DNA from: Odiellus spinosus
Taxonomy: Eukaryota > Arthropoda > Arachnida > Opiliones > Phalangiidae
Assembly (NCBI GenBank): GCA_963920705.1
Contig: CAWUCO010000218.1
Coordinates: 707,501 to 771,500, forward strand
Reading direction: 5' to 3'
Length of the DNA stretch: 64,000 bases
The translations under genes and the position numbers were made by a program. The stretch's first letter is position 1, and every line of letters starts with the position of its first letter. The notes under the pieces are model-generated. The model was not told the origin of the DNA, did no database searches, and was given only the letters and a program-made list of their open reading frames with translations. Positions 1 to 64,000 of the stretch are shown one piece after another.

Positions 1-1465
1 AAATAAAACGACGGAGATCCTCCAGCAATTTGCTCTTGGACAAACCCAAGATATTCTAGACTACTACTGCAAGTTCCATCAGCCCTTCCTCGGTAGAGGA
101 TTGGCAATACTTCCGGTCGTGGTTTCGTCTGAATTGCTTGTTCTGACGTTCTAATAGAAGACCATTGCTGATGTTTTCATCATACGTGTGATCTAAGTCA
201 TTGGAAGAATCCAAGGATATAGCTTGTCCAAAATCGCTGACATCCTGACAAGACCTTCTGCACTCCTAAAATAAAAAAAATATCTTCAAAAGCCAGAAAA
301 AAAAACACTAAAGTCCATACCGTTAAAATTCATACTTGAATAGTTTTTATATATGTGACTGTACTTTTCCAACATGTCGAGTCTCAAAACACTCGTTGCT
401 TTTAGTCTCAATTCCTGTGGCCAGGCCGTCTCTACCTGCTGTTAAATGGAAATGGCACCGGTGAAGTTGCTCTATCGACTTCAAATAGTGTTGACATTTT
501 GCGCTGGTTAAGGTCTTCACGAAGTTTAACTGCTCTTCAGTACTTCTAAACCTCCAACTTATATTTAACTATAATTTAGCTAAACGATACTAACATAAAC
601 AAACAAATCGAAGTCCAAAGATAATAGCAGTCAATTACCTTACTGCCTATCTCTATAATGCCAACATCTATAGTCCCAACATCTCTAATCCAATAAAAGC
701 GTCTACCTTCAATCTATATAGCTCTCTTACTAGCTCTGCTCTCTAACGAAGTTCACTAAACACGCCTGCTTTTGATATGAATTTTTCGGAAATTTTTCTC
801 GGCTTTATAGTGGAGATAATTGAAGCTAATTTTTTTTTAAATTAGTTTTTTTCCAGCATCAGATGCGCATTTTTTATTCAAATATAGACCGTTGTTTTTT
901 TAAACTCAAGAAACCTACTACACTTCAAAGAGAGTTTTCACGGTTATTATTTTCTGACGATTTCTAACATTAAGTATCAATACGCCTCAACTTCAGATTC
1001 TATAAACTAATTGCGTTTGAACTGGTTATATTTACTCCGAGTAGAATAGATCTATTAACTAGAGTATAGTAGTAGAATTGTACTTAGATGATCCAAGCCA
1101 CATTGATTTTGCAGCAAGCCTAAGCTAACACTACCTTCGCTTGAACTTAGGCGCGTGCTGAAAACTCAAGCTGGTATTAAACACACAAAATTCTCTAAAT
1201 TCTTAAACAATTTCTTAAATATCTTGAAAATTATGTTTTGTATTGATTTAAATATTCAGCTATTTTATTAATTAGATTAAGTTTAACCATTTTAATATTT
1301 TTAATTATAATATAAATTCATATCGGGTTTCATTTCCCTAAACGATATCACACCATAAGGCTCATTTACATCATTTCCAAAAAGGTAGTATATAAACCGT
1401 TCGAAGGGATCTTTTAGTCGCGCGATGCAACCATGAAGTTGGGGAAAACCCCTTCTAGATGTTTA
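1..1465 (-). repeat. Dispersed repeat family R, truncated inverted copy
   Basis: This stretch is the diverged reverse complement of 4922-6381: the first bases pair with the end at 6381 and the match continues, with indels, to about 1465. No coding frame of useful length is present. The copy is cut by the window edge, so its real length is unknown. Shared landmarks include the AGCAAGCCTAAGC segment near 1113 and the ACGATATCACACCATAAGG segment near 1342. The class of repeat is not recognised. Confidence 0.75.
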
Positions 1466-3002
1466 TTGAGCACTAGACTATCATTTTTCTTAAGAGGTTT
1501 AACATTTTGTATCAATCCGCCTCTTCTTTAAATCTTATACACCAATTCCCCTTAAACTGCTTAAAGTTGCACCGAGTATAATCGAAGCTATTATTTAGTT
1601 CCTAGCGATTAATTAGAAGTTTAACATAACCTCTCCATTTGCCTTTATTTTAAGTATAGATAGGTTGCAAGAGGGGAGTTATATGCCTTTTACCCCCGAT
1701 ACCCAGCACTCGCATTCCCTCCGGCTTGGGGCATTGCAAATGAAGGCGAAAAAATCCCCACGTGCAACCTACTGTAACGGTTTCTCTAGAATTCCTGAAA
1801 GGGGGTGGCCCAAGTCAAAGTAATTCAAATCGTCAACCGAACACAAAGAAATAAGTAATCAATCAATTACCGATTGACCAAACGATATGTTATCGCAAGT
1901 CCGATAACGAAAAGACAGGATCGTTTCCCTATTAAAGATTTAAGAATAACCCTATGAGATTAATTAAACGAATAAAAATTTATTTAAAGATAATTACAAT
2001 CGATTACATTCACTTACGAATTTAACCATGGATACAAGTAACATTAATCCTTGACCCGTACTAATTATCGCGCCATTAAAACTCATTAACTCTACCGCGT
2101 GTTGTTCCATCTTTTTCCTCCATTGTCGTCCAGCAAGCGAAGTGATCGAACTGATAATGTCGAGCGGAGAGACAATACTTTTATGGGTACATAAAAACAA
2201 TAAGACAGGCTTTCACCGTCAGGGATATAAAAAACAATCTAGTGTCGCGTATTCACGTGACTCGATGTTTTTACCGGAAAATGATTGAGCAGACGACGCG
2301 ATATATGGGTATATGTATATCGGCAGACGGAAAGGAGGCTACGATTCTGGGTAGTCCTAAAACCGTTACACTGCCTATACGCAAATAGTCGAAATTAAAC
2401 GTCAAAATAAAAGTCTGGTGCGAATTTATGACATAACCAATCAGACTGAACAACTTTACTTTGGGCATACCAATGCACAAATCTAGGTAAGGAAGTCGAT
2501 TAAACATTTATTGGTGTTTTGCGCGAGAAATTGCAAACATTTATGAAGAATTTACTGCAATTGCATCCAGCGTTTCTCGTGAATTATACCCTCGCGTACA
2601 CGCGAAGTTTTTGCACGAAACACATTCGCAAAGTTCGCAAATGCGCGAGAAATCTAACTCATTTGCGAAGTTTTAGTGCATCCAGCTTTGGGCAGTATCG
2701 CAAACGCGCGAGAAATTGAAGAAATGAAATTGAAACCGCGTGCTAGAAACTTGTTTTTATAACCAAGTTCTAATACAGTGTATCCATTTTCGCTACAAGG
2801 TAACAGTTTATCCCGGGACCTTTAAGCTGATTTTCTTAATATTCAGTCGAAGTGAAAAAAAAAAAAAAAAAAAAATCATTTCCAATGTCCGTGTATACGC
2901 GCCATATAATCATCTCTATATCCCTGTGAACGCGCCTTTATCGCTTATCTAAATTATGCCGTTTCAATATTGGATATCCGTGTAAACGCACTTTTATATT
3001 TT
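1466..3002. other. Non-coding stretch, no gene recognised
   Basis: Only short chance-length frames occur here. Positions 2519-2720 contain several scattered copies of GCGCGAGAAAT and the related word TTTGCGAAGTTT, a loose low-copy repetition. A run of 21 A lies at 2855-2875 and could be the tail of an old retroposed fragment, but nothing upstream of it is recognisable. Confidence 0.5.
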
Positions 3003-3128
3003 TCAATCCACCCCAAGTTTGCAGCAAGCCTAAGCCTATACTGCCCGTTATATATTTGCTTTTTTAACTAAATGATATATATGGAAAATAGCTTAGCGCG
3101 TGATGCCAACTCAAGCTGGTATTAAACG
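3003..3128 (-). repeat. Repeat R fragment, part 1 of a split copy
   Basis: Matches the reverse complement of about 5208-5330 in the full copy, including TTTGCAGCAAGCCTAAGCC. It ends in TGGTATTAAACG at 3117-3128. The homology resumes at 4277 with the same 12 bases, so this and 4277-4405 are one copy split by an insertion. Confidence 0.7.
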
Positions 3129-3616
3129 ATAAAAAAGAGTGGTGAAGAAGCTCCCGATTGGGCAGAGAAACTAGTCGTCTAATTTTTAAAAATTTAAATA
3201 AATAAAAAAGTGGACCACTGTCTTTTTAGCTAGACCCTATACTTGTATAGGTTCTAGCTAGTGTTTTGAGTCGTGCTGGTAGTCTGAAGTCTGAAGTCAG
3301 AAGTCAGAAGTCTGAAGTCGGTGTCCCAGAAATGACGAAAAACGTCATCGTATCGAAAAAACATTCGTCTCTTATCCACCAGACGTCACGACGTGATGTC
3401 CCAATCAATATATAAAAATAAACATGTATTTAATATATATGACTTTTAGGTGGTCTCCCTCCCACGATCGCGTAGTGTCCGATAGAGTGTCGGACACTGA
3501 TCCCCGTTACCACGGGCACATACTATATTACGAGAGAAAAATCCCTTATATCTTCAGAGGTATACAATACAGAAAACCAATCGATACAGAAAACAAACCG
3601 TCGTTATTAAGGGGTT

Positions 3617-3930
3617 GTCGCGAAAGAGATTAAAAGGTAGCTTATGAATGTTTCGGTTCTAGTCTGTCAGTAATAAAAACTCGAAAACAACGAACAAGTA
3701 GTCGCGAAAGAGATAGTAAGGGAGCTTATGCGTGTTGAGTTCTAGTCTGTCAGTAATGAAAACTCGAAAACAATAAACAAGTCGTCGCGAAAGAGATATT
3801 AAGTGAGCTTATGCGTGTTGAATGTTAGTCTGTCAGTAATGAAAACTCGAAAACAATAAACAAGTCGTCGCAAACGAGATATTAAGGGGGCGTATGCGTG
3901 TTGAGTGTTAGTCTGTCAGTAATAAAAAAC
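3617..3930. repeat. Tandem repeat, 83-84 bp period, about 3.7 copies
   Basis: Units start at 3617, 3701, 3784 and 3867 with GTCGCGAAAGAGAT (the last unit GTCGCAAACGAGAT) and each contains AGTCTGTCAGTAAT. The units differ by a few substitutions. The array lies inside the 1.15 kb insertion. Confidence 0.9.
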
Positions 3931-3998
3931 ATGTTTTGAAAAACAACATGTTTTTCAAAACATGATTTGAAAAACATGATTTGAAAAACATGATTTGA
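3929..3998. repeat. Short palindromic and tandem tract
   Basis: The words ACATGTTTTGAAAAACA and CATGTTTTTCAAAACATG form an inverted pair, followed by three tandem copies of CATGATTTGAAAAA. It directly follows the 83-bp array. Confidence 0.7.
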
Positions 3999-4276
3999 AT
4001 GCAATGACTGCGGGAATATTCGTCTTTTTCAATATATCGCATAAAAACGATCACGGTCATATAGTCGGCTCGAGAAATTTCAGCATCTTCGTGTTTAAAG
4101 GAATCTCGAGACGCCATTCAAATTGTTTAAAGAGCGCTAAGCCTGCATAACACACCCCTGCTATAGAATCATTCCTTTCAGCCTCTTTTACAATGTCAGG
4201 GGTCTAGCTATTCCTATGGGCTTGACCATCTTGTTTACCTTACTTTATGTACAAGTGCCGTGCGAAATTATTTTAA

Positions 4277-4405
4277 TGGTATTAAACGGTCACATTTCTC
4301 TTCACGTTTTTACAATTTTTTTGAATATCTTCTAAACTATCTCGAATTTTAAATTGATTTTTCGGTTATATTATTAACATGATTAACTTAAACCATTTTA
4401 ATATT
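4277..4405 (-). repeat. Repeat R fragment, part 2 of a split copy
   Basis: Reverse complement of about 5085-5222, sharing GATTTTTCGGTTATATTATTAA. It abuts the start of the full + strand copy at 4406, so the two copies meet head to head. Confidence 0.65.
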
Positions 4406-6381
4406 TTTACCTCCCCGACTGAACTTTAGTTAAGGGGGAGGTTTTACAATGATCATGTCTGTGTGTCCGTCACTTCCGCCGTAACCGGATGTCACGTGAC
4501 CTAGCTCGTGGAGCCGAAAGTCTAGAGACCTAATAATGACAGCTTATCGTTCAATTCCGGTGAATTACCTCCTTTAAGCGTGGCTGCTACATTGAGTTTC
4601 AGGTGTCGTGCAAAGATATACAAGAGGACGTCTCCAATTGCATATTATCGGCTTCCACCATCCAATTTACGGTCGAACCTAGATGCTAAACAGCTGAAGG
4701 CGATTACAAGCAATTCAACGTCTCCCACTGTCATAATAACCTCCGACCATCGCTACACCAAGGTCCAACCTCCAGTTTCCGATCTCAGCGGGCCATACTA
4801 GCGAGGCGTCCCTCACTAATACGTTCCACATCAACCATCCACTCTCCAAACGTCGCCCCACCAATGGGTAAATTAGCATTGCTTACCAAAAGCCTAGAGA
4901 TCAAGAATCAACAAGACATTGAAGGGAGGCAGTTTTCCTCCCAACTTCACGGTCACATCACTCGATTAATAAAGCCCTTCGAAGGTTTTATAGTATCTTT
5001 TTGCAATGAATGCAAATGAGCCTTATGTTGTGATATCGCTTAGGAAAATGAAACGCAATATTAACCTATAAAATAATTAAATATTTTAAAATGGTTTAAG
5101 TTAATGTTATTAATAATATAACCGAAAAATCAATTAAAAATTCGAGACAGTTTTGAAGATATTTAAATTGTCCAAAAATTTTAATAAATATGACCGTTTA
5201 ATTCCAGTTTGAGTTGGCAGCGTGCGCTAAGCCAATTTCCATACATTTCATTTAGTCAAAAAAGCAAAGGTATAACGGGCAGTATAGGCTTAGGCTTGCT
5301 GCAAACTAGGTGTGGATTGGATCCCTTAAGAACAATTATAATACTGTACTCTAGTTAATAGAGATCGATTCTACTCGTAGTAAAGATAATCAGTTCAAGC
5401 GGAATTGGTGTATAGAATTTAAAACTAAGGCAGATTGATATTTAATGTTAGAAATCATAAAAAAATGATAGTCGTGAAAACTCTTTTTCAAGTGTAGTAG
5501 GTTTCTTGTGTTTAAAAAACTAACGGTCTATATTTGATTAAAAAAATGCGCATCTTATGTTGGAAAAAATAAATAAAAAAAAGCTTCAGTTATCTCCACT
5601 ATATAAACCAGAATATTTTCCGAAAAAAGTCAAATCAGTGAACTTCGTTGCAAAGCAGAGGAAGTAAGAGAGCTATAAAGATTTAAGTGAGATGCTTTTA
5701 TTGGATTAGATATGTTGGAATTATAGAGATAGGCTGTAAGGTAATTGAGAGCTACTATCCTTGGAATTCGATTTGTTTGCGTATGTTACTATCGTTTAGC
5801 TTAATCATAGTTTAATATAAGTTGAAGGTTTAGGAATACTGAAGAGCAGTTAAACTTCAAGAAGACCTTCTCAATATAGATCAAGCAGCGCAGAATGTCA
5901 TCACTATTTGAAGTCAACAGAACAACTTCCCGGGTGCCATTTCCATTTTAACAGCAGGAATAGACGGCCTGGCCACAAGAATTGGGACTTAAAGCAGCGA
6001 GTGTTTTGAGACTCGACATGTTAGATGTCTACAGACACATATATAAAGAACTTTTCAAGTATAAATACTAAAGGTATGGTCTTTAATCTTTTTTTTTTAA
6101 GATTTTCAAGATATTTTTTATTTTAGGAGAGCAGAAGAAGGTCTTGTCAGGCTGTCAGCGGTTTTGGACAAGCTAATTCCTTGGATTCTTCCAATGACTG
6201 AGATCATAAGTATGATGAAAACACCAGCAATGGTCCTCCATTAGAACATCAGAACAAGAAATTCAGACGAAACCGGAAGTATTGTCAATCATCTACCGAG
6301 GAAGGGCTAATGGAACTTGTAGTCTAGTATATCTTGGGTTTGTCCAAGAGTAACATGCTGGAAGATGTCCGTCGTTTTATT
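4406..6381 (+). repeat. Dispersed repeat family R, longest copy
   Basis: This copy contains the segment shared with 6755-7410 (about 4410-5070) and the segment shared with 1-1465 (4922-6381), so it joins two parts seen separately elsewhere. It starts near ACCTCCCCGACTG. A 73-codon frame at 4580-4801 has a clearly related 68-codon frame in the inverted copy at 7048-7254, both with RTSPI, YYRLPPS and TVIITSDHR. That suggests a decayed coding segment, but I do not recognise it. No terminal inverted repeat was identified. Confidence 0.6.
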
Positions 6382-6754
6382 TGCTTCTCTTCCGTACCAC
6401 CCCAGACTGAATCATTCGTTTTTATCAAATCAGTGGATTAACATAAGATAGTTGTGCAGTACAGCCTAAAGATAACGATGTATTTTTTTATATTGCTAGA
6501 ATTTGTATTCCACTTGTTTACTTTCAAATAAAATTTTCTTTGATTATGTCTCCACTCATCCTCCGACCTGACATAAAATAAGCTCAGGGGAATTTTGAAC
6601 ACTCTGAGCATAATAAGAAAATTGTAATACACTGTAACATAGAGGGTAAATAAAAAATTGTCAATAAACAGCACCCTGGTTCATATACACATCCTTATTC
6701 TATACATACATACATCTTTTATTTATAGTAGGGTAAGGTTAGGTTAACGTCGTC
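6382..6754. other. No gene recognised
   Basis: AT-rich sequence between two repeat R copies. The only longer frame (78 codons, - strand) has low-complexity composition and no motif. A short GGGTAAGGTTAGGTTAACG stretch lies near 6729. Confidence 0.5.
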
Positions 6755-7410
6755 GGGGAGGTTATATTTTGGTTTCTCACCTTGTTAATTATAACATGAA
6801 TTAATATTGCGTTTCATTTTCCTAAACGATATCACACCATAAGGCCCATTTGCAATCGTTCCAAAAATGTATCTAAACAGTTCGAAGAGCTTCATTAGTC
6901 GAGCGATGTGGCCATGAATTTGAGAGTCTAGACGTTTCTTGTAAGCCTAGGCACTTGGTAGGCAACGCCAATTTACCCAGGTGCGGGCGATGCATGGTTA
7001 GTGGAAGGATGATGTGGACCATATAAATGAGGGCTAATATCGCCCGCTTAGATGGGAAACTGGAGGTTGGACCTTGGTGTGCGATGGTCGGAGGTGATAA
7101 TAACAGTGTGAGACGTCCCATTGCGGATAATCGCCTTCAACTGTTCATCATCGAGGTTGGACCGTAAAGTGGATGGGGGAAGCCGATAATATCCAATAGG
7201 AGACGTCCTGTTGTTTATAATTGCATGGCACCTGAAACTATATGTGGCAGCCACACTTTAAGGAGGTTATTCCCGTTAAACGGAATCGAACGATAAGCTG
7301 GCATGTTTACGTCTCTAGACTTTTTGCTCCACGAGCTAGGTCACGTGATTTCCGGTTACACAGGAAGTGACACACTAAACTTCATCCGGGGAGGTAAAAA
7401 TTGAGCAAGG
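6755..7410 (-). repeat. Dispersed repeat family R, inverted partial copy
   Basis: Reverse complement of about 4410-5070, with roughly four in five positions matching by eye. Shared blocks include CACGTGACCTAGCTCGTGGAG and GGTCCAACCTCCAGTTTCC. It is bounded by GGGGAGGT words at 6756 and about 7399. A 12-base run of C lies just outside, near 7424-7435. It carries the related but broken reading frame described for the long copy. Confidence 0.7.
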
Positions 7411-10400
7411 AAAACACTTAACTCCCCCCCCCCCACTGCGTAAGCAGGTGTTAAAACGAGTAAGGTCACGGCTATTGAGAATTTGTTTAGCCCTATTTTT
7501 TCTCATGGACCAAAACTAGGAGGTCTCTACCTTGCCTTAGAATTTTCTATTCCAGCAGCTTCAGGACTATGCTGGGGTTAAAACTCTGTTAACTCATTCT
7601 CTCTTGGAAATATGACTCTGTAATAAGAGATTATTGATTCAGAGTCTAAATATTTTTGCTTTTCCCGAATTCCCCGTTATAGACATGATGCGTTTATTTT
7701 GGCCCCTCTATAGGGGGAAGGCAACCCGCAGAATCAGACAAGCAAAGGAGGATGAAACATCGCCGTCACTGCTCATCATCTCCCTTTACAGGTCTATTTC
7801 AATCAATCTCATAGTCTTTCAGTCATACCCTGTAGTGTAAGCTTCCAACTATTTACATCGCTCTGAGGAGTTTTTTTATTTTGCTTATTTTCTCACGGAT
7901 ATTTTCCTAGCTAGATTTACGAGAATACCAAGCCGGCCTGATCTAACTTACGTTCTGTCCGATTCTGTGTGGAAATGCGCGAGTCTGGGGAGAAAGGATT
8001 GTATATGTTTGTTACAATATTATTCCGCATTTACGGTGTCAAATTCATAAATAGTCTGGATCAAAGATTTGAAAAGTATTTTTTTATAATATCGATCCCA
8101 ATTGTATTTATAATAATTCTGGGAAATATCTCAATAATCTAGACCTTTTAAACTTTGGGCCGGCCAAATTTCAAAATTTTCCAATACAATTTTTAAATTT
8201 AACAAATTTTTGCCTTTGAAGCCATCCTGGCTCCTGCCAATGACTCTCTGGGAATTAACGCGTAAATTAGTAGTATTATTAATTAAATTATACTTAAATT
8301 GACATTAAAATGCTTGTAATTACTTCAAATAATTAAAAACAATTTTATTTTCACGCTTAACATTCGGCCCTCGTAAAGCAAACTCGGTGAAGGCTGACGC
8401 GGAGGCGGAAGCCGGCTATGATCCCAACCGCCAAAGTAACAATTTTTACAAGTTTTTAACCCATAACCTACATTTTAATAATCCAGGCCACCATTCATTC
8501 AAGACTCTATAAAATATATTTGATTAGTTCTATCGATAATTAATAGTTTAAAAACAATTAAAAAACTTACAAACAATTCGAATTTCATTCTTGGAATTGA
8601 GGCCGCCTAATAAGGGCGACGTTATCAAAAGTAAAACTTAAAACAGAAAGAGAAACAGATGAGCTATCAAGACAGACCCGAGAGAAAATGGACTGTTCAG
8701 CGAGACGCGTTAGAAGGCCACTGTTTTCATCGCGTTGTATGTCCCAATTGAAGCAATAGTGGAAATGTTTGTACACACGTGACTCGTTTTATCCAATCAT
8801 GGGACTTGGATAAAAAAACATTTTCAAATTTCCAAAAAACACTACATCTAGCGGTTCAAATCGTAACTAAACCGAGAAGAGTATTCCTTTAAACAACAAA
8901 ATCGTTACATCCTGCTAATACTCTGGCCCACAAAGGCCGTCCAATCCCTTCAATCTCTAGATTGGAGGGTTATTTGTCATCCTACCTTGCCATGTACTGT
9001 TTTGTACAGAATAACGCTACGCGAAATCGGAAAAAACTTGGGATGATATTTGATGTAACGTGACGTCAAGGATCCCTAGCCACGACTTCGTCTTAAATTT
9101 AATCCACTCAAAGAAATCACAGAGCTAAAAGGCTAGCGCGTCGTTCTGGCAATATTATGTCTGAGACTTAAAGAGAAACCCTCCGGTTCAAACGCTCTGA
9201 AATCAAAAGGTGGATAGGCGGGAGAGCATTCGCGGACGAGGCAGAGCGTGAAAGATTGTGGATTTCCCTAAAAAACATGCCGCTTGAGAGCTATTATTTC
9301 GCATTTTTAAGCCATGAACGATCTTATTTTCCTTCTGATTGTATCATTATGTTTATTTAAGTGTTGGATTTTAATTGCTTGCAAGTTTTATTTAACATTT
9401 GGGTTGATATATTAAGAAAACTGAGTTTAATTCACGAGACCTAGTTTAGTGCCTTCAAATGGGTATTAATATAATTTCTAAGTTCTGTAATTCATCGTCC
9501 GTCGTATCTAAGTCGGTATCGCGTCGGGCTGTGGCTCAGAGGTCTGAGTGTTCAAGACTCGGTTGCTGTTTTATTATTTTAAAACAAAGTATTTTTTGTT
9601 TTCTTTTGTGGTCTTAATAACCGTTCTCTTTTTGGGCCCGGGAGAATTTCCTTCTCGAAAGGGATCCTCTCGTCTCTTAATTTGAGACGAAATTCGATTG
9701 ATCGAGATAAATAATTATCCCGAAGAGGGTCATAGAAAAAGTTTAGTGGGGGCGGATAAATATGATAGATAGTTTTTATAAAGGGGGAGAAGAGGAAAAT
9801 TAGACTTGATCAGCATTCAGTAATGGAAACTCATATCTCTTACTAACGCAACATTTCTTTATTAAATCAAATACTAAGTCAGAAAATGATAATATACACT
9901 CGGGGGAATAATGTTTGAACTTAAACTAAGGCTTTTCGCACAAAGGGTACGATATTATCCCTTTGTGAGGGAGAAGAGGTTTTTCGAACTCTTTTTCTAA
10001 CTATGGTTCTTCTCTTTAATTCTTCGTTAAATAGTTCAATCTATAATTAAAATTTTAATTGCAGGGATTCTACAAACGCACTGAAGACGCAATAAGTTCT
10101 TTTCAATAAGAAAGGCTTGAAAATTATGGATTATCTCTGTTAACTTTAACTTAGCATTTTAACCATATTCTAATACACCTTGGATCCTTTTAATATAGAG
10201 CGGGCCTTTGAGCATTTTAATTATCTATAAATTTGTATCAAGCTTACATTTCTCGATTTAGCGGGTTAAAAGTGAACGAAAAAAAACTATGTTCCGGAGA
10301 GGAACGATTTGAATATTTCTGAATAAAGTTTTGACTGTTCTCTTAGGAGTTCAGAGTTAAAAATGACCAACTTTCTCTTTCGGACCGTAACGATCCTCGA

Positions 10401-10690
10401 CAAAAAATGTTTTAGGGGGGGGGGGTTTCAGGAAATACCTGCACTTTCTCTGTGAATTTCAATACTTTTAACTGTCTAGACCTTTTCAAGAGGGTTAAGG
10501 GTACGTTATTTTCTTACTCTCGGATTTTCTACTTTTCTCAACTATAACCCGACATTCATTATGGCTTACACACGAGGGGTGGGGGAGCAAAAACAAAATG
10601 TACTTATCACAACGGGTTCAAACGGCGATTATAATCCAGTCTTATCCTCAGATTTCGTTGAGAACGGACTACGCTTGCCAGTCGGTGTTA
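7411..10690. other. 3.3 kb without a recognised gene
   Basis: Frames are short (up to 68 codons) and show no motif. Small hairpins are visible: CACAAAGGG...CCCTTTGTG at about 9939-9967 and CCAATCCCTTCAATC...GATTGGAGGG near 8940. A 10-base G run occurs near 10418. Single or spliced exons cannot be excluded. Confidence 0.5.
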
Positions 10691-10719
10691 TCCCATTGGA
10701 TCGAATCCCATTCGACCGA
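10691..10719. repeat. Two copies of a 14-bp motif (TCCCATTGGACCGA type)
   Basis: TCCCATTGGATCGA at 10691-10704 is followed by TCCCATTCGACCGA at 10706-10719. The same motif is clustered at 12391-12521 and recurs at 34327-34375 and 34932-34959. The surrounding 55 bases match the reverse complement of 34913-34968. Confidence 0.65.
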
Positions 10720-12390
10720 ATTGATAAGATAAGAGATACCAAGTTTTTATAGCCTTATTGGTGATTTCTCACTAAAGGCAATCGTCTATTATAAAAATAG
10801 TTACCAGGTCAAAATAAGATAAGCACAATATATTTATCCGAAAATTTCGAGTATTTTAAAACATCAGGAGCAACCCTTTAAATTGAGGTTAAACCCTAGA
10901 CGACTAGTATTGGTATATGATTTAGTTCAGAAATATGAATGGTTTAAGACTCATAGTGTGAGAATTAAAATAAAAATAAAGGATTAGATCTCAGAATCAG
11001 GATATCATATTTGACGACTAAGCCTTTGCGGTATATATAATCGCCTAAAATGCAAGCTCTATTAACCTAGCCTTATCAATAACGCTAACTACACATTATA
11101 TTTTAAAATTAAAAAGTAAAACAAAATCATGCATTTTAACAAAATCTGCGTTATCAAAAAGTTTTTTTACAATGCCTATTTTAAAATTATAAAACAAAAA
11201 GGTAAAACATTAATCATGCATTTTGAAAGTCTACTATATCTTAAAATATTATAGGGATACCAGACTCTTCTAACAAGTTATTTTTGAACGATTTAATCTG
11301 TTGTAAAATGCGTAATAAGTATCAAAACTCACCAAAGATTTCGTGGTAATTTTCTATTAATTATCAAATTTACAAACTATAGTCTCGCTTAGCCTAAATC
11401 TGTTTCTAGGAAATTTTGATTGGAACATTTCACGAGAAAAGTTAGTTGCTGATGCCATTATTATATCATATTAAAATGGCCCGTGAACAGAACTAACTCT
11501 TGTGGGCCCGCTATTTCGGGAAAATGACGGTTTTCAGGCCCATCACTAAATAACAATGGATATGGACTATTTAGGAACTGGGCAGTTTAAACGGTTTGTT
11601 CCTCTTAAGACCAAAAACGTGGGTTCGATTAGGAAAGGTTGGGTTCGGTTAGTTAAGGCTGGGTTAGGTTAGATAAGGTTTGGTTTGATTTGGTTAGGTA
11701 AGGTTTGTTTGTGTTCGGTTAGGTTGGGTTACGTTGTGTTGGGTTGGATTGGAACTCAATGGGATTTCAATATAGAGTTTTGATAATTTTACATATCTGC
11801 TTGTCGTAAAATTTTATAAGTATTTTTCGGAACACCCTGGATATTAATTAGTCAATGATTATTGTTATTTAGTGGGATTTGAATATCGTCATCTATTTCT
11901 TACAAATATATCTTTCGGTTCTCACGCTCTTCAATAAATTGATTCGTTTTAAAAAATATTCTTAATTTTCTTTCAGACTAATTTCGTAATTTCAATAATT
12001 AGCCACAAATATCTTTTAAGACTTTGGGAAAATGTAATATTTTTGGTCTAGTTTTACCAGTCCAATCCCTTTTATAAATTAAATCTATCAAATACCTAAA
12101 AACTGCAGCCGAAACATTGTAACGTAATGAATATGACTTTAAAATACAAATCAAAATCGGCAATTCGCTTTATAAAGTTAAATTTCGGTGATTAAAAATT
12201 ATTTTACTATTCTAAACAAAAAGTTTTCGTAAATATTTCACAAAATAATTTATGGCTAGTGCTCATTCTATTTTACCATTAAGTTTTTATAAGGCAATCA
12301 AAACTTTTGCTTGCAAAGATAGAATCTTTGCGTTCCCGGGAATTTAACTTTTTTAAATTCCATCGGTAATATTTAAGCAAAGATTCTTGT
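10720..12390. other. Non-coding stretch with telomere-like tract
   Basis: No coding frame of interest. Long AT-rich segments surround the GGTTAGG-type simple repeat at 11600-11756. Nothing else was recognised. Confidence 0.5.
11600..11756 (+). repeat. Degenerate GGTTAGG-like simple repeat
   Basis: Many imperfect copies of GGTT, GGTTA and GGTTAGG, for example GGGTTAGGTTAGATAAGG and GGTTCGGTTAGGTTGGGTT. It resembles interstitial arthropod-type (TTAGG)n in spirit but is too degenerate to call telomeric. Confidence 0.6.
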
Positions 12391-12521
12391 CCGATTGGAC
12401 CAAATCCTAGTGCTGGTTTTTCGGTCGAATGGGATTGTCCCATTGGACCGAATCCGCCAAAGTGCGGGTTTTTCGGTTGAATGGGAATTGGTTCGGTGGA
12501 ATGGGATTCGGTCCAATGGGA
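12391..12521. repeat. Cluster of six 14-bp motif copies in both orientations
   Basis: Copies or near copies of TCGGTCCAATGGGA or its complement are at 12391 (diverged), 12421-12434, 12438-12451, 12473-12486, 12493-12506 and 12508-12521. The pair 12421-12451 can form a hairpin with a 3-base loop and one mismatch. Overlapping short frames here are by-products of the repetition. Confidence 0.7.
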
Positions 12522-14145
12522 GAGGAGCTCTCAGTCGGTTTCTCAGATTTCCTCTGGGATTAACTACGTTCTTATTCGATTCTCGGTGTGGGTCATCTGG
12601 GGTTTCAACGTGTGTTTTTCGTCAGTCTCATGGTGGATCTCGTTTAGATCGGTTTCTGATCTAAGAGGGATAATCTCGTTCTGTCCTTTAGACGGGGTTT
12701 TTGAAATCTTTTGTATTTAATTATTTTTTCAAAGCGAGGACTCTCCGCAATTTTATATTTTTAAGGGTTAATTTTAAAATATACCGTCCGTTAAAGGGTT
12801 CCGGCCGTGTTTTATTCTATCGTCCCAGCGGGGGATCTTTTCTCATCGGCCTTAGCCGCTGTCGCGTCCGACTTGGCTTCCGCTCTTTTTATCTCGCGAT
12901 CTTCGTTTTATTTCTCGAACCCAACTGTTAATTTTAACTCACTCTCTTTTCTATATATACCTTCTCCATTTTATTTGACGCCAGGTCCGAAGCTCCTAGA
13001 ACTTTCCATCCAGATTCGCTCAGGTGGTCGTGACTCATTGGTTTTTCTCAACTTCAAACCCGGGTTACCTATCCATCTTCGTATCTGTGGACTAATGGGT
13101 CGATTTTCCTAATTGGTCAACTCTTCGAGCGACGTCATTTTTCTAACTGATTATTGGCTCTTGGCTTCTGTCGAAAGGAAATGAATCTTAGCTAAATTTT
13201 AGTGGAAATAGGTCCGTGGTGACCCAGAAAGTATCCTAGGCTTTTTTGAAGTCGATGTCAATAAGACTTAAATAATGCCGGTGAGGGATAAGGGGTTTCT
13301 CAGCTGAGGTTCCATGAGATTTGTCGATTTGGGATGTCGTTTAACACTGAGGTGTTAAAAGTTTCTATCATATTTTCCTAGTAATTTTTAGTTTTTAAAC
13401 GGTGAGGGACAGAAAAAAAGGAAAAACCTTAAAAATACTGGCATATTTTTGGCCTATCTACTCTTAATTGAGGGGAATGAAGTTTAAAAGTGTTTAAAAT
13501 TGAAAAGTTTCAAGAGAAATTTGGACGAGAAGGGTTACGTCATCTACGCCATTTATCGATACTAATCAATAACGGGCTACAAAAATTAAAAGAATTGGAA
13601 ATTTTATTTTAAATAATTGTGGCATAAGGATTTACTTTTTAAGTTAGCAATCAGCTAACATGGCGGTGCTAAAAACTGGTTTTTCTCTATATCATCCGGT
13701 GCTAGCACTCTTCCCTCATTTTTTGCCGTCCCACCCTCCCTTAGGTAGACCCACAGTTGGCGTCGCTATTTCCTTCGACATTAAGTATCTTGAAGTCTTC
13801 ATCAGGATTACTTCAGTTAAATGATAAGACCTTTTATTCAATCGAAACACCGAGCTAATATAATAATACAGGAACTATCAAGAATATTCTACAGTTCCTT
13901 TTCAAACGAAAAAAAAATGAATTCCTTTGTCAACGGATTAGAATTGCTCTTGCGCATTTCGCTTTAAGAGTGTCAGAACGCCTGCTACTGCTTCAGTGGA
14001 TGCCATTTAAGGATCGAAGGTTGTACTTGGCTTATACTACCCTTGAAAATTACTTTGTGATCCTACTGAAAGTTATTTCTCGTATTCAAGGGAGTTCAAG
14101 ATAATTAATTTTTAGTGTTCCAAGAAGGATGTCTCTAGATTTTAC
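12522..14145. other. No gene recognised
   Basis: Several overlapping + strand frames of 76-101 codons lie at 12395-13112, caused by a less stop-rich stretch. None shows a motif or a second supporting feature. The rest is AT-rich and unremarkable. Confidence 0.45.
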
Positions 14146-14148
14146 TTA

Positions 14149-14328
14149 AGCTGCGTTCACATTTCAGAATTCAAAACGGTTTTAACCGTTTTGGAAAGGT
14201 AAAATTGAAAATTTTAGGGTCACCCGTAAAGATCTTTGATCAAGAAACAAAATTGATAACTTGAAAAGTCGATTTCAACAATGGAATCGGATTGAAACGG
14301 TTCCAAAGTTCCAAGTGTGAACGTAGCT
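14149..14328. mobile_element. MITE, Harbinger-type, 180 bp
   Basis: Terminal inverted repeats AGCTGCGTTCACA (14149-14161) and TGTGAACGTAGCT (14316-14328) differ at one position. The element is flanked by the 3-bp duplication TTA at 14146-14148 and 14329-14331. A TTA duplication is typical of the PIF/Harbinger superfamily. It has no coding capacity. An internal hairpin AAAACGGTTTTAACCGTTTT lies at about 14174-14193. Confidence 0.75.
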
Positions 14329-14331
14329 TTA

Positions 14332-15219
14332 GAGACTGGAATTCGTGTCCGAAACAAGTTAACTTTCGCTAATACGTTCTCTTTGTTCGAGTACATAAAC
14401 GATGGGACTATCCTTCAAAAACAAATTCTACCTTATGCGACTAGACAGATATTATGCCGGAAATTTCCCTCGTTTTATTTTCCGGGAAATTAACATCACT
14501 ATTTCCAAATAATGACTAATCTAACTTCTGTATTTAGACATTAACAAATTATATGGTTTTAACAATTAAACTGTTTGAAATTTTCGATTCAATCCTTTAG
14601 TTTATTAAACGATTAAAAAAATCCTCAGAAAAAATATATCAAAAATCGCACAGCTCTCTCATTCTTTTGAATGAAGCTCTATTTGAAAGGGATAATGAAG
14701 ATCAAAATTTGAATTTGTATTATTTATAATCTAGGTAGAATTCAAAATGGGCAGGTATAATTTTTTTAAACACTCTGAATGGCCAGATAATGTATTTTAA
14801 CTCCGAATGGACAGATATTAACCTTTTTAAATCACTGCAATTTAGCTAAACCTTTCACAGATAACTCTGCCCTTTATACGAAACATTTTGGTGTGGAAAT
14901 TGTTTATGGAATATTTCTAGGAGAATAATTGTGCCTATACTATTTATATTTTGTTAATGCAACGTTTGTGGATTTATGAAATATTTGTAGAAAAATAATC
15001 GTGCCTATACTATTTATATTATAGAGGTCCTTCGTCAGTCGTTCGTTAGAGTTACTTTGATTTAAAATTAAATCATGCGATAAATTCAAAATTCTAAAAT
15101 CAAGTGAGCAAAAAGTCGATGTGTTGAAATCTGGCCATTAGGCTTAATAAAATCAATGTAACCTAGAATTATAAAGTACTTGTAAGTCAGTTAATTATAA
15201 ATATATATTAAAATTTAAA
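14332..15219. other. No gene; one short tandem duplication
   Basis: A segment of about 50 bp ending in GTGCCTATACTATTTATATT occurs twice, at about 14902-14951 and 14972-15021. The rest is AT-rich and unrecognised. Confidence 0.5.
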
Positions 15220-16003
15220 CTACAATATTACCCCAATTTGTCAAGTCCTGACATCCCTTGTCCAAATTTAATGTACCTTGTTTTCAAATAAACTAACCTT
15301 CAAAGAATTTTCTTTTATACCAAGTGGTTTCTCGCTTTAACATTTTTGGTAATCATCCCATTTAATAGAGTGATTTTCAGTAATTCAAATATGTCTTGAA
15401 ATACCGTTATTCATATCACCTTTAGCCACACAGGTTTTATGTTCCCGAATCCTGTCCAAAATATAACGTTTTGTTTCGCCAATATACGTTTTACCACATG
15501 ACTAGGGTATTTCATAAATAATGCCTCTAATGGCGGAATCCTCAATTTTTGGTTTTGTACGAGAAATTAATTTTTTTTAGAATATTAGTGGTTTTTATAT
15601 TAAACAAATTTGATAATTTTTCAAATTTCGTTTAAGATTCTCTGTGGTTTTAGGTACGTAAGGCAAAACTAAAACCTCCCCTTTCAGTTTACTTTTCATA
15701 TCATACTGATTAAGTTTATGTCAAATATTGTTTCGATAAGAGTTTTTGGATTATCTGATTCTAATAGCTGTTTTTTAATTTTTAATTTGTCCGAATTTGG
15801 GATATCAGACATGGATTGAATATGGTGTTTTAAACCTTTTACGACTGATGTTTTCACATGGTTTGGATGGTTCGAATTAAAAGTTTAAAAATGTTTTTGA
15901 ATGAGTTGATTTTTGATAAAGCGAAAAGGTTAGTTTACCATTAACATTTTTGATAATTAGGTCTAAAAATGGAATTCCATGGTTATCTTCAAGTTCAATA
16001 GTG
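15220..16003 (-). pseudogene. Penelope-like element remnant (RT C-terminus and GIY-YIG)
   Basis: Reading the - strand from 16003 gives the end of a Penelope-type reverse transcriptase (IELEDNHGIPFLDLIIKN, then a block with LTFSLYQKSTH and LNFNSNHPNH). After a linker with VLPYVPKTTENLKR comes a GIY-YIG endonuclease core at about 15530-15390 (GIIYEIP, then SCGKTYIGETKR, then ILDRIREHKTC). Several in-frame stops and shifts make it non-functional; one stop replaces the residue before SCGK. Penelope elements encode an RT fused to GIY-YIG, and this order matches. The remnant stops where the giant palindrome begins, and I do not find its missing 5' part on the far side of the palindrome. Confidence 0.85.
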
Positions 16004-16071
16004 AATAGTAGTAATAACATACACTTCGAGCTAACTCCCGCATTCCTCACCAGTGGCGCTGCGATCGCTTT

Positions 16072-16390
16072 TCGCTGAATCATAGCTTTGGCCAGGCATG
16101 AGCGGAAAAAATAGCTAGAAAGGTCTCTGACGGTTATCCATCACAGTTTGACAGGTAAATAGATCAACAGGTAAACCAATCAACAACAAAGGGAGAATAA
16201 AGTCTCTTCAAAGGGAGACTGAAACGTTTTTTCGCTGAATCATGGCTTTGGCCAGGCATGAGCGGAAAAATAGCTAGAAAGGTCTCTGACGCTCATCCAT
16301 CAAAGTTTAACAGGTCACTCGTCAAAATGACATTAATTCATCAAAGTTTGACAGGTAAACAAAGGGAGACTGAAACTCTAAAGTTAGGTA
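16072..16390. repeat. Subterminal duplicated block, left arm
   Basis: A block containing TGGCCAGGCATGAGCGGAAAA and TAGCTAGAAAGGTCTCTGACG occurs at about 16086-16152 and again at 16244-16291. The mirror image lies at about 33418-33630 in the right arm. Confidence 0.75.
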
Positions 16391-16592
16391 TTTCTCATTC
16401 CATGGTTATGGCGTGAAAAGACAATCAATTAAGCTAGACCAAGTGAAAGAACTACGAAAGTTAGAAAGATGTAAACAACAAAGGGAAACTGAAATCCATC
16501 ATCTAATGATCCTGATTTCTTAACCCTTTTTAAGATAGCCACTGAGGAGCTACAAAGGTCAGAAAGAGGTAAACAACAATTTTAAAACCCTA

Positions 16593-18050
16593 GTCTCCTG
16601 ATGAGAGAGCTACAAGAATCAGCCGGAGGTGTCAACAAAGGGAGAGTGTAAAGCCAGGCATTTCTAATTCCTTCGTCTGGGTAGGGAAGGATGATAAACA
16701 ATTTAACTAAACCTAGCGAGAGAATAGAGAACTACACAAGTCAGAAAGAGGTAAACAACAATTTTAAAACCCTAGTCTCCTGATGAGAGAGCTACAAGAA
16801 TCAGCCGGAGGTGTCAACAAAGGGAGAGTGTAAAGCCAGGCATTTCTAATTCCTTCGTCTGGGTAGGGAAGGATGATAAACAATTTAACTAAACCTAGCG
16901 AGAGAATAGAGAACTACACAAGTCAGAAAGAGGTAAACAACAATTTTAAAACCCTAGTCTCCTGATGAGAGAGCTACAAGAATCAGCCGGAGGTGTCAAC
17001 AAAGGGAGAGTGTAAAGCCAGGCATTTCTAATTCCTTAGTCTGGGTAGGGAAGGATGATAAACAATTTAACTAGACCTAGCGAGAGAATAGAGAACTACA
17101 CAAGTCAGAAAGAGGTAAACAACAATTTTAAAACCCTAGTCTCCTGATGAGAGAGCTACAAGAATCAGCCGGAGGTGTCAACAAAGGGAGAGTGTAAGCC
17201 AGGCATTTCTAATTCCTTAGTCTGGGTAGGGAATGATGATAAACAATTTAACTAGACCTAGCGAGAGAATAGAGAACTACACAAGTCAGAAAGAGGTAAA
17301 CAACAATTTTAAAACCCTAGTCTCCTGATGAGAGAGCTACAAGAATCAGCCGGAGGTGTCAACAAAGGGAGAGTGTAAAGCCAGGCATTTCTAATTCCTT
17401 AGTCTGGGTAGGGAAGGATGATAAACAATTTAACTAAACCTAGCGAGAGAATAGAGAACTACACAAGTCAGAAAGAGGTAAACAACAATTTTAAAACCCT
17501 AGTCTCCTGATGAGAGAGCTACAAGAATCAGCCGGAGTTGTCAACAAAGAGAGAGTGTAAAACCAGGCATTTCTAATTCTTTAATCTGGGTAGGGAAGGA
17601 TGATAAACAATTTAACTAAACCTAGCGAGAGAATAGAGAACTACACAAGTCAGAAAGAGGTAAACAACAATTTTAAAACCCTAGTCTCCTGATGAGAGAG
17701 CTACAAGAATCAGCCGGAGGTGTCAACAAAGGGAGAGTGTAAACCAGGCATTTCTAATTCCTTAGTCTGTGTAAGGAAGGATGATAAACAATTTAACTAG
17801 ACCTAGCGAGAGAATAGAGAACTACACAAGTCAGAAAGAGGTAAACAACAATTTTAAAACCCTAGTCTCCTGATGAGAGAGCTACAAGAATCAGCCGGAG
17901 GTGTCAACAAAGGGAGAGTGTAAACCAGGCATTTCTAATTCCTTAGTCTGGGTAGGGAAGGATGATAAACAATTTAACTAAACCTAGCGAGAGAATAGAG
18001 AACTACAAAAGTCAGAAAGAGGTAAAAAATTTCAAAACCCTAGTCTCCTT
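16593..18050. repeat. Tandem array, 182-bp period, 8 units (left arm)
   Basis: GTCTCCTGATGAGAGAGC recurs at 16593, 16775, 16957, 17139, 17320, 17502 and 17684, 17865, with a degenerate end at 18043; spacing is 181-182 bp except for the last. Units are almost identical, differing by scattered substitutions and 1-bp indels. No unit encodes an open frame. Confidence 0.95.
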
Positions 18051-18185
18051 ACGGGATCATAGCTTGAATCAAGCATTGGTAGGAAAATTGATAGACTGAA
18101 AAAGGAGCAAAAATAAACATTAGTATTTTCAATAAAGTCAGACCTAGCGTGAAATGAAAGAAATACAAAAGTCAGAATAGCTTAA

Positions 18186-18617
18186 CAACAAAGTGAGGCT
18201 GAAATCATTCTATTTTATTCCTCTTAAAACTTGATAAATCTGTCTATGCTTGTTAAAACAAACCCTAGCCATAGTAATGCTAGAGACTGTAAACAACAAA
18301 GTGAGGTTGAAATCATTCTATTTTATTCCTCCTAAAACCCGATAAATCTGTCTATGCTTGTTAAAACAAACCCTAGCCATAGTAATGCTAGAGACTTTAA
18401 ACAACAAAGTGAGATTGAAATCATTCTATTTTATTCCTCTTAAAACCTGATAAATCTGTTTATGCTTGTTAAAACAAACCTTAACCATAGTAATGCTAGA
18501 GACTGTAAACAACAAAGTGAGGCTGAAATCAATCTATTTTATTCCTCCTAAAACCTGATAAATCTGTCTATGATTGTTAAAACGAATCTTAGTCATAGTT
18601 ATGGTAGAGATTGTGAA
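18186..18617. repeat. Tandem array, 108-bp period, 4 units (left arm)
   Basis: CAACAAAGTGAG starts at 18186, 18294, 18402 and 18510. Each unit carries ATTCTATTTTATTCCTC and, near its end, a variant of CATAGTAATGCTAGAGACT. The last unit decays after about 18600. Confidence 0.95.
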
Positions 18618-18824
18618 ATACCTGATAAATAATAAGGTTAATCAACAAAGGTAGACTGTAACCAATTGAATTTTAAAAGAACAATAATGGTAAAAACTTA
18701 TGAAATTCAACATTAGGTAAACATCAAAGGGAGGTTATAATTAATCTTACGTTTTAAAAAAAGGCAATCATATCTTAATACTGATGAAAACTTTGAGAGC
18801 TAAACTCAATAACATCAATAACAT

Positions 18825-19640
18825 TGGGATATCAAACCAAGCGTTATGCACCTAGCGGAGGTATCTTGAAACACACAAACTGAGGAACAACGTTGATTAC
18901 CATATAATACGTATATTGAAAATTTAACAATAGCATTGGTAATATGAAACAAAGCGTTATGCAGCTGGCGGAAATATCTTGAAAACAGACCAAATCGAGA
19001 AGTTTTTTCATTTTCTGAGAAGTAAAAATCAAAGGAAAACAACATTTTTAACATATGTGAGATACATTGAACATTACAATAACAACTTTGGATATATCAA
19101 ATAACGAGTTTTTTACCTACCGGTAATATCTTGTAAACAACGGAGAAAAGTTTATTTTTGAGAGGTAAATCAAAGTATACAACGGTGATAACCATATGAA
19201 ACATATATACAACAATACATTTATTACATTGGATATATTAAACCAAACGTTTTTTCACCTACCGTTGATTTCTTGAAACTTGCAAACTGATAAAGTTTTG
19301 TAGTTTTTTAACTAAATCAAAGTAAGCAATGTTTTATTTCTATATGTAAGATACACTGACCATTACATCATAGACATTAGATATATCAAATAAAGCGTTT
19401 TATCACATAGCGGTTATTACTTGAAACCAACAAACGGATAAAATGTTTTAATTTGAGGGGTAAAACTACAATGATTATCACATGAGTACTTGAAACCAAC
19501 AAACGGATAAAATGTTTTAATTTGAGGGGTAAAACTACAATGATTATCACATGAATACTTGAAACCATAAAACGGATAAAGTGTTTTAATTTGAAGGTAA
19601 AACAAATTACAGTGTTTATTACATGAAACATATATAGATC
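18825..19640. repeat. Degenerate satellite, about 115-150 bp period, with a 69-bp sub-array
   Basis: Recurrent landmarks are ATCAAACCAAGCGTTATGCACC and TAGCGG...ATATCTTGAAAC, at about 18833, 18947, 19096, 19239 and 19389. Within it a 69-bp unit beginning ACTTGAAACCAACAAACGG is repeated at 19419, 19488 and 19557; the right arm has one unit fewer. Short frames at 19386-19670 are created by this repetition. Confidence 0.8.
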
Positions 19641-19645
19641 AATAC

Positions 19646-20690
19646 AAACTTTATGGAAAAAGGAAGTCAAAAGTCCTATTATTCCAAAAGAGTATACAGA
19701 TCAACAGTATTACATAAATAATCTATTAGCATAATCTCATAGAGTTAAAGTTTCAAAAATATTTACGTGTAGAAACGGAGGGTTGTTACGTGGTACTAGA
19801 AGACATCGAATGCCGACTTAAGCTAATCCCAACGCCCTCAGAAATACCCAGACTTTATGGAAAAAGGAAGTCAAAGAGTCCTATTATTCCAAAAGAGTAT
19901 ACAGATCAAAAAATTACATAAATAATCTATTAACATAATCTCATAGAGTTAAAGTTTCAAAAAATATTTACGCGTAGAAGCGGAGGGTTTGTAACGTGGT
20001 ACTAGAAGACAGCGAATACCGACTTCAGCTAATCCCAACGCCCTCAGAAATACCCAGACTTTATGGAAAAAGGAAGTCAAAAAGTCCTATTATTCCAAAA
20101 GAGTATACAGATCAAAAAATTACATAAATAATCTATTAGCATAATCTCATAGAGATAAAGTTTCAAAAATATTTACGTGTAGAAGCGGAGGGTTTGTAGC
20201 GTGGTACTAGAAGACAGCGAATACCGACTTCAGCTAATCCCAACGCCCTCAGAAATACCCAGACTTTATGGAAAAAGGAAGTCAAAAGTCCTATTATTCC
20301 AAAAGAGTATACAGATCAACAGTATTACATAAATAATTTATTAACATAATCTCATAGAGTTAAAGTTTCAAAACATATTTACGTGTAGAAGACATCGAAT
20401 GCCGGCTTCAGCTATTTCCAATACTACTAACGCCCTCAGAAATACCCAGACTTTATGGAAAAAGGAAGTCAGAAAAAGTCATATTATTCCAAAAGAGTAT
20501 TGAGGGAGTTATATCAAGTACTGAAACATTCTTCTTAATAGTCGTGTTTAAAGATCTATAGATCGACGATATGTTGTAAATAGCCTATTAGTATAATCTC
20601 CTAGAGTTAAAGTTTCAAAAATATTTACGTGTAGAAGCGTTGGGTTTGTAGCGTGGTACTAGAAGACATCGAATACGAACTTCTATGATC
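19646..20690. repeat. Tandem array, about 205-bp period, 5 units (left arm)
   Basis: The word ACTTTATGGAAAAAGGAAGTC starts near 19648, 19852, 20058, 20263 and 20450. Each unit continues with TATTATTCCAAAAGAGTAT, ATTTACGTGTAGAAG and GGTACTAGAAGACA. The last unit carries an extra segment around 20505-20575. Confidence 0.9.
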
Positions 20691-23276
20691 AAACGACATA
20701 GAATTTGTGTTGCTTTCCAATGGAGAAGGATGGTGGTTTTATACTAAACTTCTCTATGCCCTTGAATAAAAATATTTCGTTACGCTTATATATTACGAAG
20801 AAATAACCCTTTGATAATTTAAAAAACTCTCCAGGCAGTAAAAAAATTCCAAGGCTAAAATCATTAATTATAAAAAGGCGAGCGTACTTTAACGAGTGAG
20901 AAAATTATGAATCAACTTCGTGGGACGATAAAAAAACTCCCCAAGGTTAGCCAAACGGCTGTGGGATAATTAATCATTTTAGAAATAACAGAACCCTAGT
21001 GTGTTTAAGGTTTTAAAAACGTGGGTAGATAGAATAGTAAGACGAAAAATATATTTATTATAATAAGATCATTGAGGGTTATCAAACCAAGAGTTATGTA
21101 TCAAGCGGTGATATTTTAAAACAGGTAAACCGAAAGAGGTTTATTAGTTTCTTGTACCTCTCAAATCCGAGTAAACAAAGTTGATTTCAATATGAAATAT
21201 ACATTGAACAATACAATAGGATTGGGATATGAAACCAAGCGTTAATCAACTAGCGGTGATATTTTTGAAACAAGTAAATCGAGAAAGTTTTATTTTCAGA
21301 GGTAAATTAAGCCAAATTGATTATCATATGAGACGTACATTGAACAACACAATATTACCACAGGAGATATCTAACAAGCGTTATCCATCTAACAAATAAA
21401 CTTGAGAAAATTTGTATTTTTTAGAGTATAATCAAACTAGACAATGTTGATATATGAGTAAAATATTCAAAAATACATCAAGAACATTGGAAATATAAAA
21501 GTAAAGTTATACGTCTAGTGGTGACATCTTGAAACCGATAAACCAAAATCGATTTGTAGTTTTGAGAAGGAAAAATCAAAGTAAAAAACTACGCTAACTT
21601 TCATATGAGATGTACAATGAATATTACAATAATAACATTGGAGGTATCAAACCAATCGTTAATCACCTAGCGGTTATATCTTGAAACAGACAAACAGAGA
21701 ATTTTTTATAGTATGTGGACAATATTATTATCGAAGAAAGAGAGAAATGAGTAAACTTTCTTCTCAGATTAAAATATTAACCCTGATATAGGCATGAAGA
21801 ATAAATAGTCTATTATAGGAAAACCAATTATAAGAATAATTGATTGTTTAATCATTCGACCTACGGGGAACCTAACACGTGATCTATGGTGTATTGTAAA
21901 GGGGTAATGACGTCATTGTATTAATATTTACTATTTTATTTTAATTACATAGTTCCAATAAGAAAATTGTATACCCCTGCGAAACTTAGGGTAGGCTTTC
22001 CTGTAAGGCTTTGGTGTAATACAGGTAAGCCCCCTATACAGGGGTAGACCCTATCACGTGACCAAATCTCAAAGCTGTACGACTTGTAGTTTGGGAGTTA
22101 AAGCATTATCAAAGTTACATCCTATGTTATTCATATGGACAACTATGTTATTCCTTTGGGTACTATTTTCAAGCTGTAAAATATTTCAAATTCGTATTCG
22201 GGTGTGTACTATAGTGTATGTTGATCAACATGTATGAATAGTTTTTAGCTATGTATATGAATACTGAGAAGGCATGGATATATTACGATATGTTTGTGTA
22301 CCTGTGTGTTTTATTGAGTTTGTATTAGAAAATATGTATTATATTGAATTCAACAGCTCTTATTCAATAGCTCTAAAATATACAAGAACTTTCATCAATG
22401 ATCAAGAATTAGGAGATCAAGAGGTTGTTTAACGTCAACTTAAAGTGATTGTTTATACTCAACAAAAATATTTAATTGTAAGTTAGAAGAGAAAATTACT
22501 GTTTTCCTTTTTAAAAATATCATTTTATTTTACAGTTCTATATTTATGAAACAGTACAATCTTTACGGAAAAGTTAACTTTTAATTCTTTTAATGTTCAA
22601 ATCAATACTATTTCAAATAATAGATTTACTTAAACATTTTCACCTTCATGGATATTATAATCCTCCTAATTTACAAATGTTTTTGTTTAATATATGGTAA
22701 CATATCTTTAACGTAATTTTATCATATTTATACATAACTCGAGTAAACCTTTTTCAATTATACATATAAATGTTTTAAATATTATGTAAATGAAATATTT
22801 TTTAAAATTAAATTAATCGAGTTGCAATACATGGAAAATAAAATTCAACAAATTTCTTATACAGAAGTAAAGGTAATTTGATACTTGCTTGTTTTTGTCA
22901 AAACATCTCTAATTGGAACATTCAGCTAGTCTTGAAATCTGTCAGTTTTATATATAACTCAACATAACAACCCAAAATACTCTCTAATAATTTTTTCATT
23001 AATTGTAATAATTAATTTTAATATAGTTTACAATATTTACTTTAATGAGAATTACGGTTAGATACGTTTAGTATCTAATGAAATAATCCAGAATAATCTC
23101 AAATAACTTTTCATTGATTGTTATAATTTATTTTATTATAATATTTTGAGTTTAATAAGGTAATGCGTCAAATTATCAATGGATAATTCGTTATTTTCAT
23201 TGTAGCATTACGAATAGATCTCACTTTTTTAATAAAAATTTTAAAATATAAAATTTGAATGATTTGAATAATAATA
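20691..23276. repeat. Left-arm interior: degenerate satellite and non-coding flank of the gene
   Basis: Positions 21060-21720 hold five or so diverged units of the same satellite seen at 18825-19640. From 21840 to 23276 the DNA is AT-rich and non-repetitive within the arm, with a CRE-like palindrome TGACGTCA at about 21908. No additional gene of useful length is visible between the arrays and the 435-codon gene. The right arm mirrors it at about 27279-29860. Confidence 0.7.
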
Positions 23277-23282
23277 TTTATT
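23277..23282 (-). promoter_or_regulatory. Polyadenylation signal AATAAA
   Basis: AATAAA on the - strand begins just after the stop codon of the left-arm gene. The mirror copy is 27273-27278. The third gene copy at 44342 lacks it at the same place. Confidence 0.4.
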
Positions 23283-23283
23283 T

Positions 23284-24591
23284 CTAATCGTCTTTAAAAC
23301 GTTTAAAATGCAAAGTGGTAATTGTTTTACCAAGCTTGAATGGTATATTACTACCAGCATCAGTTGTAATATCTATATCGACAACATCAAACGAAGTTGT
23401 TTTAAGGGGATAATAATTAATAGGATTAAACATTAAATCATGCGTAATATTATTCTTATTATCAGGTCTAGGGATCCTTCGTAATAAGTCTCCCCATTTA
23501 TCACCTATAATCTGTCTTTTTATGAGACTAGTATTTACGAACAAATTCTGTATACCTCTGTTTATATCAGCCATATATTTTCCACATGTATTATGCGTAA
23601 ATTCTTTATCAATTTGTGTATTATCAAAACCTAACATGAGACCTAATCCAGGATTGTTTTTAGGAAAAATAATGCTAAAATTATCTCGCAAAAAATTTTG
23701 TTGATCCGATATATGATAATCTGGTTTTGTTTCGTCAATTATCCCTAATCCACAAAGCAACGTTACGATTCCATTACTATTTTGTTGAAAATCAAAATAT
23801 TGTCTCGTTCTTGGTGAAAAACACTCTTTCATTCCATTTAAAACACTCGAGATATTTTCGTACATTCCATGTGGAAGTTGATAAGTTTTAGTTTGATACA
23901 AAAGATTATCGATACACTCGTGCCCCATTAACGTGAGAGGTTTATCCCTTTTCACCATTTGACGAAGATAAAACGGAGGAAATTCACAGGTGTCGAGTCT
24001 ACGTATGGTCGGGTCTAAAGGCCGTACGCCAACGATAGTTTTACTCGTTAACCATTTATCATAAACACTAGAATCTAAACCTAATAAATCGCAATAAACT
24101 TTAGGAAATTTAACAAAAGTTTCTCCATTGGGTTCTTTAAATTTAACAACAAAACGTTCTTGTTCCTTTACGATATCAATTTGAAATTCTATCGCGTCTT
24201 TCACTTTCTCGTTGTTTATGGATGTATGCATTTGTTTGATAACTTTATGATAAAGACTTTTACCACTATTACCTTTCACAATAACAGTTTTAGCGTTTAA
24301 GGTCCCTTCATATATCTCATACTTAAAATCTAAATCAACCATTTTAACAATGAAGGTATCGCAAGAATTGCTTATATTATCCCATTTTGAAGGCATACTT
24401 ATATCCGATAATCCGACTCCCCATTGTCCATGTCTTAAATCAATTGATACGGGTAATTGATTAAAATAACTAGTACTCGTGTTTTTAGGGTATTTCTTCA
24501 TCGAAGACTCACTCGTAAGAGTTAAAAAGAAAGAATCGTGTTTAGGAACGAACGAATCCATGTTTCTAACGTTAATGAAATTTAATCTCAT
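23284..24591 (-). CDS. 435-aa element protein, left-arm copy (function unknown)
   Basis: An intact single-exon frame of 435 codons. The start at 24591 is the upstream Met; a second Met at residue 11 begins MDSF and could be the real start. Near the N-terminus is a pattern FFLTLTSESS, then MKKYP, LPVSIDL and WGVGLSDISMP (residues 21-67). The C-terminus has YYPLKT, FDVVDIDIT and GKTITTLHFKR (about 393-430). I see no signal peptide, membrane segment or catalytic motif. The two conserved ends remind me, from memory only, of uncharacterised proteins linked to virus-like elements of invertebrates (Polinton or adintovirus type, perhaps capsid-related), but this is a weak inference. It is the only gene of the arm. 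The right-arm protein differs at T97I and S183G only. Confidence 0.85.
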   Translation of the reverse strand: MRLNFINVRNMDSFVPKHDSFFLTLTSESSMKKYPKNTSTSYFNQLPVSIDLRHGQWGVGLSDISMPSKWDNISNSCDTFIVKMVDLDFKYEIYEGTLNAKTVIVKGNSGKSLYHKVIKQMHTSINNEKVKDAIEFQIDIVKEQERFVVKFKEPNGETFVKFPKVYCDLLGLDSSVYDKWLTSKTIVGVRPLDPTIRRLDTCEFPPFYLRQMVKRDKPLTLMGHECIDNLLYQTKTYQLPHGMYENISSVLNGMKECFSPRTRQYFDFQQNSNGIVTLLCGLGIIDETKPDYHISDQQNFLRDNFSIIFPKNNPGLGLMLGFDNTQIDKEFTHNTCGKYMADINRGIQNLFVNTSLIKRQIIGDKWGDLLRRIPRPDNKNNITHDLMFNPINYYPLKTTSFDVVDIDITTDAGSNIPFKLGKTITTLHFKRFKDD

Positions 24592-25963
24592 ATTACAATC
24601 ATATTAATACATCAATGAATTTAAAAAATATCATAACGAATGACAATATGGTTTGAGGGTTTCATTTAATTAAATATGGTACCAAATAGAAAAGTAACTT
24701 ACATTTTTTATTTATATTAAGTATCTTTAAAACAAGTTTACACTTTTTTCAATTGTATAAGAATTTTTAATCTTTAATTTAATTACAAACGAATTCTAAA
24801 TCGAGATAAAATGTCAATAATTATGTGGGTTATAAAGAATTTCATTTCTTTACAATAATTACCATTAGAAAAGAAAGCTATTCCTTACTGAGGAACCTTA
24901 AATTATTGAAAAAATCTGATATATAAAGTAATAAAGTATAAAAAATGTAGGAAAATAAATGGAAGCCTAGACTAAAAGAAATTTATTATTAAGAGTATTT
25001 TATTGTTTATATCCTCTAAATTAGAATTTTACGATCCACCTACCGCTACAGACGGATGTTTTTAATCAGTAAATTTAAAAATGTTTTTATTACGAACAAA
25101 CTCTTCTGCCAGATAAATTTTCAATAATCAAGGAGTTATAGAATATTCTTTGCGAGATTATTATTTCTATTGCAAAGTGAACAAAAAAGCAGGACCTATT
25201 TCTCAGAAATTAGATAATACTTTAGTTCAACTGATACTATCCCTTTAAAACCTTGACGTCTAGATCGAGAATCTTCATGAGCATTCTCGATCTAGACGTC
25301 AAGGTTTTAAAGGGATAGTATCAGTTGAACTAAAGTATTATCTAATTTCTGAGAAATAGGTCCTGCTTTTTTGTTCACTTTGCAATAGAAATAATAATCT
25401 CGCAAAGAATATTCTATAACTCCTTGATTATTGAAAATTTATCTGGCAGAAGAGTTTGTTCGTAATAAAAACATTTTTAAATTTACTGATTAAAAACATC
25501 CGTCTGTAGCGGTAGGTGGATCGTAAAATTCTAATTTAGAGGATATAAACAATAAAATACTCTTAATAATAAATTTCTTTTAGTCTAGGCTTCCATTTAT
25601 TTTCCTACATTTTTTATACTTTATTACTTTATATATCAGATTTTTTCAATAATTTAAGGTTCCTCAGTAAGGAATAGCTTTCTTTTCTAATGGTAATTAT
25701 TGTAAAGAAATGAAATTCTTTATAACCCACATAATTATTGACATTTTATCTCGATTTAGAATTCGTTTGTAATTAAATTAAAGATTAAAAATTCTTATAC
25801 AATTGAAAAAAGTGTAAACTTGTTTTAAAGATACTTAATATAAATAAAAAATGTAAGTTACTTTTCTATTTGGTACCATATTTAATTAAATGAAACCCTC
25901 AAACCATATTGTCATTCGTTATGATATTTTTTAAATTCATTGATGTATTAATATGATTGTAAT
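24592..25963. other. Shared divergent upstream region of the two palindrome genes
   Basis: The 1372 bp between the two start codons are a palindrome, so both genes have the same upstream sequence. They must share any promoter signals, and a site on one side is present on the other. The third copy retains only the first 58 bp or so upstream of its start before the homology breaks (24649 here, 45707 there). No TATA box could be assigned with confidence. Confidence 0.6.
25265..25290. other. Symmetry centre of the palindrome
   Basis: The left arm runs to TCGAGAAT and the right arm resumes with ATTCTCGA. The axis is between 25277 and 25278, inside TCATGA. The only mismatched pairs are 25273/25282 and 25274/25281. 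There is effectively no loop, so the whole structure can extrude as one cruciform. Confidence 0.9.
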
Positions 25964-27271
25964 ATGAGATTAAATTTCATTAACGTTAGAAACATGGATT
26001 CGTTCGTTCCTAAACACGATTCTTTCTTTTTAACTCTTACGAGTGAGTCTTCGATGAAGAAATACCCTAAAAACACGAGTACTAGTTATTTTAATCAATT
26101 ACCCGTATCAATTGATTTAAGACATGGACAATGGGGAGTCGGATTATCGGATATAAGTATGCCTTCAAAATGGGATAATATAAGCAATTCTTGCGATACC
26201 TTCATTGTTAAAATGGTTGATTTAGATTTTAAGTATGAGATATATGAAGGGATCTTAAACGCTAAAACTGTTATTGTGAAAGGTAATAGTGGTAAAAGTC
26301 TTTATCATAAAGTTATCAAACAAATGCATACATCCATAAACAACGAGAAAGTGAAAGACGCGATAGAATTTCAAATTGATATCGTAAAGGAACAAGAACG
26401 TTTTGTTGTTAAATTTAAAGAACCCAATGGAGAAACTTTTGTTAAATTTCCTAAAGTTTATTGCGATTTATTAGGTTTAGATTCTAGTGTTTATGATAAA
26501 TGGTTAACGGGTAAAACTATCGTTGGCGTACGGCCTTTAGACCCGACCATACGTAGACTCGACACCTGTGAATTTCCTCCGTTTTATCTTCGTCAAATGG
26601 TGAAAAGGGATAAACCTCTCACGTTAATGGGGCACGAGTGTATCGATAATCTTTTGTATCAAACTAAAACTTATCAACTTCCACATGGAATGTACGAAAA
26701 TATCTCGAGTGTTTTAAATGGAATGAAAGAGTGTTTTTCACCAAGAACGAGACAATATTTTGATTTTCAACAAAATAGTAATGGAATCGTAACGTTGCTT
26801 TGTGGATTAGGGATAATTGACGAAACAAAACCAGATTATCATATATCGGATCAACAAAATTTTTTGCGAGATAATTTTAGCATTATTTTTCCTAAAAACA
26901 ATCCTGGATTAGGTCTCATGTTAGGTTTTGATAATACACAAATTGATAAAGAATTTACGCATAATACATGTGGAAAATATATGGCTGATATAAACAGAGG
27001 TATACAGAATTTGTTCGTAAATACTAGTCTCATAAAAAGACAGATTATAGGTGATAAATGGGGAGACTTATTACGAAGGATCCCTAGACCTGATAATAAG
27101 AATAATATTACGCATGATTTAATGTTTAATCCTATTAATTATTATCCCCTTAAAACAACTTCGTTTGATGTTGTCGATATAGATATTACAACTGATGCTG
27201 GTAGTAATATACCATTCAAGCTTGGTAAAACAATTACCACTTTGCATTTTAAACGTTTTAAAGACGATTAG
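25964..27271 (+). CDS. 435-aa element protein, right-arm copy (function unknown)
   Basis: The mirror image of the left-arm gene, also intact over 435 codons, diverging from the shared centre. It has I at residue 97 and G at residue 183 where the left copy has T and S; I noticed no other protein difference. Such near identity means the arms arose recently, are homogenised by gene conversion, or are an assembly duplicate. An AATAAA follows the stop codon by one base. The N-terminal FFLTLTSESS and C-terminal GKTITTLHFKR segments are unchanged. No partner genes lie nearby, so the protein's role in the element cannot be read from context. Confidence 0.85.
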   Translation: MRLNFINVRNMDSFVPKHDSFFLTLTSESSMKKYPKNTSTSYFNQLPVSIDLRHGQWGVGLSDISMPSKWDNISNSCDTFIVKMVDLDFKYEIYEGILNAKTVIVKGNSGKSLYHKVIKQMHTSINNEKVKDAIEFQIDIVKEQERFVVKFKEPNGETFVKFPKVYCDLLGLDSSVYDKWLTGKTIVGVRPLDPTIRRLDTCEFPPFYLRQMVKRDKPLTLMGHECIDNLLYQTKTYQLPHGMYENISSVLNGMKECFSPRTRQYFDFQQNSNGIVTLLCGLGIIDETKPDYHISDQQNFLRDNFSIIFPKNNPGLGLMLGFDNTQIDKEFTHNTCGKYMADINRGIQNLFVNTSLIKRQIIGDKWGDLLRRIPRPDNKNNITHDLMFNPINYYPLKTTSFDVVDIDITTDAGSNIPFKLGKTITTLHFKRFKDD

Positions 27272-27272
27272 A

Positions 27273-27278
27273 AATAAA
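27273..27278 (+). promoter_or_regulatory. Polyadenylation signal AATAAA
   Basis: Lies one base after the TAG stop of the right-arm gene and mirrors 23277-23282. Confidence 0.4.
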
Positions 27279-30200
27279 TATTATTATTCAAATCATTCAA
27301 ATTTTATATTTTAAAATTTTTATTAAAAAAGTGAGATCTATTCGTAATGCTACAATGAAAATAACGAATTATCCATTGATAATTTGACGCATTACCTTAT
27401 TAAACTCAAAATATTATAATAAAATAAATTATAACAATCAATGAAAAGTTATTTGAGATTATTCTGGATTATTTCATTAGATACTAAACGTATCTAACCG
27501 TAATTCTCATTAAAGTAAATATTGTAAACTATATTAAAATTAATTATTACAATTAATGAAAAAATTATTAGAGAGTATTTTGGGTTGTTATGTTGAGTTA
27601 TATATAAAACTGACAGATTTCAAGACTAGCTGAATGTTCCAATTAGAGATGTTTTGACAAAAACAAGCAAGTATCAAATTACCTTTACTTCTGTATAAGA
27701 AATTTGTTGAATTTTATTTTCCATGTATTGCAACTCGATTAATTTAATTTTAAAAAATATTTCATTTACATAATATTTAAAACATTTATATGTATAATTG
27801 AAAAAGGTTTACTCGAGTTATGTATAAATATGATAAAATTACGTTAAAGATATGTTACCATATATTAAACAAAAACATTTGTAAATTAGGAGGATTATAA
27901 TATCCATGAAGGTGAAAATGTTTAAGTAAATCTATTATTTGAAATAGTATTGATTTGAACATTAAAAGAATTAAAAGTTAACTTTTCCGTAAAGATTGTA
28001 CTGTTTCATAAATATAGAACTGTAAAATAAAATGATATTTTTAAAAAGGAAAACAGTAATTTTCTCTTCTAACTTACAATTAAATATTTTTGTTGAGTAT
28101 AAACAATCACTTTAAGTTGACGTTAAACAACCTCTTGATCTCCTAATTCTTGATCATTGATGAAAGTTCTTGTATATTTTAGAGCTATTGAATAAGAGCT
28201 GTTGAATTCAATATAATACATATTTTCTAATACAAACTCAATAAAACACACAGGTACACAAACATATCGTAATATATCCATGCCTTCTCAGTATTCATAT
28301 ACATAGCTAAAAACTATTCATACATGTTGATCAACATACACTATAGTACACACCCGAATACGAATTTGAAATATTTTACAGCTTGAAAATAGTACCCAAA
28401 GGAATAACATAGTTGTCCATATGAATAACATAGGATGTAACTTTGATAATGCTTTAACTCCCAAACTACAAGTCGTACAGCTTTGAGATTTGGTCACGTG
28501 ATAGGGTCTACCCCTGTATAGGGGGCTTACCTGTATTACACCAAAGCCTTACAGGAAAGCCTACCCTAAGTTTCGCAGGGGTATACAATTTTCTTATTGG
28601 AACTATGTAATTAAAATAAAATAGTAAATATTAATACAATGACGTCATTACCCCTTTACAATACACCATAGATCACGTGTTAGGTTCCCCGTAGGTCGAA
28701 TGATTAAACAATCAATTATTCTTATAATTGGTTTTCCTATAATAGACTATTTATTCTTCATGCCTATATCAGGGTTAATATTTTAATCTGAGAAGAAAGT
28801 TTACTCATTTCTCTCTTTCTTCGATAATAATATTGTCCACATACTATAAAAAATTCTCTGTTTGTCTGTTTCAAGATATAACCGCTAGGTGATTAACGAT
28901 TGGTTTGATACCTCCAATGTTATTATTGTAATATTCATTGTACATCTCATATGAAAGTTAGCGTAGTTTTTTACTTTGATTTTTCCTTCTCAAAACTACA
29001 AATCGATTTTGGTTTATCGGTTTCAAGATGTCACCACTAGACGTATAACTTTACTTTTATATTTCCAATGTTCTTGATGTATTTTTGAATATTTTACTCA
29101 TATATCAACATTGTCTAGTTTGATTATACTCTAAAAAATACAAATTTTCTCAAGTTTATTTGTTAGATGGATAACGCTTGTTAGATATCTCCTGTGGTAA
29201 TATTGTGTTGTTCAATGTACGTCTCATATGATAATCAATTTGGCTTAATTTACCTCTGAAAATAAAACTTTCTCGATTTACTTGTTTCAAAAATATCACC
29301 GCTAGTTGATTAACGCTTGGTTTCATATCCCAATCCTATTGTATTGTTCAATGTATGTTTCATATAGAAATCAACTTTGTTTACTCGGATTTGAGAGGTA
29401 CAAGAAACTAATAAACCTCTTTCGGTTTACCTGTTTTAAAATATCACCGCTTGATACATAACTCTTGGTTTGATAACCCTCAATGATCTTATTATAATAA
29501 ATATATTTTTCGTCTTACTATTCTATCTACCCACGTTTTTAAAACCTTAAACACACTAGGGTTCTGTTATTTCTAAAATGATTAATTATCCCACAGCCGT
29601 TTGGCTAACCTTGGGGAGTTTTTTTATCGTCCCACGAAGTTGATTCATAATTTTCTCACTCGTTAAAGTACGCTCGCCTTTTTATAATTAATGATTTTAG
29701 CCTTGGAATTTTTTTACTGCCTGGAGAGTTTTTTAAATTATCAAAGGGTTATTTCTTCGTAATATATAAGCGTAACGAAATATTTTTATTCAAGGGCATA
29801 GAGAAGTTTAGTATAAAACCACCATCCTTCTCCATTGGAAAGCAACACAAATTCTATGTCGTTTGATCATAGAAGTTCGTATTCGATGTCTTCTAGTACC
29901 ACGCTACAAACCCAACGCTTCTACACGTAAATATTTTTGAAACTTTAACTCTAGGAGATTATACTAATAGGCTATTTACAGCATATCGTCGATCTATAGA
30001 TCTTTAAACACGACTATTAAGAAGAATGTTTCAGTACTTGATATAACTCCCTCAATACTCTTTTGGAATAATATGACTTTTTCTGACTTCATTTTTCCAT
30101 AAAGTCTGGGTATTTCTGAGGGCGTTAGTAGTATTGGAAATAGCTGAAGCCGGCATTCGATGTCTTCTACACGTAAATATGTTTTGAAACTTTAACTCTA

Positions 30201-31300
30201 TGAGATTATGTTAATAAATTATTTATGAAATACTGTTGATCTGTATACTCTTTTGGAATAATAGGACTTTTGACTTCCTTTTTCCATAAAGTCTGGGTAT
30301 TTCTGAGGGCGTTGGGATTAGCTGAAGTCGGTATTCGCTGTCTTCTAGTACCACGCTACAAACCCTCCGCTTCTACGCGTAAATATTTTTGAAACTTTAA
30401 CTCTATGAGATTATGTTAATAGATTATTTATGTAATTTTTTGATCTGTATACTCTTTTGGAATAATAGGACTTTTGACTTCCTTTTTCCATAAAGTTTGT
30501 ATCGATCTATATATGTTTCATGTAATAAACACTGTAATTTGTTTTACCTTCAAATTAAAACACTTTATCCGTTTTATGGTTTCAAGTATTCATGTGATAA
30601 TCATTGTAGTTTTACCCCTCAAATTAAAACATTTTATCCGTTTGTTGGTTTCAAGTAATCACCGCTATGTGATAAAACGCTTTATTTGATATATCTAATG
30701 TCTATGATGTAATGGTCAGTGTATCTTACATATAGAAATAAAACATTGCTTACTTTGATTTAGTTAAAAAACTACAAAACTTTATCAGTTTGCAAGTTTC
30801 AAGAAATCAACGGTAGGTGAAAAAACGTTTGGTTTAATATATCCAATGTAATAAATGTATTGTTGTATATATGTTTCATATGGTTATCACCGTTGTATAC
30901 TTTGATTTACCTCTCAAAAATAAACTTTTCTCAGTTTACTTGTTTACAAGATATTACCGGTAGGTAAAAAACTCGTTATTTGATATATCCAAAGTTGTTA
31001 TTGTAATGTTCAATGTATCTCACATATGTTAAAAATGTTGTTTTCCTTTGATTTTTACTTCTCAGAAAATGAAAAAACTTCTCGATTTGGTCTGTTTTCA
31101 AGATATTTCCACCAGCTGCATAACGCTTTGTTTCATATTACCAATGCTATTGTTAAATTTTCAATATACGTATTATATGGTAATCAACGTTGTTTCCTCA
31201 GTTTGTGTGTTTCAAGATACCTCCGCTAGGTGCATAACGCTTGGTTTGATATCCCAATGTTATTGATGTTATTGAGTTTAGCTCTCAAAGTTTTCATCAG
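27279..31300. repeat. Right-arm interior: gene flank, degenerate satellite and 205-bp array
   Basis: Reverse complement of the left arm. AT-rich flank runs to about 28840, degenerate satellite units lie at about 28845-29490, 205-bp units at about 29870-30500, then further satellite units to about 31300. The 205-bp array and the 69-bp sub-array have fewer units than on the left, which accounts for part of the length difference between arms. Confidence 0.8.
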
Positions 31301-31459
31301 TATTAAGATATGATTGCCTTTTTTAAAACGTAAGATTAATTATAACCTCCCTTTGATGTTTACCTAATGTTGAATTTCATAAGTTTTTACCATTATTGTT
31401 CTTTTAAAATTCAATTGGTTACAGTCTACCTTTGTTGATTAACCTTATTATTTATCAGG

Positions 31460-31905
31460 TATTTCACAATCTCTACCATAACTATGACTAAGATTCGTTT
31501 TAACAATCATAGACAGATTTATCAGGTTTTAGGAGGAATAAAATAGATTGATTTCAGCCTCACTTTGTTGTTTACAGTCTCTAGCATTACTATGGTTAAG
31601 GTTTGTTTTAACAAGCATAAACAGATTTATCAGGTTTTAAGAGGAATAAAATAGAATGATTTCAATCTCACTTTGTTGTTTAAAGTCTCTAGCATTACTA
31701 TGGCTAGGGTTTGTTTTAACAAGCATAGACAGATTTATCGGGTTTTAGGAGGAATAAAATAGAATGATTTCAACCTCACTTTGTTGTTTACAGTCTCTAG
31801 CATTACTATGGCTAGGGTTTGTTTTAACAAGCATAGACAGATTTATCAAGTTTTAAGAGGAATAAAATAGAATGATTTCAGCCTCACTTTGTTGTTAAGC
31901 TATTC
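31460..31905. repeat. Tandem array, 108-bp period, 4 units (right arm)
   Basis: Mirror of 18186-18617, with CTCACTTTGTTGTT marking each unit. The unit number is the same on both sides and the substitutions within units largely correspond. Confidence 0.9.
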
Positions 31906-32030
31906 TGACTTTTGTATTTCTTTCATTTAACGCTAGGTCTGACTTTATTGAAAATACTAATGTTTATTTTTGCTCCTTTTTCAGTCTATCAATTTTCCTA
32001 CCAATGCTTGATTCAAGCTATGATCCCGTA

Positions 32031-33160
32031 AGGAGACTAGGGTTTTGAAATTTTTTACCTCTTTCTGACTTTTGTAGTTCTCTATTCTCTCGCTAGGTTT
32101 AGTTAAATTGTTTATCATCCTTCCCTACCCAGACTAAGAAATGCCTGGTTTACACTCTCCCTTTGTTGACACCTCCGGCTGATTCTTGTAGCTCTCTCAT
32201 CAGGAGACTAGGGTTTTAAAATTGTTGTTTACCTCTTTCTGACTTGTGTAGTTCTCTATTCTCTCGCTAGGTCTAGTTAAATTGTTTATCATCCTTCCTT
32301 ACACAGACTAAGGAATTAGAAATGCCTGGTTTACACTCTCCCTTTGTTGACACCTCCGGCTGATTCTTGTAGCTCTCTCATCAGGAGACTAGGGTTTTAA
32401 AATTGTTGTTTACCTCTTTCTGACTTGTGTAGTTCTCTATTCTCTCGCTAGGTCTAGTTAAATTGTTTATCATCCTTCCTTACACAGACTAAGGAATTAG
32501 AAATGCCTGGTTTACACTCTCCCTTTGTTGACACCTCCGGCTGATTCTTGTAGCTCTCTCATCAGGAGACTAGGGTTTTAAAATTGTTGTTTACCTCTTT
32601 CTGACTTGTGTAGTTCTCTATTCTCTCGCTAGGTTTAGTTAAATTGTTTATCATCCTTCCCTACCCAGATTAAGGAATTAGAAATGCCTGGTTTTACACT
32701 CTCCCTTTGTTGACACCTCCGGCTGATTCTTGTAGCTCTCTCATCAGGAGACTAGGGTTTTAAAATTGTTGTTTACCTCTTTCTGACTTGTGTAGTTCTC
32801 TATTCTCTCGCTAGGTTTAGTTAAATTGTTTATCATCCTTCCCTACCCAGATTAAGGAATTAGAAATGCCTGGTTTTACACTCTCCCTTTGTTGACACCT
32901 CCGGCTGATTCTTGTAGCTCTCTCATCAGGAGACTAGGGTTTTAAAATTGTTGTTTACCTCTTTCTGACTTGTGTAGTTCTCTATTCTCTCGCTAGGTTT
33001 AGTTAAATTGTTTATCATCCTTCCCTACCCAGACTAAGGAATTAGAAATGCCTGGCTTTACACTCTCCCTTTGTTGACACCTCCGGCTGATTCTTGTAGC
33101 TCTCTCATCAGGAGACTAGGGTTTTAAAATTGTTGTTTACCTCTTTCTGACTTGTGTAGC
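32031..33160. repeat. Tandem array, 182-bp period, about 6 units (right arm)
   Basis: CAGGAGACTAGGGTTTT recurs at about 32201, 32382, 32563, 32745, 32927 and 33109, with a degenerate start at about 32031. The left arm has two units more, about 364 bp. The first right unit lacks a short stretch near 32137 found in the others. Confidence 0.9.
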
Positions 33161-33702
33161 TCCTCAGTGGCTATCTTAAAAAGGGTTAAGAAATCAGGAT
33201 CATTAGATGATGGATTTCAGTTTCCCTTTGTTGTTTACATCTTTCTAACTTTCGTAGTTCTTTCACTTGGTCTAGCTTAATTGATTGGCTTTTCACGCCA
33301 TAACCATGGAATGAGAAATACCTAACTTTAGAGTTTCAGTCTCCCTTTGTTTACCTGTCAAACTTTGATGAATTAATGTCATTTTGACGAGTGACCTGTT
33401 AAACTTTGATGGATGAGCGTCAGAGACCTTTCTAGCTATTTTTCCGCTCATGCCTGGCCAAAGCCATGATTCAGCGAAAAAACGTTTCAGTCTCCCTTTG
33501 AAGAGACTTTATTCTCCCTTTGTTGTTGATTGGTTTACCTGTTGATCTATTTACCTGTCAAACTGTGATGGATAACCGTCAGAGACCTTTCTAGCTATTT
33601 TTTCCGCTCATGCCTGGCCAAAGCTATGATTCAGCGAAAAGCGATCGCAGCGCCACTGGTGAGGAATGCGGGAGTTAGCTCGAAGTGGGGGTTATTACTA
33701 CT

Positions 33703-34326
33703 CGGGTCGATTTTATTTCGTCGCCATTCTTTTCTATTGCAAGAAGATGAGCTGTACTTTTACGATAAAAACCGCGCGAAAGAGACCTTATTACTCGGAA
33801 TGCCAGAACGCGCGAGAATCAACCGTAGCGCTTTACTATAGCGCTATGACGCATTTATCGCAGAAAATTTTTATATTAAATATTTCGAAAATTGGCGACT
33901 CTAAAATAGGTACAGTCGCGATCAAACGTTTCAGGTCGATTTTATTTCGTCGCCATTTTTTTCTATTGCACGAAGATGAGCGGTTAAAGGCTTTTTGGAA
34001 AGCGTAGAGTCAGGAAAATATTATATCACAATTCCATTCTAATGACTTTATTTTTTCTGACCCTAGGTGCTAAAAACCAGGAGACCCCGGTAATGACCTA
34101 ATGATGAAATATTGGTATACAGTTGAGAGTAATCTCGTTAAACGCAGCTTTAAGAGCAGAGATCATATGTGTTTTAAAAATCAAAATAAGGTCATTAGGA
34201 ACAGAGTTACAAGAGACATAGTTTTGCTAAAATCTTCATATTTGAAGCCTAATGTTACTTCGATACAAATAAGAAAACAAGCGTTGCCAAGCTTAGGAGA
34301 GTAAATATGAATCACTTTTTCTTCTG
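33703..34326. other. Right flank of the palindrome, one direct repeat pair
   Basis: A segment of about 47 bp (GGTCGATTTTATTTCGTCGCC and what follows) occurs at 33705-33752 and again at 33934-33980. Short frames here (up to 113 codons) read through this repeat and the arm end and show no motif. The missing 5' part of the Penelope-like remnant is not found. Confidence 0.6.
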
Positions 34327-34375
34327 TCCCACTGGGTTCAATATCATTCAACCGATACCCTTCCCATTCAACAGT
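34327..34375. repeat. 14-bp motif copies, right-flank cluster 1
   Basis: Diverged copies TCCCACTGGGTTCA (34327-34340), TCATTCAACCGA and TCCCATTCAACAG (about 34362). The block 34330-34405 resembles the reverse complement of 12440-12500, including the word CCCGCACT. Confidence 0.5.
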
Positions 34376-34931
34376 GAATCCCGCACTCTGGTGGATTTTG
34401 GATTAGATTGTTAAAATATGAAGATATGAAAACTCTAAACAATCTCACGAGTAATTTGTGGTTAATTATTAAATTTACATTAGGCTCGAAGACATTTCTA
34501 ATTTTATTTAAATGAGTCAATTACTGATGCCAAGATCTATGCAAAGACTTAGTCGTTGATTACGACATCATGACACTGAGTTACAGCCAGCCCCTGCGCT
34601 CGCACCGTTAAGCCTCGATTCATTAATAATTACCCTATAGATAAATGGCGCATGCATTTTCGGTCCTTATATAACCCGCAAAAGGCTTAGCGTTTATACT
34701 ACTACTGAGCAGACACCCAGTTTTTATATAACGAATCAAGAGCACAAAGAAGGTATTAACATGTATATTCTAATAATGACGTTTCAACTCACTTAAAATA
34801 TATAGTTAAACTAAAATAGTTTATGTGGTCGGTCAATTAGTAATATCGTGCCTGTCGATTAGAAAAATACAAAACCCGCCGTTAATCGAATTCCGTCAAA
34901 ATCTTCGACGGAATCTCTTATCTTTTCAATT

Positions 34932-34959
34932 TAGTTCAATGGGATTCGATCCAATGAGA
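34932..34959. repeat. 14-bp motif copies, right-flank cluster 2
   Basis: TAGTTCAATGGGA (34932-34944) and TCGATCCAATGAGA (34946-34959). The window 34913-34968 is a close reverse complement of 10685-10740, sharing ATCTCTTATCTT and GATAACACC. Confidence 0.65.
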
Positions 34960-34998
34960 TAACACCAAAATGCTCCGGGGTCATCCATAAAAGTTTAA

Positions 34999-35108
34999 AT
35001 TAGAGTGTTAATGATTACTAATTAGAGTGTTAATGATTACTAATTAGAGTGTTAATGATTACTAATTAGAGTGTTAATGATTACTAATTAGAGTGTTAAT
35101 GATTACTA
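34999..35108 (+). repeat. Perfect tandem repeat, 22-bp period, 5 units
   Basis: ATTAGAGTGTTAATGATTAC plus TA repeats five times without visible change from 34999 to 35108, implying recent expansion. Confidence 0.95.
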
Positions 35109-35480
35109 AAGAGACGCTACTCTGACTTATAAGAAAGTGACCATCGACGTAAGTTGATCAAGGACATTAATGTTAAGTTCTTGCATAATCCGCTTGGAGG
35201 CAAACCCATGCGGTCAATTAAAATGTCTTTCGCTACACAACAATAAACGTAGAGCCACTAACTACATGGAAGGTGGGGTAGGGTAAGAGAGGTGGGATAG
35301 GATTTGTTATATTTTTTCCCTAGTGATATTTCGCCTATTGTAAATGATACAATTACGTTGTTATCAGGTTGCTTTGTCCATTTAAATGGTATCCAAATTT
35401 TATTAACCATAATCAAATTAACTTTTTATAAACTGCTAAATTTACTAAACATATTTAAATAATTGTTTAAAATTAATATT
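35109..35480. other. No gene recognised
   Basis: AT-rich flank of the Tc1/mariner remnant. Its stop codon side begins at about 35481. No terminal inverted repeat of the transposon could be fixed here. Confidence 0.45.
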
Positions 35481-36161
35481 TTAACCAGTATCCTCGCTTT
35501 TGGAAAACCTCCGCCATTCTTCTTGGTAATGTCTGGTGATAAGAAGCCCACAACTCTTCATCTAATTTCAATTCTTGCCAGGCATTGTGGACGGCTTCGA
35601 GTAGTTTATCTGGAAAATTCGAACCATCTCAGCCAAGACATTTTCAATAGGATTCATGTCATGACCTTTGGCTGGCCAGTCCATTATCTAGAAGAGTTAA
35701 AACAATAAACTTAGCCTTTTAAAACTATGTTGGGAAAGATCTTACCCTAAAGCCTTATTTTCATGGTCGCTTGTAAGCTAAATTTTTACACGCTACACGC
35801 GCATATCTAAACGAAACAGATATTTCACGCGCACGCCATAGCTTCGAGCGCTGGTAAATTACGAGCGAAAAAAATACGCTAGCAATTTCTCCACGCTAAT
35901 TCTAACGTACACGCGACCATGAAAACGGGGCTTAAATCCATTTACTCTCCCGAATCGCTTCAACGCCGCTGTCGCTCGGCGAGCAGTGTGAATCGCCGAT
36001 CGGTCGTGTATGAAAACGAAGTTGCCATCCGGGAACCTTTCCATAAAGCCTGGTACGCAATTGTTTTCGAGCATTTTAACGTATCGGTCAGCGTTATTAC
36101 GTCTTTCAATGCGAATAACGCATTCCGAGCTAATTGCCGACATCCAGCCCCATACGTCCAC
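35481..36161 (-). pseudogene. Tc1/mariner transposase remnant
   Basis: On the - strand, 36161-35859 gives a block with VWGWMSA, NADRYVKMLENN, PDGNFVFIHDRSAIHTA, matching the middle of Tc1/mariner transposases; the D in IHDRSAIH stands at the second catalytic Asp (the usual QDNAPxH). After a disrupted linker, 35700-35481 gives the C-terminus: DWPAKGHDMNPIENVLAEMV, then LLEAVHNAWQELK and PRRMAEVFQKRGYW before a stop. The frame is broken between the two parts and the N-terminal DNA-binding region is absent, so it is inactive. The family assignment rests on these ordered motifs. The C-terminal part is duplicated in inverted orientation at 36214. Confidence 0.8.
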
Positions 36162-36213
36162 GGTAAATGGATTTACCGTGTAAATGAATTAGGGTACGAT
36201 TTTTCCCCAACAG

Positions 36214-36330
36214 AGTTTTAAACGGCTTAGTATATTGTTTTAACTCTTTTGGCCAGCCAAGGGTCAGGACTTGAATCCTATTGAAAGTATCTGGGCTGAG
36301 ATGGTTCGAATTGTCAGCCACGAAATCTTG
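36214..36330 (+). pseudogene. Second, inverted Tc1/mariner C-terminal fragment
   Basis: On the + strand this reads FWPAKGQDLNPIESIWAEMV, the DPNP-type third catalytic region of Tc1/mariner. Together with preceding non-coding bases (GTTTTAAACGGCTTAGTAT) it is the reverse complement of 35612-35727. The remnant is therefore bounded by the same transposase 3' segment on both sides. Homology stops near 36312-36330. Confidence 0.75.
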
Positions 36331-36604
36331 TCAGATCGTGAAGATCGCGATTATAGTTCAACCTAACGTTTTAAAAGAAAATTTAAATTTAATATCTGTC
36401 ACTTCAGACATCCGAAATCGTAACATATCCTTCTGGGTCTTTGTTAACAAAGACATATTTGATTTTAGGATCTATGGAGCTGGATCAAATTGATCAAGCT
36501 TTAAACCCATTAAAATTGATTTTTGCAATTAACTAAATTAACTAATTTGAAGAAAATGAATTAACTTAGCTCGCAGTCTCGCACCAGACGTCAAGGCGAG
36601 CTCA

Positions 36605-36973
36605 ATGCCAACTTTATGCAACTCCATAGAAGCTAATGAATGTTTTGATCCGAGCCACCAGCTATATATGGCTTTATGGCGTTTACAAGCGTCAGACGCG
36701 TATAGTTTTTGCAGCGGGCTTGAGCATCTTGTCGTATCTATACCTTATATAGTGGTTCCGGGACAGACGAAGAAGGACGCTGTACGAGAAGACAGTCTCT
36801 CATTTCAGGTTGGTATTTATAGCGCTCTCATTAATTCATTGGAACGCCGACTTCGAATGGACTCGATCCTAGACCGAGAGTATTCTTTAATACCATCCAG
36901 GCGGAAACCAAACCAGATTAGCCGCAACACACAGGGCATTTCGAGCTCTGGTGGGTTCTATGGGTCATTTTAA
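36605..36973 (+). CDS. Hypothetical 122-codon frame, doubtful
   Basis: The frame is open for 122 codons from ATG, longer than most chance frames around it. It has no recognisable motif, signal peptide or repeat, and no neighbour that supports it. Its last 11 codons fall in the left arm of the palindromic MITE, which argues against a conserved gene. I list it only because of its length. Confidence 0.12.
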   Translation: MPTLCNSIEANECFDPSHQLYMALWRLQASDAYSFCSGLEHLVVSIPYIVVPGQTKKDAVREDSLSFQVGIYSALINSLERRLRMDSILDREYSLIPSRRKPNQISRNTQGISSSGGFYGSF

Positions 36974-37275
36974 AACGAAAATATAGTATAACGTTTTGTC
37001 ATACGGGGCGTAGTTTAAGAGCTACGAAATGAATCATGCGCGGATGATCCCTTAACGTGCATTAATAAACGGATACTCAATAATAAAATACGCGCGCGCT
37101 TTAAAATATCAGCTAAATCATTATGCGTATTTTATCATTAAATAAACGTTTATTTATGTACCTTACGGGGTCGTCCGCGCGTGATTCATTTCTTAGCTCT
37201 TAAACGATGCCCCGTACGACAAAACGTCATAGAACATTTTCGTCTGAAAATGACCCGTAGAACCAACTGTAGCTC
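36942..37275. mobile_element. Palindromic MITE-like element, about 330 bp
   Basis: The left arm (36942-37095) and right arm (37125-37275) are imperfect reverse complements around an axis near 37109. Paired words include GGGTCATTTT with AAAATGACCC and AACGTTTTGTC with GACAAAACGT, and GAGCTACGAAATGAATCA with its partner. No coding frame belongs to it. The superfamily is not determined. Confidence 0.7.
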
Positions 37276-38836
37276 GGTTCTACTACCATTTTCGAAACAC
37301 CCTTTATATAGTTAAAGACTTCTCCATCTTCCGCGCCAATATGAGTATTCCTTGGTTGAAAGGTAAGCTTTAAGACAGTTCGACGGAATCTAGTGTTACC
37401 TACAGATAGAAAGTTAATTTATGAATTTTAATTAAACGGAAAAATGATTTTTTTACAGAGGGCTATCTAGAACCTTTTATTATGGAATTTAAATTAGGCA
37501 TAATTAAAGATTTTAAAAAAATCGAACGCTTTTATTTCGTAATGTTGCAATGTTAATTATCTATCCTAGTTAGATGTGTCTAGTTAAATTAATGGAAACC
37601 TTCCAAGTATTTCAAATACATTTAAACGGTTGCCGTTACGTTTGAAATACTCGGAAATTCCAGTTTTGGGTACTATGGGGTTTACTGGCCAGGAGCTCTA
37701 TATACTAAGCCTATCCCCAGCTTGCTATACCGTCCTCGTATCAATCAAGTTCTTCCCTCTCAATTTCTCAATTTAAAGAAAATCCAAAATATAAGTTTTG
37801 CCACAGTAAAAATGTTTTTGTTAAAGACTCGCTTGTATACTATACTGTATGTAAGTTTAGGGTGGGAAAAATAATCTCAACTGATACGAGTTTTACCAGG
37901 ACCCTCTGATGAGATTCAAATAGTAAGAAAAGTTTGAAAAAGAAATGCACGTGTGACCACGTGTAAAAAGAGAGAAAAAGGTAGGGCTTGGCCCTCTTGT
38001 GGATTGTGTTTGAAAAAGAGAAGTGAGGGTTCAGAAGAAGGAGAGCTTGGACGAAAGGTGAACGCGAAAGGTCGAAATGTTGAACGGACGACGAAAATAA
38101 AAAGGAAAGACCCCGCGAACGGAAAATCGGTTCGCGAAAAATAAAACTACGGCCGAATTGGTCCGAGATCGCTTTCGCGCTAAACCGGCTAATGTCGGGA
38201 TAACGAAACGAGTGAAACAAAAGAGACAACGGTTGTCCTAAAGGAAATGATTAAAATAGAAAATACGACGTTAATCTACGCTTGAGAACATCAGGCCGCC
38301 AGGGATGACTTGCCCGCACCTACTAAGAGCCTCGCCAACGCCAAAGGACCTGCTAAGTTCCACCTAAAGTATAACAATTTGAATAAGAGAGAAGCTACGG
38401 GCTAGAGAAAGAGTATTAATTGTCTGTTAGAATGGAGTAATATGATGTGTTATGTTTTACTGTATATAGTTATGTTAACCAATCATTAAGAGTGTGAATA
38501 TTATGATTTCAATTTTGTTTACATATTAAAAGTGGCAAACCTTATACCAAGGACTCATTGATATAAAATAATTTAAAATAACGCCTAGACAACGATGACC
38601 AACAAGTAATAAATTAAATATACCCCTAAACAAAGAGTCTTCACCTAACCTAGATGTAAAGGGAAGGTGACAAGGTTTAGCTTGGCTCATTTAGCTGATT
38701 AGATGAAATACCCTTTTTGTTAGTGATAGAAATTACAGGCGTTAAGCAAGGTTTAAGTCTTACGGATATGTAATTTCGCTGCAATGTAGCTGTAGTCAGA
38801 AAGTCAGACCCATACAATTTATCGTAGTAGTAATAT
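37276..38836. other. 1.56 kb without a recognised gene
   Basis: A hairpin lies at about 37598-37662 (CCAAGTATTTCAAATAC facing GTTTGAAATACTCGG). A purine-rich stretch at 37950-38150 opens frames of 63 and 129 codons on opposite strands; their composition is low-complexity and no motif is seen. Confidence 0.5.
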
Positions 38837-39329
38837 CATACAAGGGAGCTAACTCCCGCATTCCTCAACAGCGGCGCTGCGATCGCTTTTCGATGGATCA
38901 AATCAAGCATTGGTCGGAAAATTGTTAAAAAAGTGTCGTGATGTAATTCATCATCCCAACCCCACCCCCACCCTACACCCTACACCCTCAATAGTAATGC
39001 TAGAAACTGTAGACAACAAAGTGAGGTTGAAATCATTCTATTTTATTCCTCTTAAACCTGATAAATCTTTCTATGCTTGTTAAAACGAACCTTACTCGTA
39101 GCAATGTTAGAGACTGTGAAATACCTGATAAATAATAAGGTTAATCGGCAAAGGTAGACTGAAACCAATTGAATTTTAAAAGAACAATAATGGTAAAAAC
39201 TTACGAAATTCTAAAATCAACATTAGGTAAACATCAAAGGGAGGGTATAATTAATCTAACGTTTTAAAAAAAGGCAATCATATCTTAATACTTATGAAAA
39301 CTTTGAGAGCTAAACTCAATAACATTGGG

Positions 39330-40870
39330 ATAGCAAACAAGCGTTATAACCTAGCGATAATGTCATGAAACAGACAAACTGACAAAGATTTTTATTTTGA
39401 GACTTAGATCAAAGTATACAATGGTATTTAACATATGAGTGGTATACAAAACAATACCATTGGAGATATCAAACCACGAGTTTTTCACCTAGCGGTGATA
39501 ACTTCAAACAAGTAAACCGAAAATGTTTGGTTGTTTTTGAGAGGTAAATCTAAGCAAACTATTTGAGAGATATATTGTACAATACAGCAATAGCATCAGA
39601 GATATCAAACCAAGGGTTTTTACACATAGCGGTGATTACTTGAAACCTGTAAACTGAGAAACTTTTATGCTTTCTGAGTAAATCAAAGTAAACAATGGAA
39701 ATTAACATATGAGAGGTATAAACAATAATACAACAACTACATTGGAGATATCAAACCACGCTTTTTTTCACCTAACCGAGATATCTTGAAACAAAACAAA
39801 AACGAGAAGGTTTTATAGTTTTTTTATGAGGTAAATCAAAGTAAACAAGGTCTATTGCCATATGAGGGTATATTGAACAATACAACTGTAGCATTAGGGA
39901 AATAAAAAACAAGAGTTTTTCACCTGACGGAGATATCTTGAAACAAACAAAACGAGTAAGTTTTGTAGTATTTTGGGCAGTAAATCAAAGTAAACATTAT
40001 TTATTTGCATATGAGGGTAATATTGAACAATACAACTTTAACATTGGCGATATCAAACCAAGCGTTTTTCACCTAGCGGAGATATCCTGAAACAAACAAT
40101 ACGAGAAAATTTTGTAATTTTTATGGGAGGTAAATCAAAGTAAACAATGTCTATTACCATTTGAGAGGAATATTGAACAACACAACAATAACCCTAGGGT
40201 ATTAAACCAAGCGTTATGCAACCAGCGGTGGTATCTTGAAACACACAATCCGAGAAAACAACGTTTATTACCATATAATACGTATATTGAAATTTAACAA
40301 TATCATTGGTAATATGAAACAAAGCGTTATGCACCTAACGGAAATATCTTGAAAACACAAAATCGAGAAGTTTTTACCTACCGGTAATATCTTGAAAACA
40401 AGTAAAAGGAGAAAAGTTTATTTTGAGAGGTAAATCAAAGTAAACAACGGTGATAACCATATGAAGCATATATACAGCAATACATTGGATATATTAAACC
40501 AAACGTTTTTCACCTAGCGTTGATTACTTGAAACCGGCAAACTGATAAAGTTTTGTAGTTTTTTTTAACTAAATCAAAATAAGCAATGTTTATTTCCATA
40601 TGTAAGATACACTGAGCATTACATCATAGGAATTGGGTATATCAAACGAAGCGTTTTATCACATATCGGTGATTACTTGAAACCAACAAACGGCTAAAAT
40701 GTTTTAGTTTGAGGGGTAAAGAAAACTACAATGATTATCACATGAATACTTGAAACCAACAAACGGATAAAGTGTTTTAATTTGAGGACAAAGCAAATTA
40801 CAGTATATAGATCAATACAACTACAATAAAATTATGAAACACGAGTTCTTTCACCTAGTGATAATATAAT
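39330..40870. repeat. Degenerate satellite in the third copy, about 11 units
   Basis: Landmarks ATATCAAACCA...TTTTTCACCTAGCGG recur at about 39331, 39466, 39601, 39743, 39897, 40029, 40197, 40311, 40485, 40630 and 40838. The spacing varies from about 115 to 210 bp. Confidence 0.8.
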
Positions 40871-40904
40871 GAAAATATGAGGTATTTTCACAGTATTAAA
40901 TATA

Positions 40905-41575
40905 TTTTATACATAAGAGAATTAAAGTCGAAAAATTCCTATTATTCCAAAAGAGTATAAAGATCAACAATATTATGTAAATAGTCTATTAGCATAATCT
41001 CCATAGAGTTAAAGTTTCAAAAATATTTACGTGTAGAAGCTGAGGGTTTGTTGCATGGAACTAGAAGCCATCGAATGCAGACTTCAGCTATTTCCAATAC
41101 TACCAACGCCCTCAGAAATACCCAGACTTTATGGAAAAGGGAAGTCAAAAAAGTCCTATTATTACAAAAGAGTATACAGATGAACAGTATTACATAAATA
41201 GTCTATTAGCATAATCTCATAGAGTTAAAGTTTCAAAAAATATTGACGTGTAGAAGCGGAGGGTTTGTTGAATGGTACTAGAAGACATCGAATGCAGACT
41301 TCAGCTATTTCCAATACTACTAACGCCCTCAGAAATACCCAGACTTTAAGGAAAAGGGAAGTCAGAAAAAGTCATATTATTCCAAAAGAGTATTGAGGGA
41401 GTTATATCGAGTACTGAAGCATTCTTCTTAATAGTCGTGTTTAAAGATCTATAGATCGAGAGTATGTTGTAAATACCCTATTAGCATAATCTCCATTGAG
41501 TTAAAGTTTCAAAAATATTTACGTGTTGAAGCGGAGGGTTTGTTGCATGGTACTATAAGACATCGAATACGAACT
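40905..41575. repeat. 205-bp array in the third copy, about 3 units
   Basis: Each unit carries TATTATTCCAAAAGAGTAT or a close variant and ATTTACGTGT. Units correspond to those at 19646-20690 but are fewer and more diverged. Confidence 0.8.
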
Positions 41576-44341
41576 TCTATGATCAAACGACATAGAATTT
41601 GTGTTGCTTTCCAATGGAGAAGGATGGTGGTCTTATAGTAAACTTCTCTATGCCCTTGAATAAAAATATTTCGTTGCGTTCTTATATTACGAAGAAATAA
41701 CCCTTTGATAATTTTAAAAAACTCTATAGGGTGTAAAAAAATTCCAAGGCTAAAATCATTAATTATAAAAAGGCAAGCGTACTGTAGCGAGTGAGAAAAT
41801 TATGAAATAACTTCGTGGGAAGATAAAAGCTCCCCAAGGTTAGCAAGAGGGATCTGGATTAATCATTTTAGAAATAACAGAACCGTAATATGGCTAATGC
41901 TAAAAATCGTGGCTAGATATAGCCTAGTAAGACAAAAAATTTATTTATTATAATAAGAGCATTGGGGGGGGGGGGGGTTATCAAACAAAGAGTTATGTAA
42001 CAAGCGGTGATATTTTTAACACAGGTAAACCGAAAGAGGTTTTATTAGTTTCTTGTTCCTCTCAAATCCGAGTAAACAATGTTGATTTCCATATGAAACG
42101 TACATTGAACAATACAATAATAGCATTGGGATATGAAACCAAGCGTTAATCAACTAGCGGTGATATTTTGAAACAAGTAAATCGAGAGTTTTATTTTTCA
42201 GAGGTAAATTAAACCACCTTGATTAACATAAGAGACGTACATTGAACAAAAAACCAATAATTGGATTGGAGATATGAATCAAGCGTTAATCACCTAGCGG
42301 CAATAGTTTGAAACAGGTAAACCGAGAAAGTTTTTAATGGTCAGAGCTGAATCAAAGTAAACCACGTGGTTTACCATATGTGACGTACATTGAACAACAC
42401 AATATTACCATAAGAGATATCTAACAAGCGTTATCCACCTAGCGGTTATATATTGTAACCAATAAACTTGAGAAAATTTGTATTTTTTCCAGAGTATAAT
42501 CAAAATAGGCAACGTTGATATATATGAGTAAAATATTCAAAAATACATCAAGAACATTGGAAATATAAAAGTAAGCGTTATACGTCTTATGGTAACATCT
42601 TGAAACCGATAAACCGAAAACGATTTGTAATTTTGAGAAGGAAAATCAAAGTAAAAAACAACGCTAACTTTCAAATAACACGTACAATGAATATTTCAAT
42701 AATAACATTGGAGGTATCAAACCAATCGTTAATCACCTAACGGTTATATCTTGAAACAGACAAACCGAGAAATTTTTTTATAGTATGTGGACCATATTAT
42801 TATCGAAGAAAGAGAGAATGAGTAAACTTTCTTCTCAGATTAAAATATTAACCCTGATATACGCATGAAGAAGAAATATTCTATTATAGGAAAACCAATT
42901 ATAAGAATAATTGATTGTTTAATCATTCGAACTAAGGGAAACCTGACACGTGATATATGATGTATTGTAAAGGGGTAATGACGTCATTGTATTAATGTTT
43001 ACTATTTTCTTTGAATTACATAATTCCAATAAGAAAATTGTATGCCCCTGCGAAACTTAGGGTAGGCTTTCATGTAAGGCTTCGGTGTACTACAGGTAAG
43101 CCCCCTATACAGGGACACCCCTCTCACGTGAGCAAGCAAATATCTTAGCTGTACGACTTGTAGTTTGGGAGGTACATCCTATGTTATTCATATGGACAAC
43201 CATATTATTCCTATGGGTACTATTTTTAAGCTGTAAAATATTACAAATTCGTATTCGGGTGTGTACTATAGTGTATGTTGATCAACATGTATGAATAGTT
43301 TTAGCTATGTATATGAATACTGAGAAGGCATGGATATATTACGGTATGTTTGTGTACCTGTGTGTTATATTGAGTTTGTATTAGAAAATATGTATTATAT
43401 TGAATTCAACAGCTCTTATTCAATAACGCTAGAATATAAAAGGACTTCCATCAATGATCAAGAATTAGGAGATCAAGAGGTTGTTTAACGTCAAGTTGAA
43501 GTGATTGTTTATACTCAACAAAAATATTTAATTGTAAGTTAGAAGAGAAAATTACTGTTTTTCTTTTTAAAAATGTCATTTTATTTTACAGTTCTATATT
43601 TATGAAACAGTACAATCTTTACGGAAAAGTTAACTTTTAATTGTTTTAATGTTCAAATCAATACTATTTCAAATAATAGATTTACTTAAACATTTTCACC
43701 TTCATGGATATTATATCCTCCAAATTCACAAATGTTTTTGTTTAATATATGTTAACATATCTTTAACGTAATTTTATCATATTTATACATAACTCGAGTA
43801 AACCTTTTTCAATTATACATATAAATGTTTTAAATATTATGTAAATGAAATATTTTTAAATTAAATTAATCGAGTTGCAATACATGGAAAATAAAATTCA
43901 ACAAATTTCTTATACAGAAGTAAAGGTAATTTGATGGTTGCTTGTTTTTGTCAAAAACATCTCTAATTGGAGCATTCATCTAGTCTTGAAATCTGTCAGT
44001 TTTATATATAACTCAACATAACAACCCAAAATACTCTCTAGTAATTTTTTTCATTAATTGTAATAATGAATTTTTTAATATTTTACAATATTTATTTTAA
44101 TGAGAATTACGGTTAGATACATTTAGTATCTAATGAAATAATCCAGAATAATCTCTAATAACTTTTCATTGATTGGTATAATTTATTTTATTATAATATT
44201 TTTGAGTTTAATAAGGTAATGCGGCAAATTATCAATGGATAATTCGTTATTTTCGTTGTAGCATTACGAATAGATCTCACTTTTTTAATAAAAAAATTTT
44301 AAAATATAAAATTTCAATGATTTGAATAATAATATCTTTCT
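41576..44341. repeat. Third-copy interior: inner satellite and gene flank
   Basis: Degenerate satellite units occupy about 41970-42780 (about six, one more than in the palindrome arms). A 13-base G run is at about 41962-41974. From 42900 to 44341 the sequence follows the left arm closely, including TGACGTCA near 42979, and contains no other gene. Confidence 0.7.
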
Positions 44342-45649
44342 CTAAACGTCTTTAAAACGTTTAAAATGCAAAATGGTAATTGTTTTACCAAGCTTGAATG
44401 GTATATTACTACCAACATCAGTTGTAATATCTATATCGACAACATCAAACGTAGGTGTTTTAAGGGGATAATAATTAATAGGATTAAACATTAAATCATG
44501 CGTAATATTATTCTTATTATCAGGTCTAGGGATCCTTTGTAATAAGTCTCCCCATTTATCACCTATAATCTGTCTTTTTATGAGACTAGTATTTACGAAC
44601 GAATTCTGTATACCTCTGTTTATATCAGCCATATATTTTCCACATGTATTATGCGTTAATTCTTTATCAATTTGTGTATAATCAAAACCTAACATGAGAC
44701 CTAATCCAGGATTGTTTTTAGGAAAAAGAATGCTAAAATTATCTCGCAAAAAATTTTGTTGATCCGATATATGATAAAATGGTTTTCTTTCGTCAATTAT
44801 CCCCAATCCACAAAGCAACGTTACCATTCCATTACTATTTTGTTGAAAATCAAAATATTGTCTCGTTCTTGGTGAAAAACACTCTTTCATTCCATTTAAA
44901 ACACTCGAGATATTTTCGTACATTCCATGTTGAAGTTGATAAGTTTTAGTTTGATACAAAAGATTATCGATACACTCGTGCCCCATTAACGTGAGAGGTT
45001 TATAACTTTTTACCATTTGACGAAGATAAAACGGAGGAAATTCACAGGTGTCGAGTCTACGTATGGTCGGGTCTAAAGGCCGTACGCCAACGATAGTTTC
45101 CTCCGTTAACCATTTATCATAAACACTAGAATCTAAACCTAATAAATCGCAATAAACTTTAGGAAATTTAACAAAAGTTTCTCCATTGGGTTCTTTAAAT
45201 TTAACAACAAAACGTTCTTGTTCCTTTACGATATCAATTTGAAATTCTATCGCGTCTTTCACTTTCTCGTTGTTTATAGATGTATGCATTTGTTTGATAA
45301 CTTTATGATAAAGACTCTTACCACTATTACCTTTCACAATAACAGTTTTAGCGTTTAAGGTCCCTTCATATATTTCATACTTAAAATCTAAATCAACCAT
45401 TTTGACAATGAAGGTATCGGAAGAATTGGTTATATTATCCCATTTTGAAGGCATACTTATATCCGATAATCCGACTCCCCATTGTCCATGTCCTAAATCA
45501 ATTGATACGGGCAATTGATTAAAATAACTAGTACTAGTGTTTTTAGGGTATTTCTTCATCGAAGACTCACTCGTCAGAGTTAAAAAGAGAGAATCGTGTT
45601 TAGGAACGAACGAATCCATGTTTCTAACGTTAATGAAATTTAATCTCAT
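44342..45649 (-). CDS. 435-aa element protein, third copy (function unknown)
   Basis: Full length, 435 codons, same start and stop positions as the palindrome copies, with about twenty amino-acid changes from the left copy and no stop or frameshift. Changes are spread along the protein (for example R53G, S183E with K184E, and the last residue D to V). The conserved N-terminal (LTLTSESS, LPVSIDL, GVGLSDISMP) and C-terminal (YYPLKT, FDVVDIDIT) blocks are kept. The neighbouring arrays have been remodelled while the frame stayed open, which hints at purifying selection or a recent common source. The AATAAA after the stop is mutated here. Confidence 0.85.
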   Translation of the reverse strand: MRLNFINVRNMDSFVPKHDSLFLTLTSESSMKKYPKNTSTSYFNQLPVSIDLGHGQWGVGLSDISMPSKWDNITNSSDTFIVKMVDLDFKYEIYEGTLNAKTVIVKGNSGKSLYHKVIKQMHTSINNEKVKDAIEFQIDIVKEQERFVVKFKEPNGETFVKFPKVYCDLLGLDSSVYDKWLTEETIVGVRPLDPTIRRLDTCEFPPFYLRQMVKSYKPLTLMGHECIDNLLYQTKTYQLQHGMYENISSVLNGMKECFSPRTRQYFDFQQNSNGMVTLLCGLGIIDERKPFYHISDQQNFLRDNFSILFPKNNPGLGLMLGFDYTQIDKELTHNTCGKYMADINRGIQNSFVNTSLIKRQIIGDKWGDLLQRIPRPDNKNNITHDLMFNPINYYPLKTPTFDVVDIDITTDVGSNIPFKLGKTITILHFKRFKDV

Positions 45650-45707
45650 ATTTCAGTCTAATTAATACATCAATGAATTTAAAAAATAGCATAACGAACG
45701 ACAATAT

Positions 45708-47360
45708 TGGCCACCAAAACGCCCGAGGCGCGAGCGCGAAATCCCGAGATTTCCCGTTTTGTTGGGCAACACTCCTCTCTCGTCTCTCTCGTTATCTCTG
45801 TTTCGGCTTTAAAGGTCTAGTTATGGATTTTTAAATTTTCTGATTAACTTGTATTATAGCGTTTCTTAACCTTTGGCTTAGAAAATAAAAGCCGTTATAT
45901 TATATTGACTAGTTATTATAACAAGAATAAAATTAATTCACGTTTTTTTCTAACGCTCTATCTATTCATTTGAATTTGGCATCGGTGAAAACCATATATC
46001 GGGTAATTGAGTGTGTTCAAAACTAGTGAACGTATATCTTGAAGCGTTATGACTAATAATATATAATAGGAGGATATATCGTCAGCTAACCAAAAAATCT
46101 TCGGATGCTACTAAAAGAAAGAAAATCGAAGTCCTTTAATGAAAATAGCTGTGATAGATCTTTCATAAGTGTCAGTGTCAAGTAACCTCAACTATTTACA
46201 TTAACACCCTCAAAATTGATCAAACTATCCACGCTCTGTTGAATACAATTCGGTGTTTTATTTGTAATAAGGTATTTTTTCTATGCTATTTAAAATAATT
46301 ACAAGCTCCAAATACATTTTCGATTATAGCTCATTAAACTAACCGATCAAAATCTTTCATTATTTTGGAAAGAAACACAATTTTATTTTAAGGTGAGTCT
46401 GCTACTTATTTTTCTTAGATTCAGTCAAGCGGTGAAAGATTCTTCCAATGCTATAAAATTTAATCCACTTAATGTAAAAGCATTTTACCTTGGGTCAAAA
46501 CCAACTTGAAAATATAAACTGCATAAAAACGCCATCTCGAACTAAACAGCTTTGACCAAGAAAAAATTAACCTAGAGATATATTATTTACTGTTTAATAT
46601 AAAAAATGTTAAAATCGAAAGTATTTATCATGCATCGAATATATCCAAAGGGAACTTAATAAGATTGATTATACTTATTATTAAAAGATTTTGGGTGTTG
46701 GTAAAAATGCCTTCACGATGAAACTAATCAGGCATAAGAAAAAAGAGCTCAAATTCCCGGCTAGTTATTCGAACGAATAAGCTATTGAAATACTGTATCA
46801 AGTAATGATGTTTTAAGTTATCATTGAAGCGTATAGCTTACTCGTCAAAAAGTAAAGCTAGGGTCCGCGGGAGATTTCAATGTTAAAAAGATGTTAATTT
46901 AATATGACCATTGTATTAAATCTAATTAAATTTTTATAGCTGTATTTCCCAGCCTGTTCAATACTATAATATTTAATTAATTTTGCACTTGATGCTGATT
47001 GGTTTCATTTTACGGAAATTTCGGGTGCTTGAAAACCTTACCATCTGGACAAGTATTTCCTCAAAAGTAACTTTCATTAATAAACAATGTTTGTTAAGTT
47101 ATTCGGGTTTTAGAATGTTAATATTTTACGTAAAATAGACTACGCGAACCAAGATTTTAATTACTTTTCTTCGAAGTTTGAGTGAATATGGGCTATGTTA
47201 AAGGAAACTATGAATTAAAATGGAGATTTTGAGTCTATTTTCGACTAGGAAAAACAACATTTTGAATAACTTTTAAGCTAATCATTATAGCTATATGAAA
47301 ACTAGGTCTCTTACGTAAAGGAATGTGGAGAATCGAGTGATAATGCCCAAATTATTCTCA
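45708..47360. other. 1.65 kb without a recognised gene
   Basis: The first 80 bp after the third-copy breakpoint are unusually GC- and CpG-rich for this window (GGCGCGAGCGCG, then the palindrome GAAATCCCGAGATTTC) and end in a CTCTCT tract. The rest is AT-rich and unrecognised. Confidence 0.5.
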
Positions 47361-48000
47361 AAAGAACAACAGCAACTCCCCATAAGAGTCTGGGTCCACG
47401 TAATGTTAAAAATTTTCGTCTCTTTTATGATAAATTCGTATTATATTATTAAAATAGGGTAGTTGGGGGATAATTTAAAGCTAAAATTCGAGCTCACAAC
47501 TGTAAATTTTGGGAATTACAACGAATGAAAGGTTTCTTCCATAATGTAAAGAATAGGAAGAATCTATGACTTCCGTGCCGGATATGAAAGCCTTCCCCGA
47601 CACGAAAATCTTGAACGGTTATTATTTTAGATTCATAATTATGTTAGGAAAATATTAGGAAAGAATTATTTTGTAACTGCCACGGGTATAGTGCTGGCGG
47701 CAAAATGAAATTCGTATATTTTTGGTCTACTATGCCTCGAAATCCTCGAAAACGCCTGTAGAAGTGTTCCACTTGTCAAGCATTCATGCAGTAGGCTTTT
47801 GCTAGCTTTACAGGGGCCGTGCAAAGACTATATAGCTTACTTGAATAGTCTTTGGTGTATAAGAAACTCGAAAAATAAATAGAGAAATCATACCAATTAG
47901 AAGATACTGGAGTAGTATCATTAATTTTTATTTCATATTAAACAAAACACACTTGTATAAAACGGACAAATTATTCATTTAACGCTAAGGTTTTCTACGT

Positions 48001-50248
48001 TTAACGTATGTCTGGTAGTTCAAGCTCAGTGGCATCTTCACACACTACACGCAATTTTGACTGGTACCAACTGCCTCGATCTTCATGGCGACGATAACCA
48101 AGATACCAGATTACGCTGCTAACGTGAACACAAGTACCTATCGTCAAACTACCACCTTTGCAATTGCAATACCAGCCTTTAATGGCATTTGCACCTGTCC
48201 CGTTCGGTACATAACGAATTAGAGCTTGGTGAACAGCTGAGGTGGAAAATTGACCAGGCACGCGTATACGAATTAAGTCATGTTCAACTTTGGACACTTC
48301 GACGCTGAAAGAGCCGGATTTCTCTATAGTCAACGCCACATAAGATTCAGCGCGTTTCGTTTTAAAGTCGCTCATTACCACCTCACGTACATCACTTTCA
48401 CGAAGTACAGGGAAGTCTTGAAATTCACTATCCTCAATTCGTTGCCATTTAGACGGTTTGCGAAGCAGATTATCGCGCTCAACTACTTCCTTAAGAGGAT
48501 TTTCTTTCGTAGAGACTGCCAGCATTTTTTCGACGGAGTCTTCCCAGGAACCTTTAAGATGTAACTCCGGGTGGTAGGCGTTCAACAGCGCAGCAATTTG
48601 AAGAAGTTCCGGAACTAATGGTAACATATGCACAGGTATACGGTTTTGAAAAAAACGATACACCGTCTGCAAATGCCCATTCCTAACTTCAACCGGCCAC
48701 CTGAGGTACGTTACTTGTCGGGAACGATTAACTTCTTGCGTGTTTACTTGCTTCTCGCCTTTAGACAAGAACGAAGGCATTTGTAAATCCACACCCAGTT
48801 CAGTCAGTACGCTGTTGGAGTCTCGAAAACCGCGGTCTGCCAGTACAACGTCACCAACTTGATAGAAAGACTGGAGTTCTTCTCTCTTTTTGATAGAATG
48901 GTTTAAAATGCGCGCGTCGTTATTGCGGCCATTAGCAAAGTAGGGTCCGATTATATCTATTATGTAACCCGTAGTTGTTACCATTAACATTGGCTTGAGG
49001 ATATGCTGGCCTTTGTGCACACAAGGATTTGTGAAGAACGGTATAGTCCTTGGATCTTCCAACCTTGATATAGGTGCCATCTACAATGGTAATAAGACAA
49101 TTAGGCTTGTTGTTAGCAAAGAGTTTTACTGCTGCTCCAGATTGATGGTTTGTTATCAGATTGTCACGTGATAAGTGTTGCAGGCCAAAATGATGTGGCA
49201 CGAAATGCTCCGATAAAGCCATAATAACCGCGTTTACCGTGTTTGATACCGATCTTTCAGTTAAATGAAATAAAGTTGATAACACCTTATTGGAGATACC
49301 CAATCGTAATTTCACCAATAATACTGCTAGAGCTGTCTTCGACGAACAGCATCTGATGGTACGAATAATGTCCTCAATAGTCGAATGCAACTCTAGGAAC
49401 TCGTGCAGGGACAATGAAGTTAATACTTTACAGTCTTCATCACTTTGTATGAAGTTGTCAAAGCTCGGCGTCCGTAGGTCGTTAACACGTTTCCTGAGGT
49501 CCTGTAATAGTTGCTCAATGTCCGTGGCAGTCATAATGGTTGATCTAGCGGAAACCTGAATTCCAGCAATTATTTCGGTGGGAAGCTCTCCGTTAACGAG
49601 ATGCGTGGAGCACATTCGGTTGTCCAGATGAATAAATATGGCTCTTTCCACAAATATACTTGTTCTCACTTCGGCTTTTACCCTGGTTCGTGTACTAACA
49701 CCGCAAATGAAGCAAGTCTTTGGCAGGGGCCGAACACAACTGTGCTTTATGGCAATAGTGTATGATGACGTACGCTTTCGTGGTAATTGCGACGTTGATG
49801 GCTGAGGCATTGGTGACGGTGATGGATTAGATACTGTGGACTTTGTTGGTTCAGGTACTGTGGACGTTGAAGGCTCAGGTACTGTTGACGTTGATGGATT
49901 AGATACTTGCGTCATTTGTCTTCGTTTTTGTGGTGAAGACGATGACGTTGAAGAGCCATGATCACTAATGAAGGACGATTTGCTAGCATTTAAGAACGTT
50001 TGAAACTTTCGTGACAGACCCGAGCACTTTAAACAAATCTTCGTTGTTTTGCTATTAATTACAAGTGGTAATAACCCTTTACTAAAACGAAGAAAACGAG
50101 CAAAGCCAGCCTTTACGTGAGTGCCTATACCTCTACTTGTACTATTGGTAACTTTCCGATTGCACGCGTAACATGTATTTGGAGCCATCTCCAAATTCCA
50201 AGTGACTCTCACATTGATGTTATTGATAAGGAAAGTTCTTAAGATCAT
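48001..50248 (-). pseudogene. DDE transposase with SWIM zinc motif, frameshifted
   Basis: Two overlapping - strand frames (50248-48932 and 49080-48001) make one transposase broken by a shift at about 49015-49030, in a TGTGTG tract. The N-terminal half has two zinc-type clusters (CYACN...CLKCSGL and CFICG...RMCSTHL), a low-complexity Ser/Thr/Pro linker, a helix-turn-helix-like HLTERSVSNTV, and the first catalytic Asp in IVDGTY. The second half has the second Asp in VVLADRGFRD, the Glu in RWPVEVRNGH, and a C-terminal CxC...CxH SWIM pattern (WYCNCKGG...GTCVHV). This order matches transposases of the DDE_Tnp_4 type, related to HARBI1, known from many invertebrates. One frameshift is the only lesion I see, so the copy is recently dead or carries a sequencing error. 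Confidence 0.8.
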
Positions 50249-50353
50249 GGTTCAAACCAGATATTACAATTTTTTTAATGTTTATAAAAACAGTTTTAAT
50301 TATTTTTCGCCAACCTGGCTGGCAAAAAATATTAAAGACGTCTTTAATTAGTG

Positions 50354-50735
50354 AAGACTTCCCTGTACTTCGTGAAAGTGATGTACGTGAGGTGGTAATG
50401 AGCGACTTTAAAACGAAACGCGCTGAATCTTATGTGGCGTTGACTATAGAGAAATCCGGCTCTTTCAGCGTCGAAGTGTCCAAAGTTGAACATGACTTAA
50501 TTCGTATACGCGTGCCTGGTCAATTTTCCACCTCAGCTGTTCACCAAGCTCTAATTCGTTATGGTATTGCAATTGCAAAGGTGGTAGTTTGACCAAAGGT
50601 ACTTGTGTTCACGTTAGCAGCGTAATCTGGTATCTTGGTTATCGTCGCCATGAAGATCGAGGCAGTTGGTACCAGTCAAAATTGCGTGTAGTGTGTGAAG
50701 ATGCCACTGAGCTTGAACTACCAGACATACGTTAA
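50354..50735 (+). pseudogene. Inverted duplicate of the transposase C-terminus
   Basis: Reads the same residues as the end of the - strand gene (for example VLRESDVREVVMSDF and VEVSKVEHDLIRIRV) but on the + strand, as part of the right inverted repeat. A deletion of about 37 bp removes the region before the first SWIM cysteines and shifts the frame. It has no start of its own. An open frame joins it to flanking sequence from 50278. Confidence 0.85.
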
Positions 50736-51375
50736 ACGTAGAAAACCTTAGCGTTAAATGAATAATTTGTCCGTTTTATACAAGTATGTTTTGTTTAATA
50801 TGAAATAAAAATTAAAGATACTACTCCAGTATCTTCTAATTGGTATGATTTCTCTATTTATTTTTCGAGTTTCTTATACACCAAAGACTATTCAAGTAAG
50901 CTATATAGTCTTTGCACGGCCCCTGTAAAGCTAGCAAAAGCCTACTGCATGAATGCTTGACAAGTGGAACACTTCTACAGGCGTTTTCGAGGATTTCGAG
51001 GCATAGTAGACCAAAAATATACGAATTTCATTTTGCCGCCAGCACTATACCCGTGGCAGTTACAAAATAATTCTTTCCTAATATTTTCCTAACATAATTA
51101 TGAATCTAAAATAATAACCGTTCAAGATTTTCGTGTGGGGGAAGGCTTTCATATCCGGCACGGAAGTCATAGATTCTTCCTATTCTTTACATTATGGAAG
51201 AAACCTTCCATTCGTTGTAATTCCCAAAATTTACAGTTGTGAGCTCGAATTTTACGTTTAAATTATCCCCCAACTACCCTATTTTAATCATAAAATACGT
51301 ATTTTTCATAAAAGAGACCAAAATTTTTAACATTACGTGTACCCAGACTCTTATGGGGAGTTGCTGTTGTTCTTT

Positions 51376-52071
51376 GCGGATTCAGTTGAATAACGCGAAA
51401 AACGAAAACTTGTTTTTGGTCGGCTATATGCGGAACCCTGCGAAGTGCTAAAGTCATATACCTAACTATATTAATATAACTACGAATCCCAGGAACAGTT
51501 ATTATATTGACCAAAAAATATTTTGGGGTAAGTGTTCTACATTTGCTGGTCCAAATACTGATTATTAGAATATTATAAACTTTCTACATTAAGGAACATA
51601 AAATATCTTATAAAAATATATTTTGGTCCTTTATTCATCTTTCAATAGTAATGAATGCATATTTTCAAAATCTGTTTCTTTAAGTTTAAAGGTTTTATTC
51701 CTAGAACCAGTGAATGTGTGATCTAAAACTATGCATAGAATGAAGTTAAGAGGCACATGAGATATGTCCTCACCGAGAGGCTGCCCCACCGATTATTATG
51801 CCCAGTCTCTTTTCGTAAACTTCATTCAAAAGTGGTTTTCTTCTTTAAATGTCTCTAGTATTAATGCGATGTACCAAGCCTATATATCATACTTTGCAGT
51901 CACATACTACCCAATCGAGACGTTGAGAAATGAAATCAACTATTCACTTAGAATATATTTTGGGCAACTTTAACTCTTGCTCCAAATTGGTCTTCAGATA
52001 ATCGGTATATCATTAACTCGGACATTGATATTGGCTCAAATATGTGGTGGTTTCAGGTTTCAATGATAGTT

Positions 52072-52072
<1 letters not shown>
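51376..52072. other. No gene recognised
   Basis: Short frames only (up to 76 codons), without motifs. The sequence lies between the DDE transposon and a LINE remnant. Confidence 0.45.
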
Positions 52073-52102
<30 letters not shown>

Positions 52103-52560
52103 TTTTATTGGTTTCCAATTTTTACACAACATTAGATTAGAAAGGCCAAGTCGTTAAACGACTTTCAGGCCGTACAAGAGTTATGTGAAGATTAATGAAA
52201 ATTGTGTCTAAATTTTTTCTAAGATGAAATTGCGAATGTTTATACATGCCAAGGCTTAAATTCGGGGGAGGATTTATATCATTAAACATTTTTTATATTT
52301 ACAGAGAATAGAGTTTAGTTTTAATGAAGATCTTGCAAGGGGAACTTCTAATATGTACTTTTTACAGGTAAAGTACTTTGCCAATTTACTTAATTTGAAA
52401 GGATTATAAATAGTGTTGTTAATCGATTTTGTATGAATATCAGGCTAAAATATTCTCGGATTTGGTATATATCTAAAATTTTGAGTGTTTCATAGATAGG
52501 CGTTGTATGTTCCAGATATGATACGGATTAGATTCATGAATATTTTCTAGGTTCTGCTTA
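52073..52560 (-). pseudogene. LINE ORF2 3' remnant with (TAA)n tail
   Basis: On the - strand, broken frames give a C-terminal pattern typical of CR1/Jockey-group reverse transcriptases: an IISGTYNA-like word, later VPLARSSLKLNSILCKYKK. A 3' untranslated segment follows (GACTTGGCCTTTC) with AATAAAA, and the copy ends in a (TAA/ATT)n tract at 52073-52101. A microsatellite tail is characteristic of CR1/L2-like elements. Many stops make it dead, and it differs from the LINE at 53404. Confidence 0.65.
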
Positions 52561-53403
52561 ACTCTAGTAAACTAAGAGCTCAAACAATACAATTCGCAAA
52601 TCGATACACCATCAGCTTCCATTTTAAACGGTTCCGTAAGAAATGAGTCTTTTTATAGTGTCAAAATTGACACAGTTTCAAAAATATCTTCTTGTAATAG
52701 ATCGCGCTCATCCCGAGAACAGACAGTATTCCGTTCTTCCAAGGCACTCCGAAGAACTTGCATAGAACACAAGAATACGGAAGGTTCCGTTACGGTCAAG
52801 CCTTTTACGGCGTAATTAGATCAATACTTCCCGATGTTTTCAAGAAATACTTATACAGTATTGGGTTTTAAGCTTACGGACAAGCGCATGGTAAAAATCT
52901 CTAATGCTTGATTAAATGAAATTAAGGAAATACTAAGGCTTCATTCAATTCATAACAGAATGTAATTTCGAACCACCGGGATAAGTCAGTACCTCTTGCG
53001 CTAATCTAGGAGGACAATGTACTTGGCAAAAACTGTGATAGATGCGCGTCAGGAACGTACGGACTCGACCCTACAGGATACAAATTTTGGGAGACAAAAG
53101 TCTCGTTTTCATTAAATTATTTGCAATAGTTTCTATTCAATTTTGGAATCTCGGAGATTGCGAGTGTAATAGCGTTGTTTCGTTGGATAATTTCTGCGGA
53201 GGTCATTCTCAAACTGGCCAATGTAAATGTCGACCCACCCTCGCTCTTTTTTTAGACGGACCAAGGATAAACTTCTTGTTTTGTCTTGAGATAAAATTAC
53301 AAGCCTATCACAATACTAATTAGTTTTGAACACTTTCTTTGTCCTTCACTGTTCTCCCAGTAAGACTCAAAAAACCAGTTTCGGTTATTTCCCAATCCAG
53401 GTA
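52561..53403. other. No gene recognised
   Basis: A 93-codon frame on the + strand at 53042-53323 contains a Cys-rich run (CECNS...CGGHSQTGQCKC) but no family I can name; it is probably chance. Confidence 0.4.
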
Positions 53404-53757
53404 TTTTTTTTTTTTTTTTTTTTTTATTGCAGTTAAATATCACAATTACAAGTATTGAAATTATAATTAGGGATAGCGTGAAGAACTTCCCACCAAAATA
53501 AACCAAAGGTTTGTGCTATGGTGGGGTTTGTTAATCATGGTTTCATGTACCACGCAAAAACAAAAGCAAAACAAAAGACAGTCAATAAAAAATAGAATAT
53601 AGATGTAACAAAGTTATCTAGTTACAAAAAGATATAATTAAGTCAGTGTTTATTTCAGTCTTCTCTTATCTTCTTTCACAGCACAGCGTCGGGCGTAAAA
53701 TTAATCGAAAACGCCACTGTCTACTAGTGACTATAAGAATGTACGGTTTTACATTAT

Positions 53758-56752
53758 TTACAAAAGATTATGAAAGTATAGTTTTAACAGAAGTTTAAAG
53801 TTTTTTGAATCTTTAATTTGTTTCAGCGAGATGGGTAGTTCATTAAAGAGTTTAATGCTTAGTAAATCCTGATTATAGAGGGTTTTAGTTTTAAAAAATT
53901 TTGGCATAATTCGGTTACCTTGGTTTTGGAAACGAGTTTTATATCTAGGTAGGGGCGAGATATCATGTGAGTTATCATTATTTATAGGATTCATTCGTTT
54001 ATGATATGTCAATAGAATATTTTTCTGGAATAATCTCTTCAATGGTAACACATTAAATTCCTTGTATAAAAGGTTAGTTGGGTAGAGAATAGGCTTTTTC
54101 AAGCATTTTTTTATAGCCCTATTTTGTAATCTTTCAATATTAATAATAATATTATTACGTGCACTACCCCAACACGCGATTCCATAGTTTATAAAAGATT
54201 GGAATAAACTGAAGTAAAGAATTCTATAAGTTTTAATGTCCAAAATATTTTGAAATTGACCAAGACCGTATATTTGAGATCTAAGTTTTTTTGATAAATA
54301 AGCTATATGCTCTCTCCAATTTAAGTGTTTGTCAACGATTATACCCAAGTATTTTACTGAGTTTTCTCTCTGGATTTTTTCACAGTTACAGTTATATTGC
54401 TCGTTATTAATAAGGCAGTTCGTATTTGTATGTAATTTCAAATTATCAATATTGGATTCACCCCGTTTAGTAAGAGATAAAGTGAGGTAATTAGTTTTTT
54501 TTCCGTTAAGACTTAATAAATTTACGTCCAACCAATTTTTAGTTTCCAGTAAACGCCTATTTGCCTTTTGAAATGTTTCCTCCCATGTATTCCCAAAGAA
54601 AAGTAACACTGTATCGTCCGCAAAGGAAATAATTTCATCAGAGTAATTATTAATCAGAAGGTCGTTCAGATAAATGGAGAACAAGACTGGTCCTAGGATA
54701 GTGCCCTGAGGGACACCATAAGTATATAGTAGATCACTACTTTTAGTTTTATTTATTTCAACCCTAGCTACCCTATTTTTGAGATAACTCACAAATAGTT
54801 TTAAAGGTAAACCATTTATCCCCATTCTTTCGAGTTTAGTTATTAAACGATCATGACTTACAGTGTCGAACGCTTTCGCTAGGTCGAGGAATACTGCTAT
54901 TACTTTTTTGCTTAGGTCGAGCTTTTTAATTACAAAGGTGTTAAATGTATGTAAGGCATCATCAGTAGATAAGCCTTTTCGGAAGCCGAATTGTTTCGGG
55001 GATATTAACTGGAATTTTTCCAAATATAAATCTAATTGTTTTTTTATTGCTTTTTCTATAATTTTAGATAATGTAGTTAGGATAGAAATTGGCCTATAAT
55101 TAGATATCAGTGTTGAGTCCCCTCCCTTGAAAATAGGGATTATTAATGCCCTTTTACATAGTAGGGGGAAGGATCCGTCTGTAAAGCATAGGTTTATAAT
55201 ATGGGCAATTGGGGTAATTACAAATTTAGAAACTTTTTTAATGGTAATTGAATTAATCTTATCAACTCCACAAGACTTAGAACTCTTTAGTGAGTTAATA
55301 AGTATTTGTACGTCCCTAGGAGTAACTGGATTCAGGAAAAAGGAGTTACCTTTTTTCCTGGAGTGGCTTAATATTGGATAAGATTTATCCATGCTATTCA
55401 AGTCTCTAGAGTTCTTAATCAGATCAGCTAGGTTCGCACCAACATTTGCGAAGTAATTATTAAATCCATTGGCTATTTCCAATGGATTTTTTTTATGTCA
55501 TAGATTAAGTCTTCGATTTTTATATTACCAATCTCATTTCTAATTTTATAATTCGGATTTCTTATCCCATTTATTATCTGCCAAAGTTTTGAATTTTCGT
55601 TCTGAGCACCCTTTATCTTAAGAGCGAAATATTGATTTTTAGTTATTTTAATTAAATTCTTTAGTTTCGTTCTGTATAGATAAAGGTTTTTTTTTAGGTT
55701 ACTATTAAAAGGTTCCTTCAATAGTTTGCGTTTTAAGTTATCACGGACTTGTATACTTTTTAGTAAAACGTTTGTAATCCAAGGTTTTAGCTTTTTATTA
55801 TTTTTACAATTAATTATTTTATCGTTTTCATTTTTATTCGTATAGGGTTTTAACGCTAATTTTATATAGAACTTTAAGGTATCGGTAAATTTTTCACAAG
55901 CTGTGTTTACGTTAGAATCATTAAGAACTGCAGACCAATCCTCAAATTTTAATAATAGGTCTAGTTTTTTATAGTCAATAGGAGGGTGATCGTTATCGTT
56001 AGGATTTATAATATCATTATTAATTGTGAAAGCGGGTGAAGTTAATTCCATAATAATCGGGAAATGATCAGTAATTGACGAGTCCAGTATGAATTTACAG
56101 GGGTGTGTGGTCTTTGCTTTAATCTAATAAAAATATGATCAACACATGTTTTACTGAAAGGAGTAACTCTAGTGGGCTTATCAATTAGGGATACAAATTG
56201 ATATGATGATAAAATACCTAGATAATCATTGACCTGAGTAGAGTAACAAGGAGTTAGGATATCTATGTTAATGTCACCGGCGATAATAACATTCAGAAAT
56301 TCGTTATAAGTAGAAAGTTCAAATTCTAAGGCTTTGTTAAATTCTACAATATCTGTACTAGGATAACGGTAAATAGCTAATAGTTTAAATGTTATGTTAT
56401 TAAAGCCGAATACACCAGAAAGACAATTTGATTCATGTAAGAGTAGTTCCTTACAGTTAAACTTAATCTGGTTTTTAACAAAAATCCCTAGGCCATCAGC
56501 CTTATTTTTTAAGTTTTTTGTACAATGTAATTCGTAGCCTGGTAAATTAAAATGAGTTATATTTATATCCATCAGCCAACATTCTGTTAATATAATTATA
56601 TCAAATTGGAATTTTAATGAGTTTAATATTAATAAAAATTCGTCAAAATTTTTGTTTAAGCTCCTTATATTAAGGTGGATTAATTTGAGGTTATTAAAGT
56701 CCACTTGGTTAGATAGATCATTAATTGAAATATTCGTTGAAAAATTATTCAT
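53758..56752 (-). pseudogene. LINE ORF2: AP endonuclease and reverse transcriptase
   Basis: Three consecutive frames make one protein. Frame 1 (56752-56042) is the endonuclease: LIHLNIRSLN (residues 24-33), TECWL (56-60), AGDINID (158-164), VDHIF. A shift near 56109-56125 moves the final SITDHFPI block, the His of the active site, into frame 2 (56051-55473). Frame 2 breaks in a run of eight T at 55487-55494 and continues as frame 3 (55482-53758), the reverse transcriptase: IPIFKGGD, FLDLAKAFD (198-206), GVPQGTILGP (256-265) and FADD (287-290), the catalytic aspartates. All core residues are present. ORF2 nicks the target and copies the element RNA. The second break could be a homopolymer sequencing error. 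Confidence 0.85.
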
Positions 56753-56795
56753 CTAGAAATAAACTAAAACAAAAGGGTATAGTCCACAATGTAAA

Positions 56796-57777
56796 TTAAA
56801 TAGGTTTAAGATCTTTAGTATTTTTAATTCTAACAGCTCGATCACCGACTTTTTTTCGTAAAAATATTTTCCCGTCAGCAATCCAATAGAATTTTATATC
56901 ATTTTTTATCGCAAATTGTTTTGTTTCATATAGTAATTTTTTATTATTAGGTGTTAAGTGTTCATTTAAATAGACCTTATTATTCCCAAAGGATTGGTGT
57001 ATGCTTGATGCAAAAAGACCCTGATTCTTAATCTGTTTAAAAGCATTTAAATAGATATTACGGTTTACATCATCTTTAAATTTTACAATAATAGGTCGAG
57101 GTCTTGTAGCATTAGTAATGCCCTTTGGGTATCGATATATACTTAAAATATTTTTTTTATATGGAACGTTGAGGCTGTTAGCAATGCAATTAATAATTTC
57201 TGATAAATTTTCATTTTTGGTTTCCTTTAAGCCAACAATCTCGATATCATTAATTAATTGTAGTTGGTCTAGATTCTTTAACCCTATTTCTAGTGAATTC
57301 ATTCTTTCTTCTAAATCAATGTTTTTACATTTCAATAAATTATTTTCTTTCTTAATTTCGGTCAGTTCTATTGACTGGGTATCTAATTTTTTCCCAAAAT
57401 CATCAATTTTTGTTGAACAAAAATCTATTGTTGTCTCAAAATCATTGAGTTTCTGTTCAATCTGATCAAGTTTGTTTAGTTTAGATAGAATTTGGTTAAT
57501 TTGGGTAGCCATTAAATTAAAGTCCGGAGTAATAGGCATATTTTGCAAGGTTTCATCAATTACGGTGGAGTTAAACTTACAGTTATTACAGCGCCACACA
57601 CTTTTTTTGGATCCCAGTTTTCGCAAATTTTCCTCAGTTTTGAGAGATGTACATTTAGCGTGAAAATAGCCTAGACAAGTGCCTGTGCATTGGATTATTT
57701 CTTTCGGGTTAGAGAACTGGTCTCCACAAAGATAGCATAAATCACATTTTTTAAATACGTAGTAATCTGATAACGGT
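56796..57777 (-). CDS. LINE ORF1 protein with PHD finger
   Basis: The open frame extends upstream of 57626 to at least 57777 and there encodes a C4HC3 PHD-type zinc finger: CYLCGDQ, IQCTGTC, YFHAKC, then WRCNNC. A long Leu/Ile/Lys/Glu-rich segment follows, likely a coiled coil (QIEQKLNDFETTID...LEERMNSLEIGLKNL). The C-terminal part has the RRM-like and basic region common to LINE ORF1 proteins (PRPIIVKFKDD, then ADGKIFLRKKVGDRAVRI). ORF1 proteins bind element RNA as a trimer or multimer. No ATG is in frame between the PHD finger and an upstream stop, so the true start is lost or lies in a shifted frame. Confidence 0.75.
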
Positions 57778-60700
57778 ATATAAGATAACAGCGAGCAAAC
57801 ATTTCATGCGACTGTCTAGATCAGCGTCCGTCTATAGGTAAAATGTTAATGCTAAACCATAGCTCAAGGCTGAATTTAGGTTATGTGTGGAATAGTCTTC
57901 CCGAGAGTTTCGTGGTGGAGAAGATTGAGCACCGCGATCGGGTTTGCCAGTCACGTGACCTTTATTAGCCCATTAGGCTTTTTAGGAACGTGGATTCTTG
58001 GATATTAGCCTTCCTTATAAGTAGCGTTATTTCATCTATATGAGGACGCTGGTTCAAAAGTCGTTTGTGCAATTTTCTTTGAAACAGGTTCTATTCTAAA
58101 CTATATGCGTCGTTTTCGATTTTTCGTCCTATTCATCAAATAATATTATTATACGATACTGCCAGAGCGAAGATTAAACCTTGCTTGTAGATTTTAACTA
58201 ACACATTACAACGCGACAAGGTGTGTGTGACTTGTGTGGTCTCTAGCTGCTGTCGTGGCCAATTTTTGATAAAGGCTCCGTTTATTTATAAGTTGGCAGC
58301 GAACGTTTTTATTTTTATGTATGAAGAGTAACAAAACATGTAAGAATATAATTAAAATTTAAGACACTGCTACGGATTAATAAAATTTGTCTAAAGAAAC
58401 AGTCTAAGTTTCATCAAAATGTTGTTTCTTTGTACATAAACCTATGAAACAATACTATTGCCGTTGAAGTTCTGGTCGAAAGTCGTCTTGCTTTTTAGAC
58501 AAGTTCGTCCTGAAACACATTCATACAGAAACTATCGATATAATTCCTTCTCTATTATAGTTTAAAGACTTCAAAGCGATAGTTAGTATTAAATCAACAT
58601 TTTAAGAACATAGATATATACAGAATGTGTGCCTCGCTTTTCAAATAAAAAAATACTTTTTGAAAGTGTTTTGACGGGACAAAGTTTGCCCGAAGTATCC
58701 CGAACAAGCAACCTCATCTTTTTTAAGGCTTTAATATTGTATACACACTATTTAGTGAACGTTTGGCTTTTAGTGTAAAGTGGATGCAAGAAGGTATTTT
58801 CAAATATATGTTAAATTTATCGATCTCTTTTCTGTAATTCATAGATTGCGTGCGTTTGAAATCGTGTCCGGCGTTCTTAAAAGAAATCTAGATTCAACGC
58901 GCTCTTTGAGCTCTAAATTCTATCGTACACATCGGAACTTCTCTGTCATCAACTATTAATTAATGTAGTTTTTTTGAATTTTTATTGAATAAACTGGATT
59001 TTTTCTGAAAGAATGCGCAAATTGTCTTGTTTAAGAAAACACTCAGTCACCAGCTCTTTTAATTACGTAGTTATTTCATGGCCGTGGCTCCAGCCAACAC
59101 CTAGAGATATATATTTCCCACACAAATTTATTATTCATACATTCATTATAATTTGAGACATTTCAAAAGAGAATGCAACTCTTTTGGAATTTTATATCAT
59201 AATTTTATATCTTAGGGCTACAACCATTTTTTAGAATGGGAGTTTTACGCTAGTTACTAGTTTTGCGATGTGACAGTCTCGATCTCCGAGTTGGAAAGTA
59301 GAAAACCTTTAAGGAGAGTTTTGTAAATTAAATATTCTTAACTGACCATTCTTTTCTTATGACCTTTTTCTCTAAGCTTTGTCAATCACTGAGAATTGGT
59401 ATTTAATTCTAGGCAGTTGTCAAGGCGATATGAAATATATCACAATATAAGAAGTTTTTTTCATAAGATAGCTTTATTTTAGTTACATTTAATTTCGCGG
59501 GTAAATTATTTGAACTTTTGTTTTACATTATTGAATTTTAAAATCCTACTCAACGCGATCCTTGAGCTCTATATAAAACGTACACCTCGGAAATTATTCT
59601 CTCTGCGGTACTAAATAATAAAGTTGGAATAATAATAATAATAAATTTTTATTTTTAACTGAAGATTTTGTTTAAAGACTGTTTTGAATTAGCTTGTTTT
59701 AAAAATTAAGTCACTAACACTTTTAAACGCATTGCTTTTTTCATAGCCAAGTTTTCAGCCAACGCCTAGAGCTTTAAACTTCCCTTCGGTATTTCGTTTA
59801 CATATTTGATTCATGCATCCATTCGCTTTTATTATAATTTACGTGTATTTTAAACACATACCATAAATTCTTTCGATATATTGTGCAACAGTACTGTCTC
59901 AACGGGTTTTGTAGTTAAAATTGATCAAATACCAGATTGAAACTGTTTTAAAATCAAGAAAAGATTTTTCGGAACGAGACGCCATATATAGCTTCAAATC
60001 AGTTTTAGCTTGATCTCTTTTTCGGGAAGTAATAGCCTTTAGCAGGTTCAGATTTTACTTGAACCGATATTTGTTCATTATGATTATGATGATATTTGTT
60101 TCACAAAGTAATGCTAGAAAACTGTAGAAGCATAGCCTGGTAGTGTGAGAAAGTGTTTCAAATTGCACGGTTAACATTATATTTCTAGACACCGCGAGAT
60201 TTTAATCATCTCTTGTAAGTCTGAAAGTGTAGTTACTAGTAAATCAGAGCTGACTGGTCAAGTGGTTGGGTGGATTAAGTTCCGCGTGAATACAATTATA
60301 TTTAACAAAAGCTCTCAAACATCTTCACCTAGAAACGGTGTTTCTTGCTTGTAAATGAATGATAACTACTAACAAATAATTTAGTTTTGAAAAGTATGAG
60401 ATATTTCTTTATATACCTCAGGGGGATAAATGACACGCTCTGGAAAGGAGGCCTTAACTTTGTACAATCAAAAAGATTGTTGCGTGTAATACATCATAGT
60501 TTAATTTTACAATGTATAGCCTGTGTGGATCTTTAAAGTAAGTTACAATATTCTAGCTTTTTTATTTACTTTATAATTTTATAAAATACATTCCCCTAAT
60601 AATTTTCGTTCTATTATGAAAAAGCTACAGTGACTAATTAAATATTTAAAATAAAGGTGTTTCTATACTCGCTCGATTACCTTAGATTTGGAAAATTAAG

Positions 60701-62519
60701 AGATTAAACACGTAGAAAGACCTTGAAAGCGCCGCGAGATTTCTATATACTTCGTTATGGTATTTAGATTGAAGAGGTAGTTTCCACTCGAAAACCATAT
60801 TTTTTTATACTTTATAGTCCCGTCCAAATTAACCAAATATCAGTAATATGTTAAATTGGATTCCCGTGTTACATAATTATATTAAGTAGTCAGTTTCTGT
60901 GATTTCCTCGAGTACGGGTCATGTAGTTTTGATTATCTAAAGTAACTGTTCCACCTGAAAATCGTGAGTGGTTTAAGCTAGACAAAAATGTTTTTACTTT
61001 AGTGTTATATCTCTCGCGAAAGAATAGTTACTTTTAGCGAGTGTTTTGATTTTCCATTATTTTACTACAAAGTTCACTAATACTATTGGGCCTAAATCAT
61101 TAAAACTTATATTAAAATTGTATGAAAAAATACAGATGTAATTTAAGGGAAATAGAAGGAAACCATTTAACTTTAATCTTATGCTACTCCCGAACATTTA
61201 AAGATGTAACGAGATATTATTACACCTTAACCCTTTTCCATAAATATACAATGCCATTTTACCAATCAATTTTATACAATCGAATCAAATCGAATTAAAT
61301 TGTGATGCTTTTCTACACCGTACCCAAAATATATTTTAATTTTTCTACAAAGATTTGGGAAAATTAAACTATTGTTAAAACTGTACTGGATAAAATCACT
61401 TAGTTTTGAAAAACGGGATTTGAGTTTGGATAAAATGTCGTCCAATCAAATATAATAATTAAAAAATATATTCTAGTAAGGCCCTTCATTAAGGACTGAA
61501 ATTGTTTTAAATGACATTTATAACGAAACCTTACATTTTTTCACACAATGGATAATCCAGGTCGAAGAATATAAGCTCATTGGATTATGATACCTTTCAA
61601 AGAGCAAGAATTCATACCTCTTACCATAATAATTAACTGCATCATCTTCATCAAAAAGAGTTTAACAAGATGGTCAAGTCCATAAAACAAAACAACAACT
61701 TGATGGAACTTTACGACTACCAATCAAGTTGAAAGTTCATTACAAAGGTAAGGTATTGCAGTTTAACTCTAATTAAAAACCATCATCCTCCCTCATAATA
61801 TTTTTTTATTTTACTTTGTTTCCCATAATATAATCAGGCCCCGAACCCTTTAAATATAGTTTCAAATATTGGTATACCTTTAGGTGCTGCATTCTCTCTT
61901 TAAATATATCTAAAAGTTCAAAACGTTTCAATTGAAAGGTTCTGTATGAGACGAATTTTTCTAACACCTTTGCCACGTTGGATTGCAGCCTAGGAGAATC
62001 TCAGAGATATCAAATGGAAGCTTCTGTACAATCCGAAGATCTCTAACTTCCTTCCCACGTTGGACTTACAACCTTGGATTATAGAGGAAATATAACAAGA
62101 CCGATACGACATGGAGTGACACTACTTCAGACATATCATCATTGTATTATAGAGTTAACAATTAAAAATAATCGTCTCCAGTCTTAAGGGTGAATAACAT
62201 TGCTTTTTCAACAGGTCACAATACACACGAATTGATCTTATGACGTCACAAGTTGTATACACCAATGAAAAACCTTGAAAAATCAGTCAAAATTGGATAA
62301 AACAGGTTTAAAATAGGTCTTAAATTACGGAGGTCACGTGTACAGAAGGCCCCTACCAGAGGGCGATTCAGTGGTCATTTGTACGTGGGGATGAAAAGAG
62401 CGAGATTCGTATCATTTGATCTTTGCTGATTCGCCTGATAGCCATTCGAAACCCTTTATTTTTACCAATGAAGACGAACGAAAAAAACGTTTTTAGTGTC
62501 ACTGCCCCTTTAATGTTGA
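57778..62519. other. 4.7 kb without a recognised gene
   Basis: No frame above the listing length is convincing on either strand. The DNA is AT-rich. It contains an old direct duplication (58885-59165 and 59545-59840). Near the right end are a CRE TGACGTCA at 62241-62248 and an E-box CACGTG at 62335-62340. Exons of a spliced gene cannot be excluded. Confidence 0.5.
58885..59840 (+). repeat. Diverged direct duplication, about 280 bp, spaced 660 bp
   Basis: The blocks at about 58885-59165 and 59545-59840 share, in order, CAACGCG...TTGAGCTCTA, CGTACAC.TCGGAA, a GTTTAA segment, CAGCCAAC.CCTAGAG and CATCCATT-like words. They have drifted substantially. The second block holds a TATATAAAA word near 59570. 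Confidence 0.6.
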
Positions 62520-62895
62520 ATATGGGGCGGGTTATTTAGGGAAATTTGTGGACTTTCCGGGAGGGGCCCATTAGGCTAATTTTTTGATGGAGGGGGTGGA
62601 AAGATGTCCCCTCCTTATTTATTATGGGGGCGGGGCTATTATGCAAATTTGTTTACCTTGGGGCGGGGCTTATTCGGCCAATTTGTGTACTGTGGGGGTG
62701 GGGCCTATTAGGCAAATTTGTTGATGGATGACGTCATTTGTTGATGGATGACGTCATTTGTTGACGGATGCGCTGTTTGTTTTTGAGGCGGGGCTTATTA
62801 TGCAAATTTGTTTATTTTGGGGGCGGGGCTTATTATGCAAATTTGTTTATTTTGGGGGCGTGGCTTATGCAAATTTGTTTACTTGATGACGTCAT
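62520..62895 (+). repeat. Minisatellite, about 35-bp period, octamer and GC-box rich
   Basis: About nine imperfect units of the form GGGGCGGGGCTTATT, ATGCAAATTTG, TTTATTTTG. Some units have gained a GATGACGTCATTTGTT segment. GC content is far above the surroundings. The array stops exactly where the truncated LINE begins (62898). Confidence 0.85.
62641..62894. promoter_or_regulatory. Clustered octamer, CRE and GC-box motifs
   Basis: Exact ATGCAAAT octamers (POU-factor type) occur at 62641-62648, 62800-62807, 62835-62842 and 62867-62874. Exact TGACGTCA sites (CREB/ATF type) lie at 62729-62736, 62749-62756 and 62887-62894. GGGGCGGGG or GGGCGGGG words recur. The sites are intrinsic to the minisatellite units, so regulation is a hypothesis only. 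Confidence 0.4.
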
Positions 62896-62897
62896 TT

Positions 62898-63085
62898 GTT
62901 TATTTTACCCTTAAAGTATAGGCTTAAACTACTAAAGGACCTAGCATGAATAGGAAAACCCACTAGGACCCCGTAAAGAAGATAGGGCTCCTGAATAAAT
63001 ATAATATCATAGTTCCCAGAAAGGATCTATTGCTGTACCTGGGTAGTAGCCGAAATGGCACCGTTTAAATTAATCTGAAGGCAAC
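62898..63085 (-). pseudogene. Truncated LINE ORF2, endonuclease N-terminus
   Basis: Downstream of the Gag-like ORF1 the - strand reads LNGAISATTQVQQ, a stop, then YDIIFIQEPYLLYGVLVGFP, the beginning of an AP endonuclease domain of the R1/Jockey/I type (the QEP motif holds the metal-binding Glu). The copy ends at about 62898 against the minisatellite, so endonuclease remainder and reverse transcriptase are missing. Confidence 0.7.
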
Positions 63086-63123
63086 GTAAGGTTGCGGAGA
63101 CATCTTGCACATTTCTAGAAAAA

Positions 63124-64000
63124 CTAACCATAATTGATTCGGGAGGTTCTATAAGACAGCGCATCTATATAAACGGGGCAGTTTTTATCAAGGGCACCGT
63201 GGGTAGGTCTATGGGTAGTCCTATTCTGCCGGTTACTAATAATGCAATTCCTGCACTGGAGGGTCTTAGACGTACACTTAGTATGCGAATGCTCTCCCGA
63301 GCAAAGAGTACATAGCTGAATAAGAGACTTACATTCTTTGCTAACGTGACCAATAGCGCAGCACTTAAAGCATCTAGGGATCATATTGTGCTCAGAGATA
63401 ACACAGCTATCCCACCCAATCCTGATTCTACCTACTCTTAAAACGGCCTGAAAGGCCAACGGGGCGACATCAAAAACCCAATTCATATTAAGACCCTTGT
63501 TAGAGTAATTAAACCTCTTCGTAAAATCAACTTCGTTGAAGGAGCCATCGCCCTTCGAGACTATTTCCGCAATAATCTCCTTCTCCGAAACGTCCCTACT
63601 AGCGTTCCTAACTATTATTTTAGGGTTGGCCTTATTCCCTTTTCCAGCTAACTGAATCTTAACTTGATCCTTAATTTCGGCGGTGGTTTCAACCGCATCC
63701 TTAAGCTTACTTAGATCCTCGTCTTTTCTAAAACAGAACAATATACCGTTCCCACGGCAATGCCTGTGACTCTATCTCTATACCAAGCTTAATAGGGTCA
63801 ATGTGTTTCTTAATAAGGTTAAACACATCAATAGAAGTTACTACAGGGTCGACAGGATATATTATAAGGACGAAATCATCGAGAGGGGGCTTACGAGCGG
63901 GAACCCTTACCTCCTTAACCGAAGTGGGCTTAGTAGCGGCGATTTGTGTATAAGTGTTGTCCTGACTGGTACCTACAGGGGTAGCGGTGGACTGGACTCT
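63124..64000 (-). pseudogene. LINE ORF1 (Gag-like) with CCHC zinc knuckles, frameshifted, partial
   Basis: The frame ending at 63124 reads a Gag-like region (GNGILFCFRKDEDLSKLKDAV, in pieces) and three zinc knuckles: CFKCCAIGHVSKEC, CTLCSGEHSHTKC and a degenerate CRNC block. Such Gag-like ORF1 proteins of R1/Jockey/I-type LINEs bind element RNA. Upstream, 64000 to about 63740, the preceding residues (for example PPLDDFVLIIYP and IDPIKLGIEIESQALP) lie in another frame, so a shift occurs near 63755-63775. There is no ATG for the downstream frame. The gene runs off the right edge of the window. Confidence 0.8.

Follow-up and report, generated by a model that had tools for sequence, protein, structure and literature searches.

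A 17.7-kb palindrome with Polinton-type ends and one gene in each arm in the genome of Odiellus spinosus

Foldback (FB) and Galileo transposons have long inverted arms with tandem subrepeats, and in the Ad12 'SYREC' symmetric defective adenovirus genomes one end of a linear, protein-primed replicon is duplicated in inverted orientation. Vertebrate Mavericks have a length of 16,862 ± 1,678 and terminal inverted repeats of 46–1,447 bp (PMC8097293). No Maverick virus particles had been observed at the time of that publication, so Maverick replication is inferred. In Polintons, the PX gene is described one gene upstream of the major capsid gene (PMC4028283). The polymerase of phi29, which is protein-primed and strand-displacing, produces inverted chimeras with more than 70% of the junctions primed by 2–21 nt of complementarity (PMC1855051). 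Among the papers listed on palindromic or non-autonomous Polintons (12 of 63) and on symmetric adenovirus genomes (12 of 50), no title or opening of an abstract deals with palindromic Polintons, although absence from print is unproven.

The window analyzed here is a stretch of 64,000 nucleotides of Odiellus spinosus DNA (GCA_963920705.1, contig CAWUCO010000218.1, positions 707,501 to 771,500, forward strand), and it contains a palindrome of 17,696 bp at 16007-33702 (Table 1). Comparison of the window with itself by BLAST gives a single inverted alignment, 10,443 columns long at 99.74% and centered on 25277|25278, with additional inverted blocks reaching both ends. At the axis, which reads GAGAAT-CTTCATGAGC-ATTCTC, two positions are mismatched. 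From the axis outward, mismatches number 2/5 in the loop, 0/623 in the center, 2/2,715 in the gene module, and 8/1,847 in the next zone, for a total of 12/5,190. With 5,178 of 5,190 positions paired, a chance test is unnecessary; a control on the length of exact loop-free half-arms (longest 9 bp in the window, 8 bp in each of three base shuffles) is uninformative because the two loop mismatches break the exact match. Differences between the outer arms are mostly in the copy number of tandem arrays, with gaps of 182, 181, 69, and 411 bp, and the array units are 182, 108, 69, and 205 bp long. An initial sequence-only reading had described two near-identical arms joined without a loop, each with nested tandem arrays and an intact 435-codon gene, and all of these features are borne out. 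The outer terminus that it assigned to both arms is indeed common to them, but starts at 16007 rather than at 16001.

Table 1 Features of the palindrome and of a third family member in the window.
Feature	Position	Strand	Detail
Left arm: W-type outer segment, gene module, center	16007..25277	+	9,271 bp, self-BLAST
Right arm: inverted left arm	25278..33702	-	8,425 bp, self-BLAST
Left outer terminus AGTAGTAATAAC, (AGT)2-type	16007..16018	+	6 bp outside: GTGAAT
Right outer terminus, AGTAGTAATAAC inverted	33691..33702	-	6 bp outside: CGGGTC
182-bp tandem array, left	16550..18049	+	8.3 copies
182-bp tandem array, right	32031..33159	-	6.3 copies
108-bp tandem array, left	18184..18614	+	mirror image at 31466-31896
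435-codon ORF, left copy; probable Polinton PX (penton)	23284..24591	-	
435-codon ORF, right copy; probable Polinton PX (penton)	25964..27271	+	
Center of W-W form, itself palindromic	24650..25905	.	628 + 628 bp
Axis, between 25277 and 25278	25268..25287	.	≤10 nt unpaired
Third family member T, mixed form	38826..62933	+	W-type end 38826, C-type end 62933
Intact 435-codon ORF of T	44342..45649	-	

The palindrome is a real chromosomal insertion, symmetric about one point. Palindromic reads are frequent after MDA (PMC13265396), so that a fold-back contig or an MDA chimera might be suspected. The mirrored flanks that would mark such an artefact are absent: the flanking sequences differ beyond 16007 and 33702, and the arms differ by array indels. 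In addition, contig C210, which looks allelic to the palindrome locus, agrees with it in axis, right arm, and right flank and has a transposon insertion of its own in the left arm. The sequence-only reading had proposed to look for an assembly fold-back at the axis and at both outer ends; this comparison is the part of that check that was run, and it supports the palindrome across the axis, right arm, and right flank. Together with the target duplication around a second palindrome, C11, described below, these observations make an assembly fold-back unlikely, and an artefact of assembly or amplification in general exceedingly improbable.

The palindrome resembles Polintons and Mavericks in its ends and its total length, and probably in its PX-like gene. 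Its two ends, as well as those of two further palindromes in the same genome, C11 and C8a, match the Polinton/Maverick end motif 5'-(AGT)2//(ACT)2-3' (or a related form), and the window holds exactly three occurrences of AGTAGTAATA, one at each end of the palindrome and one where T begins. The window palindrome, C11 (16,274 bp), and C8a (17,556 bp) all fall within one standard deviation of the vertebrate Maverick length. Outside both ends of C11 there is a perfect 6-bp target duplication (ATGAAA/ATGAAA), and the C11 terminus is shared with a full-type Polinton from the same genome. A DNA transposon similar to Foldback, with a gene that chances to lie in its very long inverted repeats, could account for the long inverted arms with tandem subrepeats, but it would leave unexplained the Polinton end motif, the target duplication of C11, and the termini common to the sister elements and the full-type Polinton. 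We therefore regard this origin as highly improbable, and the Foldback kinship raised by the sequence-only reading is not supported; the position of the gene within the arms is a further difference from Foldback and Galileo.

The element also departs from known Polintons. Its arms are inverted repeats of 8–9 kb, one gene is present twice, and no PolB, integrase, ATPase, protease, or major capsid gene is recognized in the arms. The window palindrome lacks a 6-bp target duplication (Table 1), and it is therefore named a Polinton-type derivative rather than a typical member. Target duplications are likewise absent at C8a (CACAAC/CCCGTT) and T (TATCGT/AAAGGA), and one is found in one of the four elements with both ends located, or one of five if C17c is counted, where the flanks GAGGCC/GGCCTC are inverted copies of each other. 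The possibility that the missing duplication in the window reflects an inversion involving the right arm and T was rejected, since no flanks are matched by it.

The two 435-codon ORFs of the palindrome differ in two codons, and their product is 63% identical in amino acid sequence to that of a gene in full-type Polintons of the same genome. In these full-type relatives, the homologous gene is found one gene upstream of an ORF resembling a major capsid gene. That downstream ORF is a putative major capsid gene (PY), and by this gene order and similarity the 435-codon ORF is probably the penton gene PX. Searches of Pfam, PHROGs, and PDB with the 435-residue protein gave weak matches or none, with none above the Pfam cut-off and none in PDB, and scans of viral contigs with the window protein, the full-type PX-like protein, and the capsid-like ORF returned no relative. 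Two structure models were unusable (mean pLDDT 32.3 and 33.1). From 37 stop-to-stop ORFs of at least 45 amino acids overlapping 25278-33800, 11 were scanned with Pfam (the main ORF and ten others, nine inside the right arm and one across its end), and no pPolB, rve integrase, ATPase, or protease family was found among them; the ten others matched no Pfam family at all. Rfam and tRNA scans were empty. A full-type Polinton relative on C1 has an rve integrase match above the Pfam cut-off (2.2e-11), a PolB fragment just under it (1.6e-5), and ATPase-like and protease-like matches below it. This relative also carries a PX-like gene and a C11-matching terminus; in the two pieces searched, a right-hand terminus was not found. 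The lack of a recognized polymerase or integrase gene in the palindrome arms, the marginal C1 PolB match, and the missing C1 terminus were counted against an origin by fold-back replication.

Relatives of the window element recur as divergent pairs in the genome. The window palindrome, C11, and C8a have three different axes, each with at most 8–10 nt unpaired. In C11 (8286322-8302595, axis at 8294449|8294450), the inverted homology ends exactly at AGTAGT/ACTACT, the loop is ≤8 nt, and the gene-module arms have one mismatch in 2,716 positions; its C-type outer segments have no similarity to the W-type segments of the window beyond the end motif. C11 tracks the unrearranged elements T and C8b through ...CTTTGGCTTA and continues as the complement of upstream sequence, so that its junction is a 3-nt snap-back around 8 nt. 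Read in this way, the C11 axis would be a strand fold-back on a short hairpin present in unrearranged copies, with the 3-nt primer by itself being weak evidence for fold-back. Because its target duplication is perfect, C11 was palindromic when it integrated, and because the symmetry of both C11 and the window palindrome stops at the element termini and not in the flank, it predates integration. No unrearranged parent of the window axis was found among the relatives compared, and the nearest relative leaves about seven of the ten loop bases unexplained; this too was counted against fold-back, as were the missing target duplications at the window palindrome, C8a, and T.

With moderate confidence, we propose that the window palindrome is a non-autonomous Polinton derivative that became symmetric through strand fold-back as it replicated in linear form with strand displacement, and was then integrated. 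In this process, the element would have replicated as linear DNA by terminally primed, strand-displacing synthesis, with a Polinton-type polymerase provided by a full-type relative. At a short hairpin upstream of the PX-like gene, a nascent strand could have turned back and served as its own template. The product would be an inverted dimer whose two sides carry one and the same end for replication and integration, and the integrase would then have inserted it as a single unit. The relatives with other mirror points suggest that such elements repeatedly become palindromes while replicating. Both the head-to-head dimer of a single-arm element and the gene inside inverted repeats that had been put forward from the sequence fit this arrangement. 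Like the SYREC genomes, the element would be a protein-primed linear replicon that carries an inverted duplicate of one end, but it sits in a host chromosome and belongs to a family with several axes. The inverted joins of phi29 MDA chimeras, which arise during strand displacement from a primer of a few complementary nucleotides (PMC1855051), are similar, but are an in-vitro by-product, whereas the process inferred here would take place in vivo and be inherited.

Breakage of an integrated copy in the chromosome followed by fold-back synthesis would also be expected to leave a loop-free axis, and the C17 copies, with their inverted flanks, may be such a case. Such copying would, however, overrun the end of the element and duplicate the flank; in the window, neither arm continues beyond the terminus and the two flanks are different, which makes this origin very unlikely. 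The three C17 copies were not retained as independent long-TIR elements, since in C17c the inverted homology passes the termini into flank that is shared by C17a. Recombination is a more serious alternative. A crossover between inverted modules of mixed W-C elements, or between loci, would give W-W and C-C products with unmatched flanks. Mixed elements do exist: T has two nested transposons and a gene module confined to its left side, and C8b has a C-type end at 8819487, an opposite W-type segment without a terminus, and two inverted gene modules around a center of about 1.0 kb + 0.2 kb + 1.0 kb. The window palindrome and C8a lack target duplications, and the arms of C8a, 1.81% apart, are not sisters, with the left arm closer to C11 than to its own right arm. 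A recombination product should nevertheless retain a parental center like that of C8b, while the unpaired stretch is no longer than 10 nt in the window palindrome and 8 nt in C11, at unrelated positions, and the target duplication of C11 is perfect. We consequently consider recombination unlikely, though clearly less so than breakage. The two ends of C8a are unlike in their first 80 bp, and these differing ends, the non-sister arms, and the dissimilarity of W-type and C-type outer segments were counted against fold-back replication. C8d was not accepted as an independent copy because the left flank of C8b reappears inverted as its right flank.

Polinton ends and a 6-bp target duplication around a palindrome record, in the chromosome, that a linear intermediate existed outside it and was integrated. 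More speculatively, these elements could be helper-dependent satellite genomes of an animal polintovirus, with short one-gene monomers that become able to be replicated, packaged, and integrated by forming inverted dimers that reach full genome length and whose two ends are the same, and with palindrome formation a recurrent step of the life cycle; we put this forward only tentatively. If it holds, palindrome formation would be a selected step and no accident. Should symmetric copies continue to form, the host genome would be a natural assay of replication, of integration or packaging length, and of satellite parasitism.

Parts of the W-W center recur in an older copy on C8 and in C18x, a sister element about 2% from the window palindrome. 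One arm of C18x is kept almost to the window axis (25280), save for an insert of ~3.4 kb, and the other resumes at 28304. C18x may have been a palindrome in which one arm was partly lost, starting at the axis, or it may be the parent of the window form. In the former case, the window arms would have been homogenized, and the axis would be older than the 0.07% divergence of the gene module suggests.

The giant palindrome recognised in the sequence-only reading was recovered as two inverted arms of 9,271 and 8,425 bp, 17,696 bp in all, and the loop-free join proposed there holds as well, with the axis at 25277|25278 and at most 10 nt unpaired. Arm-to-arm mismatches number 2 of 5 in the loop, 0 of 623 in the centre between the gene modules, 2 of 2,715 in the ~2.7-kb gene module, and 8 of 1,847 beyond it, while the outermost arm parts differ chiefly in tandem-unit copy number. 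Each arm does carry one intact 435-codon ORF, directed outward. Elsewhere, window 1-7371 contains degraded inverted repeats (1-1125 / 5288-6382, 82%; 4469-5064 / 6801-7371, 79%) that partly match an insert in the related element C18x (L006).

This palindrome might be suspected of being an artefact, either a contig folded back in assembly or a chimera from MDA. Contig C210 is identical to the right arm and right flank over 6,001 of 6,001 bp, and its overlapping pieces through the axis (3,987 and 4,308 bp) each show one mismatch to the window. C210 looks like an allelic contig; it starts inside the palindrome region, and therefore does not cover the left flank. A DDE_Tnp_4 transposon (1.2e-41) in its left arm (L053, C210:1-2835), left of window 22105, is absent from the window and seems to be an insertion polymorphism inside the palindrome. 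The presence of the same axis in two haplotypes, the differing flanks outside the window arms, and the arm-to-arm differences in the tandem arrays all speak against an artefact.

Both window arms end in AGTAGTAATA, which occurs three times in the whole window, and by their sequence these ends are of Polinton type. For vertebrate Mavericks, the sections of PMC8097293 consulted give 5'-(AGT)2//(ACT)2-3' as the commonest terminus, target duplications of 6 bp, and an average length of 16,862 ± 1,678 bp. In the related element C11, inverted homology between the outer halves (99.6%) is limited exactly by AGTAGT and ACTACT, with ATGAAA as the flanking hexamer on either side; judged by these limits, C11 was already palindromic at integration. 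By our own arithmetic, a 6-bp flank match would arise by chance in ~0.05% of cases per element in a 33% GC genome. The window element has no target duplication (flanking 6 bp GTGAAT vs CGGGTC), nor does C8a (CACAAC vs CCCGTT), which has the end motif at both ends and first 80 bp that are unlike between them. Thus, both ends could be located in four elements (window, C11, C8a, and T, the third family member in the window), and one of these has a target duplication; this count sets aside C17c, whose flanks are inverted copies (GAGGCC/GGCCTC).

Positions and outer-segment types of related elements and insertions (window coordinates, except contig coordinates for C11 and C8a)
Feature	Form	Position	Particulars
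Window element	W-W	16007-33702	
C18x	W-W		one arm cut back
C11	C-C	8286322-8302595	
C8a	C-C	5467450-5485005	17,556 bp
T	mixed	38826-62933	W-type left end, C-type right end, gene module on one side only
C8b	mixed		W-type segment without its terminus
DDE_Tnp_4 transposon		47361-51375	nested in T; inverted ends 814 bp, 98.3%
Reverse-transcriptase element		about 53404-58258	nested in T

The gene search covered 443 Mb in 286 contigs, with 40 of 210 candidates scored, so that its counts are lower bounds. It found at least 42 matches and at least 10 neighbouring gene pairs <3 kb apart, divergent in all 10 listed (9 if the C210 pair, a repeat of the window's own, is left out). The frame is unbroken in 8 of 18 full-length copies checked, or 5 of 15 without the three C210 copies. 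The sequence separating the gene modules is self-complementary end to end in C11 (332 bp, 98.2%; unpaired centre ≤8 nt) and in C8a (at 5.477 Mb of C8; 848 bp, 98.8%; ≤10 nt). The axis lies 166 bp past the module edge in C11, 424 bp in C8a, and 628 bp in the window, where its sequence differs from both others. C8b has a ~0.2-kb centre, and C8c and C33 lack symmetry. A tree built on the 2.7-kb module pairs the arms as mutually closest in the window element (0.07%) and in C11 (0.04%), and not in C8a (1.81%) or C8b (3.41%). Repeated formation would fit the young palindromes with private axes; arm-to-arm gene conversion would yield the same sister-arm picture. Duplicated palindromes with a core coding for a DDE_3 (mariner-like) protein occur on C17 at 1.06, 4.497, and 4.520 Mb (L021-L025, L027, L035-L038, L041, L042); in the 4.520-Mb copy the symmetry extends beyond the element ends into the flank, with a second AGTAGT-type terminus ~500 bp outside the first.

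Two outer segments recur in the family. W, as in the window element, has the terminus AGTAGTAATA and holds tandem arrays; C, as in C11, has AGTAGTTTATTCC and spans ~5 kb, with a longest stop-to-stop ORF of 113 aa (L032), and a full-type Polinton terminus aligns with its first 300 bp. Because mixed W/C forms exist, recombination between inverted modules is a serious rival explanation for the symmetric elements. It would account for the lack of target duplications around the window copy and C8a, but leaves unexplained both the loop-free axes at unrelated positions and the C11 target duplication.

We favour fold-back during linear strand-displacing replication, followed by integration. At the C11 axis site, unrearranged T and C8b read TTTCTTAAC(C/T)TTTGGCTTAGAAAATA, while in C11 TTTCTTAACCTTTGGCTTA is followed by AGAAACGC, which complements C11's own sequence upstream. 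A 3' end TTA could have folded onto TAA around 8 nt and been extended, and the C11 sequence is as this route would be expected to leave it. A 3-nt stem by itself is weak evidence; the case gains strength from the known parental sequence on either side of the switch. In the portions of PMC1855051 consulted, 406 of 475 chimeras formed by phi29 polymerase in MDA were inverted, >70% of junctions were primed by 2-21 complementary nt, and the chimeras were argued to come from displaced 3' ends on displaced 5' strands, not hairpins; phi29 therefore parallels the inverted joining only, not the hairpin step. The relatives compared in the same genome included no unrearranged copy parental to the window axis. 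In C18x, one arm persists to a point a few bases from the window axis and the other picks up again at a distance of 3 kb, so that this element is either a revised palindrome or the parent of the window form. Its pieces (L049, L050, L006; C18 6.57-6.58 Mb) form a W-W relative without the mirror gene copy, a candidate for revision by central deletion.

Full-type Polinton relatives on C112 and C1 (L028-L030) carry, in order, a homologue of the 435-aa protein, a small basic ORF, and a longer ORF without a Pfam match, which we take to encode the major capsid protein. The homologue, open in L028 and stop-split in L029 and L030, is 63% identical to the window protein (dN/dS ~0.24 for L028 vs the window gene). 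C1 pieces beside L030 contain an rve integrase (2.2e-11), a PolB fragment (1.6e-5; 24.4 bits, below the cut-off of 25.8), and ATPase-like and protease-like matches under cut-off; the pieces searched showed no right-hand terminus. According to the part of PMC4028283 consulted, the gene for the penton protein PX either directly precedes the major capsid gene or, in more cases, is separated from it by one gene; because the homologue's position relative to the capsid-like ORF matches this placement, PX is the probable identity of the 435-aa protein. Among young copies, dN/dS of about 0.5-0.7 indicates weak constraint. The left-arm copy and T differ by 22 amino-acid changes; 1,000 simulation runs predict 26.4, with ≤22 in 4% and stop-free frames in 20%. 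Upstream of the gene, an (AGT)2-type terminus is reached after 0.9-1.4 kb in L028-L030, whereas in the palindromes the axis is reached after 0.2-0.7 kb, so that it looks as if the PX-proximal end was lost and the far end doubled. Two full-type Polinton starts in the same orientation ~13.2 kb apart (C1:10196976 and C1:10210188) share an identical 10 bp outside and are apparently a tandem duplication.
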